NCBI GenBank assembly: GCA_963922205.1
Contig: CAWUHX010000224.1
Location: 434,001 to 498,000, forward strand
Source: Romanomermis culicivorax
Taxonomy: Eukaryota > Nematoda > Enoplea > Mermithida > Mermithidae
Direction of reading: 5' to 3'
DNA: 64,000 nucleotides
The first letter of the stretch is position 1, and every line of letters starts with the position of its first letter. The notes below the pieces were generated by a model, which worked only from the letters and a program-made list of their open reading frames with translations, was not told the origin of the DNA and did no database searches. Shown piece by piece: positions 1-64,000 of the stretch. The position numbers and the translations under genes were made by a program.

Positions 1-1064
1 TTTTTTTTGTATTTTTTGGAATTTTTTTCTTTGTTTCTCTTGTCTTTTTTTTGTTGCTTTTCTTTTTTATTGTTTACTTTTTATAATTTTTATTTTTTGA
101 AATTTTTTTATTCTTTTTCTTGTCTTTTTTCTTTGCTTTTTTTTGTATTTTTTGGAATTTTTTTCTTTGTTTCTCTTGTCTTTTTTTTTGTTGCTTTTCT
201 TTTTTATTGTTTTCTGTTTATAATTTTTATTTTTTGAAATTTTTTTATTCTTTTTCTTGTCTTTTTTCTTTGCTTTTTTTTGTATTTTTTGGAATTTTTT
301 TCTTTGTTTCTCTTGTCTTTTTTTGTTGCTTTTCTTTTTTATTGTTTACTTTTTATAATTTTTATTTTTTGAAATTTTTTTATTCTTTTTCTTGTCTTTT
401 TTCTTTGCTTTTTTTTGTATTTTTTGGAATTTTTTTCTTTGTTTCTCTTGTCTTTTTTTGTTGCTTTTCTTTTTTATTGTTTTCTGTTTATAATTTTTAT
501 TTTTTGAAATTTTTTTATTCTTTTTCTTGTCTTTTTTCTTTGCTTTTTTGTATTTTTTGAAAATTTTTTCTTTCTTTTTCTTGTCTTTTTTTGTTGCTTT
601 TCTTTTTTATTGTTTTCTATTTATAATTTTTATTTTTTGAAATTTTTTTATTCTTTTTCTTGTCTTTTTTCTTTGCTTTTCTTTTCTTTTCTGTTTTTTT
701 TCTTTTATATTTTTTGAAATTTTTTTCTTTCTTTTTTTGTCTCTCTTTTTCTTTGCCTTTCTTTTATGTTTTTTTGTTTTGTTTTTTTCGTTTTCTCCTC
801 TTTCTTTTTCTTTGTTTTTTCTTTTCTCTCTGTTTTTGTTTATTTTTTGTTATGTTTTTTTTCCTGTTTTTCTTTTTTATCCTTATTCTTTTTTTCTGTT
901 TTTGTTTTTTAGTTTATACTTTTCTACCTGATTTATATTTTCTTCTCCTTTTTTTATTTTTTATCGTTTGTTTTCTTCTGGCTTTTATTTTTCGTTTTCG
1001 TTCTGTTTTTCTTGTTTTTTTTTTAATTTTTTCTTCCTTCTTGGCTAATTCCTTCATTTCTTAA
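1..1064. repeat. T-rich tandem repeat, about 135-bp unit
   Basis: The + strand is almost pure pyrimidine. A unit that opens with TGTATTTTTTGGAA recurs at about 9, 144, 281, 416 and 549, a spacing of 133-137 bp. After about 700 it decays into irregular T/C-rich sequence. The long open frames here are Phe/Leu/Ser-rich by-products of the base composition and have no start context, domain or codon structure, so no gene is called. Confidence 0.85.
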
Positions 1065-2600
1065 ATTTGAAAATTGGAATTTTTAACGGAAAATTCACGT
1101 AGAAAAATAGAATTTTGAATTTTTCACAACAAATTTTTAATATTTGAACAGGAAAAAATGAAAGAAATTCAAAAATTTGTAAATTAAAAAATTCAAATTT
1201 TTGATTGAAATTTCACATATCAAAACTGAATTTTGAATTTTTCAAAACGAATTCTAAATTTCAAAACAAAAAAACGACAAAAATTCTAGAATTTCAAATT
1301 CAAAAATTCAAGTTTTTGACGGAAAATTCAGCTAGAAAATGGAATTTTGAATTTTTGGGAAGAAAAAATGGGAGAAAATCAAAAAATTATAATTTGAAAA
1401 TTCGACTTTTCGATAGGAATTTCACATACAAAAAAAAGATTTTGCATTTTTAAAACGAATTTTAAATTTATGAACCAAAAATTGACAGAAATTCTAAACT
1501 TTCAAAATTAAAATTTTTCGACGGAAATTCGAATTTTTGATAGAAATTTCCCATCCAAAAAAAAAAATTTTGAATGTTTTAAAACGATTTCTAAAATTTT
1601 TGAACAAAAATTCAAATTTCTGACAAAAAATTCTCACAGAAGAGTAAAATTTTCAATTTTTGGTAAGAAAAATGACAGAAATGCAAAACTTTTCAATTTA
1701 AAAATTCGAATTTTCGACAAAACATTTCGCATAGAAAATTTGAATTTTGTATTTTTCGAAACGAATTCTAAAATTCTTGAATGAAGAAAAAAATGACAGA
1801 AATTCTAGAATTTCAAATTTAAAAATTCGAATTTTTGATATAAATTTTATATACACAAATAGAATTTTAAATTTTTCAAGACGAATTTTAAATCCTCGAA
1901 CAAAAAAAAATTACAGAAATTCTGAAATTCTAGGATTTAAAATTTCCAATTTTGACAAAAAAATTAACATATAGAAAAGTTGAATTTTAAATTTTTCAAG
2001 AAAAAAATTCTTCATTTTGTTAAAAAATGGCATAAATTCAAAAATAGAAAATTCGGGTTTTCGACAAAAAATTCACAAACAAAAGTAGAATTTCGCATTT
2101 CTAGGGGAAAAATTTCAGAAATTCAAAGTTTCCAATTTAAAAATTCGAATTTTCGACCTAAAATTCAAATTTTTTATATACATTCGACATAGAAAAATAG
2201 AATTTTGAATTTTTCAAGGCAAAGTCTTCGATTTTTTATTTTAAAAAAAGGCAGAAATCCAAAAATTTTCGATTCTAAAATTCAAATTTCACACAAAAAA
2301 TTCTCATAAAAAGTAGAAATTCGAGCTAAATTCCTATTTTTCGAAAAGAATTAATCGGTTTTTCATCAAAAAATAATGAAACTTCAGAAAATTTGAATTT
2401 GAAAATTCCCATAGAAAAGTAGAATTTTCGAAAAATAAATTCTTGTTTTTTGAAAGAAAAACGACACAAATTCGATTTTTTTACATCAAAATTCTACTTT
2501 TGAAATAAGATGCAGAATTTTTCACACAAAATTGGTATTTTTGAGAGCAAAATTCCAAATTTTGAGGGAAAATTTTTGCGAATATTTAAAAAATTCTTTT
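1065..2600. repeat. Degenerate AT-rich repeats related to the ACADM 3' flank (inverted)
   Basis: Irregular repeats of the kind 'agaattttgaatttttcaaa' spaced roughly 100-120 bp. Read on the minus strand they resemble the DNA that follows each ACADM terminal exon copy (compare 27640-27800), and they adjoin the inverted exon relic at 2.6-2.84 kb. No gene is seen. Confidence 0.55.
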
Positions 2601-2619
2601 TTTAAATTTCTCAAAAATT

Positions 2620-2843
2620 AAAAATTCTAAATTTTATTATATGAATTGAGCAAATATAACATATAATTGAACATTAAAATGCATAGAAAAAACTAAAATA
2701 TTGTAAATTTTACAGCAAAAAATTTGATTTTTTGACGTCAGCAAGAAAATTTTAAATTCCCACGATATGACGTCATTTCACGATATGATGTCATTTTGGC
2801 GTCCCGCATCAATTTTTTCGCCGGATATTCCGAATTGAATCTG
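2620..2843 (-). pseudogene. Inverted, truncated copy of the ACADM terminal exon and 3' flank
   Basis: On the minus strand a CAG acceptor (2841-2843) is followed by 42 bases (2799-2840) that match the first third of the ACADM terminal exon at 27232. They read FNSEYPAKKLMRDA, where the gene copies have [14 protein letters not shown]. The match then jumps straight into the post-stop flank, with the TGACGTCA motifs (2768-2775, 2733-2740), the 'gctgtaaaatttacaatatt' block and an AATAAA (2633-2638). The rest of the exon, including the catalytic IYEGTSQ segment and the stop, is missing, so this cannot supply a working C-terminus. It is a relic of the same duplicated unit as at 22.4-44.6 kb, in the opposite orientation and upstream of the parent gene. 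Confidence 0.9.
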
Positions 2844-4160
2844 CGGAAAAAAATTTAAAAAATTAAAAATAACCAACAAAAATTAAAAAAAACACTGAAA
2901 AATTAAAAAAAAGGAAAAATAAAATTTCAGGAAAAAAAATTTCCCCAAAAAATGATAATTTTTTTCAGAAAATTTTTCATTTTTTATAGAAATTTTGTTG
3001 AAAAAAATTTGAAGAAAATCGAGCAAAAGTACGGAAAAATCAAAATTTTACAAAAAAAAATTAAATTCAAAAAATAGAAACTATTAATGAAAATTATAAT
3101 TTTTTATGGAAATTTTGTTGGAAAAATGAAGATAATCGACAAAAAAAAAGAAAAATACAAAGTTTCCATAAGAAAACGTAATTTTTCCAAAAAAAATTAC
3201 CATTGTAAAAAGAAAAGAACAAAATTTCCATACAAATTTTTTTTCTAAAAAATTATCATTTAAAAAGAGAAAAAACTAAAATTTCCATAAAAATGATTTT
3301 TTCTCTGAAAAAAATTATTAATTTTTGGAAAAAAGAAGGGAAAAAACAAAATTTAATACAAAAGAAATAAAATTTCTATAAAAAATGATAATTTTTTCTA
3401 AAAACATTTTTTGAAAAAAAAAGATTAAGAAAACTAAATTTCCTCGAAAAATGAACTGTTTTTCAGAAAAAATTATGATTTTTGAAAAAAGAAAAAAAAA
3501 CAAGATTTCAGAAAAATTAAAATTCTACGAAAAAATTGGAATTATTAAAAATTATCATTTTTTATAGAAAATTTGTTGAAAAAAATGAAAAAAGTCGACA
3601 AAAAACTCCTAAACATCAAAATTTTACACAAAAATTTCGAAAAAATAAAATGAGAATTGTCATTTTTTATGAAAATTTTGTTGAAAAATAAACAAAATGA
3701 AAATTTTACAAAAAACTAAAAATTACCATTTTTATGGAAATTTTTGGAAAAATGAAGAAAAATAAAAATTTCACACAGAAATGTCGAAAAAATAAAATAA
3801 AAATTATGGAAAACTATCGTTTTATATATAAATTTAGTTGAAAAAATGAAGAAAAATTAAAATTAAAAAAAAAATAGAAAAAAACCAAATTTCCACAAAT
3901 ATTTTTTCCCAAAAAATTATCATTTTTAAAAAGGAGACAAAACAAAATTTCCACAAAAAATGATATTTTTTATAAAAAAATTATCATTTTTTGAGCAAAA
4001 AAAAACAAAATTTCCACATGATTAAAAAAAGAAAAAAAACCAAAATTCCAAAAAATGATAATTTTTTTTGAAAATATGAAGAAAATTTACGAAAAAATTA
4101 TTAAAAAAATGTTGAAAAAATGAAGAAAACTGATCCAAAATAAAATTCGCAAAAAATTTT
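2844..4160 (-). repeat. Inverted relic of the ACADM last-intron sequence
   Basis: Contains many blocks such as 'ttttatagaaattttgttgaaaaaa', the reverse complement of 'tttttcaacaaaatttccataaaa' found repeatedly in the last ACADM intron (about 26500-27000). It continues, on the minus strand and in the right order, upstream of the exon relic at 2799-2843, so the inverted copy is at least about 1.5 kb long. No coding sequence is seen. Confidence 0.7.
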
Positions 4161-6770
4161 TTTTAAAAAGTCGACATTTTCTACGAAAATTTATAAAAAA
4201 TGACAAAAAAATTTTCGAATTTCGATATAAAAATTATTGTTCATTCGAAAAAATGTAAATTTTTTCCATCATTTTACGTTAAAATGTCAAGAATTCGTTC
4301 CAAAAAATTCAAATTTTGAACGTCGAAATCCAAATTTTTTCAACGAAAAATTATTAAAATTCTTATTTATTCGATGGAAAAATTTGAATTTTACACGTCG
4401 AAATTCAAGTTTTTTAACGAAAAAAAATCGAAATTCATATTTTTTTGATGAAAAAATTTGAGTTTCAAAGGTTGAAAGTCGCATTTTTCACGAAATAATT
4501 CGAATTTTAAACGTCGAAATTCAAATTTTCTAACGAAAAATTATCGACATATGCATTTTTAAAATGAAAAATTCGAATTTTACCCGTCGAAATTCAAATT
4601 TTTGGCGCAAAAATTCGAATTTTTGAAACAAATATTCCATTTTTTTAATGAAAAATGATCGAAATTCGAATTTTTTCAATGGAAAAAATTCAAACTTTCA
4701 TCCCGGAAATTCAAAGTCTTTAAGAAAAAAATTTTCGAAATTCTCATTTTTCGATAAAAGAAATTCAAATTTTCGCCATTGAATTTCAAATTTTTCAACG
4801 AAAATTTAATTTTCTAATGAAAAATGATCGAAATTCGCATTTTTTCGCAACGAAATTCCGAATTTCATTATTAAAAAAAATTTTGTTTTTTGGAAATTCA
4901 GTTTCATGAGGATTTTGAGTCTGAAAATCCAATTTTTATGAGAAAATTTGTGAATTTTTATCATTTTTTTCAATGGAAAATCAAGAATTCCACTCAAAAT
5001 AGTTGAATTTAATTGAAAATTCTGGTATTTTCTAAGAATTTCGCGTCTAAAATTTGATTTTTTTTGCGAAAAAATGAAAATTTTCAATCATTTTTTCTTT
5101 CGAAATTAAAAAATTTGTACCGAAAAATCTGAATTTGGTCGAAAATTCTGGTGTTTTATGACAATTTTGCGTGAAAAATTCGAATTTTTCATAAGAAAAA
5201 TTGCCAATTTCTGTAGATTTTTGATTAAAAAACCAAGAAGTCATCGCGAAATATTCGAAAATTTTGCTGTTATTTTAAATCACAAAATTCGTTTCGGAGA
5301 TTCTGTTTTTTAAATTTTGCGTCAAAAATTCGGATTTTTCCCAAAAATTGTGAATTTTGGATTATTTTTTGTTGAAAAATTAGAAATTCGTTTCGGGAAA
5401 ATCAAAAATTGTGTTTTTTATAAGATTTTTGTGTCTGAAATTGCGAATTTTTAACTTTTTGCTTGAAAAATCAGATTCCTTTCGATAAATACGAATTTTT
5501 TTTTCTGAGAATTTTGGGTCAAAAATTCGAGCTTTTGCAAAAACATTGGGAATTTTAGTAGATTTTTCCTTGAAAAATCAAAAATTCTTCTCAGAAAATT
5601 CAGAATTTTCTTGTTTTCTCGAGAATTTTGCGTCAAAAATTCAAATTTTTCATCAAAAAGTTGCGAATTTTTGTAGATTTTTCGTTAATTTGTTTCGAAA
5701 ATTTTGCTTCTTTGAGGATTTTGCCCAAAAAATTTGAATTTTTGATCAAAAAGTTGTGAATTTTAAATAATTTTTCGTTGGAAAATTAGAAATTTGTTTC
5801 GGAAAAATTGAAAATTCTGTTTTTTTCTGACAATTTTAAGACAGGAATTCGAATTTTTCACCAAAAAATTGCAAATTTTGTAGATTCTCGGTTTAAATAT
5901 CATAAATTTGTTTTGAAAAACTTGAAAATTCTGTTTTTTATGATAATTTTGAGTCAAAAATTATAATTTCTGCTGGAATTTTTGTAGATTTTTTCTAGAA
6001 AAATAAAAAATTCTTTTCGAAAAACTCAAATTTTTTTTGTTTTATGAGAATTTCGCGTCAGATATTAGAATTTTTCATCAGAAAAATTGCTGACTTTTGA
6101 AGATTTTTGAGTAAAAAACCAAGAATCGTTCCGTAAAATTCGAAAATTATGCTGTTTTATGAGAATTTTCTGTCTAAAATTTCGACTTTTTGAACTTTAT
6201 GGTTAGAAAATCACAAAATTCGTTTCGAAGATTCTGTTTTTCTGAGGATCTTGCCGGAAAAATGTGAATTTTTCATCGAAAAAATTTGAATTTTTGCAGA
6301 TTTTTTTCTGAAAAATAAAATAATTCGTTTGAAAAAATTAAAAAATTCTGCTTTGGCGTCAAAAAAAGAATTTTTCTTGAAAAATTGCATAGTTCTGATG
6401 ATTTTTCGTCGAAAAATCAAAAATTTGTTCCGAACAATATGAATTTTGTCGAAAATTGTGTTTTTTAGAATTTTGGGGGAAAAATTCGAAGTTTTCATCA
6501 AAAAATGGCTATTTTTTCAAGAGTTTCCGTTGAAAATAGAAAATTCGCTTCGAAAAATTCGTAAATTTTGCTTTTGCTGAAAATTTTTGGTCAAATCTTC
6601 GAATTTTCTACCAAAAAAATGCAATTTTTCTGGATTATTCGTTGAAAAGTCAAAAATTCATGCCGAAAAAATTCTGCTGTTTTATTTGAATTTTGCGTGC
6701 AAAATTCGAATGAAAAATCACGAATTCGCTGCAAAACATTTGGATTTTGTTGAAAATTCTGCTATTCTAT
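4161..6770. repeat. Degenerate AT-rich interspersed repeats
   Basis: Loose repeats of 'gaaaattctgtttt..gagaattttgcgtcaaaaattcgaatttt' type at roughly 110-140 bp spacing. The same style of sequence fills 20837-22234 and parts of 51.9-52.6 kb. Open frames up to about 96 codons on either strand are Asn/Phe/Lys-rich and unsupported. No gene is seen. Confidence 0.6.
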
Positions 6771-8150
6771 GAGAATTTTGCGCCTAAAAATTTAATTGTT
6801 TATTTAAAAAATGTGAATTCCCATTTTTTTGAAAACGCGAAAATTCGTTGGGAAAAATTTGAATTTCTTTGAAAATTCTGCTATTTTACGAAAATTTTGC
6901 GTCTAAAAATTTAATTTTTCATTTTAAAAATGTGAATTTCCATCATTTTTCGTAAAAGAATTGAAAATCCAATGGGAAAAATTTGAATTTCGTTGAAAAT
7001 CCTGCTAATTTACGGAAATTTTGCGTCTGAAAATTTTTTTTCATTAAAAAGAATGTGAATTTCTATCATTTTTCGTTAAAAATTGAAAATCCGTTGGGAA
7101 AAATTCGAATTTCGTTGAAAATTCTGCTATTCTAAGAGAATTTCGCGCCTAAAAATTTCAATCTTCATTTAAAAAATGTGAATTAACATTTTTTTTTTTG
7201 AAAACGTGAAAATTCATTGGGAAAAAATTTGAATTTCGTTGAAAATTCTGCTATTCTATGAGAATTTCGCGCCTAAAAATTTAATTTTCCATTTAAAAAA
7301 TGCGAATTTACATTTTTTTTTGAAAACGCGAAAATTCGTTGGGAAAAAATTGAATTTCGATGAAAATTCTGCTATTTTACGAAAAATTTTGCGTCTAAAA
7401 ATTTAATTTTTCATTTTAAAAATGTGAATTTCCATCATATTTTGTCGGAAAAGAGAAAAATTCGTTCGGAAAAAATTGAATTTCGTTCATAATTCTGCAA
7501 TTTTAAGAAAATTTTGCGTCTCAAAATTTTATTTTCCATTGAAAAAAATGTGAATTTCTATCATTTATTGTTGAAAAATAGAAGATTCGTTCGCAAGAAT
7601 TTGGATTCCGTTGATAATCTGCTATTTTACGAAAATTCTGCGTCTAAAAATTTCATTTTTCCTTGAAAAAAATGTGAATTTCCATCATTTATTGTTGAAA
7701 AATTAAAAATTTGTTCGCAAAAATTTGAATTTCGTTGATATTCTGCTATTTTACGGAAATTTTGCGTCAAAAAATTCAATTTTCCATTTTTAAAAATGTG
7801 AATTTTCGTCATTTTTGTTGAAAAATTGATTGCGAAAATTTTGGGATTTGTTGAAAATTCTACTATTTTACGAAAATTTTGCGTCTAAAAATTTAATTTT
7901 ACAATTTAAAAAAATGTGAATTTCCGTCATTTTTTGTTGAAAAATCGAAAATTCGCTGGGGAAAAATTTGAATATCGTTGAAAATTCTGCTTTTCTACGA
8001 GAATTTTTGCGTCTAAAAATCTGATTCTTCATATTAAAAAACGTGAATTTCGATCATTTTTTGTTGAAAAATCGAAAATTCATCCATAAATTTGTCATTT
8101 TACGAAAATTTCGCATCTAAAAATTAAATTTTTGATTTAAAAAAGGTGAA
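6770..8150. repeat. Tandem repeat, about 124-bp unit, about 11 copies
   Basis: The block 'ttttgcgtctaaaaattt' or 'ttcgcgcctaaaaattt' recurs at about 6898, 7023, 7145, 7269, 7391, 7516, 7640, 7764, 7881 and 8009, a steady 117-128 bp period. Each unit also carries 'gtgaatttccatcattt' and 'gaatttcgttgaaaattctgct'. No gene is seen. Confidence 0.85.
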
Positions 8151-8477
8151 TTTCCATCATTTATTGTTGAAACATTCAGAATTCGCTTCGAAAAAAATTC
8201 TCCCGTCTATAAAAACTACGCTCAAAATTTTTTTCCACGTTTCTAAAAATTCGTTTGTAATGAGACAAAAATTTAATTTTGGCGCCTTTACCTCTTCTAC
8301 AGTAAATCAGAATCAAATTTTGAAATATGTGTAACAGTAATGTCTTGCATTTGAATAGCAAAACAGACAAAAATGGAAAAGCGATAAAAATTTTTATGAT
8401 GCTCTCTTTTGCACAAATAAAAGATAAGGAAAGGAATCAACATTCTCTTAATTAGTTGAAATTTTACTTAAACAAAC
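8151..8477. other. Upstream region of the transthyretin-like gene
   Basis: Composition changes from the repeat array to more mixed sequence at about 8200. The last 100 bases before the ATG are A-rich. No convincing core promoter or trans-splice acceptor can be fixed by eye. Confidence 0.4.
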
Positions 8478-8939
8478 ATGGCCGCTAGAAAAGCATGCTT
8501 CTACTTATTATGCTTAATTATCAATTTTTGGCAACTTTCCAAAGCCACGACCAAATGCGTTGTAGCCGTCGGCAAAGCTCATTGCGAAACCAACGCTACT
8601 TTGGCATCCGATTTGGAAGTTTTTCTTATGGATAGAGACAGTAATTTTTTCATTTCTTCTTACTGTAGCTTTTTTGAAAAATTTTCTCACGCTCGTGCGT
8701 AAATCCATACAGAATTCACGCCCGACGATCAAATCGGTTGGACAACGACGGACGAAAATGGTAATTTTCGAGTCGAAGGTTGCGGATCGGATTTTTTGAC
8801 CCATATCGATCCGTATGTGAAAATTTTTTCCTACTGTAACGATCCGCAAGGTAAATTTATTAAAACGCATGTCGAACGCATTTTCGCGCCGCAAATTTTA
8901 AATTTCGGGGAAATTTTGTTGGACGATGCTGATTGGTAG
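8478..8939 (+). CDS. Transthyretin-like (TTL) family secreted protein
   Basis: A two-exon gene: exon 1 is 8478-8640, the intron is 8641-8712 (72 bp, GTAATT...ATACAG), and exon 2 is 8713-8939, ending in TAG. The spliced frame is exactly 130 codons including the stop. Residues 1-23 look like a signal peptide (MAARK, then CFYLLCLIINFWQL, then SKA). The mature part starts near TTKCVVAVGKAHC and carries the family hallmarks: a first strand with Cys, DLEVFLMDRD, TPDDQIGWTTTDENGNFRVEG, CGSDFLTHIDPYVKIFSYCND. Four Cys are present in the mature part (C27, C35, GCGSD, SYCND), and NAT is a possible N-glycosylation site. TTL proteins are small beta-sandwich secreted proteins that are very numerous in nematodes. 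Some act as extracellular bridging or signalling factors, but the role of this member cannot be told. The family assignment is strong; the C-terminal end after SYCND is more divergent. Confidence 0.9.
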
Positions 8940-9134
8940 AAATTTTCCTGAGATGTGGTCATTCTTGATGACTTTTTTGAATTTGTGTCGATTTTGTTTG
9001 TTGATGCGCAGGTCTCTACGGATAAAATTTTCACCATACTCGACGTTCGAACTACTGTAGTCAAAAATCGATAAATTCGAATTTTTCGCGTCGTCTTGTT
9101 TTTCGGCTCTAAATCTCTTCAAATTTTGCCTATA
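8940..9134. other. Short spacer between the TTL gene and ACADM
   Basis: 195 bp separate two genes on the same strand. No clear AATAAA follows the TTL stop. A pyrimidine-rich stretch leads to GATGCGCAG ending near 9012, which could be a trans-splice acceptor for ACADM. This fits either closely spaced independent genes or an operon. Confidence 0.4.
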
Positions 9135-9251
9135 ATGTTCAAAAAAGTACTAAATCCGATAAAAATCGCCCGGAAATTTCCGCGATTCGTTCATTCGGGC
9201 GCCGGCGCCGAATCTAGCGGTCTAAATTTCGATTTATCCGATCAACAAAAG
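9135..9251 (+). CDS. ACADM: Medium-chain acyl-CoA dehydrogenase, exon 1 (mitochondrial presequence)
   Basis: Encodes 39 residues. The N-terminus MFKKVLNPIKIARKFPRFVH is basic and lacks acidic residues, as expected for a mitochondrial matrix targeting peptide, and is followed by the start of the mature enzyme (GLNFDLSDQQK). The ATG at 9135 is preferred over an in-frame one at 9096 because it opens the basic presequence. The exon ends in phase 0 at AAAAG|GTAAGA. The enzyme is an FAD flavoprotein of mitochondrial beta-oxidation that makes the trans-2,3 double bond in medium-chain acyl-CoA and passes electrons to ETF. The following 176-bp intron (9252-9427) holds short 'gaacgatttttcgaatttt' repeats. 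Confidence 0.9.
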
Positions 9252-9427
9252 GTAAGAAATTGGCGCCAATTTTTCGATGATTTTCGGACGATTTTTCGAA
9301 TTTTCCACGTATTTTTGAACGATTTTTGGCAATTTCGCCATAATTTTTGAACGATTTTTCGAATTTTTGCCATAATTTTCGAATTTTCCAATAATTTTCG
9401 AAGGATTTTTTTGTATTTTTCACCCAG

Positions 9428-9662
9428 CAAATTCAACAATTAGCTTTGAAATTCGCCAAAGACGAAATTCTACCCAAAGCGGCGCATTACGATAAAACGG
9501 GCGAATATCCTTGGGATTTGGTGAAAAGATCGTTCGAATTGGGACTTTTAAATTCCGATATTCCCGTCGAATACGGCGGTCCCGGTTTAACTATGATCGA
9601 AAGTACATTGGTAGCCGAAGCTTTGGCCTACGGTTGCACGGGCATTTCGACGGCTATTTTAG
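9428..9662 (+). CDS. ACADM: Medium-chain acyl-CoA dehydrogenase, exon 2
   Basis: Acceptor CACCCAG|CAAATT, 235 bp, ends with one extra base (phase 1) at TTTTAG|GTAAAT. It reads QIQQLALKFAKDEILPKAAH, then YDKTGEYPWDLVKRSFELGL, then the IPVEYGGPGL and EALAYGCTGISTAIL segments. This is the N-terminal all-alpha domain of acyl-CoA dehydrogenases. YDKTGEYP and LAYGCTG are close matches to vertebrate MCAD, favouring the medium-chain class over short- or long-chain relatives. The sequence spanning its 3' end reappears as the unit of the intron 2 minisatellite. Confidence 0.93.
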
Positions 9663-10855
9663 GTAAATTTTGGGTTTTTTTGGTACTAAATGGTGATTTT
9701 AGATAAAATTTTGGGTTTTTCGGTGTAAAATGGCGATTTTAGGTGTAATTTTGGGGTTCTTGGTGTAAAATGGCGATTTTAGGTGAAATTATGGGGTTTT
9801 TTGGTGTAAAATGGCGATTTTAGGTAAAATTTTGGGGTTTTTTGGTGTTAAATGGCGATTTTTGGTAAGATGTTGGGTTATTTTGGTGTAAAATGGCTAT
9901 TTTAAATCAAATTTTGGGCGGTATAAAATGGCGGTTTTAGGTAAAATTTTGGGTTTTTTGGTGTAAAATGGCGATTTTAGGTGAAGTTTTGGGGTTTTTT
10001 GGTGTTAAATGGCAATTTTGGGTTTTTTGCTGTAAAATGGCGATTTTGGGTAAAATTTTGGGTTTTTTGGATTAAAATGGCGATTTTAGGTAAAATTTTG
10101 GGTTTTTTGGTGTAAAATGGCTATTTTAAATAAAACTTTGGGTGATGTAAAATGGCGGTTTTAGGTAAAATTTTGGGTTTTTTGGTGTAAAATGGCGATT
10201 TTAGGTGAAATTTAGGGGGTTTTTGGTGTTAGATGGCAATTTTGGGTTTTTTGCTGTAAAATGGCGATTTTGGGTAAAATTTTGGGTTTTTTGGATTAAA
10301 ATGGCGATTTTAGGTAAAATTTTGGGTTTTTTTGGTGTAAAATGGCGATTTTAGGTGAAATTTTGGGGTTTTTTGGTGTTAGATGGCAATTTTGGGTTTT
10401 TTGCTGTAAAATGGCGATTTTGGGTAAAATTTTGGGTTTTTTGGATTAAAATGGCGATTTTAGGTGAAATTTTGGGTTTTTTTGGTGTAAAATGGCGATT
10501 TTAGGTAAAATTTTGGGGTTTTTGGTGTAAAATGGCAATTTTAGGTAAAATTTTGGGTTTTTTGGTGTAAAATGGCGATTTTAGGTAAAATTTTGGGTTT
10601 TTCCGGTGTAAAATGACGATTTTAAATCAAAATTTTGGTGGTGTAAAATAGCGGTTTTAGGTAAAATTTTGGGTTTTTGGTGTAAAATGGCGATTTTAGG
10701 TGAAGTTTTGGGGTTTTTTGGTGTAAAATGGCGATTTTTGGTAGAATATTGGGTTTTTTGGTGTAAAATGGCGATTTTAGGTAAAATTTTCTGGGTTTTT
10801 TTGGTGTAAAATGACGATTTTTTCCAAAAAATCTCGTTTTTTTTTATTTTTTTAG
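9663..10855 (+). repeat. Intron 2: 40-bp minisatellite, about 28 copies
   Basis: Nearly the whole 1193-bp intron is a tandem array of a 40-bp unit containing GTGTAAAATGGCGATTTTAG and then GTAAAATTTTGGGTTTTTTG. The unit matches the exon 2/intron 2 junction itself (GGCTATTTTAG|GTAAATTTTGGGTTTTTT at about 9651-9680), so most copies carry a sequence like the 5' splice site. The array ends near 10820, just before the TTTTTTTAG acceptor at 10855. Confidence 0.92.
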
Positions 10856-11020
10856 CCAATTCTTTAGCCGAAGCGCCCGTCATTCTAGCCGGAAATGATG
10901 AACAGAAGAAAAATTTCCTGGGTAGGATGACCAAAGAACCGTTGGTGGCGGCCTATTGCGTGACGGAGCCGGGCGCCGGTTCGGACGTCGCCGGGACGAA
11001 AACCAAAGCGGTGAAAAAAG
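10856..11020 (+). CDS. ACADM: Medium-chain acyl-CoA dehydrogenase, exon 3
   Basis: 165 bp, phase 1 in and phase 1 out. It reads [20 protein letters not shown], then [20 protein letters not shown] and [26 protein letters not shown] is the signature of the family: its backbone and side chains contact the FAD isoalloxazine and the substrate in the middle beta domain. The exon is GC-rich against its flanks. The donor is AAAAAAG|GTTGAA, slightly off the usual GTAAG consensus but required by the frame of exon 4. Confidence 0.93.
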
Positions 11021-14000
11021 GTTGAAAATTTGCAAATTTGGGGAATTTTGAATGCAAAAAAATGTAAATTTTGAAGATTTTTAGTAGAAAAACGTAAAAT
11101 TGGTCGATTTTTCGTCGAAAAATAAAATAAATTTGGTCAATTTTTCGTTTCAAAAAATGTAAATTTATTTACAAATTTCAGTCAAAAAAATATAAATTTG
11201 GTTAGTTTTTAGTGGAAATAATTAAAATTCGTCGAATTTTTCGCCCAAAAATGTAAATTTAGTGAATTTTCCGTTCAAAAAATGTAGATTCAGTTGATTA
11301 TCATTCGGAAAAATTGAAAATTTGGTCAATTTTCAATCGAAAAAAAATAAATTCCTTTAATTTTTCGACCAAAAATTGTAAATTTGGTGAATATTCCGTT
11401 CAAAAAATGTAAAGTTGGGAGATTTTTCGTGGAAAAAATTAAATTTGGTCAATTTTTCGTTTCAAAAATGTAAATTTATTTAAATTTCAGTCAAAAAAAA
11501 TATAAATTTGGTTGATTTTTAGTGGAAAAAATTAAAATTTGTCGAATTTTTCGCCCAAAAATGTAAATTTAGTGAATTTTCCGTTCAAAAAATGTAGATT
11601 CAGTCGATTATCCTTCGAAAAAATTTAAAATTTTGTCAATTTTCAATCGAAAAAATTAAATTCCATCAATTTTTCGACCGAAAATTGTTAATTTGGTGAA
11701 TATTCTGTTCAAAAAAGGTAAAGTTGGTCCATTTTTCGTGGAAAAAAAATGTAAATTTGGTCAATTTTCCGTTCAAAAAATGTAAAGTTGGGAGATTTTT
11801 CGTGGAAAAAAATTTAAATTTGGTCAATTTTTCGTTTCAAAAAATGTAAATTTCGTCAATTAGTGGTCGTAAAATTGAAAATTTTGTCAATTTTCAATCG
11901 AAAAAAAATTAAATTCCTTCAGTTTTTCGATCAAAAATTGTAAATTTGGTGAATATTCCGTTCAAAAAATGTAAAGTTGGTCGATTTTTCGTGGAAAAAA
12001 ATTTAAATTTGGTCAATTTTTCGTTTCAAAAAATGTAAACTTTGTCGATTAGTGGTCGAAAAATTGAAAACTTTGTGAATTTTCAATGGGAAAAAATTAA
12101 ATTCCTCAAATTTTTCGATCAAAAACTGTAAATTTGGTGAATATTCCGTTTAGAAAATGTAAAGTTAGTCGATTTTTCGTGGAAAAAAATTTAAATTTGG
12201 TCAATTTTTCGTTTCAAAAAATGTAAACTTTGTCAATTAGTGGTCGTAAAATTGAAAATTTTGTCAATTTTCAATCGAAAAAAATTAAATTCCCCCATTT
12301 TTTCGACCGAAAATTGTAAATTTTGTGAATATTCCGTTCAAAAAATGTAAAGTTGGTCGATTTTTCGTGGAAAAAAATTTAAATTTGGTCAATTTTTCGT
12401 TCAAAGAATGTAAATTTATTTACAAATTTCAGTCAAAAAAATATAAATTTGGTTAGTTTTTAGTGGAAAAAATTAAAATTCGTCGAATTTTCCGCCCAAA
12501 AATGTAAATTTAGTGAATTTTCCGTTCAAAAAATGTAGATTCAGTTGATTATCATTTGAAAAAATTGAAAATTTTGTCAATTTTCAATCGAAAAAAATTA
12601 AATTCCTTCAATTTTTCGACCAAAAATTGTAAATTTGGTGAATATTCCGTTCAAAAAATGTAAAGTTGGGAGATTTTTCGTGGAAAAAAAATTTAAATTT
12701 GGTCAATTTTTCGTTTCAAAAAATGTAAACTTTGTCGATTAGTGGTCGAAAAATTGAAAATTTTGTCAATTTTCAATCGAAAAAATGTAAGCTTATTTAA
12801 ATTTTTCATCGAAAAAAGTGAATTCGTTAAATTTTTTGATTGAAACAAATTAAATTGGGTCAATTTTTCGTCGAAAAAATGTAATTTTTCTTGCAAAAAA
12901 CCTAAATTTTCATGATTTTTAGTCGAAAAATGCAAATTTGATCGATTTTTGGGCCGATAAAAATTAAATTTGATCAATTTTTCGTTCAAAAAATACAAGA
13001 ATTTGGCGAATTTTGAGCCGTAAAATAGAAATTCCCTCAATTTTTCTTTTTTAGAAAATGTGAATTTGGTCGATTTCTCGGCGAAAAAAATTAAATTTGG
13101 TTAATTTTTGCTTCAAAAAAATTTAAATTTGAATAAGTTTTACTCGAAAAAATGTAAATTTACTTAATTTTTAGTCGAAAAAATTTAATTTAGGTCAACT
13201 TTTGTTGGGAAAAATTTGAATTTGCTCAATTTTTTTCGGAAAAAATGTAAATTTGGTCAATTTTCCGTCGTAAAAACGTAAATTTATTTAAATTTCAGTC
13301 CAAAAAAATATAAATTTGGTTAATTTTTAGTGGAAAAAATTAAAATTTGTCCTATTTTTCGACCAAAAATTGAAATTTAGTCAATTTTTAGTCGAAAAAA
13401 ATAAAATTGCTTCAATTTTTCGACCGAAAATCATAAATTTGGTGAAATTTCCGTTCAAAAAATGTAAATTTAGTCAATTTTTCGTTCAAAAATGTAAATT
13501 TTGGTAGTTTTTCGTGAAAAAAACGTAAATTTGGTCATTTGTCGATCGAAAAATAGGAATTTTGTTAATTTTTGGTCGAAAAATGTGAATTTGTTCAATT
13601 TTTTGGTGAAAAAAATGTAAATTTGGTCAATTTTTAGTCGAAAAAAAAATAAAATTCCCTCATTTTTTCGACCAAAAATTGTAAATTTGGTGAACTTTTC
13701 TTTTAAAAAAATGGAAATTTAGTTAATTTTTGGTCGAAAAATTGAAAATTTTGTCAATCTTTGATTGGAAAAAGTGTAAATTAAGTCAATTTTGTGGTTC
13801 AAAAATGTAAATCTGATTAGTTTTCTAAGAGAAAAACATAAATTTTCTTGCATTTGTGTCGAAAAAATGTGGATTCTGTTCAATTTCTGTCAAAAAAATG
13901 TAAATTAGGTTAATTTTTAGTCGAAAAATGTGAATTTGCTAAATTTTTTTCAGAAAAAAAAATCAAATTTGGTCAATTTTTAGTAGAAAAATGTAAATTA

Positions 14001-14699
14001 CGTTGATTTTTTGGGGAAAAAAAGTTTAAATTTAATCAATTTTTCGTTCAGAAAATTCAAATTTGATTATTTTTTGCTTCAAAAAATGTGAATTTGACGA
14101 ATTTATAGTCGGAAAAAAATTAAAATTACTTAAATTCCAAAATTTTCTGTTCGAAAAATTTCAATTTAACCATTTTTCGTCCGAAAAAATGTAAATTTTG
14201 TCAATTTTTCATTGAAAAATGTAAATGTTGTTAAATTTTTGTCGACAAAAAGCAAATTTGCCAATTTTAGGTTTGAAAAAATGTCCATTTTGTCAAATTT
14301 AGTCGAAAAAGATGAAAATTTTGGCAATTTTCCGTCAAAAAAATCAATTTTTCCTCAAAAAAATTCAAATTTAGTCGAACAAATTTAAAATGTCTTCTAT
14401 TTTCCTTTGGAAAAATGCAAATTTACTTGAATATTTAGTCGAAAAAATGCGAATTTGATAAATTTTCCCGCGAAAACGAAAATTTTGAGTCGAAAAAAAA
14501 TATAAATTTTGTCATTTTTCCGTCGAGAAAAGGTAAATTTTGTGGATTTTTAGCCAAAAAATTTGGCCATTTTTCGCTTTGAAAATGGAAATTTGTTAAA
14601 TTTTCAGTCAAAAAAATGTTAATTTGGTCAATTTTCAGTCCGAAAATGTGAATTTAATCAATTTTTCGCCGGAAAAATGTAAATTTAGTCAATTTTCTC

Positions 14700-16700
14700 C
14701 CAAAATTTTGGCCATTTTTTGCTTTGAAAATGTAGATTTGGTTAATTTTTAGGCGAAAAAATCTTAAATTCGATCAATTTTCCGACGAGAAAATTTGAAT
14801 TTCGTTAACTTTTAGTTTAAAAAATTGAAATTTCTCCAATTTTCCGTCGAAAAAATGTAAATTTAGTCGAAATTTCAGTCGAAAAAATGTAAATTTGCTC
14901 AAATTTTCTGGCGAAAAATGTGAATTTCCGTCTTTTTTCGCTTCAAAAATGTGAAATTTCGGCATTTTTCGTTGAAAAAATGAAAATTTGAAAATTTTCA
15001 CACAAAGCAATGAAAATTGGCCTTTAAAAATGTAAATTTTGGCAAATTTTCTCGTCAGAAAAATGGAAATTTTCTCAAATTTCCCTGGGAAAATGCATTT
15101 TCGTCATTTTTTGCTTCAAAAATTTAGATTTTGTCTATTTTAAGTCGGAAAAAAATTAAAATTTGACCAATTTTTCGTCGAAAAAATGTAAATTTAATCA
15201 AGTTTTGCTGGGAAAAATGTAAATTTTAGCAATTTTTCACCCCAAAAAAACGGAAATTTTAGTAATTTCTCCTCCAAAAAAAAGTAAATTTGGTCGATTT
15301 TTTGCCACAAAAACGTAAATTTCGTCAATTTTTCATCGAAAAAGTGTAAATTTGGTAAATTTTCTCCCAAAATTTTGGTCATTTTTTGCTTTGAAAATGT
15401 AGATTTGGTTAATTTTTAGGCGAAAAAATCTTAAATTTGATCAATTTTCCGACGAGATAATTTGAATTTCGTTAATTTTTAGTTTAAAAAATTAAAATTT
15501 CTCCAATTTTCCGTCGAAAAAAATGTAAATTTAGTCGAAATTCCAGTCGAAAAAATGTAAATTTGCTCAAATTTTCTGGCGAAAAATGTGAATTTCCGTC
15601 TTTTTTCGCTTCAAAAATGTGAAATTTCGGCATTTTTCGTTGGAAAAAAATGAAAATTTGTAAATTTTCACACAAAGCAATGAAAATTGGCCTTTAAAAA
15701 TGTAAATTTTGGCAAATTTTCTCGTCAGAAAAATGGAAATTTTCTCAAATTTCCCTGGGAAAATGTATTTTCGTCATTTTTTGCTTCAAAAATTTAGATT
15801 TAGTCTATTTTCAGTCGGAAAAAAATCAAAATTTGACCAATTTTTCGTCGAAAAAATGTAAATTTAATTAAGTTTTGCTGGGAAAAATGTAAATTTTAGC
15901 AATTTTCCACCCCAAAAAAACGGAAATTTAAGTAGTTTGTCCTCCAAAAAAAGTAAATTTGGTCGATTTTTTGCCACAAAAAGTAAATTTCGTCAATTTT
16001 TCATCGAAAAAGTGTAAATTTGGTAAATTTTCTCCCAAAATTTTGGTCATTTTTTGCTTTGAAAATGTAGATTTGGTTAATTTTTAGGCGAAAAAATCTT
16101 AAATTTGATCAATTTTCCGACGAGATAATTTGAATTTCGTTAATTTTTAGTTTAAAAAATTAAAATTTCTCCAATTTTCCGTCGAAAAAAATGTAAATTT
16201 AGTCGAAATTCCAGTCGAAAAAATGTAAATTTGCTCAAATTTTCTGGCGAAAAATGTGAATTTCCGTCTTTTTTCGCTTCAAAAATGTGAAATTTCGGCA
16301 TTTTTCGTTGGAAAAAAATGAAAATTTGTAAATTTTCACACAAAGCAATGAAAATTGGCCTTTAAAAATGTAAATTTTGGCAAATTTTCTCGTCAGAAAA
16401 ATGGAAATTTTCTCAAATTTCCCTGGGAAAATGTGTTTTCGTCATTTTTTGCTTCAAAAATGTAGATTTTGTCTATTTTCAGTCGGAAAAAAATTAAAAT
16501 TTGACCAATTTTTCGTCGAAAAAATGTAAATTTAATCAAGTTTTGCTGGGAAAAATGTAAATTTTAGCAATTTTTCACCCCAAAAAACGGAAATTTTAGT
16601 AATTTCTCCTCCAAAAAAAGTAAATTTTTGCCACAAAAACGTAAATTTCGTCAATTTTTCGTCGAAAAAGTGTAAATTTGGTAAATTTTCCGTCAAAAAA
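14700..16700. repeat. Higher-order repeat of about 667 bp, three copies
   Basis: Inside intron 3, a stretch from 'ctcccaaaattttggccattttttgctttg' through 'ctcgtcagaaaaatggaaattttctc' recurs almost unchanged at spacings of 665 and 668 bp. The second and third copies share the 'gataatttgaatttcgttaa' variant where the first has 'gaaaatttgaatttcgttaa', so they are the most recent pair. Confidence 0.8.
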
Positions 16701-19199
16701 GAGTAAACTTGAGCGATTTTTAGTTGGGAAAATGTGAATTTCTTCAATTATTCGTCGAAAAAAATGTAAATTTTTGTCAATTTTTCGTCGGAAAAAAATG
16801 TAAATTCTTAAATTTCCCGTGTTAAAAAGCGAAATTCTATTAATTTTCCGTTCAAAAATGTCAATTATCGTAATTTTTCTCCCAGAAAAATGTAAATTTT
16901 TGTCATTTTTCCTGAAAAAAAAATGTAAATTTGATCGATTTTCTTTCGAAAAAAATGAAAATTTCGTCAATTCTTGGTCGGAAAAATGTTAATTCAATCT
17001 ATTTTCGGTCGAAAAAATGTAAATTTGGTAAATTTTTCGTATTTAAAAGCAAAATTTCTTGAATTTTTCCTTCAAAAGATGAAAAATTTTCGTAATTTTT
17101 CGTCAAAAAACGCAAATTTGGTAAATTTTTGCTTTTAAAAAATGTAAATTTGGATAACTTTGTGGTCGAAAAAATGTAAATTTGGTAAATTTTTCGTATT
17201 TAAAAGCAAAATTTCTTGAATTTTTCCTTCAAAAGATGTAAATTTTCGTAATTTTTCGTCAAAAAATGCAAATTTGGTAAATTTTTGGTTTAAAAAATGT
17301 AAATTTGGATAACTTTGTGGTCGAAAAAATGCAAATTTGGTGAATTTTTTTCGAAAAAAAAACGGAAATGTTGTGAATTTTCGGTCGAAAAAATGTAAAT
17401 TTGGTAAATTTTCATTAGGAAAAATGAAAATTTTGTCAATTTTCAATCAAAAAAATTTGAATTTTTTCAAATTCTCATCCAAAAATGTGAATTTATTAAA
17501 CTTTTAGGTGAAAAAACTTAAATTTTGTCAATTTTTCGTCAGAAAAATTAAAAATTTAGTTAATTTTTAATGAAAAAAAAATGTAAATTTAGTCGATTTT
17601 TTCTGGAAAATATGTAAATTTGTTTAATTTTTCGGTGAAAAAAATTAAATTTGGTCAATTTTTCGTCAGAAAAATGAAAAATTAACGTAATTTTTTGTCG
17701 AAAAATGTAAATTTGATCGATTTTTCGTCGGAAAAAATTTAAATTCGATCAATATTCCGTTTTAAAAATGTAAATTTAGTCGATTTTTCGTTCGAAAAAA
17801 TGTGAATTTGATAAATTTATAGTCGGAAAACACTAAAATTCCCGAAATTTATCGTTCAAAAATAGTAAATTTGGTAGATTTTTCGTTCAAAAAATGTAAA
17901 TTTATTTAATTTTTGGTCGAAAAATTGGAAATTTTGTAAATTTTTAATCGAAAAAATGTAAACTTTGTCAATTTTCATTCGAAAACCAGTAAATTTGTTT
18001 TAATTTTTGGTCGAAAAATGAAAATTTCGTCAATTTTTTCATCTAAAAATATGAATTTGTTAAATTTTTTGGTAAAAAAAATCAATTTAATCAATTTTTC
18101 GTTCGAAAAAATTCAAATCTGATCAATTCTCCGTTCAAAAATGATGAATTTGTAGTCGGAGAAAATTAAAATTCCAAAATTTCTCGTCCAAAAATTGTAA
18201 ATTTGGTGAATTTTTCGTCCAAAAAATTTAAATTCGGTCGATTTTTCGTTAAGAAAATGTAAATTTAGTCAATTTTTTGTCTGAAAAAATGTAAATTTAG
18301 TAATATTTCGATCGAAAAATTGAAAATTTTGTCAATTTTCATCCCAAAAAATGAAAATTTGGTCAATTTTTAGTCGAAAAAATGTAAATTTGGTTAATTT
18401 TCAGTCGAAAAAATGTAAATTTGATGAATTTTCTGTGAAAAAAATATAAATTTTGTTGAATTTTTTGTCGAAAAAACGTAAATTTGGTCAATTTGTCGTC
18501 AGAAAAATGAAAAATTTGATAAATTATTAATCGAAATTTCGTCAATTTTTCCTGGGAAAAATTTTAATTTCTTAGTTTTTTCGTCTAAAACTTGTAAATT
18601 TCGTCGAAAAATGTAAAATTTCGCTAATTTATTGTTTCAGAAATGTAAATTTGGTCAATTTTCGTCAGAGAAAATGCAAATTTGTTTAAATTTTTGACCG
18701 AAAAAAAGTGAATTTCCTCAATTTTTAATGGAAAAAATGTTAAATTCGATCGATTTTTTCGATGAAAAATGCTGATTTTTTACTATTTTTCGTTGGAAAA
18801 ATGTAAATTTGGTCGTTTTTTAGTCGAAAAAATGTAAATTTGATCAATTTTTGCTTGGAAAAATGTAAATTTTTGCCATTTTTTACGTATAAATGTAAAT
18901 TTGGTTGAATTTTTGACCAAAAAATGTAAATTTCCTCAATTTTTAATGGAAAAATGTTAAATTCGATCGATTTTTTCGATGAAAAATGCTGATTTTTCAC
19001 CATTTTTCGTCGGAAAAATGTAAATTTAATCGTTTTTTAGTCGAAAAAATGTAAATTTCCTCAATTTTTTCATGGAAAAAAATTAAATTTGATTATTTTT
19101 TCCCACGAAAATTTTTTCAATTTTTAGCATTTTAGTGGAAAATATGTAAATTTGATTAATTTTTGCTCGGAAAAATGTAAATATTTGCCATTTTTTACG

Positions 19200-20520
19200 T
19201 ATAAATGTAAATTTGGTTAAATTTTTGACTAAAAAATGTAAATTTCCTCAATTTTTAATGGAAAAATGTTAAATTCGATCGATTTTTTTCAATGAAAAAT
19301 GCTGATTTTTTAACATTTTTCGTCGGAAAAATGTAAATTTGGTCGTTTTTTAGTCGAAAAAATGTAAATTTCCTCAATTTTTATTGGAAAAATATTAAAT
19401 TCGATCATTTTTCCCACGAAAATTGGTCAATTTTTAGCATTTTGATCGAAAATATATATAAATTTTATGAATTTTTGCTTGGAAAAATGTAAATTTTTGC
19501 CATTTTTTAAGGTATAAATGTAAATTTGGTTAAATTTTTGACCGAGAAAATGTAAATTTTCCCAATTTTTAATGGAAAAATTTTGTATTCGGTTAATTTT
19601 TCCAATGAAAAATGCAGATTTTTATACCATTTTTCGTCGGAAAAATGTAAATTTGGTCGTTTTTTAGTCGAAAAAATGTAAATTTCCTCAATTTTCTCAT
19701 GGAAAAAAATTAAATTTGATTATTTTTTCCCACGAAAATTTTTTCAATTTTTAGCATTTTAGTGGAAAATATGTAAATTTGATTAATTTTTGCTCGGAAA
19801 AATGTAAATTTTTGCCATTTTTTAAGGTATAAATGTAAATTTGGTTAAATTTTTGACCGAGAAAATGTAAATTTTCCCAATTTTTAATGGAAAAATTTTG
19901 TATTCGGTTAATTTTTCCAATGAAAAATGCAGATTTTTATACCATTTTTCGTCGGAAAAATGTGAATTTAATCGTTTTTTAGTCGAAAAAATGTAAATTT
20001 CCTCAATTTTTTTAGGGAAAAAAATTAAATTTGATCATTTTTTCCCACGAAAATTGGTCAATTTTTAGCATTTTAGTGGAAAATATGTAAATTTGATTAA
20101 TTTTTGCTCGGAAAAATGTAAATTTTTGCCATTTTTTAAGGTATAAATGTAAATTTGGTTAAATTTTTGACCGAGAAAATGTAAATTTTCCCAATTTTTA
20201 ATGGAAAAATTTTGTATTCGGTTAATTTTTCCAATGAAAAATGCTGATTTTTATACCATTTTTCGTCGGAAAAATGTAAATTTAATCGTTTTTTAATCGA
20301 AAAAATGTAAATTTCCTCAATTTTTCATGGAAAAAAATTAAATTTGATCATTTTTTCCCACGAAAATTGGTCAATTTTTAGCATTCTAGTGGAAAATATG
20401 TAAATTTGATAAATTTTTGCTTAGAAAAATGTAAATTTTTGCCATTTTTTAAGGTATAAATGTAAATTTGGTTGAATTTTTGACCAAAAAATGTAAATTT
20501 CCTCAATTTTTAATGAAACA
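19200..20520. repeat. Higher-order repeat of about 315 bp
   Basis: Unit built of five or six basic repeats, including 'aatggaaaaattttgtattc', 'atgaaaaatgcagattttta' and 'ttttttcccacgaaaatt'. Copies start near 19230, 19540, 19855 and 20169, with the first more divergent. Confidence 0.75.
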
Positions 20521-20687
20521 ATGTTAAATTCGATCAATTTTTTCAATGAAAAATGCTGATTTTTTACCATTTTTCGTCGGAAAAATGTAAATTTGCTCGT
20601 TTTTTAGTCGAAAAAATGTAAATTTGGTCAATTTTTGCTTGGAAAAATGTAAATTTTTGCCGTTTTTTACGTAAAAAAATTTTTAAG

Positions 20688-20836
20688 GCGATTCTTACGT
20701 CCTAAATGGTCAAAAAATGTGGATAACGAATGGTGGACCGGCCAATTGGTTTTTCGTTTTGGCTAAAACGGATTCCGATCCGAAAACGTCGACCGGCAAA
20801 GCTTTTAGCGGTTTCGTCGTCGACGCCGATACCAAA
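20688..20836 (+). CDS. ACADM: Medium-chain acyl-CoA dehydrogenase, exon 4
   Basis: 149 bp, completing a Gly codon with exon 3 and ending in phase 0 at GATACCAAA|GTAAAA. It reads [20 protein letters not shown], then [20 protein letters not shown] and [15 protein letters not shown] is the second flavin-contacting signature of the family. The next residues expected from the family (about 90, covering the end of the beta domain and the first part of the C-terminal helical domain) are not found between here and 24774. Exons 1-4 together give 222 codons. Confidence 0.93.
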
Positions 20837-22234
20837 GTAAAAATTTTTTGAGTCGAAAATTCAAATTTTTCCAAAAAAAATTGCGAATTTTTGATTATTT
20901 TTCGTTGAAAAATCCAAAATTTGTTTCGAAAAATTGGAAAATTCTGATTTTTTTTTAAAGAATTTTTCCCAAAAAAAAGTGCGAATTTTTGTAGATTTTT
21001 GGTGAAAAATCCAAAATTCTGTTGGAAACTTTCGAAAACGTTGCGTTTTTTCTGATAATTTTCGAGTCGAAAATTTGAATTTTCCTCAAAAAATTGCAAA
21101 TTTTCGATCATTAATCGTCGAAAAATCAAAAATTCGTTCGAAAAATTCGGAAATTTTGTTGTTTTTTTAAGAATTTTTCCTTTAAAAAATTGCAAATTTT
21201 TGTAGATTTTTCGTTGAAAAAAACAAAAACTCGTTTGGGGAAATTTGAAAATTCTGCTGTTTTATGAGAATTTTGCGTTCTCTTTTTTTCGTAAAAAAAT
21301 GCGAATTTTGGATCATTTTTTGTTGAAAAAAAATCCTTTCGAAAAATTCGAAAATTTTGTTTTCTCTGAGAATTTTGGAGTCGAAAATTTTAATTTTTCT
21401 GAAAAAATTGCGAATTTCTGTAAATTTTTGTTGAAAAATCGAAAATTCGTTTCGAAAAATTCCAAAATTCTGCTTTTTTAGAATTTTTCGGCTAAAATTT
21501 AGAATTTTTTCATTAAAAATTGCAAATTTTTGATGACTTTTGACTGAAAAATCAAAAATTCGTTTCGAAAAATTCGAAAATAATTATACTTTTTTACAAG
21601 ATTTTTTGTCTAAAATTGCGAATTTTGAACTGCTTGCTTGAAAAATCAGACAATTCGTTTCGATAAATTCGAAAATTCTGCTTTTTTAGAATTTTGTGGC
21701 TAAAATGTGAAATATTTTTTTAAAAATTGCAAATTTTTGATGTTTTCCGGTGGAAAAATCAAAAATTTGTTCCGAAAAATTCAAAAATTTGCTTTTTTTG
21801 ATAATTTTACCTGAAAAAATTGAATTTTTCCTTAAAAAATTGCTAATTTTTGTAGATTTTTCGTTGAAAAATTAAAAATTTGTTTCGAAAAATTCGAAAA
21901 TTCTGTTTTTTTTTTTTAATTTGTCGTCAAATGTTGCAATTTTTCATTTCCAAAATTGTTATTTTTAGTTTTCCTTGAAAAATCCAAAATTCGATTCGAA
22001 AAATTCGAATGGTCTGATTTTTTGAGAATTTTCCCAAAAAAATTGCGAATTTTTGATGGATTTTTGTTTAAACATATAAAAAATTCGTTCGGAAAAATTC
22101 GAGAATTTGTTTTTTTAGAATTTTGTCTGAAAAATTCGATATTCTCATTTAAAAAATTGCTAATTTTTGTAGACTTTAACGTTGAAAAAACAAAAATTTG
22201 TGTTGAAAAATTAAGAGGTTCTGTTTTTTTTAGA
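20837..22234. repeat. Intron 4 (left part): degenerate AT-rich repeats
   Basis: Loose repeats of 'ttgaaaaatcaaaaattcgtttcgaaaaattcgaaaattctg' style, the same kind as at 4.2-6.8 kb. No exon is visible. The sequence runs straight into the adapter at 22235. Confidence 0.6.
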
Positions 22235-22276
22235 AGTACTCTGCGTTGATACCACTGCTTAATCTGATAGAGTGTG
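22235..22276 (-). other. Library primer and 16-base tag (artefact), left of gap
   Basis: 22235-22260 is the reverse complement of the 26-base primer beginning AAGCAGTGGTATCAACGCAG, used for SMART cDNA and for amplified low-input long-read genomic libraries. It is followed at 22261-22276 by AATCTGATAGAGTGTG, the complement of the tag on the other side. This is not genomic DNA. Confidence 0.97.
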
Positions 22277-22376
22277 NNNNNNNNNNNNNNNNNNNNNNNN
22301 NNNNNNNNNNNNNNNNNNNNNNNNNNNNNNNNNNNNNNNNNNNNNNNNNNNNNNNNNNNNNNNNNNNNNNNNNNNN
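22277..22376. other. Assembly gap of exactly 100 N
   Basis: A fixed-length run of N, flanked on both sides by untrimmed primer and tag. It marks a scaffold join between two contigs of unknown distance. The missing ACADM exon or exons should lie here. Confidence 0.98.
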
Positions 22377-22418
22377 CACACTCTATCAGATTAAGCAGTG
22401 GTATCAACGCAGAGTACT
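22377..22418 (+). other. 16-base tag and library primer (artefact), right of gap
   Basis: CACACTCTATCAGATT (22377-22392), then the forward primer at 22393-22418. Mirror image of the left side. Genomic sequence resumes at 22419 inside the repeat unit. Confidence 0.97.
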
Positions 22419-22904
22419 AGTCGAAAAGTCTGCTTTTTTGAGAATTTTTCCAAAAATTGCAAATTTTACAAAATTTTTCCAAAAACAAATTTTCGGCGAT
22501 ATTTCGAAGCATATACAAAATTCGCAACTTTTTTTATGAAAAATTTGGATTTTTGACTCAAAATCCTCAGAAAAAACAGAATTTTCCATTTTGCGCGCTG
22601 TTTTTTGGATTTCTTTTTCGAAAAATTTTCAACTTTTTGAAAGAATATTTGAAAAAATTAAAATTTAGAAAAACTGAAAAATTTTTTTTTTCTGAAAAAT
22701 ATATCTGAAAATAATCTAAAATTTGAAATTTTTGGAATAAAATTTTTTTTGGAAATAAATTTTGAAATAAAATTTTTAAAATTTTTGCGAAAATTTGCAA
22801 ATTTTGAAAAAAGTGGAAATTACCAATTTAAGAAAAATTTAAAAAAAATTTGCAAGAATGATTTTTGAAAAAAATTCAAAATAATGTCAAGTTTTTGTTT
22901 TTTG

Positions 22905-23790
22905 TCCAAAACTAAGATTGTTGGGTATCATTCGATTCGTCTCGACGAGACGAACAAAAAACAACGCAGACTTTTTTTTCTAATTTCACTTCCCATCGAC
23001 TTATCATTAAAAATAGGATTTTTTCTAGAAAATTTTTTCTTTTTTTTCCAAAAATTAGCATATTGGGTACGAATGGATAGATCTCGACGAGACAAATCCA
23101 AAAATCTTGATTATATTTTCTAATTTTCATTTTTGATGGAATTATCGACAAAAAACGGTGAAATTCATGATTTTTGATATTTTTTTCATTTTTTAACAAA
23201 ATTTCCATAGAAAATAACTGGGAAAAAATTTTTTTTGAAATTTTCAATTTTTCTGAATTTTCGCTCGGTTTTCTTGAATTTTTCAATAAAATTTGCATAA
23301 AAATTGCAATTTTCAATAATTTTTTTTGAAATTTGCGTTTTTACGAATTTCAGGTCGATTTTCTTAATTTTTTTAATAGAATATCTTTAAAAAATTATTC
23401 AGAAAAAAAATTTTATGAAATTTTTTTTTGTAAATTTTTCTGAATTTTTAGTCGATTTTTTAAAGGGAAGTTTAAGAAAATTTTGCAAAAATGATTTTGG
23501 AAAAAATCAAAAAACTTTAAAACAATCTGAATTTTTTGTTTTTTGTCCAAAATTAAGATTGTTGGGTATCATTCGATTCGTCTCGACGAGACGAACAAAA
23601 AACAACGCAGACTTTTTTTTCTAATTTCACTTCCCATCGACTTATCATTAAAAATAGGATTTTTTCTAGAAAATTTTTTCTTTTTTTTCCAAAAATTAGC
23701 ATATTGGGTACGAATGGATAGATCTCGACGAGACAAATCCAAAAATCTTGATTATATTTTCTAATTTTCATTTTTGATTGAATTATCGAC
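22905..23790. repeat. Pair of elements with TCTCGACGAGA palindromes
   Basis: Two near-identical stretches (about 22905-23130 and 23545-23775). Each contains two palindromic cores: ATTCGTCTCGACGAGACGAAC, about 130 bp upstream of GATAGATCTCGACGAGACAAA. Each core sits behind a TTGGGTA block, so the element itself looks like a duplicated half-unit of about 130 bp. Equivalent pairs occur at about 28530/29180, 34140/34785 and 39775/40425. The peptide-like open frames over them on both strands are by-products of the repeat. Confidence 0.85.
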
Positions 23791-24235
23791 AAAAAACGGT
23801 GAAATTGATGATTTTTGATATTTTTTTCATTTTTTGCAAAATTTTCGTTGTAAATTTTTGAATTTAAAGTGAATTTAATTTTTTTCTAATTTCGAAAAAA
23901 ATGTTGCAAATTCTTTAAAAAATTCTTATCAAATTTTACAAATTTGGAAATCTACAATAAAGAAGTGAAGCAAAATTGACAAATCTAGGAAAAATAAGAA
24001 AAAAATTGAAAAATAATGGAAAGGAATTTTGAAAATTGGACAAAATTTGAAAACTCGAACAAAATTGGAAAGTTTAAAAAATTTGAAAAATTGTCTGAAA
24101 AAACTGAAAAAATTACAAGACTGTTTGCAAAATGGAAAAAAAACTATAAAAATTGAAAGAACATTTTTGGAAAATTCAATTTTTTTTTTAATTTTTCAAT
24201 ATTTTGCTGAAAATCCAACATTTTCTTTAATTTCA

Positions 24236-24455
24236 GTAATCCAGTAAATTTTGAGTTTACAGTAGCTACAGTAAACCACAAATATTTGCATCTACTGTAC
24301 CTACTGATCGAATTTAGATACTGTAATGCAGTGAATTTTGAATTTACTGTGGCTACAGTAAGCCAGAAAAATTTGAACTACTGTACTTGGTAATTGAATT
24401 TAGCTACAGTATAATCTGACAAATTTCGAGTCTACTGTAGCTACAGTAATCCAGT
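24236..24455. repeat. TACTGTAGCTACAGTA palindrome patch
   Basis: Contains several inverted words such as CTACTGTAGCTACAGTA and TACAGTAGCTACAGTAAA spaced about 40-60 bp, as commonly seen in nematode non-coding DNA. Repeated in the other units at about 29868, 35462 and 41100. It lies 320 bp before the penultimate exon. Confidence 0.8.
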
Positions 24456-24774
24456 TTTAAATTGGAAATGAAAATTTTAAATTTTTGCGAATTAAATTTC
24501 AAAAAATTTAATTGAAAATTTAAATTGAAAAATTTAAATTTAAATTCAAATTAATCAATCAAATTGATTTAAATAATTTAAAATTAAAAATTACAATTTT
24601 TTCATTCGAAATATTTTTTTTCCTATTTAAAATGTAATTTGTTTAATTTTTTCAATTTATTTTTTTTTAAATTTTTTCAAATTTTCCTCAAATTTAATTT
24701 TTTCAAATGATTTTTTTTAGATTTAATTTTTTTTTCAATTCATTTTTTTAATTTTTCAAAAAAAAATTTTCTAG

Positions 24775-24962
24775 GCCGTTTCGTTCATGTTGGCCGAAAT
24801 GGCCATGAACGTGGAATTGGCCCGGCTGATGGTCTACCGGGCGGCCTACGAAGCCGATCAGGGTCGAAAGCCCACCTATTTCGCCTCGATCAGCAAAGCA
24901 TTCGCCGGCGACATGGCCAACAAATGCGCCGCCGACGCCGTACAAATATTCGGCGGCAACGG
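24775..24962 (+). CDS. ACADM: ACADM penultimate exon, copy 1
   Basis: Acceptor TTTTCTAG|GCC, 188 bp (62 codons plus two bases), donor AACGG|GTAAAA. It reads [20 protein letters not shown], then [20 protein letters not shown] and [20 protein letters not shown], then GN. This is the C-terminal helical domain of MCAD, which packs in the tetramer and lines the FAD site; the GGNG motif is completed across the next intron. It enters in phase 0, so it would join exon 4 in frame even though about 90 family residues would then be absent. The exon is markedly GC-rich compared with its flanks and appears identical in all four copies. Confidence 0.93.
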
Positions 24963-27231
24963 GTAAAATTCTAAAATTTTAAATTTGAAAAAAATTAAAT
25001 TTTAAAATTTTTTCACAAAAAAATAAATTTTAAAAAAATTTTGAAAAAAATGCTTTGAATATATTGAATTTTGTTTTTGATTAAAATTTTAGAAAAATTG
25101 AATTTATCAATTTTTTCGCAAAAAAAAAATTTATCAATCGCAAAAATCGAAATTTGAAAACATTTTCAGAAAAAATTGTTCATAAAAGTTAAAAGAAAAT
25201 TTTAAATTTGATGAAATCAGTTTTTAAATTTGAAAAAATTGAAAATTTAAAGAAATCAAAAAAATTTGATTTTTTCCCAAAAACTTTTTCTCAGAAAAAA
25301 AATGAAAATTTCACAAAATAATTTCCCATAAAAATGTTAAATATGACATTTCCAGGAAAAAATTTTTTGAATTTAAAGGATTTCTTTTTAAATTCCAAAC
25401 CTTTTTCATTAAAATTTTAAAAAATTTTTAAAGATTTTCTCTGAAAATTCAAGTTGTGAAACTTTTTCCGAAAAAAACATTTGTAAAATTATCAATTTTT
25501 TTGGAAAAAAATTGCAAATTCACGAATAAGTTCGAGAAAAATTTTTCTGAAAAATTCCTTTAAAAAATTGAAAATTTCGAAAAATTTAAAATTTAGAGAA
25601 ATTTCCCAAAGTTATTTTTTTAAAAACTAATTCAGAAAAATTAAAAATTTGAATAAATTTTCCAAAATTTCCAAAAATTTCCAAAAATATATTTTTCAAA
25701 ATTTTTTTCTCGAAAAAAATTGAAAAATTATCAGGTTTATAAATTTATTCAATTAAAAATTTGAAGAAAAATTCAAGAAAAATTCTTCTGAAAAATTTCT
25801 TTTAAAAATTTGAAATTTGAAGAAGCTTTCCGTAACAATACAAAATGTGAAATTTTTTCGAAAAATTCCAAAATCCGAAAATTGGAAATTCTTCAAAAAA
25901 GTTTAAAATTTAGAAAAATTAAAAAAAAATGCTTTATAATGCAAAAAGACTGGAAATCTTAAAAATACATTCAAAAAAGTTGAAGATTTGAAAAAAATTT
26001 TAATAAAAACCTAAAATTTGAAATTTCTCGCGAAAAAATTGAAACTCGAATTCAAAAAAAATTTTTTTCAAAAATTTATCTAAAAATAATCTGAAATTTG
26101 ACAAAATATCAAGTTTATAAATTTATTTAAGAAAAAAATTTTAAATTCAGAACAAATTTTCACAAACTATTTTTCTCGAGAATTTTCTTGAAAATAATTT
26201 AAAAATCCAGACAAAAGTTCCGGAAAAATTCTTTTTTTTTTCAAAAAAGTTTTTCAAAAAAAATTTATTTTCAAAATTTATTCAAAAATCTAAAATTTAT
26301 AAAATATCAAGTTTGTAAGTTCGATTGAAAATGATTATTTTCAACAATTTTCCTTTTTTTGGAATTTTTGTATACAATTTTGAGTTTTCTGAATTTTTGG
26401 TTCAATTTCTTCATTTTTTTCAACAAAATTTTCTTAGAAAATAATAATTTCCAGTAATTTTTAGTTTATTTTATTTGAAATTTTTTTGTAACATTATTTT
26501 TCTTAATTTTTTCGACGAAATTTCTATAAAAATGAGAATTTTTAATGATTTTAATTTTGGGTTTCTTGAAATTTTTTATGAAATTTTCTTTTTTGTTAAT
26601 TTTTTCAACAGAATTTCCACAAAAATTGTAATTTTTAATGATTTATTTTTCTCCTTTGAAATTTTTTTTGTGAAGTTTTCATTTTACAGAATTTTTCCAA
26701 CAAAATTTCGATAAAAATTGAGAATTTTTAACAATTCTAATTTCTATTTTTTGAAATTTTTTATTGTAAAATTTTAATTTTTCTGAATTTTTGATCGATT
26801 TTCTTCATTTTTTCCAGAAAGTTTCCATGAAAAATGAGAATTTTCAATAATTTTTTTTGCACTTTTGTGGAAAATTTTCATTTTTCTTCATTTTTTCAAC
26901 AAAATTTCCATAAAAATGACAATTTCCAATAAATTTCTTTTTTTTTAAATTTGTTTTTGTAAAATGTCAATTTTTCCGAATTTTCGTTTGTTAATTTTTC
27001 CACAAAATTTCTATAAAAAATTATTCAGAAAAAAAATTTTTTTTTTGTAAAATTCTAATATTCCGGAATTTTCGGTCGATTTTCTCTATTTTTTAAAAAA
27101 AGAAAAAAGGATGATTATTTTTTTGAAAAAAATTATCATTTTTGTCGAAATTTTGTTTTTTTTCTGATTTTTTTTATTTATTTTTTTTTTGAATTTTTTT
27201 CTAAAATTTTTTTAAAATTTTTTTTGTGCAG
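24963..27231 (+). repeat. Last ACADM intron, copy 1 (2269 bp), AT-rich
   Basis: Low-complexity A/T words in its first half and 'tttttcaacaaaatttccataaaaatga' blocks in its second half, ending in TTTTTTGTGCAG. Corresponding introns are 30596-32843, 36197-38461 and 41847-44113. Copy 2 lacks the 'aaatttatcaatcg' insert seen in copies 1, 3 and 4. No other gene is seen. Confidence 0.8.
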
Positions 27232-27373
27232 GTTCAATTCGGAATATCCGGTAGAAAAATTGATGCGGGACGCGAAAATTTTCCAAATTTACGAAGGCAC
27301 GTCCCAAATTCAACGCGTCATCATTTCACGTTTATTATTGGCCAAAGCTAAGGAATCGGGCGGTTTAGCTTGA
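27232..27373 (+). CDS. ACADM: ACADM terminal exon, copy 1
   Basis: Acceptor TTTTTTGTGCAG|GTTCAATTC; it completes the Gly of GGNGF and ends in TGA. It reads [20 protein letters not shown], then [20 protein letters not shown] and ESGGLA. The Glu of IYEGTSQ is the catalytic base of the medium-chain enzymes, so this exon is indispensable. The penultimate and terminal exons together give 109 residues. With exons 1-4 the visible protein is 331 residues, about 90 short of vertebrate MCAD. This copy uses CGG for the Arg of LMRD; the other three use CGA. Confidence 0.93.
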
Positions 27374-27453
27374 AATTTTTTTCGAATTTCATGACCAATC
27401 TAAAAAAAAGTCTTCCATTCATGACATTTTTAGGCTTTCATGCGCTGGGAAAA

Positions 27454-27497
27454 TGACGTCATACCGTGGGAAAATTAAATTTTCCTTGCTGACGTCA
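27454..27497. promoter_or_regulatory. Two TGACGTCA palindromes after the ACADM stop
   Basis: Perfect CRE-type palindromes at 27454-27461 and 27490-27497. The pair is kept in the other three units and, with sequence drift, in the inverted relic (2768-2775 and 2733-2740). A bZIP-binding role is only a possibility; no promoter is evident. Confidence 0.4.
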
Positions 27498-27600
27498 AAA
27501 AATTAATTTTTCTCCTTGCTGTAAAATTTACAATATTTTAGTTCTTTCTATATGCATTTTAATGTTCAAGTATATATTATATTGCTCAATATATTTATTT

Positions 27601-27606
27601 AATAAA
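27601..27606 (+). terminator. Candidate polyadenylation signal, ACADM copy 1
   Basis: AATAAA about 230 bases after the TGA, in the flank conserved in all units. Equivalents are at 33212-33217, 38843-38848 and 44504-44509, so every unit could end a transcript. Confidence 0.55.
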
Positions 27607-30407
27607 ATTTGGAATATGGAATTTTTAATTTGAGAGAATGTTTAATTTAAAAAAAACTTAATTTTTCACTAAAAATTCGAAATTTGATGTAAAAAAAAAG
27701 AGGACTTTTTAATTCATAAATTTTTGAAGTCGTTTTGAAAAATTCAAAATTTTCACTTTTCTATAGGAATTTTGTTTTTTATCAAAAATTCAAATTTCAT
27801 TCAAAAATCTAGAATTTTTTTTCAAAAATTTCGAAATTCTGATTTTTTTCAAATGTTGCAATTTTTCCGTCAAAAAATTGTTTCTTTTCAAGTTTTCCTT
27901 GAAAAATTAAAATTCGATTCGAAAATTGGAAAATTGCGTTTTTTTAGATTTTGTGAAAAATTCCAATTTATAAAAAAAAATTGTAAATTTTTCTAGGTTT
28001 TTCGTTGACAAAAATGAAAAATCCGTTTCGAAAAAGTCGAAAAGTCTGCTTTTTTGAGAATTTTTCCAAAAATTGCAAATTTTCGAATTTTTCCAAAAAC
28101 AAATTTTCGGCGATATTTCGAAGCATATACAAAATTCGCAACTTTTTTTATGAAAAATTTGGATTTTTGACTCAAAATCCTCAGAAAAAACAGAATTTTC
28201 CATTTTGCGCGCTGTTTTTTGGATTTCTTTTTCGAAAAATTTTCAACTTTTTGAAAGAATATTTGAAAAAATTAAAATTTAGAAAAACTGAAAAAATTTT
28301 TTTTTCTGAAAAATATATCTGAAAATAATCTAAAATTTGAAATTTTTGGAATAAAATTTTTTTTGGAAATAAATTTTGAAATAAAATTTCTAAAATTTTT
28401 GCGAAAATTTGCAAATTTTGAAAAAAGTGGAAATTACCAATTTAAGAAAAATTTAAAAAAAATTTGCAAAAATGATTTTGGAAAAAATCAAAAAACTTTA
28501 AAACAATCTGAATTTTTTGTTTTTTGTCCAAAACTAAGATTGTTGGGTATCATTCGATTCGTCTCGACGAGACGAACAAAAAACAACGCAGACTTTTTTT
28601 TCTAATTTCACTTCCCATCGACTTATCATTAAAAATAGGATTTTTTCTAGAAAATTTTTTCTTTTTTTTCCAAAAATTAGCATATTGGGTACGAATGGAT
28701 AGATCTCGACGAGACAAATCCAAAAATCTTGATTATATTTTCTAATTTTCATTTTTGATGGAATTATCGACAAAAAACTGTGGAATTGATGATTTTTGAT
28801 ATTTTTTTCATTTTTTAACAAAATTTCCATAGAAAATAACTGGGAAAAAATTTTTTTTGAAATTTTCAATTTTTCTGAATTTTCGCTCGGTTTTCTTGAA
28901 TTTTTCAATAAAATTTGCATAAAAATTGCAATTTTCAATAATTTTTTTTGAAATTTGCGTTTTTACGAATTTCAGGTCGATTTTCTTAATTTTTTTAATA
29001 GAATATCTTTAAAAAATTATTCAGAAAAAAAATTTTATGAAATTTTTTTTTGTAAATTTTTCTGAATTTTTAGTCGATTTTTTAAAGGGAAGTTTAAGAA
29101 AATTTTGCAAAAATGATTTTGGAAAAAAATCGAAAAACTTTAAAACAATCTGAATTTTTTGTTTTTTATCCAAAATTAAGATTGTTGGGTATCATTCGAT
29201 TCGTCTCGACGAGACGAACAAAAAACAACGCAGACTTTTTTTTCTAATTTCACTTCCCATCGACTTATCATTAAAAATAGGATTTTTTCTAGAAAATTTT
29301 TTCTTTTTTTTCCAAAAATTAGCATATTGGGTACGAATGGATAGATCTCGACGAGACAAATCCAAAAATCTTGATTATATTTTCTAATTTTCATTTTTGA
29401 TTGAATTATCGACAAAAAACGGTGAAATTGATGATTTTTGATATTTTTTTCATTTTTTGCAAAATTTTCGTTGTAAATTTTTGAATTTAAAGTGAATTTA
29501 ATTTTTTTCTAATTTCGAAAAAAATGTTGCAAATTCTTTAAAAAATTCTTATCAAATTTTACAAATTTGGAAATCTACAATAAAGAAGTGAAGCAAAATT
29601 GACAAATCTAGGAAAAATAAGAAAAAAATTGAAAAATAATGGAAAGGAATTTTGAAAATTGGACAAAATTTGAAAACTCGAACAAAATTGGAAAGTTTAA
29701 AAAATTTGAAAAATTGTCTGAAAAAACTGAAAAAATTACAAGACTGTTTGCAAAATGGAAAAAAAACTATAAAAATTGAAAGAACATTTTTGGAAAATTC
29801 AATTTTTTTTTTAATTTTTCAATATTTTGCTGAAAATCCAACATTTTCTTTAATTTCAGTAATCCAGTAAATTTTGAGTTTACAGTAGCTACAGTAAACC
29901 ACAAATATTTGCATCTACTGTACCTACTGATCGAATTTAGATACTGTAATGCAGTGAATTTTGAATTTACTGTGGCTACAGTAAGCCACAAAAATTTGAA
30001 CTACTGTACTTGGTAATTGAATTTAGCTACAGTATAATCTGACAAATTTCGAGTCTACTGTAGCTACAGTAATCCAGTTTTAAATTGGAAATGAAAATTT
30101 TAAATTTTTGCGAATTAAATTTCAAAAAATTTAATTGAAAATTTAAATTGAAAAATTTAAATTCAAATTAAAATTAATTAATCAAATTGATTTAAATAAT
30201 TTAAAATTAAAAATTACAATTTTTTTATTCGAAATGTTTACTTTGAAATGTTTTTTTTATTTGAAATGTAATTTGTTTAAATTTTTGACTTTTTCAAATT
30301 TAAATTTTTTCAAATTTTCCTCAAATTTAATTTTTTCAAATGATTTTTTTTAGATTTAATTTTTTTTTCAATTCATTTTTTTAATTTTTCAAAAAAAAAT
30401 TTTCTAG

Positions 30408-30595
30408 GCCGTTTCGTTCATGTTGGCCGAAATGGCCATGAACGTGGAATTGGCCCGGCTGATGGTCTACCGGGCGGCCTACGAAGCCGATCAGGGTCGA
30501 AAGCCCACCTATTTCGCCTCGATCAGCAAAGCATTCGCCGGCGACATGGCCAACAAATGCGCCGCCGACGCCGTACAAATATTCGGCGGCAACGG
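30408..30595 (+). CDS. ACADM: ACADM penultimate exon, copy 2
   Basis: 188 bp with intact acceptor TTTCTAG and donor GTAAAA. I see no base difference from copy 1. Upstream of it there is no copy of exons 1-4 or of the missing middle exon, only the 3' flank of copy 1, so on its own this pair cannot encode an enzyme. It could serve only as an alternative 3' end for transcripts that start at 9135. Confidence 0.9.
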
Positions 30596-32843
30596 GTAAA
30601 ATTCTAAAATTTTAAATTTGAAAAAAATTAAATTTTAAAATTTTTTCACAAAAAATAAATTTTAAAAAAATTTTGAAAAAAATGCTTTGAATATATTGAA
30701 TTTTGTTTTTGATTAAAATTTTAGAAAAATTGAATTTATCAATTTTTTCGCAAAAATCGAAATTTGAAAACATTTTCAGAAAAAATTGTTCATAAAACTT
30801 GAAATAAAATTGCAAATTTGATGAAATCAGTTTTTAAATTTGAAAAAATTGAAAATTTAAAGAAATCAAAAAAATTTGATTTTTTTTCACAAACTTTTTC
30901 TCAGAAAAAAAATGAAAATTTCACAAAATAATTTCCCATAAAAATGTTAAATATGACATTTCCAGAAAAAAAATTTTTGAATTTAAAGGATTTCTTTTTA
31001 AATTCCAAACTTTTTTCATTAAAATTTTAAAAAATTTTTAAAGATTTTCTCTGAAAATTCAAGTTGTGAAACTTTTTCCGAAAAAAAACATTTGTAAAAT
31101 TATCAATTTGCAAATTTTTTTGGAAAAAAAATTGCAAATTCACGAATAAGTTCGAGAAAAATTTTTCTGAAAAATTCCTTTAAAAAATTGAAAATTTCGA
31201 AAAATTTAAAATTTAGAGAAATTTCCCAAAGTTATTTTTTTAAAAACTAATTCAGAAAAATTAAAAATTTGAATAAATTTTCCAAAATTTCCAAAAATTT
31301 CCAAAAATATATTTTTCAAAATTTTTTTCTCGAAAAAAATTGAAAAATTATCAGGTTTATAAATTTATTCAATTAAAAATTTGAAGAAAAATTCAAGAAA
31401 AATTCTTCTGAAAAATTTCTTTTAAAAATTTGAAATTTGAAGAAGCTTTCCGTAACAATACAAAATGTGAAATTTTTTCGAAAAATTCCAAAATCCGAAA
31501 ATTGGAAATTCTTCAAAAAAGTTTAAAATTTAGAAAAATTAAAAAAAAATGCTTTATAATGCAAAAAGACTGGAAATCTTAAAAATACATTCAAAAAAGT
31601 TGAAGATTTGAAAAAAATTTTAATAAAAACCTAAAATTTGAAATTTCTCGCGAAAAAATTGAAACTCGAATTCAAAAAAAATTTTTTTCAAAAATTTATC
31701 TAAAAATAATCTGAAATTTGACAAAATATCAAGTTTATAAATTTATTTAAGAAAAAAATTTTAAATTCAGAACAAATTTTCACAAACTATTTTTCTCGAG
31801 AATTTTCTTGAAAATAATTTAAAAATCCAGACAAAAGTTCCGGAAAAATTCTTTTTTTTTTCAAAAAAGTTTTTCAAAAAAAATTTATTTTCAAAATTTA
31901 TTCAAAAATCTAAAATTTATAAAATATCAAGTTTGTAAGTTCGATTGAAAATGATTATTTTCAACAATTTTCCTTTTTTTGGAATTTTTGTATACAATTT
32001 TGAGTTTTCTGAATTTTTGGTTCAATTTCTTCATTTTTTTAACAAAATTTTCTTAGAAAATAATAATTTCCAGTAATTTTTAGTTTATTTTATTTGAAAT
32101 TTTTTTGTAACATTATTTTTCTTAATTTTTTCGACGAAATTTCTATAAAAATGAGAATTTTTAATGATTTTAATTTTGGGTTTCTTGAAATTTTTTATGA
32201 AATTTTCTTTTTTGTTAATTTTTTCAACAGAATTTCCACAAAAATTGTAATTTTTAATGATTTATTTTTCTCCTTTGAAATTTTTTTTGTGAAGTTTTCA
32301 TTTTACAGAATTTTTCCAACAAAATTTCGATAAAAATTGAGAATTTTTAACAATTCTAATTTCTATTTTTTGAAATTTTTTATTGTAAAATTTTAATTTT
32401 TCTGAATTTTTGATCGATTTTCTTCATTTTTTCCAGAAAGTTTCCATGAAAAATGAGAATTTTCAATAATTTTTTTTGCACTTTTGTGGAAAATTTTCAT
32501 TTTTCTTCATTTTTTCAACAAAATTTCCATAAAAATGACAATTTCCAATAAATTTCATTTTTTGAAATTTGTTTTTGTAAAATGTCAATTTTTCCGAATT
32601 TTCGTTTGTTAATTTTTCCACAAAATTTCTATAAAAAATTATTCAGAAAAAAATTTTTTTTTTGTAAAATTCTAATATTCCGGAATTTTCGGTCGATTTT
32701 CTCTATTTTTTAAAAAAAGAAAAAAGGATGATTATTTTGAAAAAAATTATCATTTTTGTCGAAATTTTGTTTTTTTTCTGATTTTTTTTATTTATTTTTT
32801 TTAGAATTTTTTCTAAAATTTTTTTAAAATTTTTTTTGTGCAG

Positions 32844-32985
32844 GTTCAATTCGGAATATCCGGTAGAAAAATTGATGCGAGACGCGAAAATTTTCCAAAT
32901 TTACGAAGGCACGTCCCAAATTCAACGCGTCATCATTTCACGTTTATTATTGGCCAAAGCTAAGGAATCGGGCGGTTTAGCTTGA
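32844..32985 (+). CDS. ACADM: ACADM terminal exon, copy 2
   Basis: 142 bp, intact acceptor, same 47-residue reading as copy 1 including the catalytic Glu, TGA stop. One synonymous change from copy 1 (CGA for the Arg of LMRD). Confidence 0.9.
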
Positions 32986-33211
32986 AATTTTTTTCGAATT
33001 TCATGACCAATCTAAAAAAAAGTCTTCCATTCATGACATTTTTAGGCTTTCATGCGATGGGAAAATGACGTCATACCGTGGGAAAATTAAATTTTCCTTG
33101 CTGACGTCAAAAAATTAATTTTTCCCTTGCTGTAAAATTTACAATATTTTAGTTCTTTCTATATGCATTTTAATGTTCAAGTATATATTATATTGCTCAA
33201 TATATTTATTT

Positions 33212-33217
33212 AATAAA
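33212..33217 (+). terminator. Candidate polyadenylation signal, copy 2
   Basis: AATAAA in the conserved flank, about 227 bases after the stop. Confidence 0.5.
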
Positions 33218-36008
33218 ATTTGGAATATGGAATTTTTAATTTGAGAGAATCTTTAATTTAAAAAAAACTTAATTTTTCCCTAAAAATTCGAAATTTGATG
33301 TAAAAAATGGACTTTTTAATTCATAAATTTTTGAAGTCGTTTTGAAAAATTCAAAATTTTCACTTTTCTATAAGAATTTTGTTTTTTATCAAAAATTCAA
33401 ATTTCATTCAAAAATCTAGAATTTTTTTTCAAAAATTTCGAAATTCTGATTTTTTTCAAATGTTGCAATTTTTCCGTCAAAAAATTGTTTCTTTTCAAGT
33501 TTTCCTTGAAAAATTAAAATTCGATTCGAAAATTGGAAAATTGCGTTTTTTTAGATTTTGTGAAAAATTCCAATTTATAAAAAAAAATTGTAAATTTTTC
33601 TAGGTTTTTCGTTGACAAAAATGAAAAATCCGTTTCGAAAAAGTCGAAAAGTCTGCTTTTTTGAGAATTTTTCCAAAAATTGCAAATTTTCGAATTTTTC
33701 CAAAAACAAATTTTCGGCGATATTTCGAAGCATATACAAAATTCGCAACTTTTTTTATGAAAAATTTGGATTTTTGACTCAAAATCCTCAGAAAAAACAG
33801 AATTTTCCATTTTGCGCGCTGTTTTTTGGATTTCTTTTTCGAAAAATTTTCAACTTTTTGAAAGAATATTTGAAAAAATTAAAATTTAGAAAAACTGAAA
33901 AAATTTTTTTTTCTGAAAAATATATCTGAAAATAATCTAAAATTTGAAATTTTTGGAATAAAATTTTTTTTGGAAATAAATTTTGAAATAAAATTTCTAA
34001 AATTTTTGCGAAAATTTGCAAATTTTGAAAAAAGTGGAAATTACCAATTTAAGAAAAATTTAAAAAAAATTTGCAAAAATGATTTTTTGAAAAAAATTCA
34101 AAATAATGTCAAGTTTTTGTTTTTTGTCCAAAACTAAGATTGTTGGGTATCATTCGATTCGTCTCGACGAGACGAACAAAAAACAACGCAGACTTTTTTT
34201 TCTAATTTCACTTCCCATCGACTTATCATTAAAAATAGGATTTTTTCTAGAAAATTTTTTCTTTTTTTTCCAAAAATTAGCATATTGGGTACGAATGGAT
34301 AGATCTCGACGAGACAAATCCAAAAATCTTGATTATATTTTCTAATTTTCATTTTTGATGGAATTATCGACAAAAAACTGTGGAATTGATGATTTTTGAT
34401 ATTTTTTTCATTTTTTAACAAAATTTCCATAGAAAATAACTGGGAAAAAATTTTTTTTGAAATTTTCAATTTTTCTGAATTTTCGCTCGGTTTTCTTGAA
34501 TTTTTCAATAAAATTTGCATAAAAATTGCAATTTTCAATAATTTTTTTTGAAATTTGCGTTTTTACGAATTTCAGGTCGATTTTCTTAATTTTTTTAATA
34601 GAATATCTTTAAAAAATTATTCAGAAAAAAAATTTTATGAAATTTTTTTTTGTAAATTTTTCTGAATTTTTAGTCGATTTTTTAAAGGGAAGTTTAAGAA
34701 AATTTTGCAAAAATGATTTTGGAAAAAAATCGAAAAACTTTAAAACAATCTGAATTTTTTGTTTTTTATCCAAAATTAAGATTGTTGGGTATCATTCGAT
34801 TCGTCTCGACGAGACGAACAAAAAACAACGCAGACTTTTTTTTCTAATTTCACTTCCCATCGACTTATCATTAAAAATAGGATTTTTTCTAGAAAATTTT
34901 TTCTTTTTTTTCCAAAAATTAGCATATTGGGTACGAATGGATAGATCTCGACGAGACAAATCCAAAAATCTTGATTATATTTTCTAATTTTCATTTTTGA
35001 TTGAATTATCGACAAAAAACGGTGAAATTGATGATTTTTGATATTTTTTTCATTTTTTGCAAAATTTTCGTTGTAAATTTTTGAATTTAAAGTGAATTTA
35101 ATTTTTTTCTAATTTCGAAAAAAATGTTGCAAATTCTTTAAAAAATTCTTATCAAATTTTACAAATTTGGAAATCTACAATAAAGAAGTGAAGCAAAATT
35201 GACAAATCTAGGAAAAATAAGAAAAAAATTGAAAAATAATGGAAAGGAATTTTGAAAATTGGACAAAATTTGAAAACTCGAACAAAATTGGAAAGTTTAA
35301 AAAATTTGAAAAATTGTCTGAAAAAACTGAAAAAATTACAAGACTGTTTGCAAAATGGAAAAAAAACTATAAAAATTGAAAGAACATTTTTGGAAAATTC
35401 AATTTTTTTTTTAATTTTTCAATATTTTGCTGAAAATCCAACATTTTCTTTAATTTCAGTAATCCAGTAAATTTTGAGTTTACAGTAGCTACAGTAAACC
35501 ACAAATATTTGCATCTACTGTACCTACTGATCGAATTTAGATACTGTAATGCAGTGAATTTTGAATTTACTGTGGCTACAGTAAGCCACAAAAATTTGAA
35601 TCTGTTGTACCTGATAATTAAATTTAGCTACAGTATAATCTGACAAATTTCGAGTCTACTGTAGCTACAGTAATCCAGTTTTAAATTGGAAATGAAAATT
35701 TTGAATTTTTGCGAATTAAATTTCAAAAAATTTAATTGAAAATTTAAATTGAAAAATTTAAATTCAAATTAAAATTAATTAATCAAATTGATTTAAATAA
35801 TTTAAAATTAAAAATTACAATTTTTTTATTCGAAATGTTTACTTTGAAATGTTTTTTTTATTTGAAATGTAATTTGTTTAAATTTTTGACTTTTTCAAAT
35901 TTAAATTTTTTCAAATTTTCCTCAAATTTAATTTTTTCAAATGATTTTTTTTAGATTTAATTTTTTTTTCAATTTATTTTTTTAATTTTTCAAAAAAAAA
36001 TTTTCTAG

Positions 36009-36196
36009 GCCGTTTCGTTCATGTTGGCCGAAATGGCCATGAACGTGGAATTGGCCCGGCTGATGGTCTACCGGGCGGCCTACGAAGCCGATCAGGGTCG
36101 AAAGCCCACCTATTTCGCCTCGATCAGCAAAGCATTCGCCGGCGACATGGCCAACAAATGCGCCGCCGACGCCGTACAAATATTCGGCGGCAACGG
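36009..36196 (+). CDS. ACADM: ACADM penultimate exon, copy 3
   Basis: 188 bp, splice sites intact, appears identical to the other copies. It lacks upstream exons of its own, as in copy 2. Confidence 0.9.
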
Positions 36197-38461
36197 GTAA
36201 AATTCTAAAATTTTAAATTTGAAAAAAATTAAATTTTAAAATTTTTTCACAAAAAAATAAATTTTAAAAAAATTTTGAAAAAAATGCTTTGAATATATTG
36301 AATTTTGTTTTTGATTAAAATTTTAGAAAAATTGAATTTATCAATTTTTTCGCAAAAAAAAAATTTATCAATCGCAAAAATCGAAATTTGAAAACATTTT
36401 CAGAAAAAATTGTTCATAAAAGTTAAAAGAAAATTTTAAATTTGATGAAATCAGTTTTTAAATTTGAAAAAATTGAAAATTTAAAGAAATCAAAAAAATT
36501 TGATTTTTTCCCAAAAACTTTTTCTCAGAAAAAAAATGAAAATTTCACAAAATAATTTCCCATAAAAATGTTAAATATGACATTTCCAGGAAAAAATTTT
36601 TGAATTTAAAGGATTTCTTTTTAAATTCCAAACCTTTTTCATTAAAATTTTAAAAAATTTTTAAAGATTTTCTCTGAAAATTCAAGTTGTGAAACTTTTT
36701 CCGAAAAAAACATTTGTAAAATTATCAATTTTTTTGGAAAAAAATTGCAAATTCACGAATAAGTTCGAGAAAAATTTTTCTGAAAAATTCCTTTAAAAAA
36801 TTGAAAATTTCGAAAAATTTAAAATTTAGAGAAATTTCCCAAAGTTATTTTTTTAAAAACTAATTCAGAAAAATTAAAAATTTGAATAAATTTTCCAAAA
36901 TTTCCAAAAATTTCCAAAAATATATTTTTCAAAATTTTTTTCTCGAAAAAAATTGAAAAATTATCAGGTTTATAAATTTATTCAATTAAAAATTTGAAGA
37001 AAAATTCAAGAAAAATTCTTCTGAAAAATTTCTTTTAAAAATTTGAAATTTGAAGAAGCTTTCCGTAACAATACAAAATGTGAAATTTTTTCGAAAAATT
37101 CCAAAATCCGAAAATTGGAAATTCTTCAAAAAAGTTTAAAATTTAGAAAAATTAAAAAAAAATGCTTTATAATGCAAAAAGACTGGAAATCTTAAAAATA
37201 CATTCAAAAAAGTTGAAGATTTGAAAAAAATTTTAATAAAAACCTAAAATTTGAAATTTCTCGCGAAAAAATTGAAACTCGAATTCAAAAAAAATTTTTT
37301 TCAAAAATTTATCTAAAAATAATCTGAAATTTGACAAAATATCAAGTTTATAAATTTATTTAAGAAAAAAATTTTAAATTCAGAACAAATTTTCACAAAC
37401 TATTTTTCTCGAGAATTTTCTTGAAAATAATTTAAAAATCCAGACAAAAGTTCCGGAAAAATTCTTTTTTTTTCAAAAAAGTTTTTCAAAAAAAATTTAT
37501 TTTCAAAATTTATTCAAAAATCTAAAATTTATAAAATATCAAGTTTGTAAGTTCGATTGAAAATGATTATTTTCAACAATTTTCCTTTTTTTGGAATTTT
37601 TGTATACAATTTTGAGTTTTCTGAATTTTTGGTTCAATTTCTTCATTTTTTTAACAAAATTTTCTTAGAAAATAATAATTTCCAGTAATTTTTAATTTAT
37701 TTTATTTGAAATTTTTTTGTAACATTATTTTTCTTAATTTTTTCGACGAAATTTCTATAAAAATGAGAATTTTTAATGATTTTAATTTTGGGTTTCTTGA
37801 AATTTTTTATGAAATTTTCTTTTTTGTTAATTTTTTCAACAGAATTTCCACAAAAATTGTAATTTTTAATGATTTATTTTTCTCCTTTGAAATTTTTTTT
37901 GTGAAGTTTTCATTTTACAGAATTTTTCCAACAAAATTTCGATAAAAATTGAGAATTTTTAACAATTCTAATTTCTATTTTTTGAAATTTTTTATTGTAA
38001 AATTTTAATTTTTCTGAATTTTTGATCGATTTTCTTCATTTTTTCCAGAAAGTTTCCATGAAAAATGAGAATTTTCAATAATTTTTTTTGCACTTTTGTG
38101 GAAAATTTTCATTTTTCTTCATTTTTTCAACAAAATTTCCATAAAAATGACAATTTCCAATAAATTTCATTTTTTGAAATTTGTTTTTGTAAAATGTCAA
38201 TTTTTCCGAATTTTCGTTTGTTAATTTTTCCACAAAATTTCTATAAAAAATTATTCGAGAAAAAAAATTTTTTTTGTAAAATTCTAATATTCCGGAATTT
38301 TTGGTCGATTTTCTCCATTTTTTTAAAAAAAGAAAAAAGGATGATTATTTTTTTGGAAAAAAATACAATTTTTGTTTAAATTTTGTTTTTTTTTCTGATT
38401 TTTTTTATTTATTTTTTTTTTGAATTTTTTTCTAAAATTTTTTTTCAATTTTTTTGTGCAG

Positions 38462-38603
38462 GTTCAATTCGGAATATCCGGTAGAAAAATTGATGCGAGA
38501 CGCGAAAATTTTCCAAATTTACGAAGGCACGTCCCAAATTCAACGCGTCATCATTTCACGTTTATTATTGGCCAAAGCTAAGGAATCGGGCGGTTTAGCT
38601 TAA
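38462..38603 (+). CDS. ACADM: ACADM terminal exon, copy 3
   Basis: 142 bp, GTGCAG acceptor, same protein reading with the catalytic Glu, but the stop is TAA instead of TGA and is followed by a short insert shared with copy 4. The stop-codon change is silent for the protein. Confidence 0.9.
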
Positions 38604-38842
38604 AATTTGGATCATGGATTTTTTTCGAATTTCATGACCAATCTAAAAAAAAGTCTTCCATTCATGACATTTTTAGGCTTTCATGCGATGGGAAAATGAC
38701 GTCATACCGTGGGAAAATTAAATTTTCCTTGCTGACGTCAAAAAATTAATTTTTCCCTTGCTGTAAAATTTACAATATTTTAGTTCTTTCTATATGCATT
38801 TTAATGTTCAAGTATATATTATATTGCTCAATATATTTATTT

Positions 38843-38848
38843 AATAAA
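38843..38848 (+). terminator. Candidate polyadenylation signal, copy 3
   Basis: AATAAA in the conserved flank, about 240 bases after the stop. Confidence 0.5.
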
Positions 38849-41658
38849 ATTTGGAATATAGAATTTTTAATTTGAGAGAATGTTTAATTTAAAAAAAACT
38901 TAATTTTTCCCTAAAAATTCGAAATTTGATGTAAAAAATGGACTTTTTAATTCATAAATTTTTGAAGTCGTTTTGAAAAATTCAAAATTTTCACTTTTCT
39001 ATAAGAATTTTGTTTTTTATCAAAAATTCAAATTTCATTCAAAAATCTAGAATTTTTTTTCAAAAATTTCGAAATTCTGATTTTTTTCAAATGTTGCAAT
39101 TTTTCCGTCAAAAAATTGTTTCTTTTCAAGTTTTCCTTGAAAAATTAAAATTCGATTCGAAAATTGGAAAATTGCGTTTTTTTAGATTTTGTGAAAAATT
39201 CCAATTTATAAAAAAAAATTGTAAATTTTTCTAGGTTTTTCGTTGACAAAAATGAAAAATCCGTTTCGAAAAAGTCGAAAAGTCTGCTTTTTTGAGAATT
39301 TTTCCAAAAATTGCAAATTTTCGAATTTTTCCAAAAACAAATTTTCGGCGATATTTCAAAACATATACAAAATTCGCAACTTTTTTTATGAAAAATTTGG
39401 ATTTTTGACTCAAAATCCTCAGAAAAAACAGAATTTTCCATTTTGCGCGCTGTTTTTTGGATTTCTTTTTCGAAAAATTTTCAACTTTTTGAAAGAATAT
39501 TTGAAAAAATTAAAATTTAGAAAAACTGAAAAAATTTTTTTTTCTGAAAAATATATCTGAAAATAATCTAAAATTTGAAATTTTTGGAATAAAATTTTTT
39601 TTGGAAATAAATTTTGAAATAAAATTTCTAAAATTTTTGCGAAAATTTGCAAATTTTGAAAAAAGTGGAAATTACCAATTTAAGAAAAATTTAAAAAAAA
39701 TTTGCAAAAATGATTTTGGAAAAAATCAAAAAACTTTAAAACAATCTGAATTTTTTGTTTTTTGTCCAAAACTAAGATTGTTGGGTATCATTCGATTCGT
39801 CTCGACGAGACGAACAAAAAACAACGCAGACTTTTTTTTCTAATTTCACTTCCCATCGACTTATCATTAAAAATAGGATTTTTTCTAGAAAATTTTTTCT
39901 TTTTTTTCCAAAAATTAGCATATTGGGTACGAATGGATAGATCTCGACGAGACAAATCCAAAAATCTTGATTATATTTTCTAATTTTCATTTTTGATGGA
40001 ATTATCGACAAAAAACTGTGGAATTGATGATTTTTGATATTTTTTTCATTTTTTAACAAAATTTCCATAGAAAATAACTGGGAAAAAATTTTTTTTGAAA
40101 TTTTCAATTTTTCTGAATTTTCGCTCGGTTTTCTTGAATTTTTCAATAAAATTTGCATAAAAATTGCAATTTTCAATAATTTTTTTTGAAATTTGCGTTT
40201 TTACGAATTTCAGGTCGATTTTCTTAATTTTTTTAATAGAATATCTTTAAAAAATTATTCAGAAAAAAAATTTTATGAAATTTTTTTTTGTAAATTTTTC
40301 TGAATTTTTAGTCGATTTTTTAAAGGGAAGTTTAAGAAAATTTTGCAAAAATGATTTTGGAAAAAAATCGAAAAACTTTAAAACAATCTGAATTTTTTGT
40401 TTTTTATCCAAAATTAAGATTGTTGGGTATCATTCGATTCGTCTCGACGAGACGAACAAAAAACAACGCAGACTTTTTTTTCTAATTTCACTTCCCATCG
40501 ACTTATCATTAAAAATAGGATTTTTTCTAGAAAATTTTTTCTTTTTTTTCCAAAAATTAGCATATTGGGTACGAATGGATAGATCTCGACGAGACAAATC
40601 CAAAAATCTTGATTATATTTTCTAATTTTCATTTTTGATTGAATTATCGACAAAAAACGGTGAAATTGATGATTTTTGATATTTTTTTCATTTTTTGCAA
40701 AATTTTCGTTGTAAATTTTTGAATTTAAAGTGAATTTAATTTTTTTCTAATTTCGAAAAAAATGTTGCAAATTCTTTAAAAAATTCTTATCAAATTTTAC
40801 AAATTTGGAAATCTACAATAAAGAAGTGAAGCAAAATTGACAAATCTAGGAAAAATAAGAAAAAAATTGAAAAATAATGGAAAGGAATTTTGAAAATTGG
40901 ACAAAATTTGAAAACTCGAACAAAATTGGAAAGTTTAAAAAATTTGAAAAATTGTCTGAAAAAACTGAAAAAATTACAAGACTGTTTGCAAAATGGAAAA
41001 AAAACTATAAAAATTGAAAGAACATTTTTGGAAAATTCAATTTTTTTTTTAATTTTTCAATATTTTGCTGAAAATCCAACATTTTCTTTAATTTCAGTAA
41101 TCCAGTAAATTTTGAGTTTACAGTAGCTACAGTAAACCACAAATATTTGCATCTACTGTACCTACTGATCGAATTTAGATACTGTAATGCAGTGAATTTT
41201 GAATTTACTGTGGCTACAGTAAGCCAGAAAAATTTGAACTACTGTACTTGGTAATTGAATTTAGCTACAGTATAATCTGACAAATTTCGAGTCTACTGTA
41301 GCTACAGTAATCCAGTTTTAAATTGGAAATGAAAATTTTAAATTTTTGCGAATTAAATTTCAAAAAATTTAATTGAAAATTTAAATTGAAAAATTTAAAT
41401 TTAAATTCAAATTAATCAATCAAATTGATTTAAATAATTTAAAATTAAAAATTACAATTTTTTCATTCGAAATATTTTTTTTCCTATTTAAAATGTAATT
41501 TGTTTAATTTTTTCAATTTATTTTTTTTTAAATTTTTGACTTTTTCAAATTTAAATTTTTTCAAATTTTCCTCAAATTTAATTTTTTCAAATGATTTTTT
41601 TTAGATTTAATTTTTTTTTCAATTCATTTTTTTAATTTTTCAAAAAAAAATTTTCTAG

Positions 41659-41846
41659 GCCGTTTCGTTCATGTTGGCCGAAATGGCCATGAACGTGGAA
41701 TTGGCCCGGCTGATGGTCTACCGGGCGGCCTACGAAGCCGATCAGGGTCGAAAGCCCACCTATTTCGCCTCGATCAGCAAAGCATTCGCCGGCGACATGG
41801 CCAACAAATGCGCCGCCGACGCCGTACAAATATTCGGCGGCAACGG
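41659..41846 (+). CDS. ACADM: ACADM penultimate exon, copy 4
   Basis: 188 bp, splice sites intact, appears identical to the other copies. It may be the ancestral 3' end of the gene, since its downstream side leads out of the array, but nothing in the exon itself shows which copy is original. Confidence 0.9.
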
Positions 41847-44113
41847 GTAAAATTCTAAAATTTTAAATTTGAAAAAAATTAAATTTTAAAATTTTTTCAC
41901 AAAAAAATAAATTTTAAAAAAATTTTGAAAAAAATGCTTTGAATATATTGAATTTTGTTTTTGATTAAAATTTTAGAAAAATTGAATTTATCAATTTTTT
42001 CGCAAAAAAAAAATTTATCAATCGCAAAAATCGAAATTTGAAAACATTTTCAGAAAAAATTGTTCATAAAAGTTAAAAGAAAATTTTAAATTTGATGAAA
42101 TCAGTTTTTAAATTTGAAAAAATTGAAAATTTAAAGAAATCAAAAAAATTTGATTTTTTCCCAAAAACTTTTTCTCAGAAAAAAAATGAAAATTTCACAA
42201 AATAATTTCCCATAAAAATGTTAAATATGACATTTCCAGGAAAAAATTTTTTGAATTTAAAGGATTTCTTTTTAAATTCCAAACCTTTTTCATTAAAATT
42301 TTAAAAAATTTTTAAAGATTTTCTCTGAAAATTCAAGTTGTGAAACTTTTTTCCGAAAAAAACATTTGTAAAATTATCAATTTTTTTGGAAAAAAATTGC
42401 AAATTCACGAATAAGTTCGAGAAAAATTTTTCTGAAAAATTCCTTTAAAAAATTGAAAATTTCGAAAAATTTAAAATTTAGAGAAATTTCCCAAAGTTAT
42501 TTTTTTAAAAACTAATTCAGAAAAATTAAAAATTTGAATAAATTTTCCAAAATTTCCAAAAATTTCCAAAAATATATTTTTCAAAATTTTTTTCTCGAAA
42601 AAAATTGAAAAATTATCAGGTTTATAAATTTATTCAATTAAAAATTTGAAGAAAAATTCAAGAAAAATTCTTCTGAAAAATTTCTTTTAAAAATTTGAAA
42701 TTTGAAGAAGCTTTCCGTAACAATACAAAATGTGAAATTTTTTCGAAAAATTCCAAAATCCGAAAATTGGAAATTCTTCAAAAAAGTTTAAAATTTAGAA
42801 AAATTAAAAAAAAATGCTTTATAATGCAAAAAGACTGGAAATCTTAAAAATACATTCAAAAAAGTTGAAGATTTGAAAAAAATTTTAATAAAAACCTAAA
42901 ATTTGAAATTTCTCGCGAAAAAATTGAAACTCGAATTCAAAAAAAATTTTTTTCAAAAATTTATCTAAAAATAATCTGAAATTTGACAAAATATCAAGTT
43001 TATAAATTTATTTAAGAAAAAAATTTTAAATTCAGAACAAATTTTCACAAACTATTTTTCTCGAGAATTTTCTTGAAAATAATTTAAAAATCCAGACAAA
43101 AGTTCCGGAAAAATTCTTTTTTTTTTCAAAAAAGTTTTTCAAAAAAAATTTATTTTCAAAATTTATTCAAAAATCTAAAATTTATAAAATATCAAGTTTG
43201 TAAGTTCGATTGAAAATGATTATTTTCAACAATTTTCCTTTTTTTGGAATTTTTGTATACAATTTTGAGTTTTCTGAATTTTTGGTTCAATTTCTTCATT
43301 TTTTTCAACAAAATTTTCTTAGAAAATAATAATTTCCAGTAATTTTTAGTTTATTTTATTTGAAATTTTTTTGTAACATTATTTTTCTTAATTTTTTCGA
43401 CGAAATTTCTATAAAAATGAGAATTTTTAATGATTTTAATTTTGGGTTTCTTGAAATTTTTTATGAAATTTTCTTTTTTGTTAATTTTTTCAACAGAATT
43501 TCCACAAAAATTGTAATTTTTAATGATTTATTTTTCTCCTTTGAAATTTTTTTTTGTAAAATTTTCATTTTACAGAATTTTTCCAACAAAATTTCCATAA
43601 AAATTGAGAATTTTTAACAATTCTAATTTATATTTTTTGAAATTTTTTATTGTAAAATTTCAATTTTTCCGAATTTTCGATCTATTTTCTTCATTTTTTC
43701 AAGAAAGTTTCCATGAAAAATGAGAATTTTCAATAATTTTTTTTGCACTTTTGTGGAAAATTTTCATTTTTCTTCATTTTTTCAACAAAATTTCCATAAA
43801 AATGACAATTTCCAATAAATTTCTTTTTTTTTAAATTTGTTTTTGTCAAATGTTAATTTTTCCCAATTTTTGTTTGTTAATTTTTCCACAAAATTTCTAT
43901 AAAAAATTATTCAGAAAAAAATTTTTTTTTTGTAAAATTCTAATATTCCGGAATTTTCGGTCGATTTTCTCTATTTTTTAAAAAAAGAAAAAAGGATGAT
44001 TATTTTGGAAAAAATTACAATTTTTGTCGAAATTTTGTTTTTTTCTGATTTTTTTTATTTATTTTTTTTTTGAATTTTTTTCTAAAATTTTTTTTAAAAT
44101 TTTTTTTGTGCAG

Positions 44114-44255
44114 GTTCAATTCGGAATATCCGGTAGAAAAATTGATGCGAGACGCGAAAATTTTCCAAATTTACGAAGGCACGTCCCAAATTCAACGCGT
44201 CATCATTTCACGTTTATTATTGGCCAAAGCTAAGGAATCGGGCGGTTTAGCTTAA
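44114..44255 (+). CDS. ACADM: ACADM terminal exon, copy 4
   Basis: 142 bp, GTGCAG acceptor, same 47-residue reading, TAA stop. The flank after it carries a private insert ('aaaatatgcattctag') absent from copies 1-3. Confidence 0.9.
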
Positions 44256-44503
44256 AATTTGGATCATGGATTTTTTCAAATTTCATGACCAAAATATGCA
44301 TTCTAGAAAAAAGTCTTCCATTCATGACATTTTTAGGCTTTCATGCGCTGGGAAAATGACGTCATACCGTGGGAAAATTAAATTTTCCTTGCTGACGTCA
44401 AAAAATTAATTTTTCTCCTTGCTGTAAAATTTACAATATTTTAGTTCTTTCTATATGCATTTTAATGTTCAAGTATATATTATATTGCTCAATATATTTA
44501 TTT

Positions 44504-44509
44504 AATAAA
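44504..44509 (+). terminator. Candidate polyadenylation signal, copy 4
   Basis: AATAAA about 250 bases after the stop, in the conserved flank. Confidence 0.5.
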
Positions 44510-44559
44510 ATTTGGAATATAGAATTTTTAATTTGAGAGAATGTTTAATTTAAAAAAAC

Positions 44560-45523
44560 AACCCAATTTTTCTTTTAAAATTCGAAATTTTGTTCTCAAA
44601 AATACCAATTTTGTGAGAAAAAAAATTGGATTTTTACTTCAAAAAGTAGAATTTTGATCTAAATAAATTCGACTTTTCAACTCAAATTTTTGAAATCGTG
44701 TCGAAAAATTCAAAATTTCCACTTTTCTATAGGAATTTTTTCTCAAAAATTCAAATTTTTCTGTCGGAAATTGGAATTCAATTTATGAAATTTTTTTTTA
44801 TAAATTTTCCTGAATTTTTAGTCGATTTTTTAAAGGGAAGTTTAAGAAAATTTAGCAAAAATTCAAAATAACTTTTCAAAAAGTTTAAAACGATCTGAAT
44901 TTTTAGTTTTTTATCCAAAACTAAGCTTGTTGGTTATCATTCGATTCGTCTTGACGAGACGAACAAAAAACAACCCAGACTTTTTTTTCTAATTTCACTT
45001 CCCATCGAGTTATCAACAAAAAAGCGATTCTTTTTTAGAAAATTTTTTCTTTTTTCTCCAAAAATTAGCATATTGGGTTATATATGGATAGATCTCGACG
45101 AGACGAACCCAAAAATCATAATTATATTTTCTAATTTTCATTTTTGATGGAATGATCGACAAAAAACTGTGAAATTCATGATTTTTGATATTTTTTTCAT
45201 TTTTTGCAAAATTTTCGTTGTAAATTTTTGAATTTTTTACGTATTTCCAAATTTAAAGTAATTTTTAATTTTTTCCTAAATTCGAAAAAAATGTTGCAAG
45301 TTTTTTTAAAAAATTTTTATCGGATTTTACAAATTTCGAAATCTAGTGAAGCAAAATTGAAAAATCTAGAAAAAGTAATAAAAAAAATTTAAAAATGGAA
45401 AAGAATTTCGAAAATATTGGACAAAATTTGAAAACTCGAACAAAATTGGAAATTTTGAAAAATTGGAAAAATTGTCTGAAAAATCTGAAAAAATTACAAG
45501 ACTGTTTGCAAAATGGAAAAAAC
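44560..45523 (+). repeat. Partial, diverged fifth unit with one TCTCGACGAGA element
   Basis: After a diverged spacer, from about 44788 the sequence rejoins the unit at the point equivalent to 29038 ('agtcgattttttaaagggaa') and follows it through one palindrome element (about 44925-45150, with a TCTTGACGAGA variant) to 'ctgtttgcaaaatggaaaaa' at 45520, where it stops abruptly. The unit's next segment is absent here. No gene is seen. Confidence 0.8.
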
Positions 45524-45645
45524 TAGGGTCATCTATACTTGGGACGCAAGGCTTGCGTGGTGTGCGTTGCGTCCATTACGACAAAAATGCGGAAGTATGG
45601 ATGCTCCGCTTGCGTTTCTTGCGTCTGAGTATGGATGCTCCGTGA
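45524..45645. mobile_element. Possible fold-back (MITE-like) element
   Basis: ATCTATACTTGGGACGCAAG (from about 45531) faces CTTGCGTCTGAGTATGGAT (about 45619-45637): terminal inverted repeats of about 20 bases with few mismatches, on an element of roughly 110 bp. A direct repeat TATGGATGCTCCG occurs twice near the right end. Base composition changes sharply at the left edge. No target-site duplication was established, so the identity is tentative. Confidence 0.45.
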
Positions 45646-46950
45646 TATAACTACCGCCATGTCACTGTGAGTGACAGGCTGTGACCCTGTTGGGTGGCTT
45701 GCTTATATTCATTTCAGGAACCTAAACCAGCTTGTACTGCCTATAGGAAAGCCTATAGGGTACCTCAGTACTGTCCTTGGGTTCTGCTGTAGAATAATAG
45801 ACAACGCCGTGAGGTCAGGGGTGCCAATCCCTAGTCCCATTCAGTGAGAATGAAGGACAAGGCCATTTGTGCAATGGCCTACTGCATAGGACCCGATTGT
45901 AAACCTAAATCCCCTTTTTGGCCCTAGCCCAATAGGACCAAGGGCTCTTCTAACTGAGGGGAATCTCAAGGGATAGCCAACTTAGGAAAGGGTTCCCCGG
46001 AATACACCCTCAACAACAATAATCCCCTGAGGAGACTTACCTAGTCCTTTTCTCAACTACGATTCAGCGCGGGATGATGGGTTCACAGGTTCACGGGTCC
46101 TGGATGACTGGAATGGGGGGATCATGGCTACCTGGTTAGGTTCGGCACTGGATGTACTGAAAACGGGTCGGCGGGTGATGCAGGTGATCCATGGGTGGAG
46201 CACCTGGAGGTACTAGGTGAGAGGGGTATAGGATTCGGGTGGCGGACACAGTAGAACATGAAAGTGTATGCAAATTTATTGACGTAGGAATGAGGGGCCG
46301 AAATGTAATATAAAATAATATTCAAATTTGACGATGGACGTGGAAAGCTAAAAACCCAAAGGAGAACTTGGAGAGCCCAAAAATGAGTGCAAAACTAACA
46401 AAACAAGCCCTTTTAAAGGACCTCGTAGACCTACAGTATGCCATGCGCAGAGCTAGTCGACGCCCAAGCTAACTTCTGGAGCGGAAATCGGTGAAGAAGA
46501 TGCCTATGGTCACATAGACACTTTTTTAGTTCGAATATGTTAAGCATTGGGGCGAGTTTTGCTCTCCATGCTAAACTTATGAACGTCTTTTAGAGAGAAT
46601 TTCCAAACTAGTTGTTTCACGTTGCAAAACATCGCTAGTTTTTACTGATAAGAGGTGCATGTAATGCTCCAATTATGGCCATGAGCTCGTAGAGCTTATC
46701 TTGGCGGAAATTCTAACTAACGGGTTACATACCGTAGTCGACGTGCGGAATGGAAATAACAAAAATGTAATGGAAAACGAAACACAAAAATGAAACAGAA
46801 ACCAAACACAAAAATGCATGTAGAACATAATGAACGAGATGAAAAATAAGAGTAAGTAACCGTTAAACACAAAGTGGCCGGAAACATAAAATATTGGCAT
46901 GATGTGAATCACGTGATGTTGGGCAAAATTGATTGGCACATGACACTATC
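45646..46950. other. Unrecognised insert of higher GC content
   Basis: Unlike the flanking AT-rich repeats, this stretch is balanced in composition and non-repetitive, with short hairpins such as GGCCATTTGTGCAATGGCC (about 45861-45879). No reading frame of convincing length or codon structure is present; open frames at about 46128-46325 and 46673-46939 on the minus strand match nothing I recognise. It may be the body of a degenerate transposon. Confidence 0.4.
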
Positions 46951-47810
46951 ATAAAAAAATCTTTCAGTTTACACTTCACTTTACACTGCGCTACTTATAG
47001 TTGGTTTACACTTCTACACTATAGTCTAACTTTTACACTAAAAAAATCATGCTCCCATACCTCAAACTTTGATTTTTTTAGTTAATTTACACTTAGAATT
47101 CCTACTTTTGATTTTTAAAATCAGTATACACCTCTACTTCGGATGTCGATTTTGACAATAACTTTACATTTTTGCTTTACACATTCGCTCTCACACTCAC
47201 TTTACGCTTAGAGTATGATTTTGACTCTGTGTCAACACTTTCACTTCAAACTTTGACTCTGACTACCACTTTACATTTTTCCTTTACACTCAGTTTTTCA
47301 CTTCAGTTTACACTTTCACTTCAAACTTGGTCATTCACAGCCACTTTACATTTTCGTTTTACACTTTCATTTTCACACTCATACTTTTCTCACCATGGTT
47401 TTGGCAGTTAGTGTACACCTGCACTTGATCATTTTCAGTGTAAAGTCTCAGTCGGTACTCCTACTTTACACTTTAATTGTTACATTAGGTTTACACTCAC
47501 ACTGCACACTTTGATTCAAGCAATCACTTTACACTTGAGACTTTGATTTTCACGGTCACTTTACATTTTTTACACTTTGATTTTCACATTCAGTTTACAC
47601 TTGGACTCTTATTTTGACAGTCAGTTTCCACTTCCACTTTACACATTGATTCTTACAGTCAGTTCACTCTTTTGCTCCAAACGTTGCACTTTACAACCAG
47701 CTTACACCTTTACTTTACACTACAATTTTTACAGTCAGTTTACACTTTCATGCCAGACTTTGCAATTTAAAGTCAGTTTAGATTTTTACTTCACTTATGT
47801 TTGATCATGA
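46950..47810. repeat. Irregular TTTACACTT-rich repeat
   Basis: The words 'tttacact', 'tttacatttt' and 'cactttga' recur dozens of times at irregular 15-60 bp spacing. It is strand-asymmetric (C and T on this strand). No gene is seen. Confidence 0.7.
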
Positions 47811-48527
47811 TGTGGACACATGTCGAGGTGCGATGATCATGGACTTTCAAGTGGACGATAAAGTTAGCTTAGTTTCTAGTGTAAACTAGCTCGGCCTGTA
47901 CAATAGCATAAAAATGGTGAAACGCTTTATTATAACACACAATATAACACAATTTTACCCAAAATTCGAATTTAACTTTCTGAAAATTTGAAAATTCTGC
48001 AATTCGAATTTTTTTCGTATGGAAGAAAATTAAAATTTCGAAAATTCAAAACTTATGAAACAAAAAAGTTGAAAATTTCTAAAATTCAGCTTTAAAAATG
48101 GGAATTTTTTAGCAGAATTTCAAATTTTGTCGTTGAAATTTCGGTACAAATTTTGATTTTGATGTCGAAGTGTCGTATAAAATCCTACCGAAGAATTTTC
48201 GAATCTAGAGAATCTTACTGTAGAATTCTCGACGCGAATATTTTTTTTCGCTACAGTAATTTCCTGACATGAATTTCCTGCGTATCTTTTTCTAAAATTT
48301 TAGACGCTTTCTTCAGTTTCATACATTTTTTTGATAATTTTACTGTTTTACAGGGTTTTTTCAGAATTTTACAGTTTTACTTAAATTTTTTAAAATTGTT
48401 CATTTGCTACACATTTTTTTCTAAAATTTTGCAGTTTTTAGTTTCCAGCATTATTTTACTTTTTTACATTTTAAAGTCGAAAATTTTATAAATTTTTCAA
48501 ATTCTGAAATTTTTTAGTTTGGTTGAA
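47811..48527. other. Spacer returning to AT-rich repeat-like DNA
   Basis: A mixed-composition end of the insert runs to about 47960. AT-rich words of the local background follow ('gaaaattctgcaattcgaa', a few CTACAGTA motifs). No gene is seen. Confidence 0.5.
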
Positions 48528-49310
48528 TCAAGTTCAGTTCAGTTCAGTTGTGTTGACCTAAGTTCAATCCAGTTCAATTCAGTTCAATTCAGTTCAGTTC
48601 AATTCAGTTCAATTCAGTTCAATTCAGTTCAATTCAGTTCAATTCAGTTCAATTCAGTTCAATTCAGTTCAATTCAGTTCAGTTCAGTTCAGTTCAGTTC
48701 AATTCAGTTCAATTCAGTTCAATTCAGTTCAATTCAGTTCAATTCAGTTCAATTCAGTTCAATTCAGTTCAATTCAGTTCAATTCAGTTCAATTCAGTTC
48801 AATTCAGTTCAATTCAGTTCAGTTCAGTTCAATTCAGTTCAATTCAGTTCAATTCAGTTCAATTCAGTTCGATTCAGTTAAATTCAGTTCAATTGAGTTC
48901 AATTCAGTTCTATTCAGTTCAATTCAGTTCAATTCAGTTCAATTCAGTTCTATTCAGTTCAATTCAGTTCAATTCATTTCAATTCAGTTCAATTCAGTTC
49001 AATTCAGTTCAATTCAGTTCGATTCAGTTAAATTCAGTTCAATTCAGTTCAATTCAGTTCAATTCAGTTCTATTCAGTTCAATTCAGTTCAATTCAGTTC
49101 AATACAGCTCAGTTCAATTGAGTTCAATTCAGTTCAATTGAGTTCAATTCAGTTCAGTTCAGTTCAATTCAGTTCAATTCAGTTCAATTCAGTTCTCAGT
49201 TCAATTCACTTCAATTCAGTTCAATTGAGTTCAATTCAGTTCAATTCAGTTCAATTCAGTTCAGGTCAGTTCAATTCAGTTCAACTTGGTTCAGTTTGAT
49301 TGAGTTGAGT
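48528..49310. repeat. 10-bp satellite (GTTCAATTCA), left array
   Basis: About 75 tandem copies with scattered variants (GTTCAGTTCA, TATTCAGTT, GATTCAGTT, one broken frame near 49195). The open frame reading VQFSSIQFNS results from the 30-bp periodicity and is not a gene. Sister of the array at 58568. Confidence 0.95.
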
Positions 49311-49920
49311 CCAGTTCAGTTGAGTTCAGATCAATTCAGTTAAGTTCAGGTCAGCCCAGTTGACTTGAGTTCAGTTCAGTCCAATTCAGTGGAGTAGAGT
49401 AGAGTTGAGTTGAGTTGAGTTGAGTTGAGTTGAGTTGAGTTGAGTTGAGTTGAGTTGAGTTGAGTTGAGTTGAGTTGAGTTGAGTTGAGTTGAGTTGAGT
49501 TGAGTTGAGTTGAGTTGAGTTGAGTTGAGTTGAGTTGAGTTGAGTTGAGTTGAGTTGAGTTGAGTTGAGTTGAGTTGAGTTGAGTTGTTGAGTTGAGTTG
49601 AGTTGAGTTGAGTTGAGTGAGTTGAGTTGATTTGAGTTGAGTTGAGTTGAGTTGAGTTGACTTGAGTTGAGTTGAGTTGAGTTGAGTTGAGTTGAGTTGA
49701 GTTGAGTTGAGTTGAGTTGAGTTGAGTTGAGTTGAGTTGAGTTGAGTTGAGTTGAGTTGAGTTGAGTTGAGTTGAGTTGAGTTGAGTTGAGTTGAGTTGA
49801 CTTGAGTTGAGTTCAGTTGAGTTCAGGTCAGTTCAGTTGAGTTCAGGTCAGTCCAGCTGACTTAAGCTCAGTTCAGTCCAATTCAGTTGAATAGAGTTGA
49901 GTTGAGTTCAGTTTAATATA
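49311..49920. repeat. GTTGA pentamer satellite, left array, with degenerate edges
   Basis: Degenerate GTTCA/GTTGA mix to about 49397, nearly pure (GAGTT)n to about 49800 with a few slips (for example near 49587 and 49617), then a 115-bp degenerate edge. That edge (GTTCAGGTCAGTCCAGCTGA, ACTTAAGCTC) is almost the same as at 59930-59985. Confidence 0.95.
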
Positions 49921-50064
49921 ATAAATTGTGAAAAAACTTACAGTAGAGCACATCAACAAACACAGACCCTAATAGTATCCAACTGTTGACCTTGGCGTTA
50001 TCAGCACTATCAACTTTATTACTACACAAGTTTCCATAGACTACAGTATACTCTAACATAAAAA
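49921..50064 (-). terminator. 3' flank of the duplicated receptor 3' end, with AATAAA
   Basis: Minus-strand AATAAA at 50015-50020, 45 bases after the TAG, matching the flank of the intact gene at 60126-60131. Confidence 0.5.
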
Positions 50065-50939
50065 CTACAATAAAATATCATTATCTTGACCATTGAAACT
50101 CCGCAACGAGTCTTGGTCACTGCTCGGGCCAGCCCGATCCAGCCGGGCATTGGCCATTGATGAGAATCGGCATCGTCCGCCGGAGCATGTAGCCTGTGGC
50201 GAAATTTCCACATTTTCGTTTGGAAAAATGACACATTTGGGTGAAGCGGGTGTCCGGCAAGATTTGCACAAAGATACGTTACTGTCGCTGGCTGCCTGCT
50301 CATCATTGTCGGTGATGCTCCGTTCGTTGCCGTACGTGCTGGTCGATGGTGTCAGGACTTTGGTTGGAGTGGTCTTGAGGGCAACAATGGATGACGGCAA
50401 GGTTGATCGATTATCCGTATTTGACGAGCCGAACATGAAACCAAAGGAGATACTTTTGGATGCTCTTTTGGTCAAGAAACGACCAGCACCTAGAATGCAT
50501 GAGGTCATGACCATAGTACATGTTATAACATAGAGATCCTGCTTTAATTTGTTGTAAAATGCTTTACCATGAAACTTGCGTTTGGTTAGCTGATTTCGAA
50601 AATTAGGTCTATAAGCGCAAGTTGTCGATTGGGTATTGGTCACTTCGCTAGCTTCGACGGTCATTTTGGTCGCTTCCTCCAAACACCGTTTCACTTCGGC
50701 AATTGCCGCTTCTTTTTATTCAGGTTTGAGAAAAGCTTAAAATTGCAATTTTACACCATTTCCATGCTCACTTCCAGCACTTGTCTTTTGATTTCTTCAT
50801 TTTCCAGCAACAATTGTTTCAAACGTTCGTGCTCTTCGATGGTCAATTGATTCAGGCTCGACGCCGTACTATTGCTCTGACCACCACCCAAAGTTTGATG
50901 TTGCTTCTGTTTTTTGCGACTTTGCAATAGATAGACTAC
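50065..50939 (-). pseudogene. Detached 3'-end copy of the GABA-B type receptor gene
   Basis: Three exon equivalents on the minus strand: 50757-50939 (61 codons, VVYLLQSRKKQKQHQTLGGG, then the coiled coil TIEEHERLKQLLLENEEIKR), an exon ending at 50568, and 50065-50489. They match the last three exons of the gene at 60176-61050. The copy has no membrane exons upstream. The acceptor before the middle exon reads CTGAATAA where the intact gene has CTGAATAG, so that AG is lost; the next AG (AAAAAG) would shift the frame. The coiled-coil exon lacks four residues (TVTF region) and the last exon has a small insert (KTTPTK). Frames are otherwise open, so the copy is young. It most likely is a non-functional duplicate or an alternative 3' end far downstream. 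Confidence 0.85.
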
Positions 50940-51254
50940 CTGCAAAATGGTATACTGTAGAAAAATGCACGTTAGAAAACATTAAAATTTTCTTTTAGAA
51001 ATTTTCATATTTGTGTTAAAAAATTTGAATTTTTGAAAAAATTGAAATAATTTTCTCAAAAATGTAGAATTGGCGAAATTTCCACCAAAAATTTGGATTA
51101 TTTGTAAATTTCAATAATTTTCGAATTTTTGAATTTTCAAAAGCCATGACTATGCTTTCTACAGTGACGTGGAATTTACAATAAATCTAGAAAAATTTGA
51201 GCCAAAATTTCTTTAAAAATTGCAAATTTTTGATCACTTTTGCCTGAAAAATCA
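50940..51254. other. Right edge of the receptor duplication and AT-rich spacer
   Basis: Similarity with the intact locus stops near 50970 ('actgtagaaaaatg'); beyond it the two loci are unrelated. No gene is seen. Confidence 0.6.
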
Positions 51255-54200
51255 ACGAAAAAGTCGAAAAGTCTGCTTTTTTGACAATTTTTCCAAAAAA
51301 TTGCAAATTTTCCAATTTTTCCAAAAACAAATTTTCTTTATTTCAAAGCATGTACGAAATTCGCAATTTTTTAATGAAAAATTGGGATTTTGACTCTAAA
51401 TTCTCAGAAAAAAGACAATTTTCCATTTTTCAACGAAAAATTATCCAAAATTCACAATTTTTTGTGGAATTTTCGGACGCTAAAAAACAGAATTTGAATT
51501 TCCTGATTTTCCAACTATAAAGTTCAAAAAGTCGCCAAAAAATTTTCATAATTTTCGAATTTTCCGCAAAGCAATTTTTTTCTGAAAAATGTAAATTTCG
51601 GAAAAATGTAAATTTGTTCATATTTTCGTCTAAAAATGAAAAACTGGTCATTTTTTAGCCGAAAAAATGTAAATTTCTACTGAAAAAAATTGAAAATTTT
51701 GTCAATTTTTAAGGGAAAAAATGTCAATTTTTGTCGAAAAAATATAAATTTGGTAAAGTTTTAGTGGAAAAAAATTAATGCGTTACTCTTTTTTGTTTAA
51801 AAAATTGTAAATTTAGTCAATTTCTCGTCGAAAAATGTAAAATTTTATAGATTTTCCGTTTAAAAAATGCAAATTTAGTTAATTCCTGGTCGAAAATTGA
51901 AGGTTTTGTAAATTTTAAATGGAAAAAAAAATTCCGAAAAATTTCAAAACGGTACATTTTTTTCTAGAATTTTTAGAATTTGGCACTACAAAATTCCAAT
52001 TTTTTTAAATCAAAATAAGCGAATTTTTCAAAATTTTTAGTGAAAAATGAAAAATTCTCTTGGAAACTTTCGAAAATTGTGCTTTTTTCAGAATTTTGCG
52101 TCGAAAATTTCAATTTTGCCTTAAAAAATTGCGAATGTTTGCAGATTTTTCGTTGAAAAATCGGAAATTCGTTTCGGAAAGTTGGCAAGTGTTGCTGTTT
52201 TTAGAAATTTTGCGTCTAAAATTCAAATTTCTAGTGAAAAAATGAGTGATTTTCATTATTTTTCTTTGAAAAATCGAAAATTCATTTTTTTTAAAGATTT
52301 CGTCTGAAAAATTCAATTTTTTCTCAAAAATTGGCAAATTTTTGTTCATTTCTGGTGAAAAATCAAAAATTCTATTCAAAACTTTCGAAAATTCTCTTTT
52401 TTCTGCGAATTTTCCGTCAAAAAATCAAATTTTTCTTTGAAAAACTACAAATTTTTGATGATTTTTCGTTGAAAAATCAAAAATTCCTTTTTTGAAAAAT
52501 TTGGCAATTCTGTTCTTTATGCGAATTTCGCGTTGAAAATTGAAATTTTTTTGTAAAGATTTTTTGTTGGAAATATGATAATTCGTTTGGAAAAATTGAA
52601 TTTTTCGTCAAAAAAATTTTTTTTGCTCATCAAACAAATTGAACATTTTCAAAATTTTAAAACTTTTTCGAAAAGAAAATTGAAAATTTTGAATTTTTTT
52701 GAAAATTTTTCATCAAAAAATTGTAATTTTTCATGTTTTTCGTTTGAAAAATGCGACAATTCGTTGGGAAAAATTTGAATTCTATTTGAAAATGATGCTC
52801 TTTTTTGGATTTTTCTGTGTAAAATTCGAAATTGTCCGTCAAAAAAAAATTTTTTTGTCCATCAAAGAATTGGCATTTTTAACTTTTTCGAAAATTTTTC
52901 AACTTTTTGAAAAAATATTTGAAAAAAATTAAAATTAAGAAAAACTGGAAAAAATTTTTTTTCTGAAAATAATCCAAAATTTGAAATTTTTGAAATAAAA
53001 TTTTTTTGGAATTTATAAAATTTTTACAAAAATTTGCAAATTTTGAAAAGAATTTGCAAATTTTGAAAAAAGTCGAAATTACCAATTTTAGAAAAATTAT
53101 AAGTTTAAGAAAATTTTGCAAAAATGATTTTGGAAAAAAATCAAAAAAGTTTAAAACAACCTGAATTTTTTGTTTTTTGTATAAAACTAAGATTGTTGGG
53201 TATCAATCGATTCGTCTCGACGAGGCGAACAAAAAACAACCATGACATTTTTTTAAATTTTCACTTCCCATCGACTTATCACTAAAAATAGGATTTTTTT
53301 TTAGAAAATTTTTTCTTTTTTCTCCAAAAATTAGCATATTGGGTACGAATAGATAGATCTCGACCAGACGAACCCAAAAATCATAATTATATTTTCTAAG
53401 TTTCATTTTTGATTGAATTATCGACAAAAAACTGTGGAATTTATGATTTTTGATATTTTTTTCATTTTTTCAAAAAATTTTCATCAAAAATGACTCGAAA
53501 AAAATTTTTTTTTGGAATTTTCAATTTTTCAATGATTTTGGGAAAAAAATACAAAGGAATGAATATTTAAAAAAATTCAAAATAACTTTTCAAAAAGTTT
53601 TGAAAAAATTTAATTTTTATTTTTTTCATCTAGTTATCCTCAAAAATGAACCAATTCTTTGTTTTTTATCCAAAACTAAGATTGTTGGGTATCATTCGAT
53701 TTGTCTCGACGAGACGAACAAAAAACAACCCAGACTTTTTTTTCTAATTTCACTTCCCATCGAGTTATCGTTAAAAATAGGATTCTTTGCTTCTGTTGCA
53801 TTGGCAATTTTTCCTTTTTTCTCCAAAAATTAGCATTTTGGGCGGGAATGGATAGATCTCGACGAGACGAACCCAAAAATCATAATTATATTTTCTAATT
53901 TTCATTTTTGATGGAATGATCGACAAAAAACTGTGCGATTCATGATTTTTGATATTTTTTTCATTTTTTGCAAAATTTTTATTTTTTCAGAATTTTTGGC
54001 TAATTTCTTTATTTTTCTAATAAAACATGAATGAAAAAGAATTTTTTTTTTAAATGATTGTTTTATGAAACTTTTTCTTTTTTAAAGAATGATAATTTTT
54101 TTCAGAAAAAAATCATTTTTTTGCGGAAATTTTTTTTGCTTTTTTTTCTTGTTCTTTTAAATGATGATTTTTTAAAGAAAATTTTTTTCTTGGAAATATG

Positions 54201-56400
54201 TTACTTTTAAACGATAACTTTTTGAAAAAAAAAAATTTTTTTCGAAGAAATTTTCTTTTTGCAAAATTTTCATTTTTCTTCTTTTTTTCAACAAAATTTC
54301 CATAAAATTAAAATTTTCAATAATTTTTTTTAAAATTTTTTTGCAAAATTTACACTTTTCTTCTTTTTTCCAACAAAATTTTTGAAATTTTAATTTAAAA
54401 AAAATTTTGATTTTGTAAAATTTAAATTTTTCCGAATTTTTAGTCCATTTTTTAAAGGGAAGTTTAAGAAAATTTTGCAAAAATGATTTTGGAAAGAAAT
54501 CAAAAAAGTTTAAAACGATCTGAATTTTTTGTTTTTTCTCCAAAACTACGCTTGTTGGGTATCATTCGATTCGTCTCAACGAGACGAACAAAAAACAACC
54601 ATGACTTTTTTTTCTAATTTCACTTCCCATCGACTTATCGTTGAAAATGGGATTTTTTTTTTGAAAATGGGATTTTTTTTAGAAAATTTTTCCTTTTTTT
54701 TCCAAAAATTAGCATATTGGGTACGAATGGATAGATCTCGATGAGACGAACCCAAAAATCATAATTATTATTTCTAATTTTCATTTTTGATGGAATTATC
54801 GACAAAAAACTGTGGAATTGATGATTTTTGATATTTTTTTCATTTTTTAACAAAATTTCCATAGAAAATGACTGGGAAAAAATTTTTTTTTGAAATTTTC
54901 AATTTTTCAATGATTTTGGAAAAAAAATACAAAGGAATGAATATTTGAAAAAATTCAAAATAACTTTTCAAAAAGTTTTAAAAAAATTTCATTTTTATTT
55001 TTTTCATCTAGTTATCCTCAAAAATGAACCAATTCTTTGTTTTTTGTCCAAAACTAAGATTGTTGGGTATCAATCGATTCGTCTCGACGAGACGAACAAA
55101 AAAGAACGATGACTTTTTTCTCTATTTCCATTTCCCATCGAGTTATCGTTGAAAATAGGATTTTTTTTCGAAAATTTTTCCTTTTTTGCCCAAAAATTAG
55201 CATATTGGGTACGAATGGATAGATCTCAATGAGACGAACCCAAAAATCATAATTATATTCTTTAATTTTCATTTTTGATCGAATTATCGACAAAAAACTG
55301 TGCAATTCATGATTTTTGATATTTTTTTCATTTTTTGCAAAATTTTCGTTGTAAATTTTTGAATTTTTTACGTATTTCTAAATTTAAAGTGATCTTAATT
55401 TTTTTCTAAATTCGAAAAAAATGTTGCAAATTCTTTAAAAAATTCTTATCGAATTTTACAAAAAATTTCGAAATCTACAATAAAGAAGTGAAGCAAAATT
55501 GAAAAATCTAGGAAAAATAAGAAAAAAATTGAAAAATGGAAAAGAATTTTGAAAATTGGACAAAATTTGAAAACTCGAACAAAATTGGACAGTCGAAAAA
55601 TTTGAAAAATTGTCACAATCTGAAAAAATTATGAGACTGTTTGCAATATGGAAAAAACTATAAAAATTGAAAGAATATTTTTTGGAAAATTCAATTTTTT
55701 TCTGAATTTTTAATTTTTTCAATATTTTGCTGAAAATCCAATATTTTTTTGATTTCCAGTCAATTTTGAATTTTTATCTAAATTTTCGATAATTTTGGCG
55801 AAATTTGTCAATTTTTTCGAAAATTCTAATTTTTTCTGAAATAAGCTTTTTTCTAAATTATTATCGAACAAAAAAGTGAAAAATGAGAAAAAACCTGAAA
55901 AATAACTCAAAAAGCAGAAAATAACTGCAAAAATTAAAAAAAAATAAGCAGTAATGATAAAAACAGCATAAACAATTTTCATTTTTCTACATTTTTGCAA
56001 CAAAATTTCTATAAAAATGATAATTTTCAAGGATTTTTTTATTTTTTGATTTTTCTTGCAAAATTTTCATTTTTCTTCATTTTTCAACAAAATTTCCATA
56101 AAATATAATGATTTTCAATAATTTCCGAAATTTTTCGGTAAAATTTGGATTTTTCTATGTTTTTTCAAACAAAATTTCCTTAAAAAAGGATAATTTTTAA
56201 TTTTTTCCGAAATTCCTTCTATAAAATAAAAATTTTTTCCAATCATTTTTTTCAAAAAAATTTCCATAAAAAATGGAAATTTTCAATAATTTTTTTTCAA
56301 TTTGTTCGTGAAACCTTCATTTTTCTGAATTTTGAAATTTTGAAAAATTGAAAAATTTTGAAAATTTTTTTAAAAATTTGAAAAAAAGTTTTTTTCAAGT
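51255..56400 (+). repeat. Diverged, exon-less relative of the 5.6-kb ACADM unit
   Basis: Begins with 'aaaaagtcgaaaagtctgct' as at 28030 and shows the unit's blocks in order: the 'caaaaacaaattttc..atttcaaagcat' stretch (51330), the 'tttttgaaaaaatatttgaa' stretch (52905), several TCTCGACGAGA elements, 'gtgaagcaaaattgaaaaat' (55488), and 'caaaatttccataaaa' blocks (56090). It lacks the TACTGTAG patch and both ACADM exons. The part at 51.6-52.6 kb is foreign AT-repeat of the intron 3/intron 4 type. Confidence 0.65.
53185..55320. repeat. Cluster of four TCTCGACGAGA elements
   Basis: Elements at about 53190-53420, 53680-53905, 54545-54780 and 55065-55285, each with two palindromic cores. These are more diverged than those in the tandem array (for example TCTCGACGAGGCG, TCTCGACCAGACG, TCTCAATGAGACG), so both intact and decayed palindromes are seen. 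Confidence 0.8.
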
Positions 56401-56896
56401 AAAAATTGTCAAAAACAGCAGAATTTCGGCCAAAATTTAAAATTTTTCGAAACGAATTCGCAATTGAAATCTTTTTTGGCTGAAAAATTGAAAAATTCAG
56501 AAGTTTTTGATGAAAAACGTTTCGAAAACCATTTTCTAGGTGAAATTTCTATAAAAAATTTGAATATTCTCTCAACTATTGTAGTTTTTGAGCCGGAAAA
56601 TTTTGAACTTTTTGTCTTTTTTTATTGAAAAACTTGAAATTCGTTTCGAAAAATTAAAAATCCCATTTTTTTAGTCGAAAAAATGCTGAAACGTGAGGAG
56701 ATTTGATGATTAGTAGACAAAAAAGGAAAAAATTCATTTCAATTAAAATTTATTGATTTGGAAGGAAATTTCGAAAATTCACCCAATTTTTGACTAAAAA
56801 ACGACAAATTTGGCGAGTAATTTCGATAATTTGGTCAATTTTCAACGAAAAACTGCCGAAATTTGCAAAAAATTGCGCACATTGGAGCATTTTCAG
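56401..56896. other. AT-rich spacer before the unrecognised gene
   Basis: Background AT-rich words; no exon is recognised. Ends at a possible acceptor GCATTTTCAG (about 56896). Confidence 0.4.
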
Positions 56897-57720
56897 GTCA
56901 AAAAATTGTCACCTTCGAATTGAAGGACGGTGTAAAAGCAAAGATATTGAACAAAATTCTTAGCTACAGTAAGACGCCTGTCGATGGTCCGCGTAGCTCA
57001 CTCCACTTTGTACTTGCACGCCTCTTCATACAAACGACAAACTTTGGAAAAATCTTACAAATCAGCGGAAACACACTACTTGGCATCTACTTTTCAGAAA
57101 GCAGATGAACAACTGGCCGAAAATGAAAAATTTCAATCTAATTTGACTTTATTCAATCCGGTTGTACTATTTTTCAAAATTAATAGTGAGCCAATTTTCA
57201 TCCAAGTTGCGCAATTTTTCTAATCATCGTACATTTCCTGGACAAAGCAAAATTGAACCTACGTGTCGTAAATTTTCAGCATAACAAAATGTGGAGCTCG
57301 CTATTTGTTTTGTGATCCAATGATTCTCCTAGCACCAAACTAAACGGCTCTTTGTACGATATAAAGTGATGCGCGTGAACGGCTAACATCAATTTTTCTA
57401 TTCGCAACAAATATGTGGACCAATCCGTTGAGCAACGTGTGCCGATATGCGCTACAGTAAGACGACTCTCGATGGTCCCCCTTGCTCACTCCACTTTATA
57501 CCTGCCGGCCTCATGTGAGAATCGACAGTATAGCAAAATCGGTTGGAGCACACTACAACATATGTTCAATCAAGAGCAGCAAGGTGAAAAAAATGTATTC
57601 TATAAGCAGATCGGTGACCAAAATCTGCGTATATTCATCGCGCGAAATGAACGAATAATTTTTCACGATATTTTATACGAAGGTGCAATTGGGAAAAATG
57701 TGACCAACGACCCTGCGAGA
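56897..57720 (+). pseudogene. Unrecognised, duplicated exon-like module upstream of the 57722 frame
   Basis: Two related stretches start at 56963 and 57451 (both GCTACAGTAAGACG). They read TVRRLSMVRVAHSTLYLHAS and TVRRLSMVPLAHSTLYLPAS, then diverge. The first continues to LTLFNPVVLFFKIN (possible donor near 57184). The second continues to LRIFIARNERIIFHDILYEG and ends in a stop at about 57744, one base out of frame with the long frame that starts at 57722. Codon use is balanced and unlike the AT-rich background, so this was or is protein-coding. I do not recognise the family. It could be two exons of one gene or a tandem-duplicated exon that is decaying. Confidence 0.45.
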
Positions 57721-57721
57721 A

Positions 57722-58585
57722 ATGCTGAAAAAAGTCAATTTTAAATTATCGGATAGGGACAATTTGGAAATGTTCAGGTATATTGTGGAAAAAGATTGCA
57801 AAAATCTTAAAGCTAAAGGCCTAATGAAGATGGAGTTGGTGGATAGTCTGACCTGGACTTTCCAAGCCTCCGAGAAAAGTGCAAAGTTTGTCAAAAAACA
57901 TGTACTATCCATGATGGATGATCATGAGCATTTTTTCTCAACACTTGCTGAAAATGAACAGTTTACTGTAGAAAAGTTGGGCATCATAATTTTCTGGATA
58001 ATCACTCAATGGACACAAGAAAAATCTTCAGAAAATGAGTTAGTAGCTCGAGCAGCATATAGCCACGGATTCTTTTTCGCAAGTACGTCCGAAGCCTATC
58101 ACAGCATTTTACAAAAAAGCGGCTTGCCCGTAGTATCTTACGCAGGTGGTGTATTGTCCTTGTGCCTTCCCGAAATGCCAATCTCTGATCGATACCTCTT
58201 GATCAATACGCCCGGCAAGAGAACGGCCACCTATCGCTTTTTGTTAGCGAGTAAAAATGATCTGGTTATGCATGAAGCGATCATTGTCCCTAAACATTTG
58301 CAATTTAGACCAGTAAAATTGACTTTTCAAAAAATTCTGCATGATATCAACCAGCATCTTTTAGATGTTTCTTCCAGGGTCGAGTATTTTGAAGTGATTG
58401 AGCAATTTTTCAAAAGGCACGCAATCCAGAATAGGGAACAGGTCAAAGTCTCTTCTCTGGGATTGTTGACCGGGAAATACGGCGCCAGTGCACATACATG
58501 CGTATGCATGGTTTCGAACAAACGTAAGACCGTCGCTATTGAATGGATATTTTTCCAAGATGAAAATCAAGTTCAGTTCAGTTGA
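57722..58585 (+). CDS. Hypothetical protein, truncated by satellite DNA
   Basis: An open frame of 287 codons with ordinary amino-acid composition (MLKKVNFKLSDRDNLEMFRY at the start, and YSHGFFFASTSEAYHSILQK near residue 115). I recognise no domain, signal peptide or membrane segment. Upstream, the overlapping frame from 57415 reads naturally into it (NDPAR, then EMLKKVNF) if one base is shifted at about 57720. This suggests either a frameshift mutation or a base-call error in one longer gene. The 3' end runs into the 10-bp satellite at about 58568 (DENQ, then VQFS and a stop), so the real C-terminus is missing. The breakpoint coincides with the edge of the duplicated receptor/satellite block. 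Confidence 0.55.
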   Translation: MLKKVNFKLSDRDNLEMFRYIVEKDCKNLKAKGLMKMELVDSLTWTFQASEKSAKFVKKHVLSMMDDHEHFFSTLAENEQFTVEKLGIIIFWIITQWTQEKSSENELVARAAYSHGFFFASTSEAYHSILQKSGLPVVSYAGGVLSLCLPEMPISDRYLLINTPGKRTATYRFLLASKNDLVMHEAIIVPKHLQFRPVKLTFQKILHDINQHLLDVSSRVEYFEVIEQFFKRHAIQNREQVKVSSLGLLTGKYGASAHTCVCMVSNKRKTVAIEWIFFQDENQVQFS

Positions 58586-59355
58586 GCTGAGTTGACCTGA
58601 GTTCAATTGAGTTCAATTCAGTTCAATTCAGTTCAATTCAGTTCAATTCAGTTCAATTCAGTTCAATTCAGTTCAATTCAGTTCAATTCAGTTCAATTCA
58701 GTTCAATTCAGTTCAATTCAGTTCAATTCAGTTCAATTCAGTTCAATTCAGTTCAATTCAGTTCAATTCAGTTAAATTCAGTTCAATTCAGTTCAATTCA
58801 GTTCAATTCAGTTCAATTCAGTTCAATTCAGTTCAATTCAGTTCAATTCAGTTCAATTCAGTTCAATTCAGTTCAATTCAGTTCAATTCAGTTCAATTCA
58901 GTTCAATTCAGTTCAATTCAGTTCAATTCAGTTCAATTCAGTTCAATTCAGTTCAATTCAGTTCAATTCAGTTCAATTCAGTTCAATTCAGTTCAATTCA
59001 GTTCAATTCAGTTCAATTCAGTTCAATTCAGTTCAATTCAGTTCAATTCAGTTCAATTCAGTTCAATTCAGTTCAATTCAGTTCAATTCAGTTCAATTCA
59101 GTTCAATTCAGTTCAATTCAGTTCAATTCAGTTCAATTCAGTTCAATTCAGTTCAATTCAGTTCAATTCAGTTCAATTCAGTTCAATTCAGTTCAATTCA
59201 GTTCAATTCAGTTCAATTCAGTTCAATTCAGTTTAATTCAGTTCAATTCAGTTCAATTCAGTTCAATTCAGTTCAATTCAGTTCAATTCAGTTCAATTCA
59301 GTTCAATTCAGTTCAATTCAGTTCAATTCAGTTCAATTCAGTTCAATTCAGTTCA
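58568..59355. repeat. 10-bp satellite (GTTCAATTCA), right array
   Basis: About 75 copies, almost perfect (single variants near 58771 and 59232), much cleaner than the left array. The 209-codon frame over it is an artefact of the repeat. Confidence 0.96.
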
Positions 59356-60040
59356 GTTTGATCGAGTTGAGTCCAGTTCAGTTGAGTTTAGGTCAGGCCA
59401 GTTGACTTGAGTTCAGTTCAGTCCAATTCAGTGGAGCAGAGTAGAGTTGAGTTCAGTTCAGTTGAGTTTAGTTGAGTTTAGTTGAGTTGAGTTGAGTTGA
59501 GTTGAGTTGAGTTGAGTTGAGTTGAGTTGAGTTGAGTTGAGTTGAGTCGAGTTGAGTTGAGTTGAGTTCAGTCTAGTTGAGTTGAGTTGAGTTGAGTTGA
59601 GTTGAGTTGAGTTGAGTTAAGTTGAGTTGAGTTGAGTTGAGTTGAGTTGAGTTGAGTTGAGTTGAGTTGAGTTGAGTTGAGTTGAGTTGAGTTGAGTTGA
59701 GTTGAGTTGAGTTGAGTTGAGTTGAGTTGAGTTGAGTTAAGTTGAGTTAAGTTGAGTTAAGTTGAGTTAAGTTGAGTTAAGTTGAGTTAAGTTGAGTTAA
59801 GTTGAGTTAAGTTGAGTTAAGTTGAGTTAAGTTGAGTTAAGTTGAGTTAATTTGAGTTCATTTGAGTTGAGTTCAGTTGAGTTGAGTTGACTTGAGTTGA
59901 GTTCAGTTGAGTTCAGGTCAGTTCAGTTGAGTTCAGGTCAGTCCAGCTGACTTAAGCTCAGTTCAGTCCAATTCAGTTGAATAAAGTTGAGTTGAGCTAA
60001 GTGGAGTTGAGTTGAGTTCAGTTTAATAAAATAAATTGTG
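59356..60040. repeat. GTTGA pentamer satellite, right array, with a GTTGAGTTAA sub-array
   Basis: Degenerate edge to about 59460, (GTTGA)n to about 59735, then about 12 copies of a 10-bp GTTGAGTTAA variant (59736-59850), then a degenerate edge shared with the left array. The GTTGAGTTAA sub-array is absent from the left locus. Confidence 0.95.
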
Positions 60041-60125
60041 AAAAAAATTTACAGTAGAGCATGTCAACAAACACAGACCCTAATAGTATCCCACTGTTGA
60101 CCCTGGCGTTATCAGCACTATCAAC

Positions 60126-60131
60126 TTTATT
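60126..60131 (-). terminator. Candidate polyadenylation signal of the GABA-B type receptor gene
   Basis: AATAAA on the minus strand, 45 bases after the TAG at 60176-60178. Confidence 0.6.
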
Positions 60132-60175
60132 ACTACACAAGTTTCCATAGACTACAGTATACTCTAACATAAAAA

Positions 60176-60588
60176 CTACAATAAAATATCATTATCTTGA
60201 CCATTGAAACTCCGCAACGAGTCTTTGTCACTGCTCGTGCCAGCCCGATCCAGCCGGGCATTGGCCATCGATGCAAATTGGCATCGTCCACCGGAGCATG
60301 TAGCCTGCGGCGAAATTTCCACATTTTCGTTTGGAAAAATGACACATTTGGGTGAGGCGGGTGTCCGGCAAGATTTGCACGAAGATACGTTACTGTTGCT
60401 GGCTGCCTGCTCGTCATTGTCCAAGATGCTCCCTTCATTGCCGTATGTGCTGGTCGATGGTGTCAGGGCTTTGGTTTGGGCGACAATGGATGATGGCAAG
60501 GTTGATCGATGATCCGAATTTGACGAGCCGAACATGAAACCAAATGAGATACTTTTGGATGCTCTTTTGGTCAAGAAACGGCCGGCGC
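60176..60588 (-). CDS. GABA-B type receptor, last exon (cytoplasmic tail)
   Basis: 413 bp, stop TAG at 60176-60178. Acceptor CATTCTAG|GCGCCGG. The tail is Ser/Thr/Asn-rich (for example SSNSDHRSTLPSSIVAQTKA, KSCRTPASPKCVIFPNENVE) and ends SFNGQDNDILL. It lacks membrane segments, as expected for an intracellular tail that binds scaffold or regulatory proteins. The 78-bp stretch 60589-60666 is taken as an intron (GTAAAG...TTCTAG). It could also be read through in frame, adding a hydrophobic ITCTMVMTSCIL segment that would be odd in a receptor tail and resembles the TGTTATAACATG words of the gene's large intron. Confidence 0.82.
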
Positions 60589-60666
60589 CTAGAATGCACG
60601 AGGTCATGACCATAGTACATGTTATAACATAGAGATGCTGCTTTAATTTGTTGTAAAATGCTTTAC

Positions 60667-60814
60667 CATGAAACTTGCGTGTGGTTAGCTGATTTCGAAA
60701 ATTAGGTCTATAAGCGCAAGTTGTCGATTGGGTACTGGTCACTTCGCTAGTTTCCACGGTCATTTTGCTCGCTTCCTCCAAACACCGTTTTACTTCGGCG
60801 ATTGCCGCTTCTTT
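60667..60814 (-). CDS. GABA-B type receptor, second-last exon
   Basis: 148 bp. It reads KEAAIAEVKRCLEEASKMTV, then ETSEVTSTQSTTCAYRPNFR and NQLTTRKFH plus one base. It continues the coiled coil of the previous exon across a 41-bp intron (60815-60855, GTGTAA...GAATAG). Without that splice the previous exon would stop one residue later, so the intron is needed for the longer protein. Confidence 0.8.
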
Positions 60815-60855
60815 CTATTCAGGTTTGAGAAAAGCTTAAAATTGCAATTTTACAC

Positions 60856-61050
60856 CATTTCCATGCTCACTTCCAGCACTTGTCTTTTGATTTCTTCATT
60901 TTCCAGCAACAATTGTTTCAAACGTTCGTGCTCTTCGATGGTCAATTGATTCAGGCCGAATGTGACTGTCGACGCCGTACTATTGCTTTGACCACCACCC
61001 AAAGTTTGATGTTGCTTCTGTTTTTTGCGACTTTGCAATAGATAAACTAC
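60856..61050 (-). CDS. GABA-B type receptor, coiled-coil exon
   Basis: 195 bp (65 codons), acceptor TTTTGCAG|GTAGTT. It starts VVYLLQSRKKQKQHQTLGGG, the membrane-proximal basic stretch, and continues into NQLTIEEHERLKQLLLENEE and IKRQVLEVSMEM, an amphipathic heptad-like helix. GABA-B subunits pair through such a C-terminal coiled coil, which also controls surface export in the vertebrate GB1 subunit. Frame with the TM7 exon is phase 0 (FGPK, then VVYLL). Confidence 0.88.
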
Positions 61051-62110
61051 CTGCAAAATAGTATACTGTAGAAAAATGGTAAATGATGTAGAGATTGATC
61101 ATTGACTGTTATGCTAACCTGTACACGAGCTACAAAAAACACATCTTGTGTTATAAGCAGGTGTTATAAATTCTGGAGTCCATACTTTCTATGCTAATGG
61201 GGAACTCACCATGTTGAAAGACGCAACCATACTTTCTACAGTGATGCACAATATTACATGTCAAAAGATATGACTATACTTTCTACAGCAATGGAATTCC
61301 ACATGTTAAGATCTGTGATCATACTTTCTATAGTAATACGCAACTTACCATGTTGAAAGCCACAACCATGCTTTCTACAGTGATGTTGAATTTTGCATGT
61401 TAAAAGTTATGACGATACTTCCTACAGTAATATGATTCTACATGTTAAGAGCTGTGATCATACTTTCTACAGTAACTTGGAATTTACCATGTCAAGAGCC
61501 GCAACCATACTTTGTACAGTGATGTGGAATTTTACATGTTAAAAGTTACAACTATACTTTCTACAGCCATAGAATTCTACATTTTAAAAGCTGTGACTAT
61601 ACTTTCTATAGTAATGCGAAATTTTCCATGTTAAAAGTTGGGACCACACTTTCTACAGTGATGTGAACATTTATGTGTTAAGATACATGACCATACAATG
61701 TACAGTGAGGCAGTATTTCACATGCTATAAGCCGTCACTATACTTTCTACAGCAATGTGGAATTTTATGTGTTAGAAGATATGACCATACTTTCTACACT
61801 GATAAAATTCTACATGTTGAGATCCATGACCATACTTTCTATAGTAATGCCGAACTTACCATGTTAAAAGCCATGACCACACTTTGTACAGTGATGTGGA
61901 CATTACCATGTTAAAAGCTGTGACCATACTTTCTACAGTGATGCAGAGTTTTACTTGTTAGAAGCCATGACCATACTTTCTACAGCCATGTGGAATTTTT
62001 CGCGTTGAAAGATATGACTACAATTTCTACTGTGTTATGCAATTCTACATGCTAAAAGCAGTGACTATACTTTCTATATTCTTTACATATTAAAAGTTGT
62101 CAATATACTT
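61051..62110 (-). repeat. Receptor intron, part 1: 46-bp repeat
   Basis: About 20 copies of a loose 46-bp unit with CATACTTTCTACAGTGATG and ATGTTAAAAG words (for example at about 61185, 61231, 61277, 61322 and 61368). It lies in the 2457-bp intron 61051-63507. No gene is seen. Confidence 0.8.
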
Positions 62111-63270
62111 ACAACAGTGAAATGTTATAACACGTCCTATGTTATAACATATAACATGAGATGTGACATAACATATAACATAAGATGTGTTATAACATAG
62201 AATATGTTATAACATTAGATGTATGAAAACATAGAATATGTTATAACATAACCCATATCATAATGCACTGCACGTTTAAATAGGTCTGATATTAAAGCAT
62301 GTACCATGTTGTAGCATGTAATAACATATACAAAGTTATAAAATAAAGGATGCTATAACATATAACAATGTTTAACATACATCCACCTTTAGCATCTCCC
62401 ACATTATGGCATATCCTATGTTATAACATATATCATATTATTACATGTTGCGTGTTGTAGGAAATGGCACGCTATGGCATATGCCACAATTTGAAATATC
62501 CCACGTTATAGTATATCTCATTTTACAGCACATTATAACATATACAATGCTATAACATATAGTATGTTATAACATATCGCAATGTTTAACATGGATCAAG
62601 CTTTAGTATATCCCACATTACAGCACACTCTATGTTATAACATATATAATGTTATTACATGTCTCATGTTGTAACAAATAGCACGCTATATTATATGCCA
62701 CAATTTGAAATATCCCATGTTATAGCGTATCTCATGTTATAGCATGTTATAACCTATACAAAGTTATAAAATATACTATATTATAGCATATCACAATACT
62801 ATAGCATATCCCACATTACGGCATATCCTATGTTATAAAATATATCATGCTATTACATGTCTCGCGTTGTAACAAATAGCACACTATAGTATATGCCACA
62901 ATATGACATATCCCATGTTATAGTATATCTCCTGTTATAGCATGTTATAACATATACTATGTTATAACAAACCACAATCTTTAACATATATCAAGCTATA
63001 GCATATCCCACATTACAGAATATCCTATGTTATAACATATATCATGTTATTACATGAAAATACATTATTACATGAACATATATCATGTTATTACATGTCT
63101 CATCTTGTAAAAAATAGCACGCCATAGCATAGGCCACAATACAACACATCCCATGTTAAAGTATATCATAGGTTATACAATATCCCATGTTATAGCATCG
63201 GTAATATTAGAACATATCCCACGTTATAACTAATTTAATGTTATAACATATATGATTATATTTTGCGTGT
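62111..63270 (-). repeat. Receptor intron, part 2: TGTTATAACA palindrome array
   Basis: Dozens of copies of ATGTTATAACATAT and relatives at about 20-35 bp spacing, arranged in a higher unit of about 230-240 bp (compare 62340, 62580 and 62960, each with 'caatgtttaacat' or similar). The core is a perfect palindrome. The remaining 63271-63507 is ordinary intron sequence with TACTGTAGA words. Confidence 0.8.
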
Positions 63271-63507
63271 TGTAACTAAGAGATACACAGATGCCCTTTA
63301 CATTTTTTTCTCAAAATATTTTCATGTACTTACAGTTCAAGGGCTTACTGGATAAAGTTGTTAATGGATTACTGTAGAATCTAACTATTTACTGTAAAAT
63401 TACTGTCACGTTACTGTAAAATCTAGCTTTTGTTGTTACTCTCTTTGAACTTGCTTGCGTTACCTAGGAAATGTATTTTGAAAATTCTGCATACTGTAGC
63501 TGCTCAC

Positions 63508-63636
63508 TTTTGGACCAAATATGATGCCCATGCTAAGATAACCACACAAAAGTATAGTTATGGAAATCAGCGCAAAAGCCGGATTCGGTTGCGAAACAAT
63601 GACCAACGACACTGAACTAGTTATCATTGATAACAC
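63508..63636 (-). CDS. GABA-B type receptor, exon with TM6 end and TM7
   Basis: 129 bp (43 codons): VLSMITSSVSLVIVSQPNPA, then FALISITILLCGYLSMGIIF and GPK. Acceptor ATTTCCAG|GTG, donor AAAA|GTGAGC. It covers the second half of TM6, the short third extracellular loop (SQPNPAF) and TM7 ending in FGPK, which matches the FVPK that closes TM7 in GABA-B subunits. The intron on its upstream side is 55 bp (63637-63691). Confidence 0.92.
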
Positions 63637-63691
63637 CTGGAAATGATCAACAGGTATATATGCCAAGTGATGCTATTTTTAGCAAACTTAC

Positions 63692-63819
63692 GACAACATT
63701 GTAGATGGACATGCCGACAAGTCGGGCATCATTGACGTATCGAGACCGAATGTTGCGAACTTCGTACGCCGAGAATAGACCCAAGACCAAAACAAATCCT
63801 TTTACACTATAAACAATAC
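63692..63819 (-). CDS. GABA-B type receptor, exon with TM5 and third intracellular loop
   Basis: 128 bp: IVYSVKGFVLVLGLFSAYEV, then RNIRSRYVNDARLVGMSIYN and VV. It matches the TM5-loop-TM6 region of GABA-B subunits (family pattern KG.L.L.G.F.A.E.RN....ND....GM..YN). The YKG, ETRN and GMSVYN style residues and QPN in the next exon resemble the GB2 subunit (gbb-2 in C. elegans) slightly more than GB1, but the ligand-binding part is outside the window and the subunit is not settled. A GABA-B-like orphan class C receptor is the alternative. Confidence 0.92.
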
Positions 63820-63954
63820 CTACAAAAAAGTTTACTGTAGAAATTAAAATCTAAAGTTAATGTGTTGTAATAGTTGCACATTGCACATACCGGCTCCGAA
63901 GTCGAAGGTTCAAGCCCCTGACCGAGCAATTTTTTTTTGTCCTGGATTTTTTAC

Positions 63955-64000
63955 CTATCCAAATGTATTGATGATCGCTATAGCAATATTCCATTTTTGG
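63955..64000 (-). CDS. GABA-B type receptor, partial exon at window edge
   Basis: 46 bp: PKMEYCYSDHQYIWI plus one base, donor ATAG|GTAAAA. The Cys aligns with the conserved extracellular-loop Cys of class C receptors (LEHC in mammals), just before TM5. The next intron is 135 bp (63820-63954). The gene continues beyond the window to the right; 352 residues of its C-terminal part are visible over six exons. Confidence 0.85.
   Translation of the reverse strand, partial: QKWNIAIAIINTFG

Follow-up and report, generated by a model that had tools for sequence, protein, structure and literature searches.

A probable partial tandem duplication of the 3' end of ACADM in Romanomermis culicivorax, assembled as four head-to-tail copies

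Alternative last exons are several terminal exons, each with its own poly(A) signal, that stand behind a single 5' part of a gene, and they usually encode different C termini. In Caenorhabditis elegans mutation-accumulation lines, 63% of detectable spontaneous gene duplications were partial, in the summary given by one review (PMC3449122). For the largest duplicon pair of the same species, unequal crossing-over between flanking transposons has been proposed, and overall, tandem duplicons were associated with transposons no more than expected by chance (p = 0.56), as set out in PMC2728738. The locus described here, in the mermithid nematode R. culicivorax, most likely belongs to partial tandem gene duplication, a class that is well known and frequent: copies of the end of ACADM, lacking part of the parental coding sequence, lie next to one adjacent source in the same orientation.

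The window, by which we mean the whole 64-kb stretch of DNA analyzed, comprises positions 434001-498000 of C224 in an assembly of 359 Mb and 595 contigs. The 5' part of the gene consists of four exons; the tblastn query used for them was a human MCAD sequence.

9135-9251, plus strand: ACADM exon 1, with the start codon and N terminus (reading frame, donor GTAAGA)
9428-9662, plus strand: ACADM exon 2 (PF02771 at C224:443425-443661; tblastn, E=1.5e-23)
10856-11020, plus strand: ACADM exon 3 (tblastn, E=1.2e-22)
20688-20836, plus strand: ACADM exon 4, ending in phase 0 (tblastn, E=1.5e-19; PF02770 positions 22-73)

Spliced together, these exons specify 222 residues; they end in phase 0, the phase in which the repeated exon pair, a match to PF00441, begins. 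The gene is identified as MCAD by its match to human MCAD (2a1t, E=9.7e-132) and by the top six of the 58 listed sequences, all of which are MCAD. A piece of a gene of the transthyretin-like (TTR-52) family, which is typical of nematodes, lies at 8703-8936; the family has 38 matches in the assembly.

The earlier note had described four tandem units of 5616, 5607 and 5631 bp plus a fourth, each ending the gene with the same two exons, and BLAST self-comparison reproduced them exactly from starts at 22419, 28035, 33642 and 39273.

22419-28034, plus strand: array unit 1, 5616 bp (arbitrary left edge, fixed by where the contig starts)
28035-33641, plus strand: array unit 2, 5607 bp
33642-39272, plus strand: array unit 3, 5631 bp
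39273-44590, plus strand: array unit 4, as far as high identity reaches (about 44590)
24775-24962, plus strand: penultimate exon, copy 1
30408-30595, plus strand: penultimate exon, copy 2
36009-36196, plus strand: penultimate exon, copy 3
41659-41846, plus strand: penultimate exon, copy 4
27232-27373, plus strand: last exon, coding part and stop TGA, copy 1
32844-32985, plus strand: last exon, coding part and stop TGA, copy 2
38462-38603, plus strand: last exon, coding part and stop TAA, copy 3
44114-44255, plus strand: last exon, coding part and stop TAA, copy 4

The units stand head to tail and are 97.87-97.97% identical, gaps counted, over 5.3-16.6 kb. Each carries, at the positions given before, an intact penultimate exon, an intact last exon and an AATAAA after it (27601, 33212, 38843 and 44504), and the 109 residues encoded by the pair are, as had been held, identical in all four. 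In every unit the penultimate exon (188 bp) is the same letter for letter, as are the 25 bases preceding it and its donor. In the last exon two coding positions vary, one of them synonymous and the other in the stop codon, TGA in units 1 and 2 and TAA in units 3 and 4; the adjoining 3' UTR also differs between these two pairs of units. GTGCAG precedes the last exon in all four copies, unit 3 diverging further upstream, and the predicted acceptor, the frame, the stop and the poly(A) signal are those of an alternative-last-exon layout, intact in four of four units. Among the best-scoring candidates in the assembly, the only full copies of the penultimate exon are the four of the array, the two other matches being weak (49 and 53 bases), and the last-exon region has four copies and one degenerate inverted copy. 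Units 2-4 carry the exon pair alone, and the upstream side of unit 1 falls in a gap; the single set of exons 1-4 (9135-20836) lies 5' of the array in the same window and scaffold, across that gap.

22236-22276, minus strand: untrimmed library adapter and 16-base tag, end of the left contig
22277-22376, no strand: 100-N gap at the contig break, presumed site of about 88 missing codons and of the left edge of the array
22377-22418, plus strand: untrimmed 16-base tag and library adapter, start of the right contig

The adapter AAGCAGTGGTATCAACGCAGAGTAC, which we take to be of the SMARTer type, flanks the gap with its 16-base tag on both sides. The assembly holds 562 exact copies of it (255 forward, 307 reverse), the reversed control yielded none, and all 12 adapter loci that were inspected lay at an N run or a contig end. 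The array starts at the adapter because the right contig starts there, and the caution that had been attached to this coincidence was well placed: with a contig break at the start of the array, the number four is provisional and the left edge is unseen. In the PiMmS study of nematodes, DNA was amplified by long-range PCR ahead of HiFi sequencing; gaps were blamed on PCR dropouts and the read N50 was 9.6-11.1 kb (PMC10682056). The adapters named there are other than those of this assembly and the study serves as an analogy only, by which reads of 9.6-11.1 kb could link neighboring units of the array.

HMMER aligned the gene to human MCAD (2a1t) as two segments, covering chain residues 34-240 and 308-418; since both run slightly beyond their ends, they share query positions 211-233. 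With limits set by eye on 2a1t, residue 228 is the last of exon 4 and residue 318 the first of the pair, leaving human residues 229-317, about 88 codons, without a counterpart between them; tblastn with the human MCAD query gave the same limits. The assumption that exon 4 is joined to the repeated pair therefore fails: with so many codons missing between the two, exon 4 is not the expected donor. No credible tblastn match to the missing segment was found within the 64-kb window, array included. Profile searches of the assembly (E up to 10), in which the missing stretch corresponds to PF00441 up to about position 51 and PF02770 from about position 74, recognized no orphan ACADM middle piece, although a short or split exon could evade such searches. 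Matches over that stretch fell on C13, C45, C97, C148, C424 and C488, each of which, by our own grouping, holds other acyl-CoA dehydrogenase pieces nearby. On C61 there is one weak, stop-ridden match that covers a different profile stretch. Since the codons are absent from the window and the profile searches of the assembly turned up no stray copy of them, they most likely sit in the adapter-flanked 100-N gap. Neither a complete ACADM elsewhere in the assembly nor a second ACADM-like gene was found; the exon pair, exon 2 and exon 4 were each found as ACADM on this scaffold alone, which fits both contigs being one gene.

Across the four units, 97 of 5182 ungapped columns vary, and any two units differ by 48-58 substitutions (0.92-1.11%) and 13-17 indel events. 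The differences fall in 32 clusters, between invariant stretches of up to 820 bp. Private sites are evenly spread (19, 16, 19 and 19 in units 1-4), and shared sites, grouped in few tracts, back all three pairings of the units (12, 7 and 5 sites). A block of the first internal repeat in units 2 and 4 carries the sequence of unit 1's second internal repeat, a conversion-like tract. The variation is a mosaic, as would be expected of exchange between copies. With mosaic differences of about 1%, the units are not one sequence repeated; a single molecule copied repeatedly in the library was ruled out on this ground.

Remnants of related sequence lie on both sides of the array.

2537-2844, minus strand: degenerate inverted copy of the last exon and 3' flank, the catalytic-Glu part absent
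44618-45522, plus strand: diverged unit-like pieces, 80% (3'-flank piece) and 86% (intron piece), without exon match
51262-55773, plus strand: diverged pieces of the unit's upstream intron, 82-91%, without exon match

The inverted copy shows an older duplication of the same ACADM end that has since decayed. The pieces at 44618-45522 may be the remnant of a further unit or a partly independent copy of a dispersed repeat, and those at 51262-55773 may survive from older units or represent independent copies of that repeat; independent origin enters because most of the right-hand pieces fall in the dispersed-repeat part of the unit.

We consider it probable that the locus is a partial tandem duplication of ACADM, expanded to about four copies (as assembled) and homogenized by unequal exchange or gene conversion. 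The mosaic units, the decayed inverted last exon and three other repeat arrays of about 5 kb, described below, count in its favor. The duplicated segment would measure about 5.6 kb, with one end in the intron that precedes the penultimate exon and the other about 0.3 kb beyond the stop codon, its copies lying head to tail. The first duplication would most likely have come about by unequal exchange between repeats in the intron and repeats downstream of the gene, and further unequal exchange or gene conversion would have expanded the array and evened it to about four copies, perhaps aided by the unit-internal repeats and by AT-rich repetitive DNA at the unit ends. A promoter-driven transcript would be spliced from the missing segment to the first exon pair and polyadenylated there; we expect the first pair to be the one in use because of the established order of co-transcriptional splicing and poly(A) choice. 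The downstream pairs would be redundant, reached only by read-through or exon skipping and yielding the same protein.

It is rather unlikely, by our assessment, that the assembly is inflated, with fewer units per chromosome (two, for example) and with alleles or PCR-derived reads strung into four. The library is adapter-tagged, with adapters at contig ends, and was probably PCR amplified; the stretches around junctions 2 and 3 are nearly identical; and the difference of about 1% between units is at the level of C97/C424, a likely allelic or recent duplicate pair that differs by about 0.95%, which counts against certainty in the duplication. A two-by-two mixture of alleles, however, predicts two close pairs, whereas all six pairs of units are about equally distant, a star that would also fit several alleles, that is, four or more. 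A truly single-copy locus would be expected to yield no junction sequence, and other arrays are present in the assembly. Adapter words of 12-15 bases were absent from the window outside the gap region, which likewise speaks against inflation. An adapter chimera within the array was rejected on the same observation.

The other arrays came to light through a repeat inside the unit.

29153-29468, plus strand: dispersed repeat, present twice in each unit at a spacing of 641-642 bp

This 316-bp intronic repeat has at least 49 matches in the assembly, at no fewer than ten places by our grouping (40 of 102 candidates scored in both cases). Copies are spaced 4.5-6.1 kb apart at seven of those ten places, the ACADM array included. 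From the six others with spaced copies, L059, L060 and L061 were picked for their repeat spacing, and all three proved to hold direct arrays with periods of about 4.9-5.6 kb: 5042 bp at 100% identity in L059, about 5.4-5.6 kb at 97-100% in L060 and about 4.9 kb at 92% in L061. The L060 unit has a frame that matches DUF19 and, below the cut-off, CPG4; the frames of the L061 unit matched no family above the cut-off, and the L059 unit has only short frames in the composition-filtered list. The repeat was absent from six arbitrary 10-kb control stretches, but two of six such stretches also hold a direct repeat (at least 500 bp, 85% identity), and the association of arrays with the repeat is therefore only suggestive. 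In a scan for inverted repeats around the dispersed repeat, the arms were mostly AT-rich. Another acyl-CoA dehydrogenase, on C97, has two 5' parts 6.9 kb apart, 99.5% identical over 3.2 kb, and one 3' part was found.

A more general reading would be that the dispersed repeat drives serial head-to-tail amplification of its neighbors in steps of about 5 kb, repeatedly arraying gene fragments, and that the spare exon pairs then perhaps serve as alternative 3' ends or, via trans-splicing, yield a short C-terminal fragment. We regard this as a doubtful conjecture; were the repeat truly the driver, it would provide a handle on the origin of partial gene duplicates in nematodes.

The proposal that the gene has four interchangeable 3' ends held in part. 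The splice and poly(A) signals are equivalent across the units, which thus offer equivalent predicted 3' ends, and a choice among them would not alter the protein. The coding sequence of the array is, on the other hand, no better conserved than non-coding DNA picked at random: 2 of 329 coding columns vary, and when pairs of non-coding windows of matching lengths are drawn at random, 34% of the draws show two variable columns or fewer (P = 0.34), the mean being 6.4. Since 34% of draws are equally low, the intact exons can be explained by recency and homogenization alone, and purifying selection on the four pairs is unsupported; as a point against a functional reading this result is weak, because four young copies carry little information. 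That the four pairs are kept as a cassette of alternative 3' ends, with different UTRs and the same protein, is very improbable in our judgment, even with splice sites, frame and AATAAA intact in all units and with a stop codon and 3' UTR that divide units 1-2 from units 3-4, given how ordinary two variable sites are and that the older copy of the ACADM end upstream no longer has an intact coding sequence. It is simpler to read the array as a by-product of local duplication, because that upstream copy decayed and because the other arrays of about 5 kb carry other genes or none.

It is similarly far-fetched that the AT-rich, CpG-rich DNA at 1-44 kb and the remainder of the contig stem from two organisms and were wrongly joined. 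Composition might argue for this: at 1-44 kb GC is mostly 0.18-0.26, rising to 0.35 at 8-12 kb, and the CpG observed/expected ratio is 1.26-2.65, whereas the two values are 0.32-0.39 and 0.37-0.79 at 46-50 and 58-64 kb, and 0.37-0.47 and 0.73-1.11 in six control stretches. Against it stand the lack of a second ACADM-like gene in the assembly searches, the unit-like AT-rich pieces that recur at 52-56 kb amid the other composition, and the third-position GC of the ACADM exons (0.44-0.77), which overlaps that of eight plus-strand acyl-CoA dehydrogenase stretches elsewhere (0.35-0.58), two exons being higher.

On the partial-duplication reading, the locus shows that a gene of core metabolism can have several spare 3' ends while its protein stays the same; a decayed copy of that end lies nearby. 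Gene models built from this assembly may show ACADM broken or mis-spliced, because the unit count, the left edge of the array and probably an exon were lost at the adapter-flanked break.

Among papers surveyed by title (partial duplication, last exons, alternative polyadenylation, nematode terminal exons), no array of identical gene tails was found. The locus resembles alternative last exons in having several predicted terminal exons behind one 5' part, and departs from them in that the four copies encode the same residues. As with the partial gene duplicates of the Katju and Lynch class, in the terms in which that review defines it (PMC3449122), the copies are incomplete, recent and derived from one parental gene, here in tandem; unlike that class as it is outlined there, about four homogenized copies of the 3' part are present and the parent's own 3' end lies inside the array. 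The duplicons of C. elegans are listed as pairs in PMC2728738, whereas here four assembled units of 5.6 kb cut one gene, and the edges of the ACADM array are without a known transposon, in contrast to the transposon-flanked largest pair reported in that study. With the tandem segmental duplications of C. elegans, as that study describes their arrangement (PMC2728738), the array shares the head-to-tail order of its duplicons.

Degenerate tandem repeat, with a unit of about 31 bp, fills nearly all of the ACADM intron that separates exon 3 from exon 4, and includes 314-bp higher-order copies at 92% (window 18818-20647). This repeat is listed here with other features of the window and of three other contigs of the assembly (C97, C424, and C451).

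Window 11057-20656: degenerate tandem repeat, ACADM intron, exon 3 to exon 4
Window 48526-50967 and 58565-61078: two copies of one block, reading frame on the minus strand
Window 57704-58585, plus strand: open frame of 293 residues
C451:1-10000, start of contig: tandem array (L059)
C424 and C97: shared gene (L019/L020 and L031/L032)
C97:835491, 842388, and 865901-867025: parts of an acyl-CoA dehydrogenase gene (L021, L022, and L030)

Base composition shifts sharply near 45 kb inside the one contig. A composition scan found low GC and CpG above expectation in window 1-44000, whereas in window 46000-64000 GC was higher and CpG often below expectation, except at 52-56 kb, where the composition of the left side recurs. 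Six arbitrary stretches of the assembly were similar in composition to the right side.

The block copies are about 92% alike, are separated by about 10.1 kb, and each contain a 10-bp tandem repeat. Their reading frames encode 216 or 212 residues. In Pfam searches no family passed the cut-off with the first frame, the second gave none at E 0.01, and the 293-residue frame had no match.

The C451 array has a period of 5042 bp, and the 4958 bp that were compared are 100% identical. The gene common to C424 and C97 is about 99.05% identical across two 3.2-kb stretches; a second haplotype left unpurged, or else a recent duplication, probably accounts for this. In the C97 acyl-CoA dehydrogenase gene, which is not ACADM, the 5' part is present as two nearly identical copies separated by 6.9 kb, and the 3' part was found only once, mirroring the ACADM array, in which it is the 3' end that is repeated.
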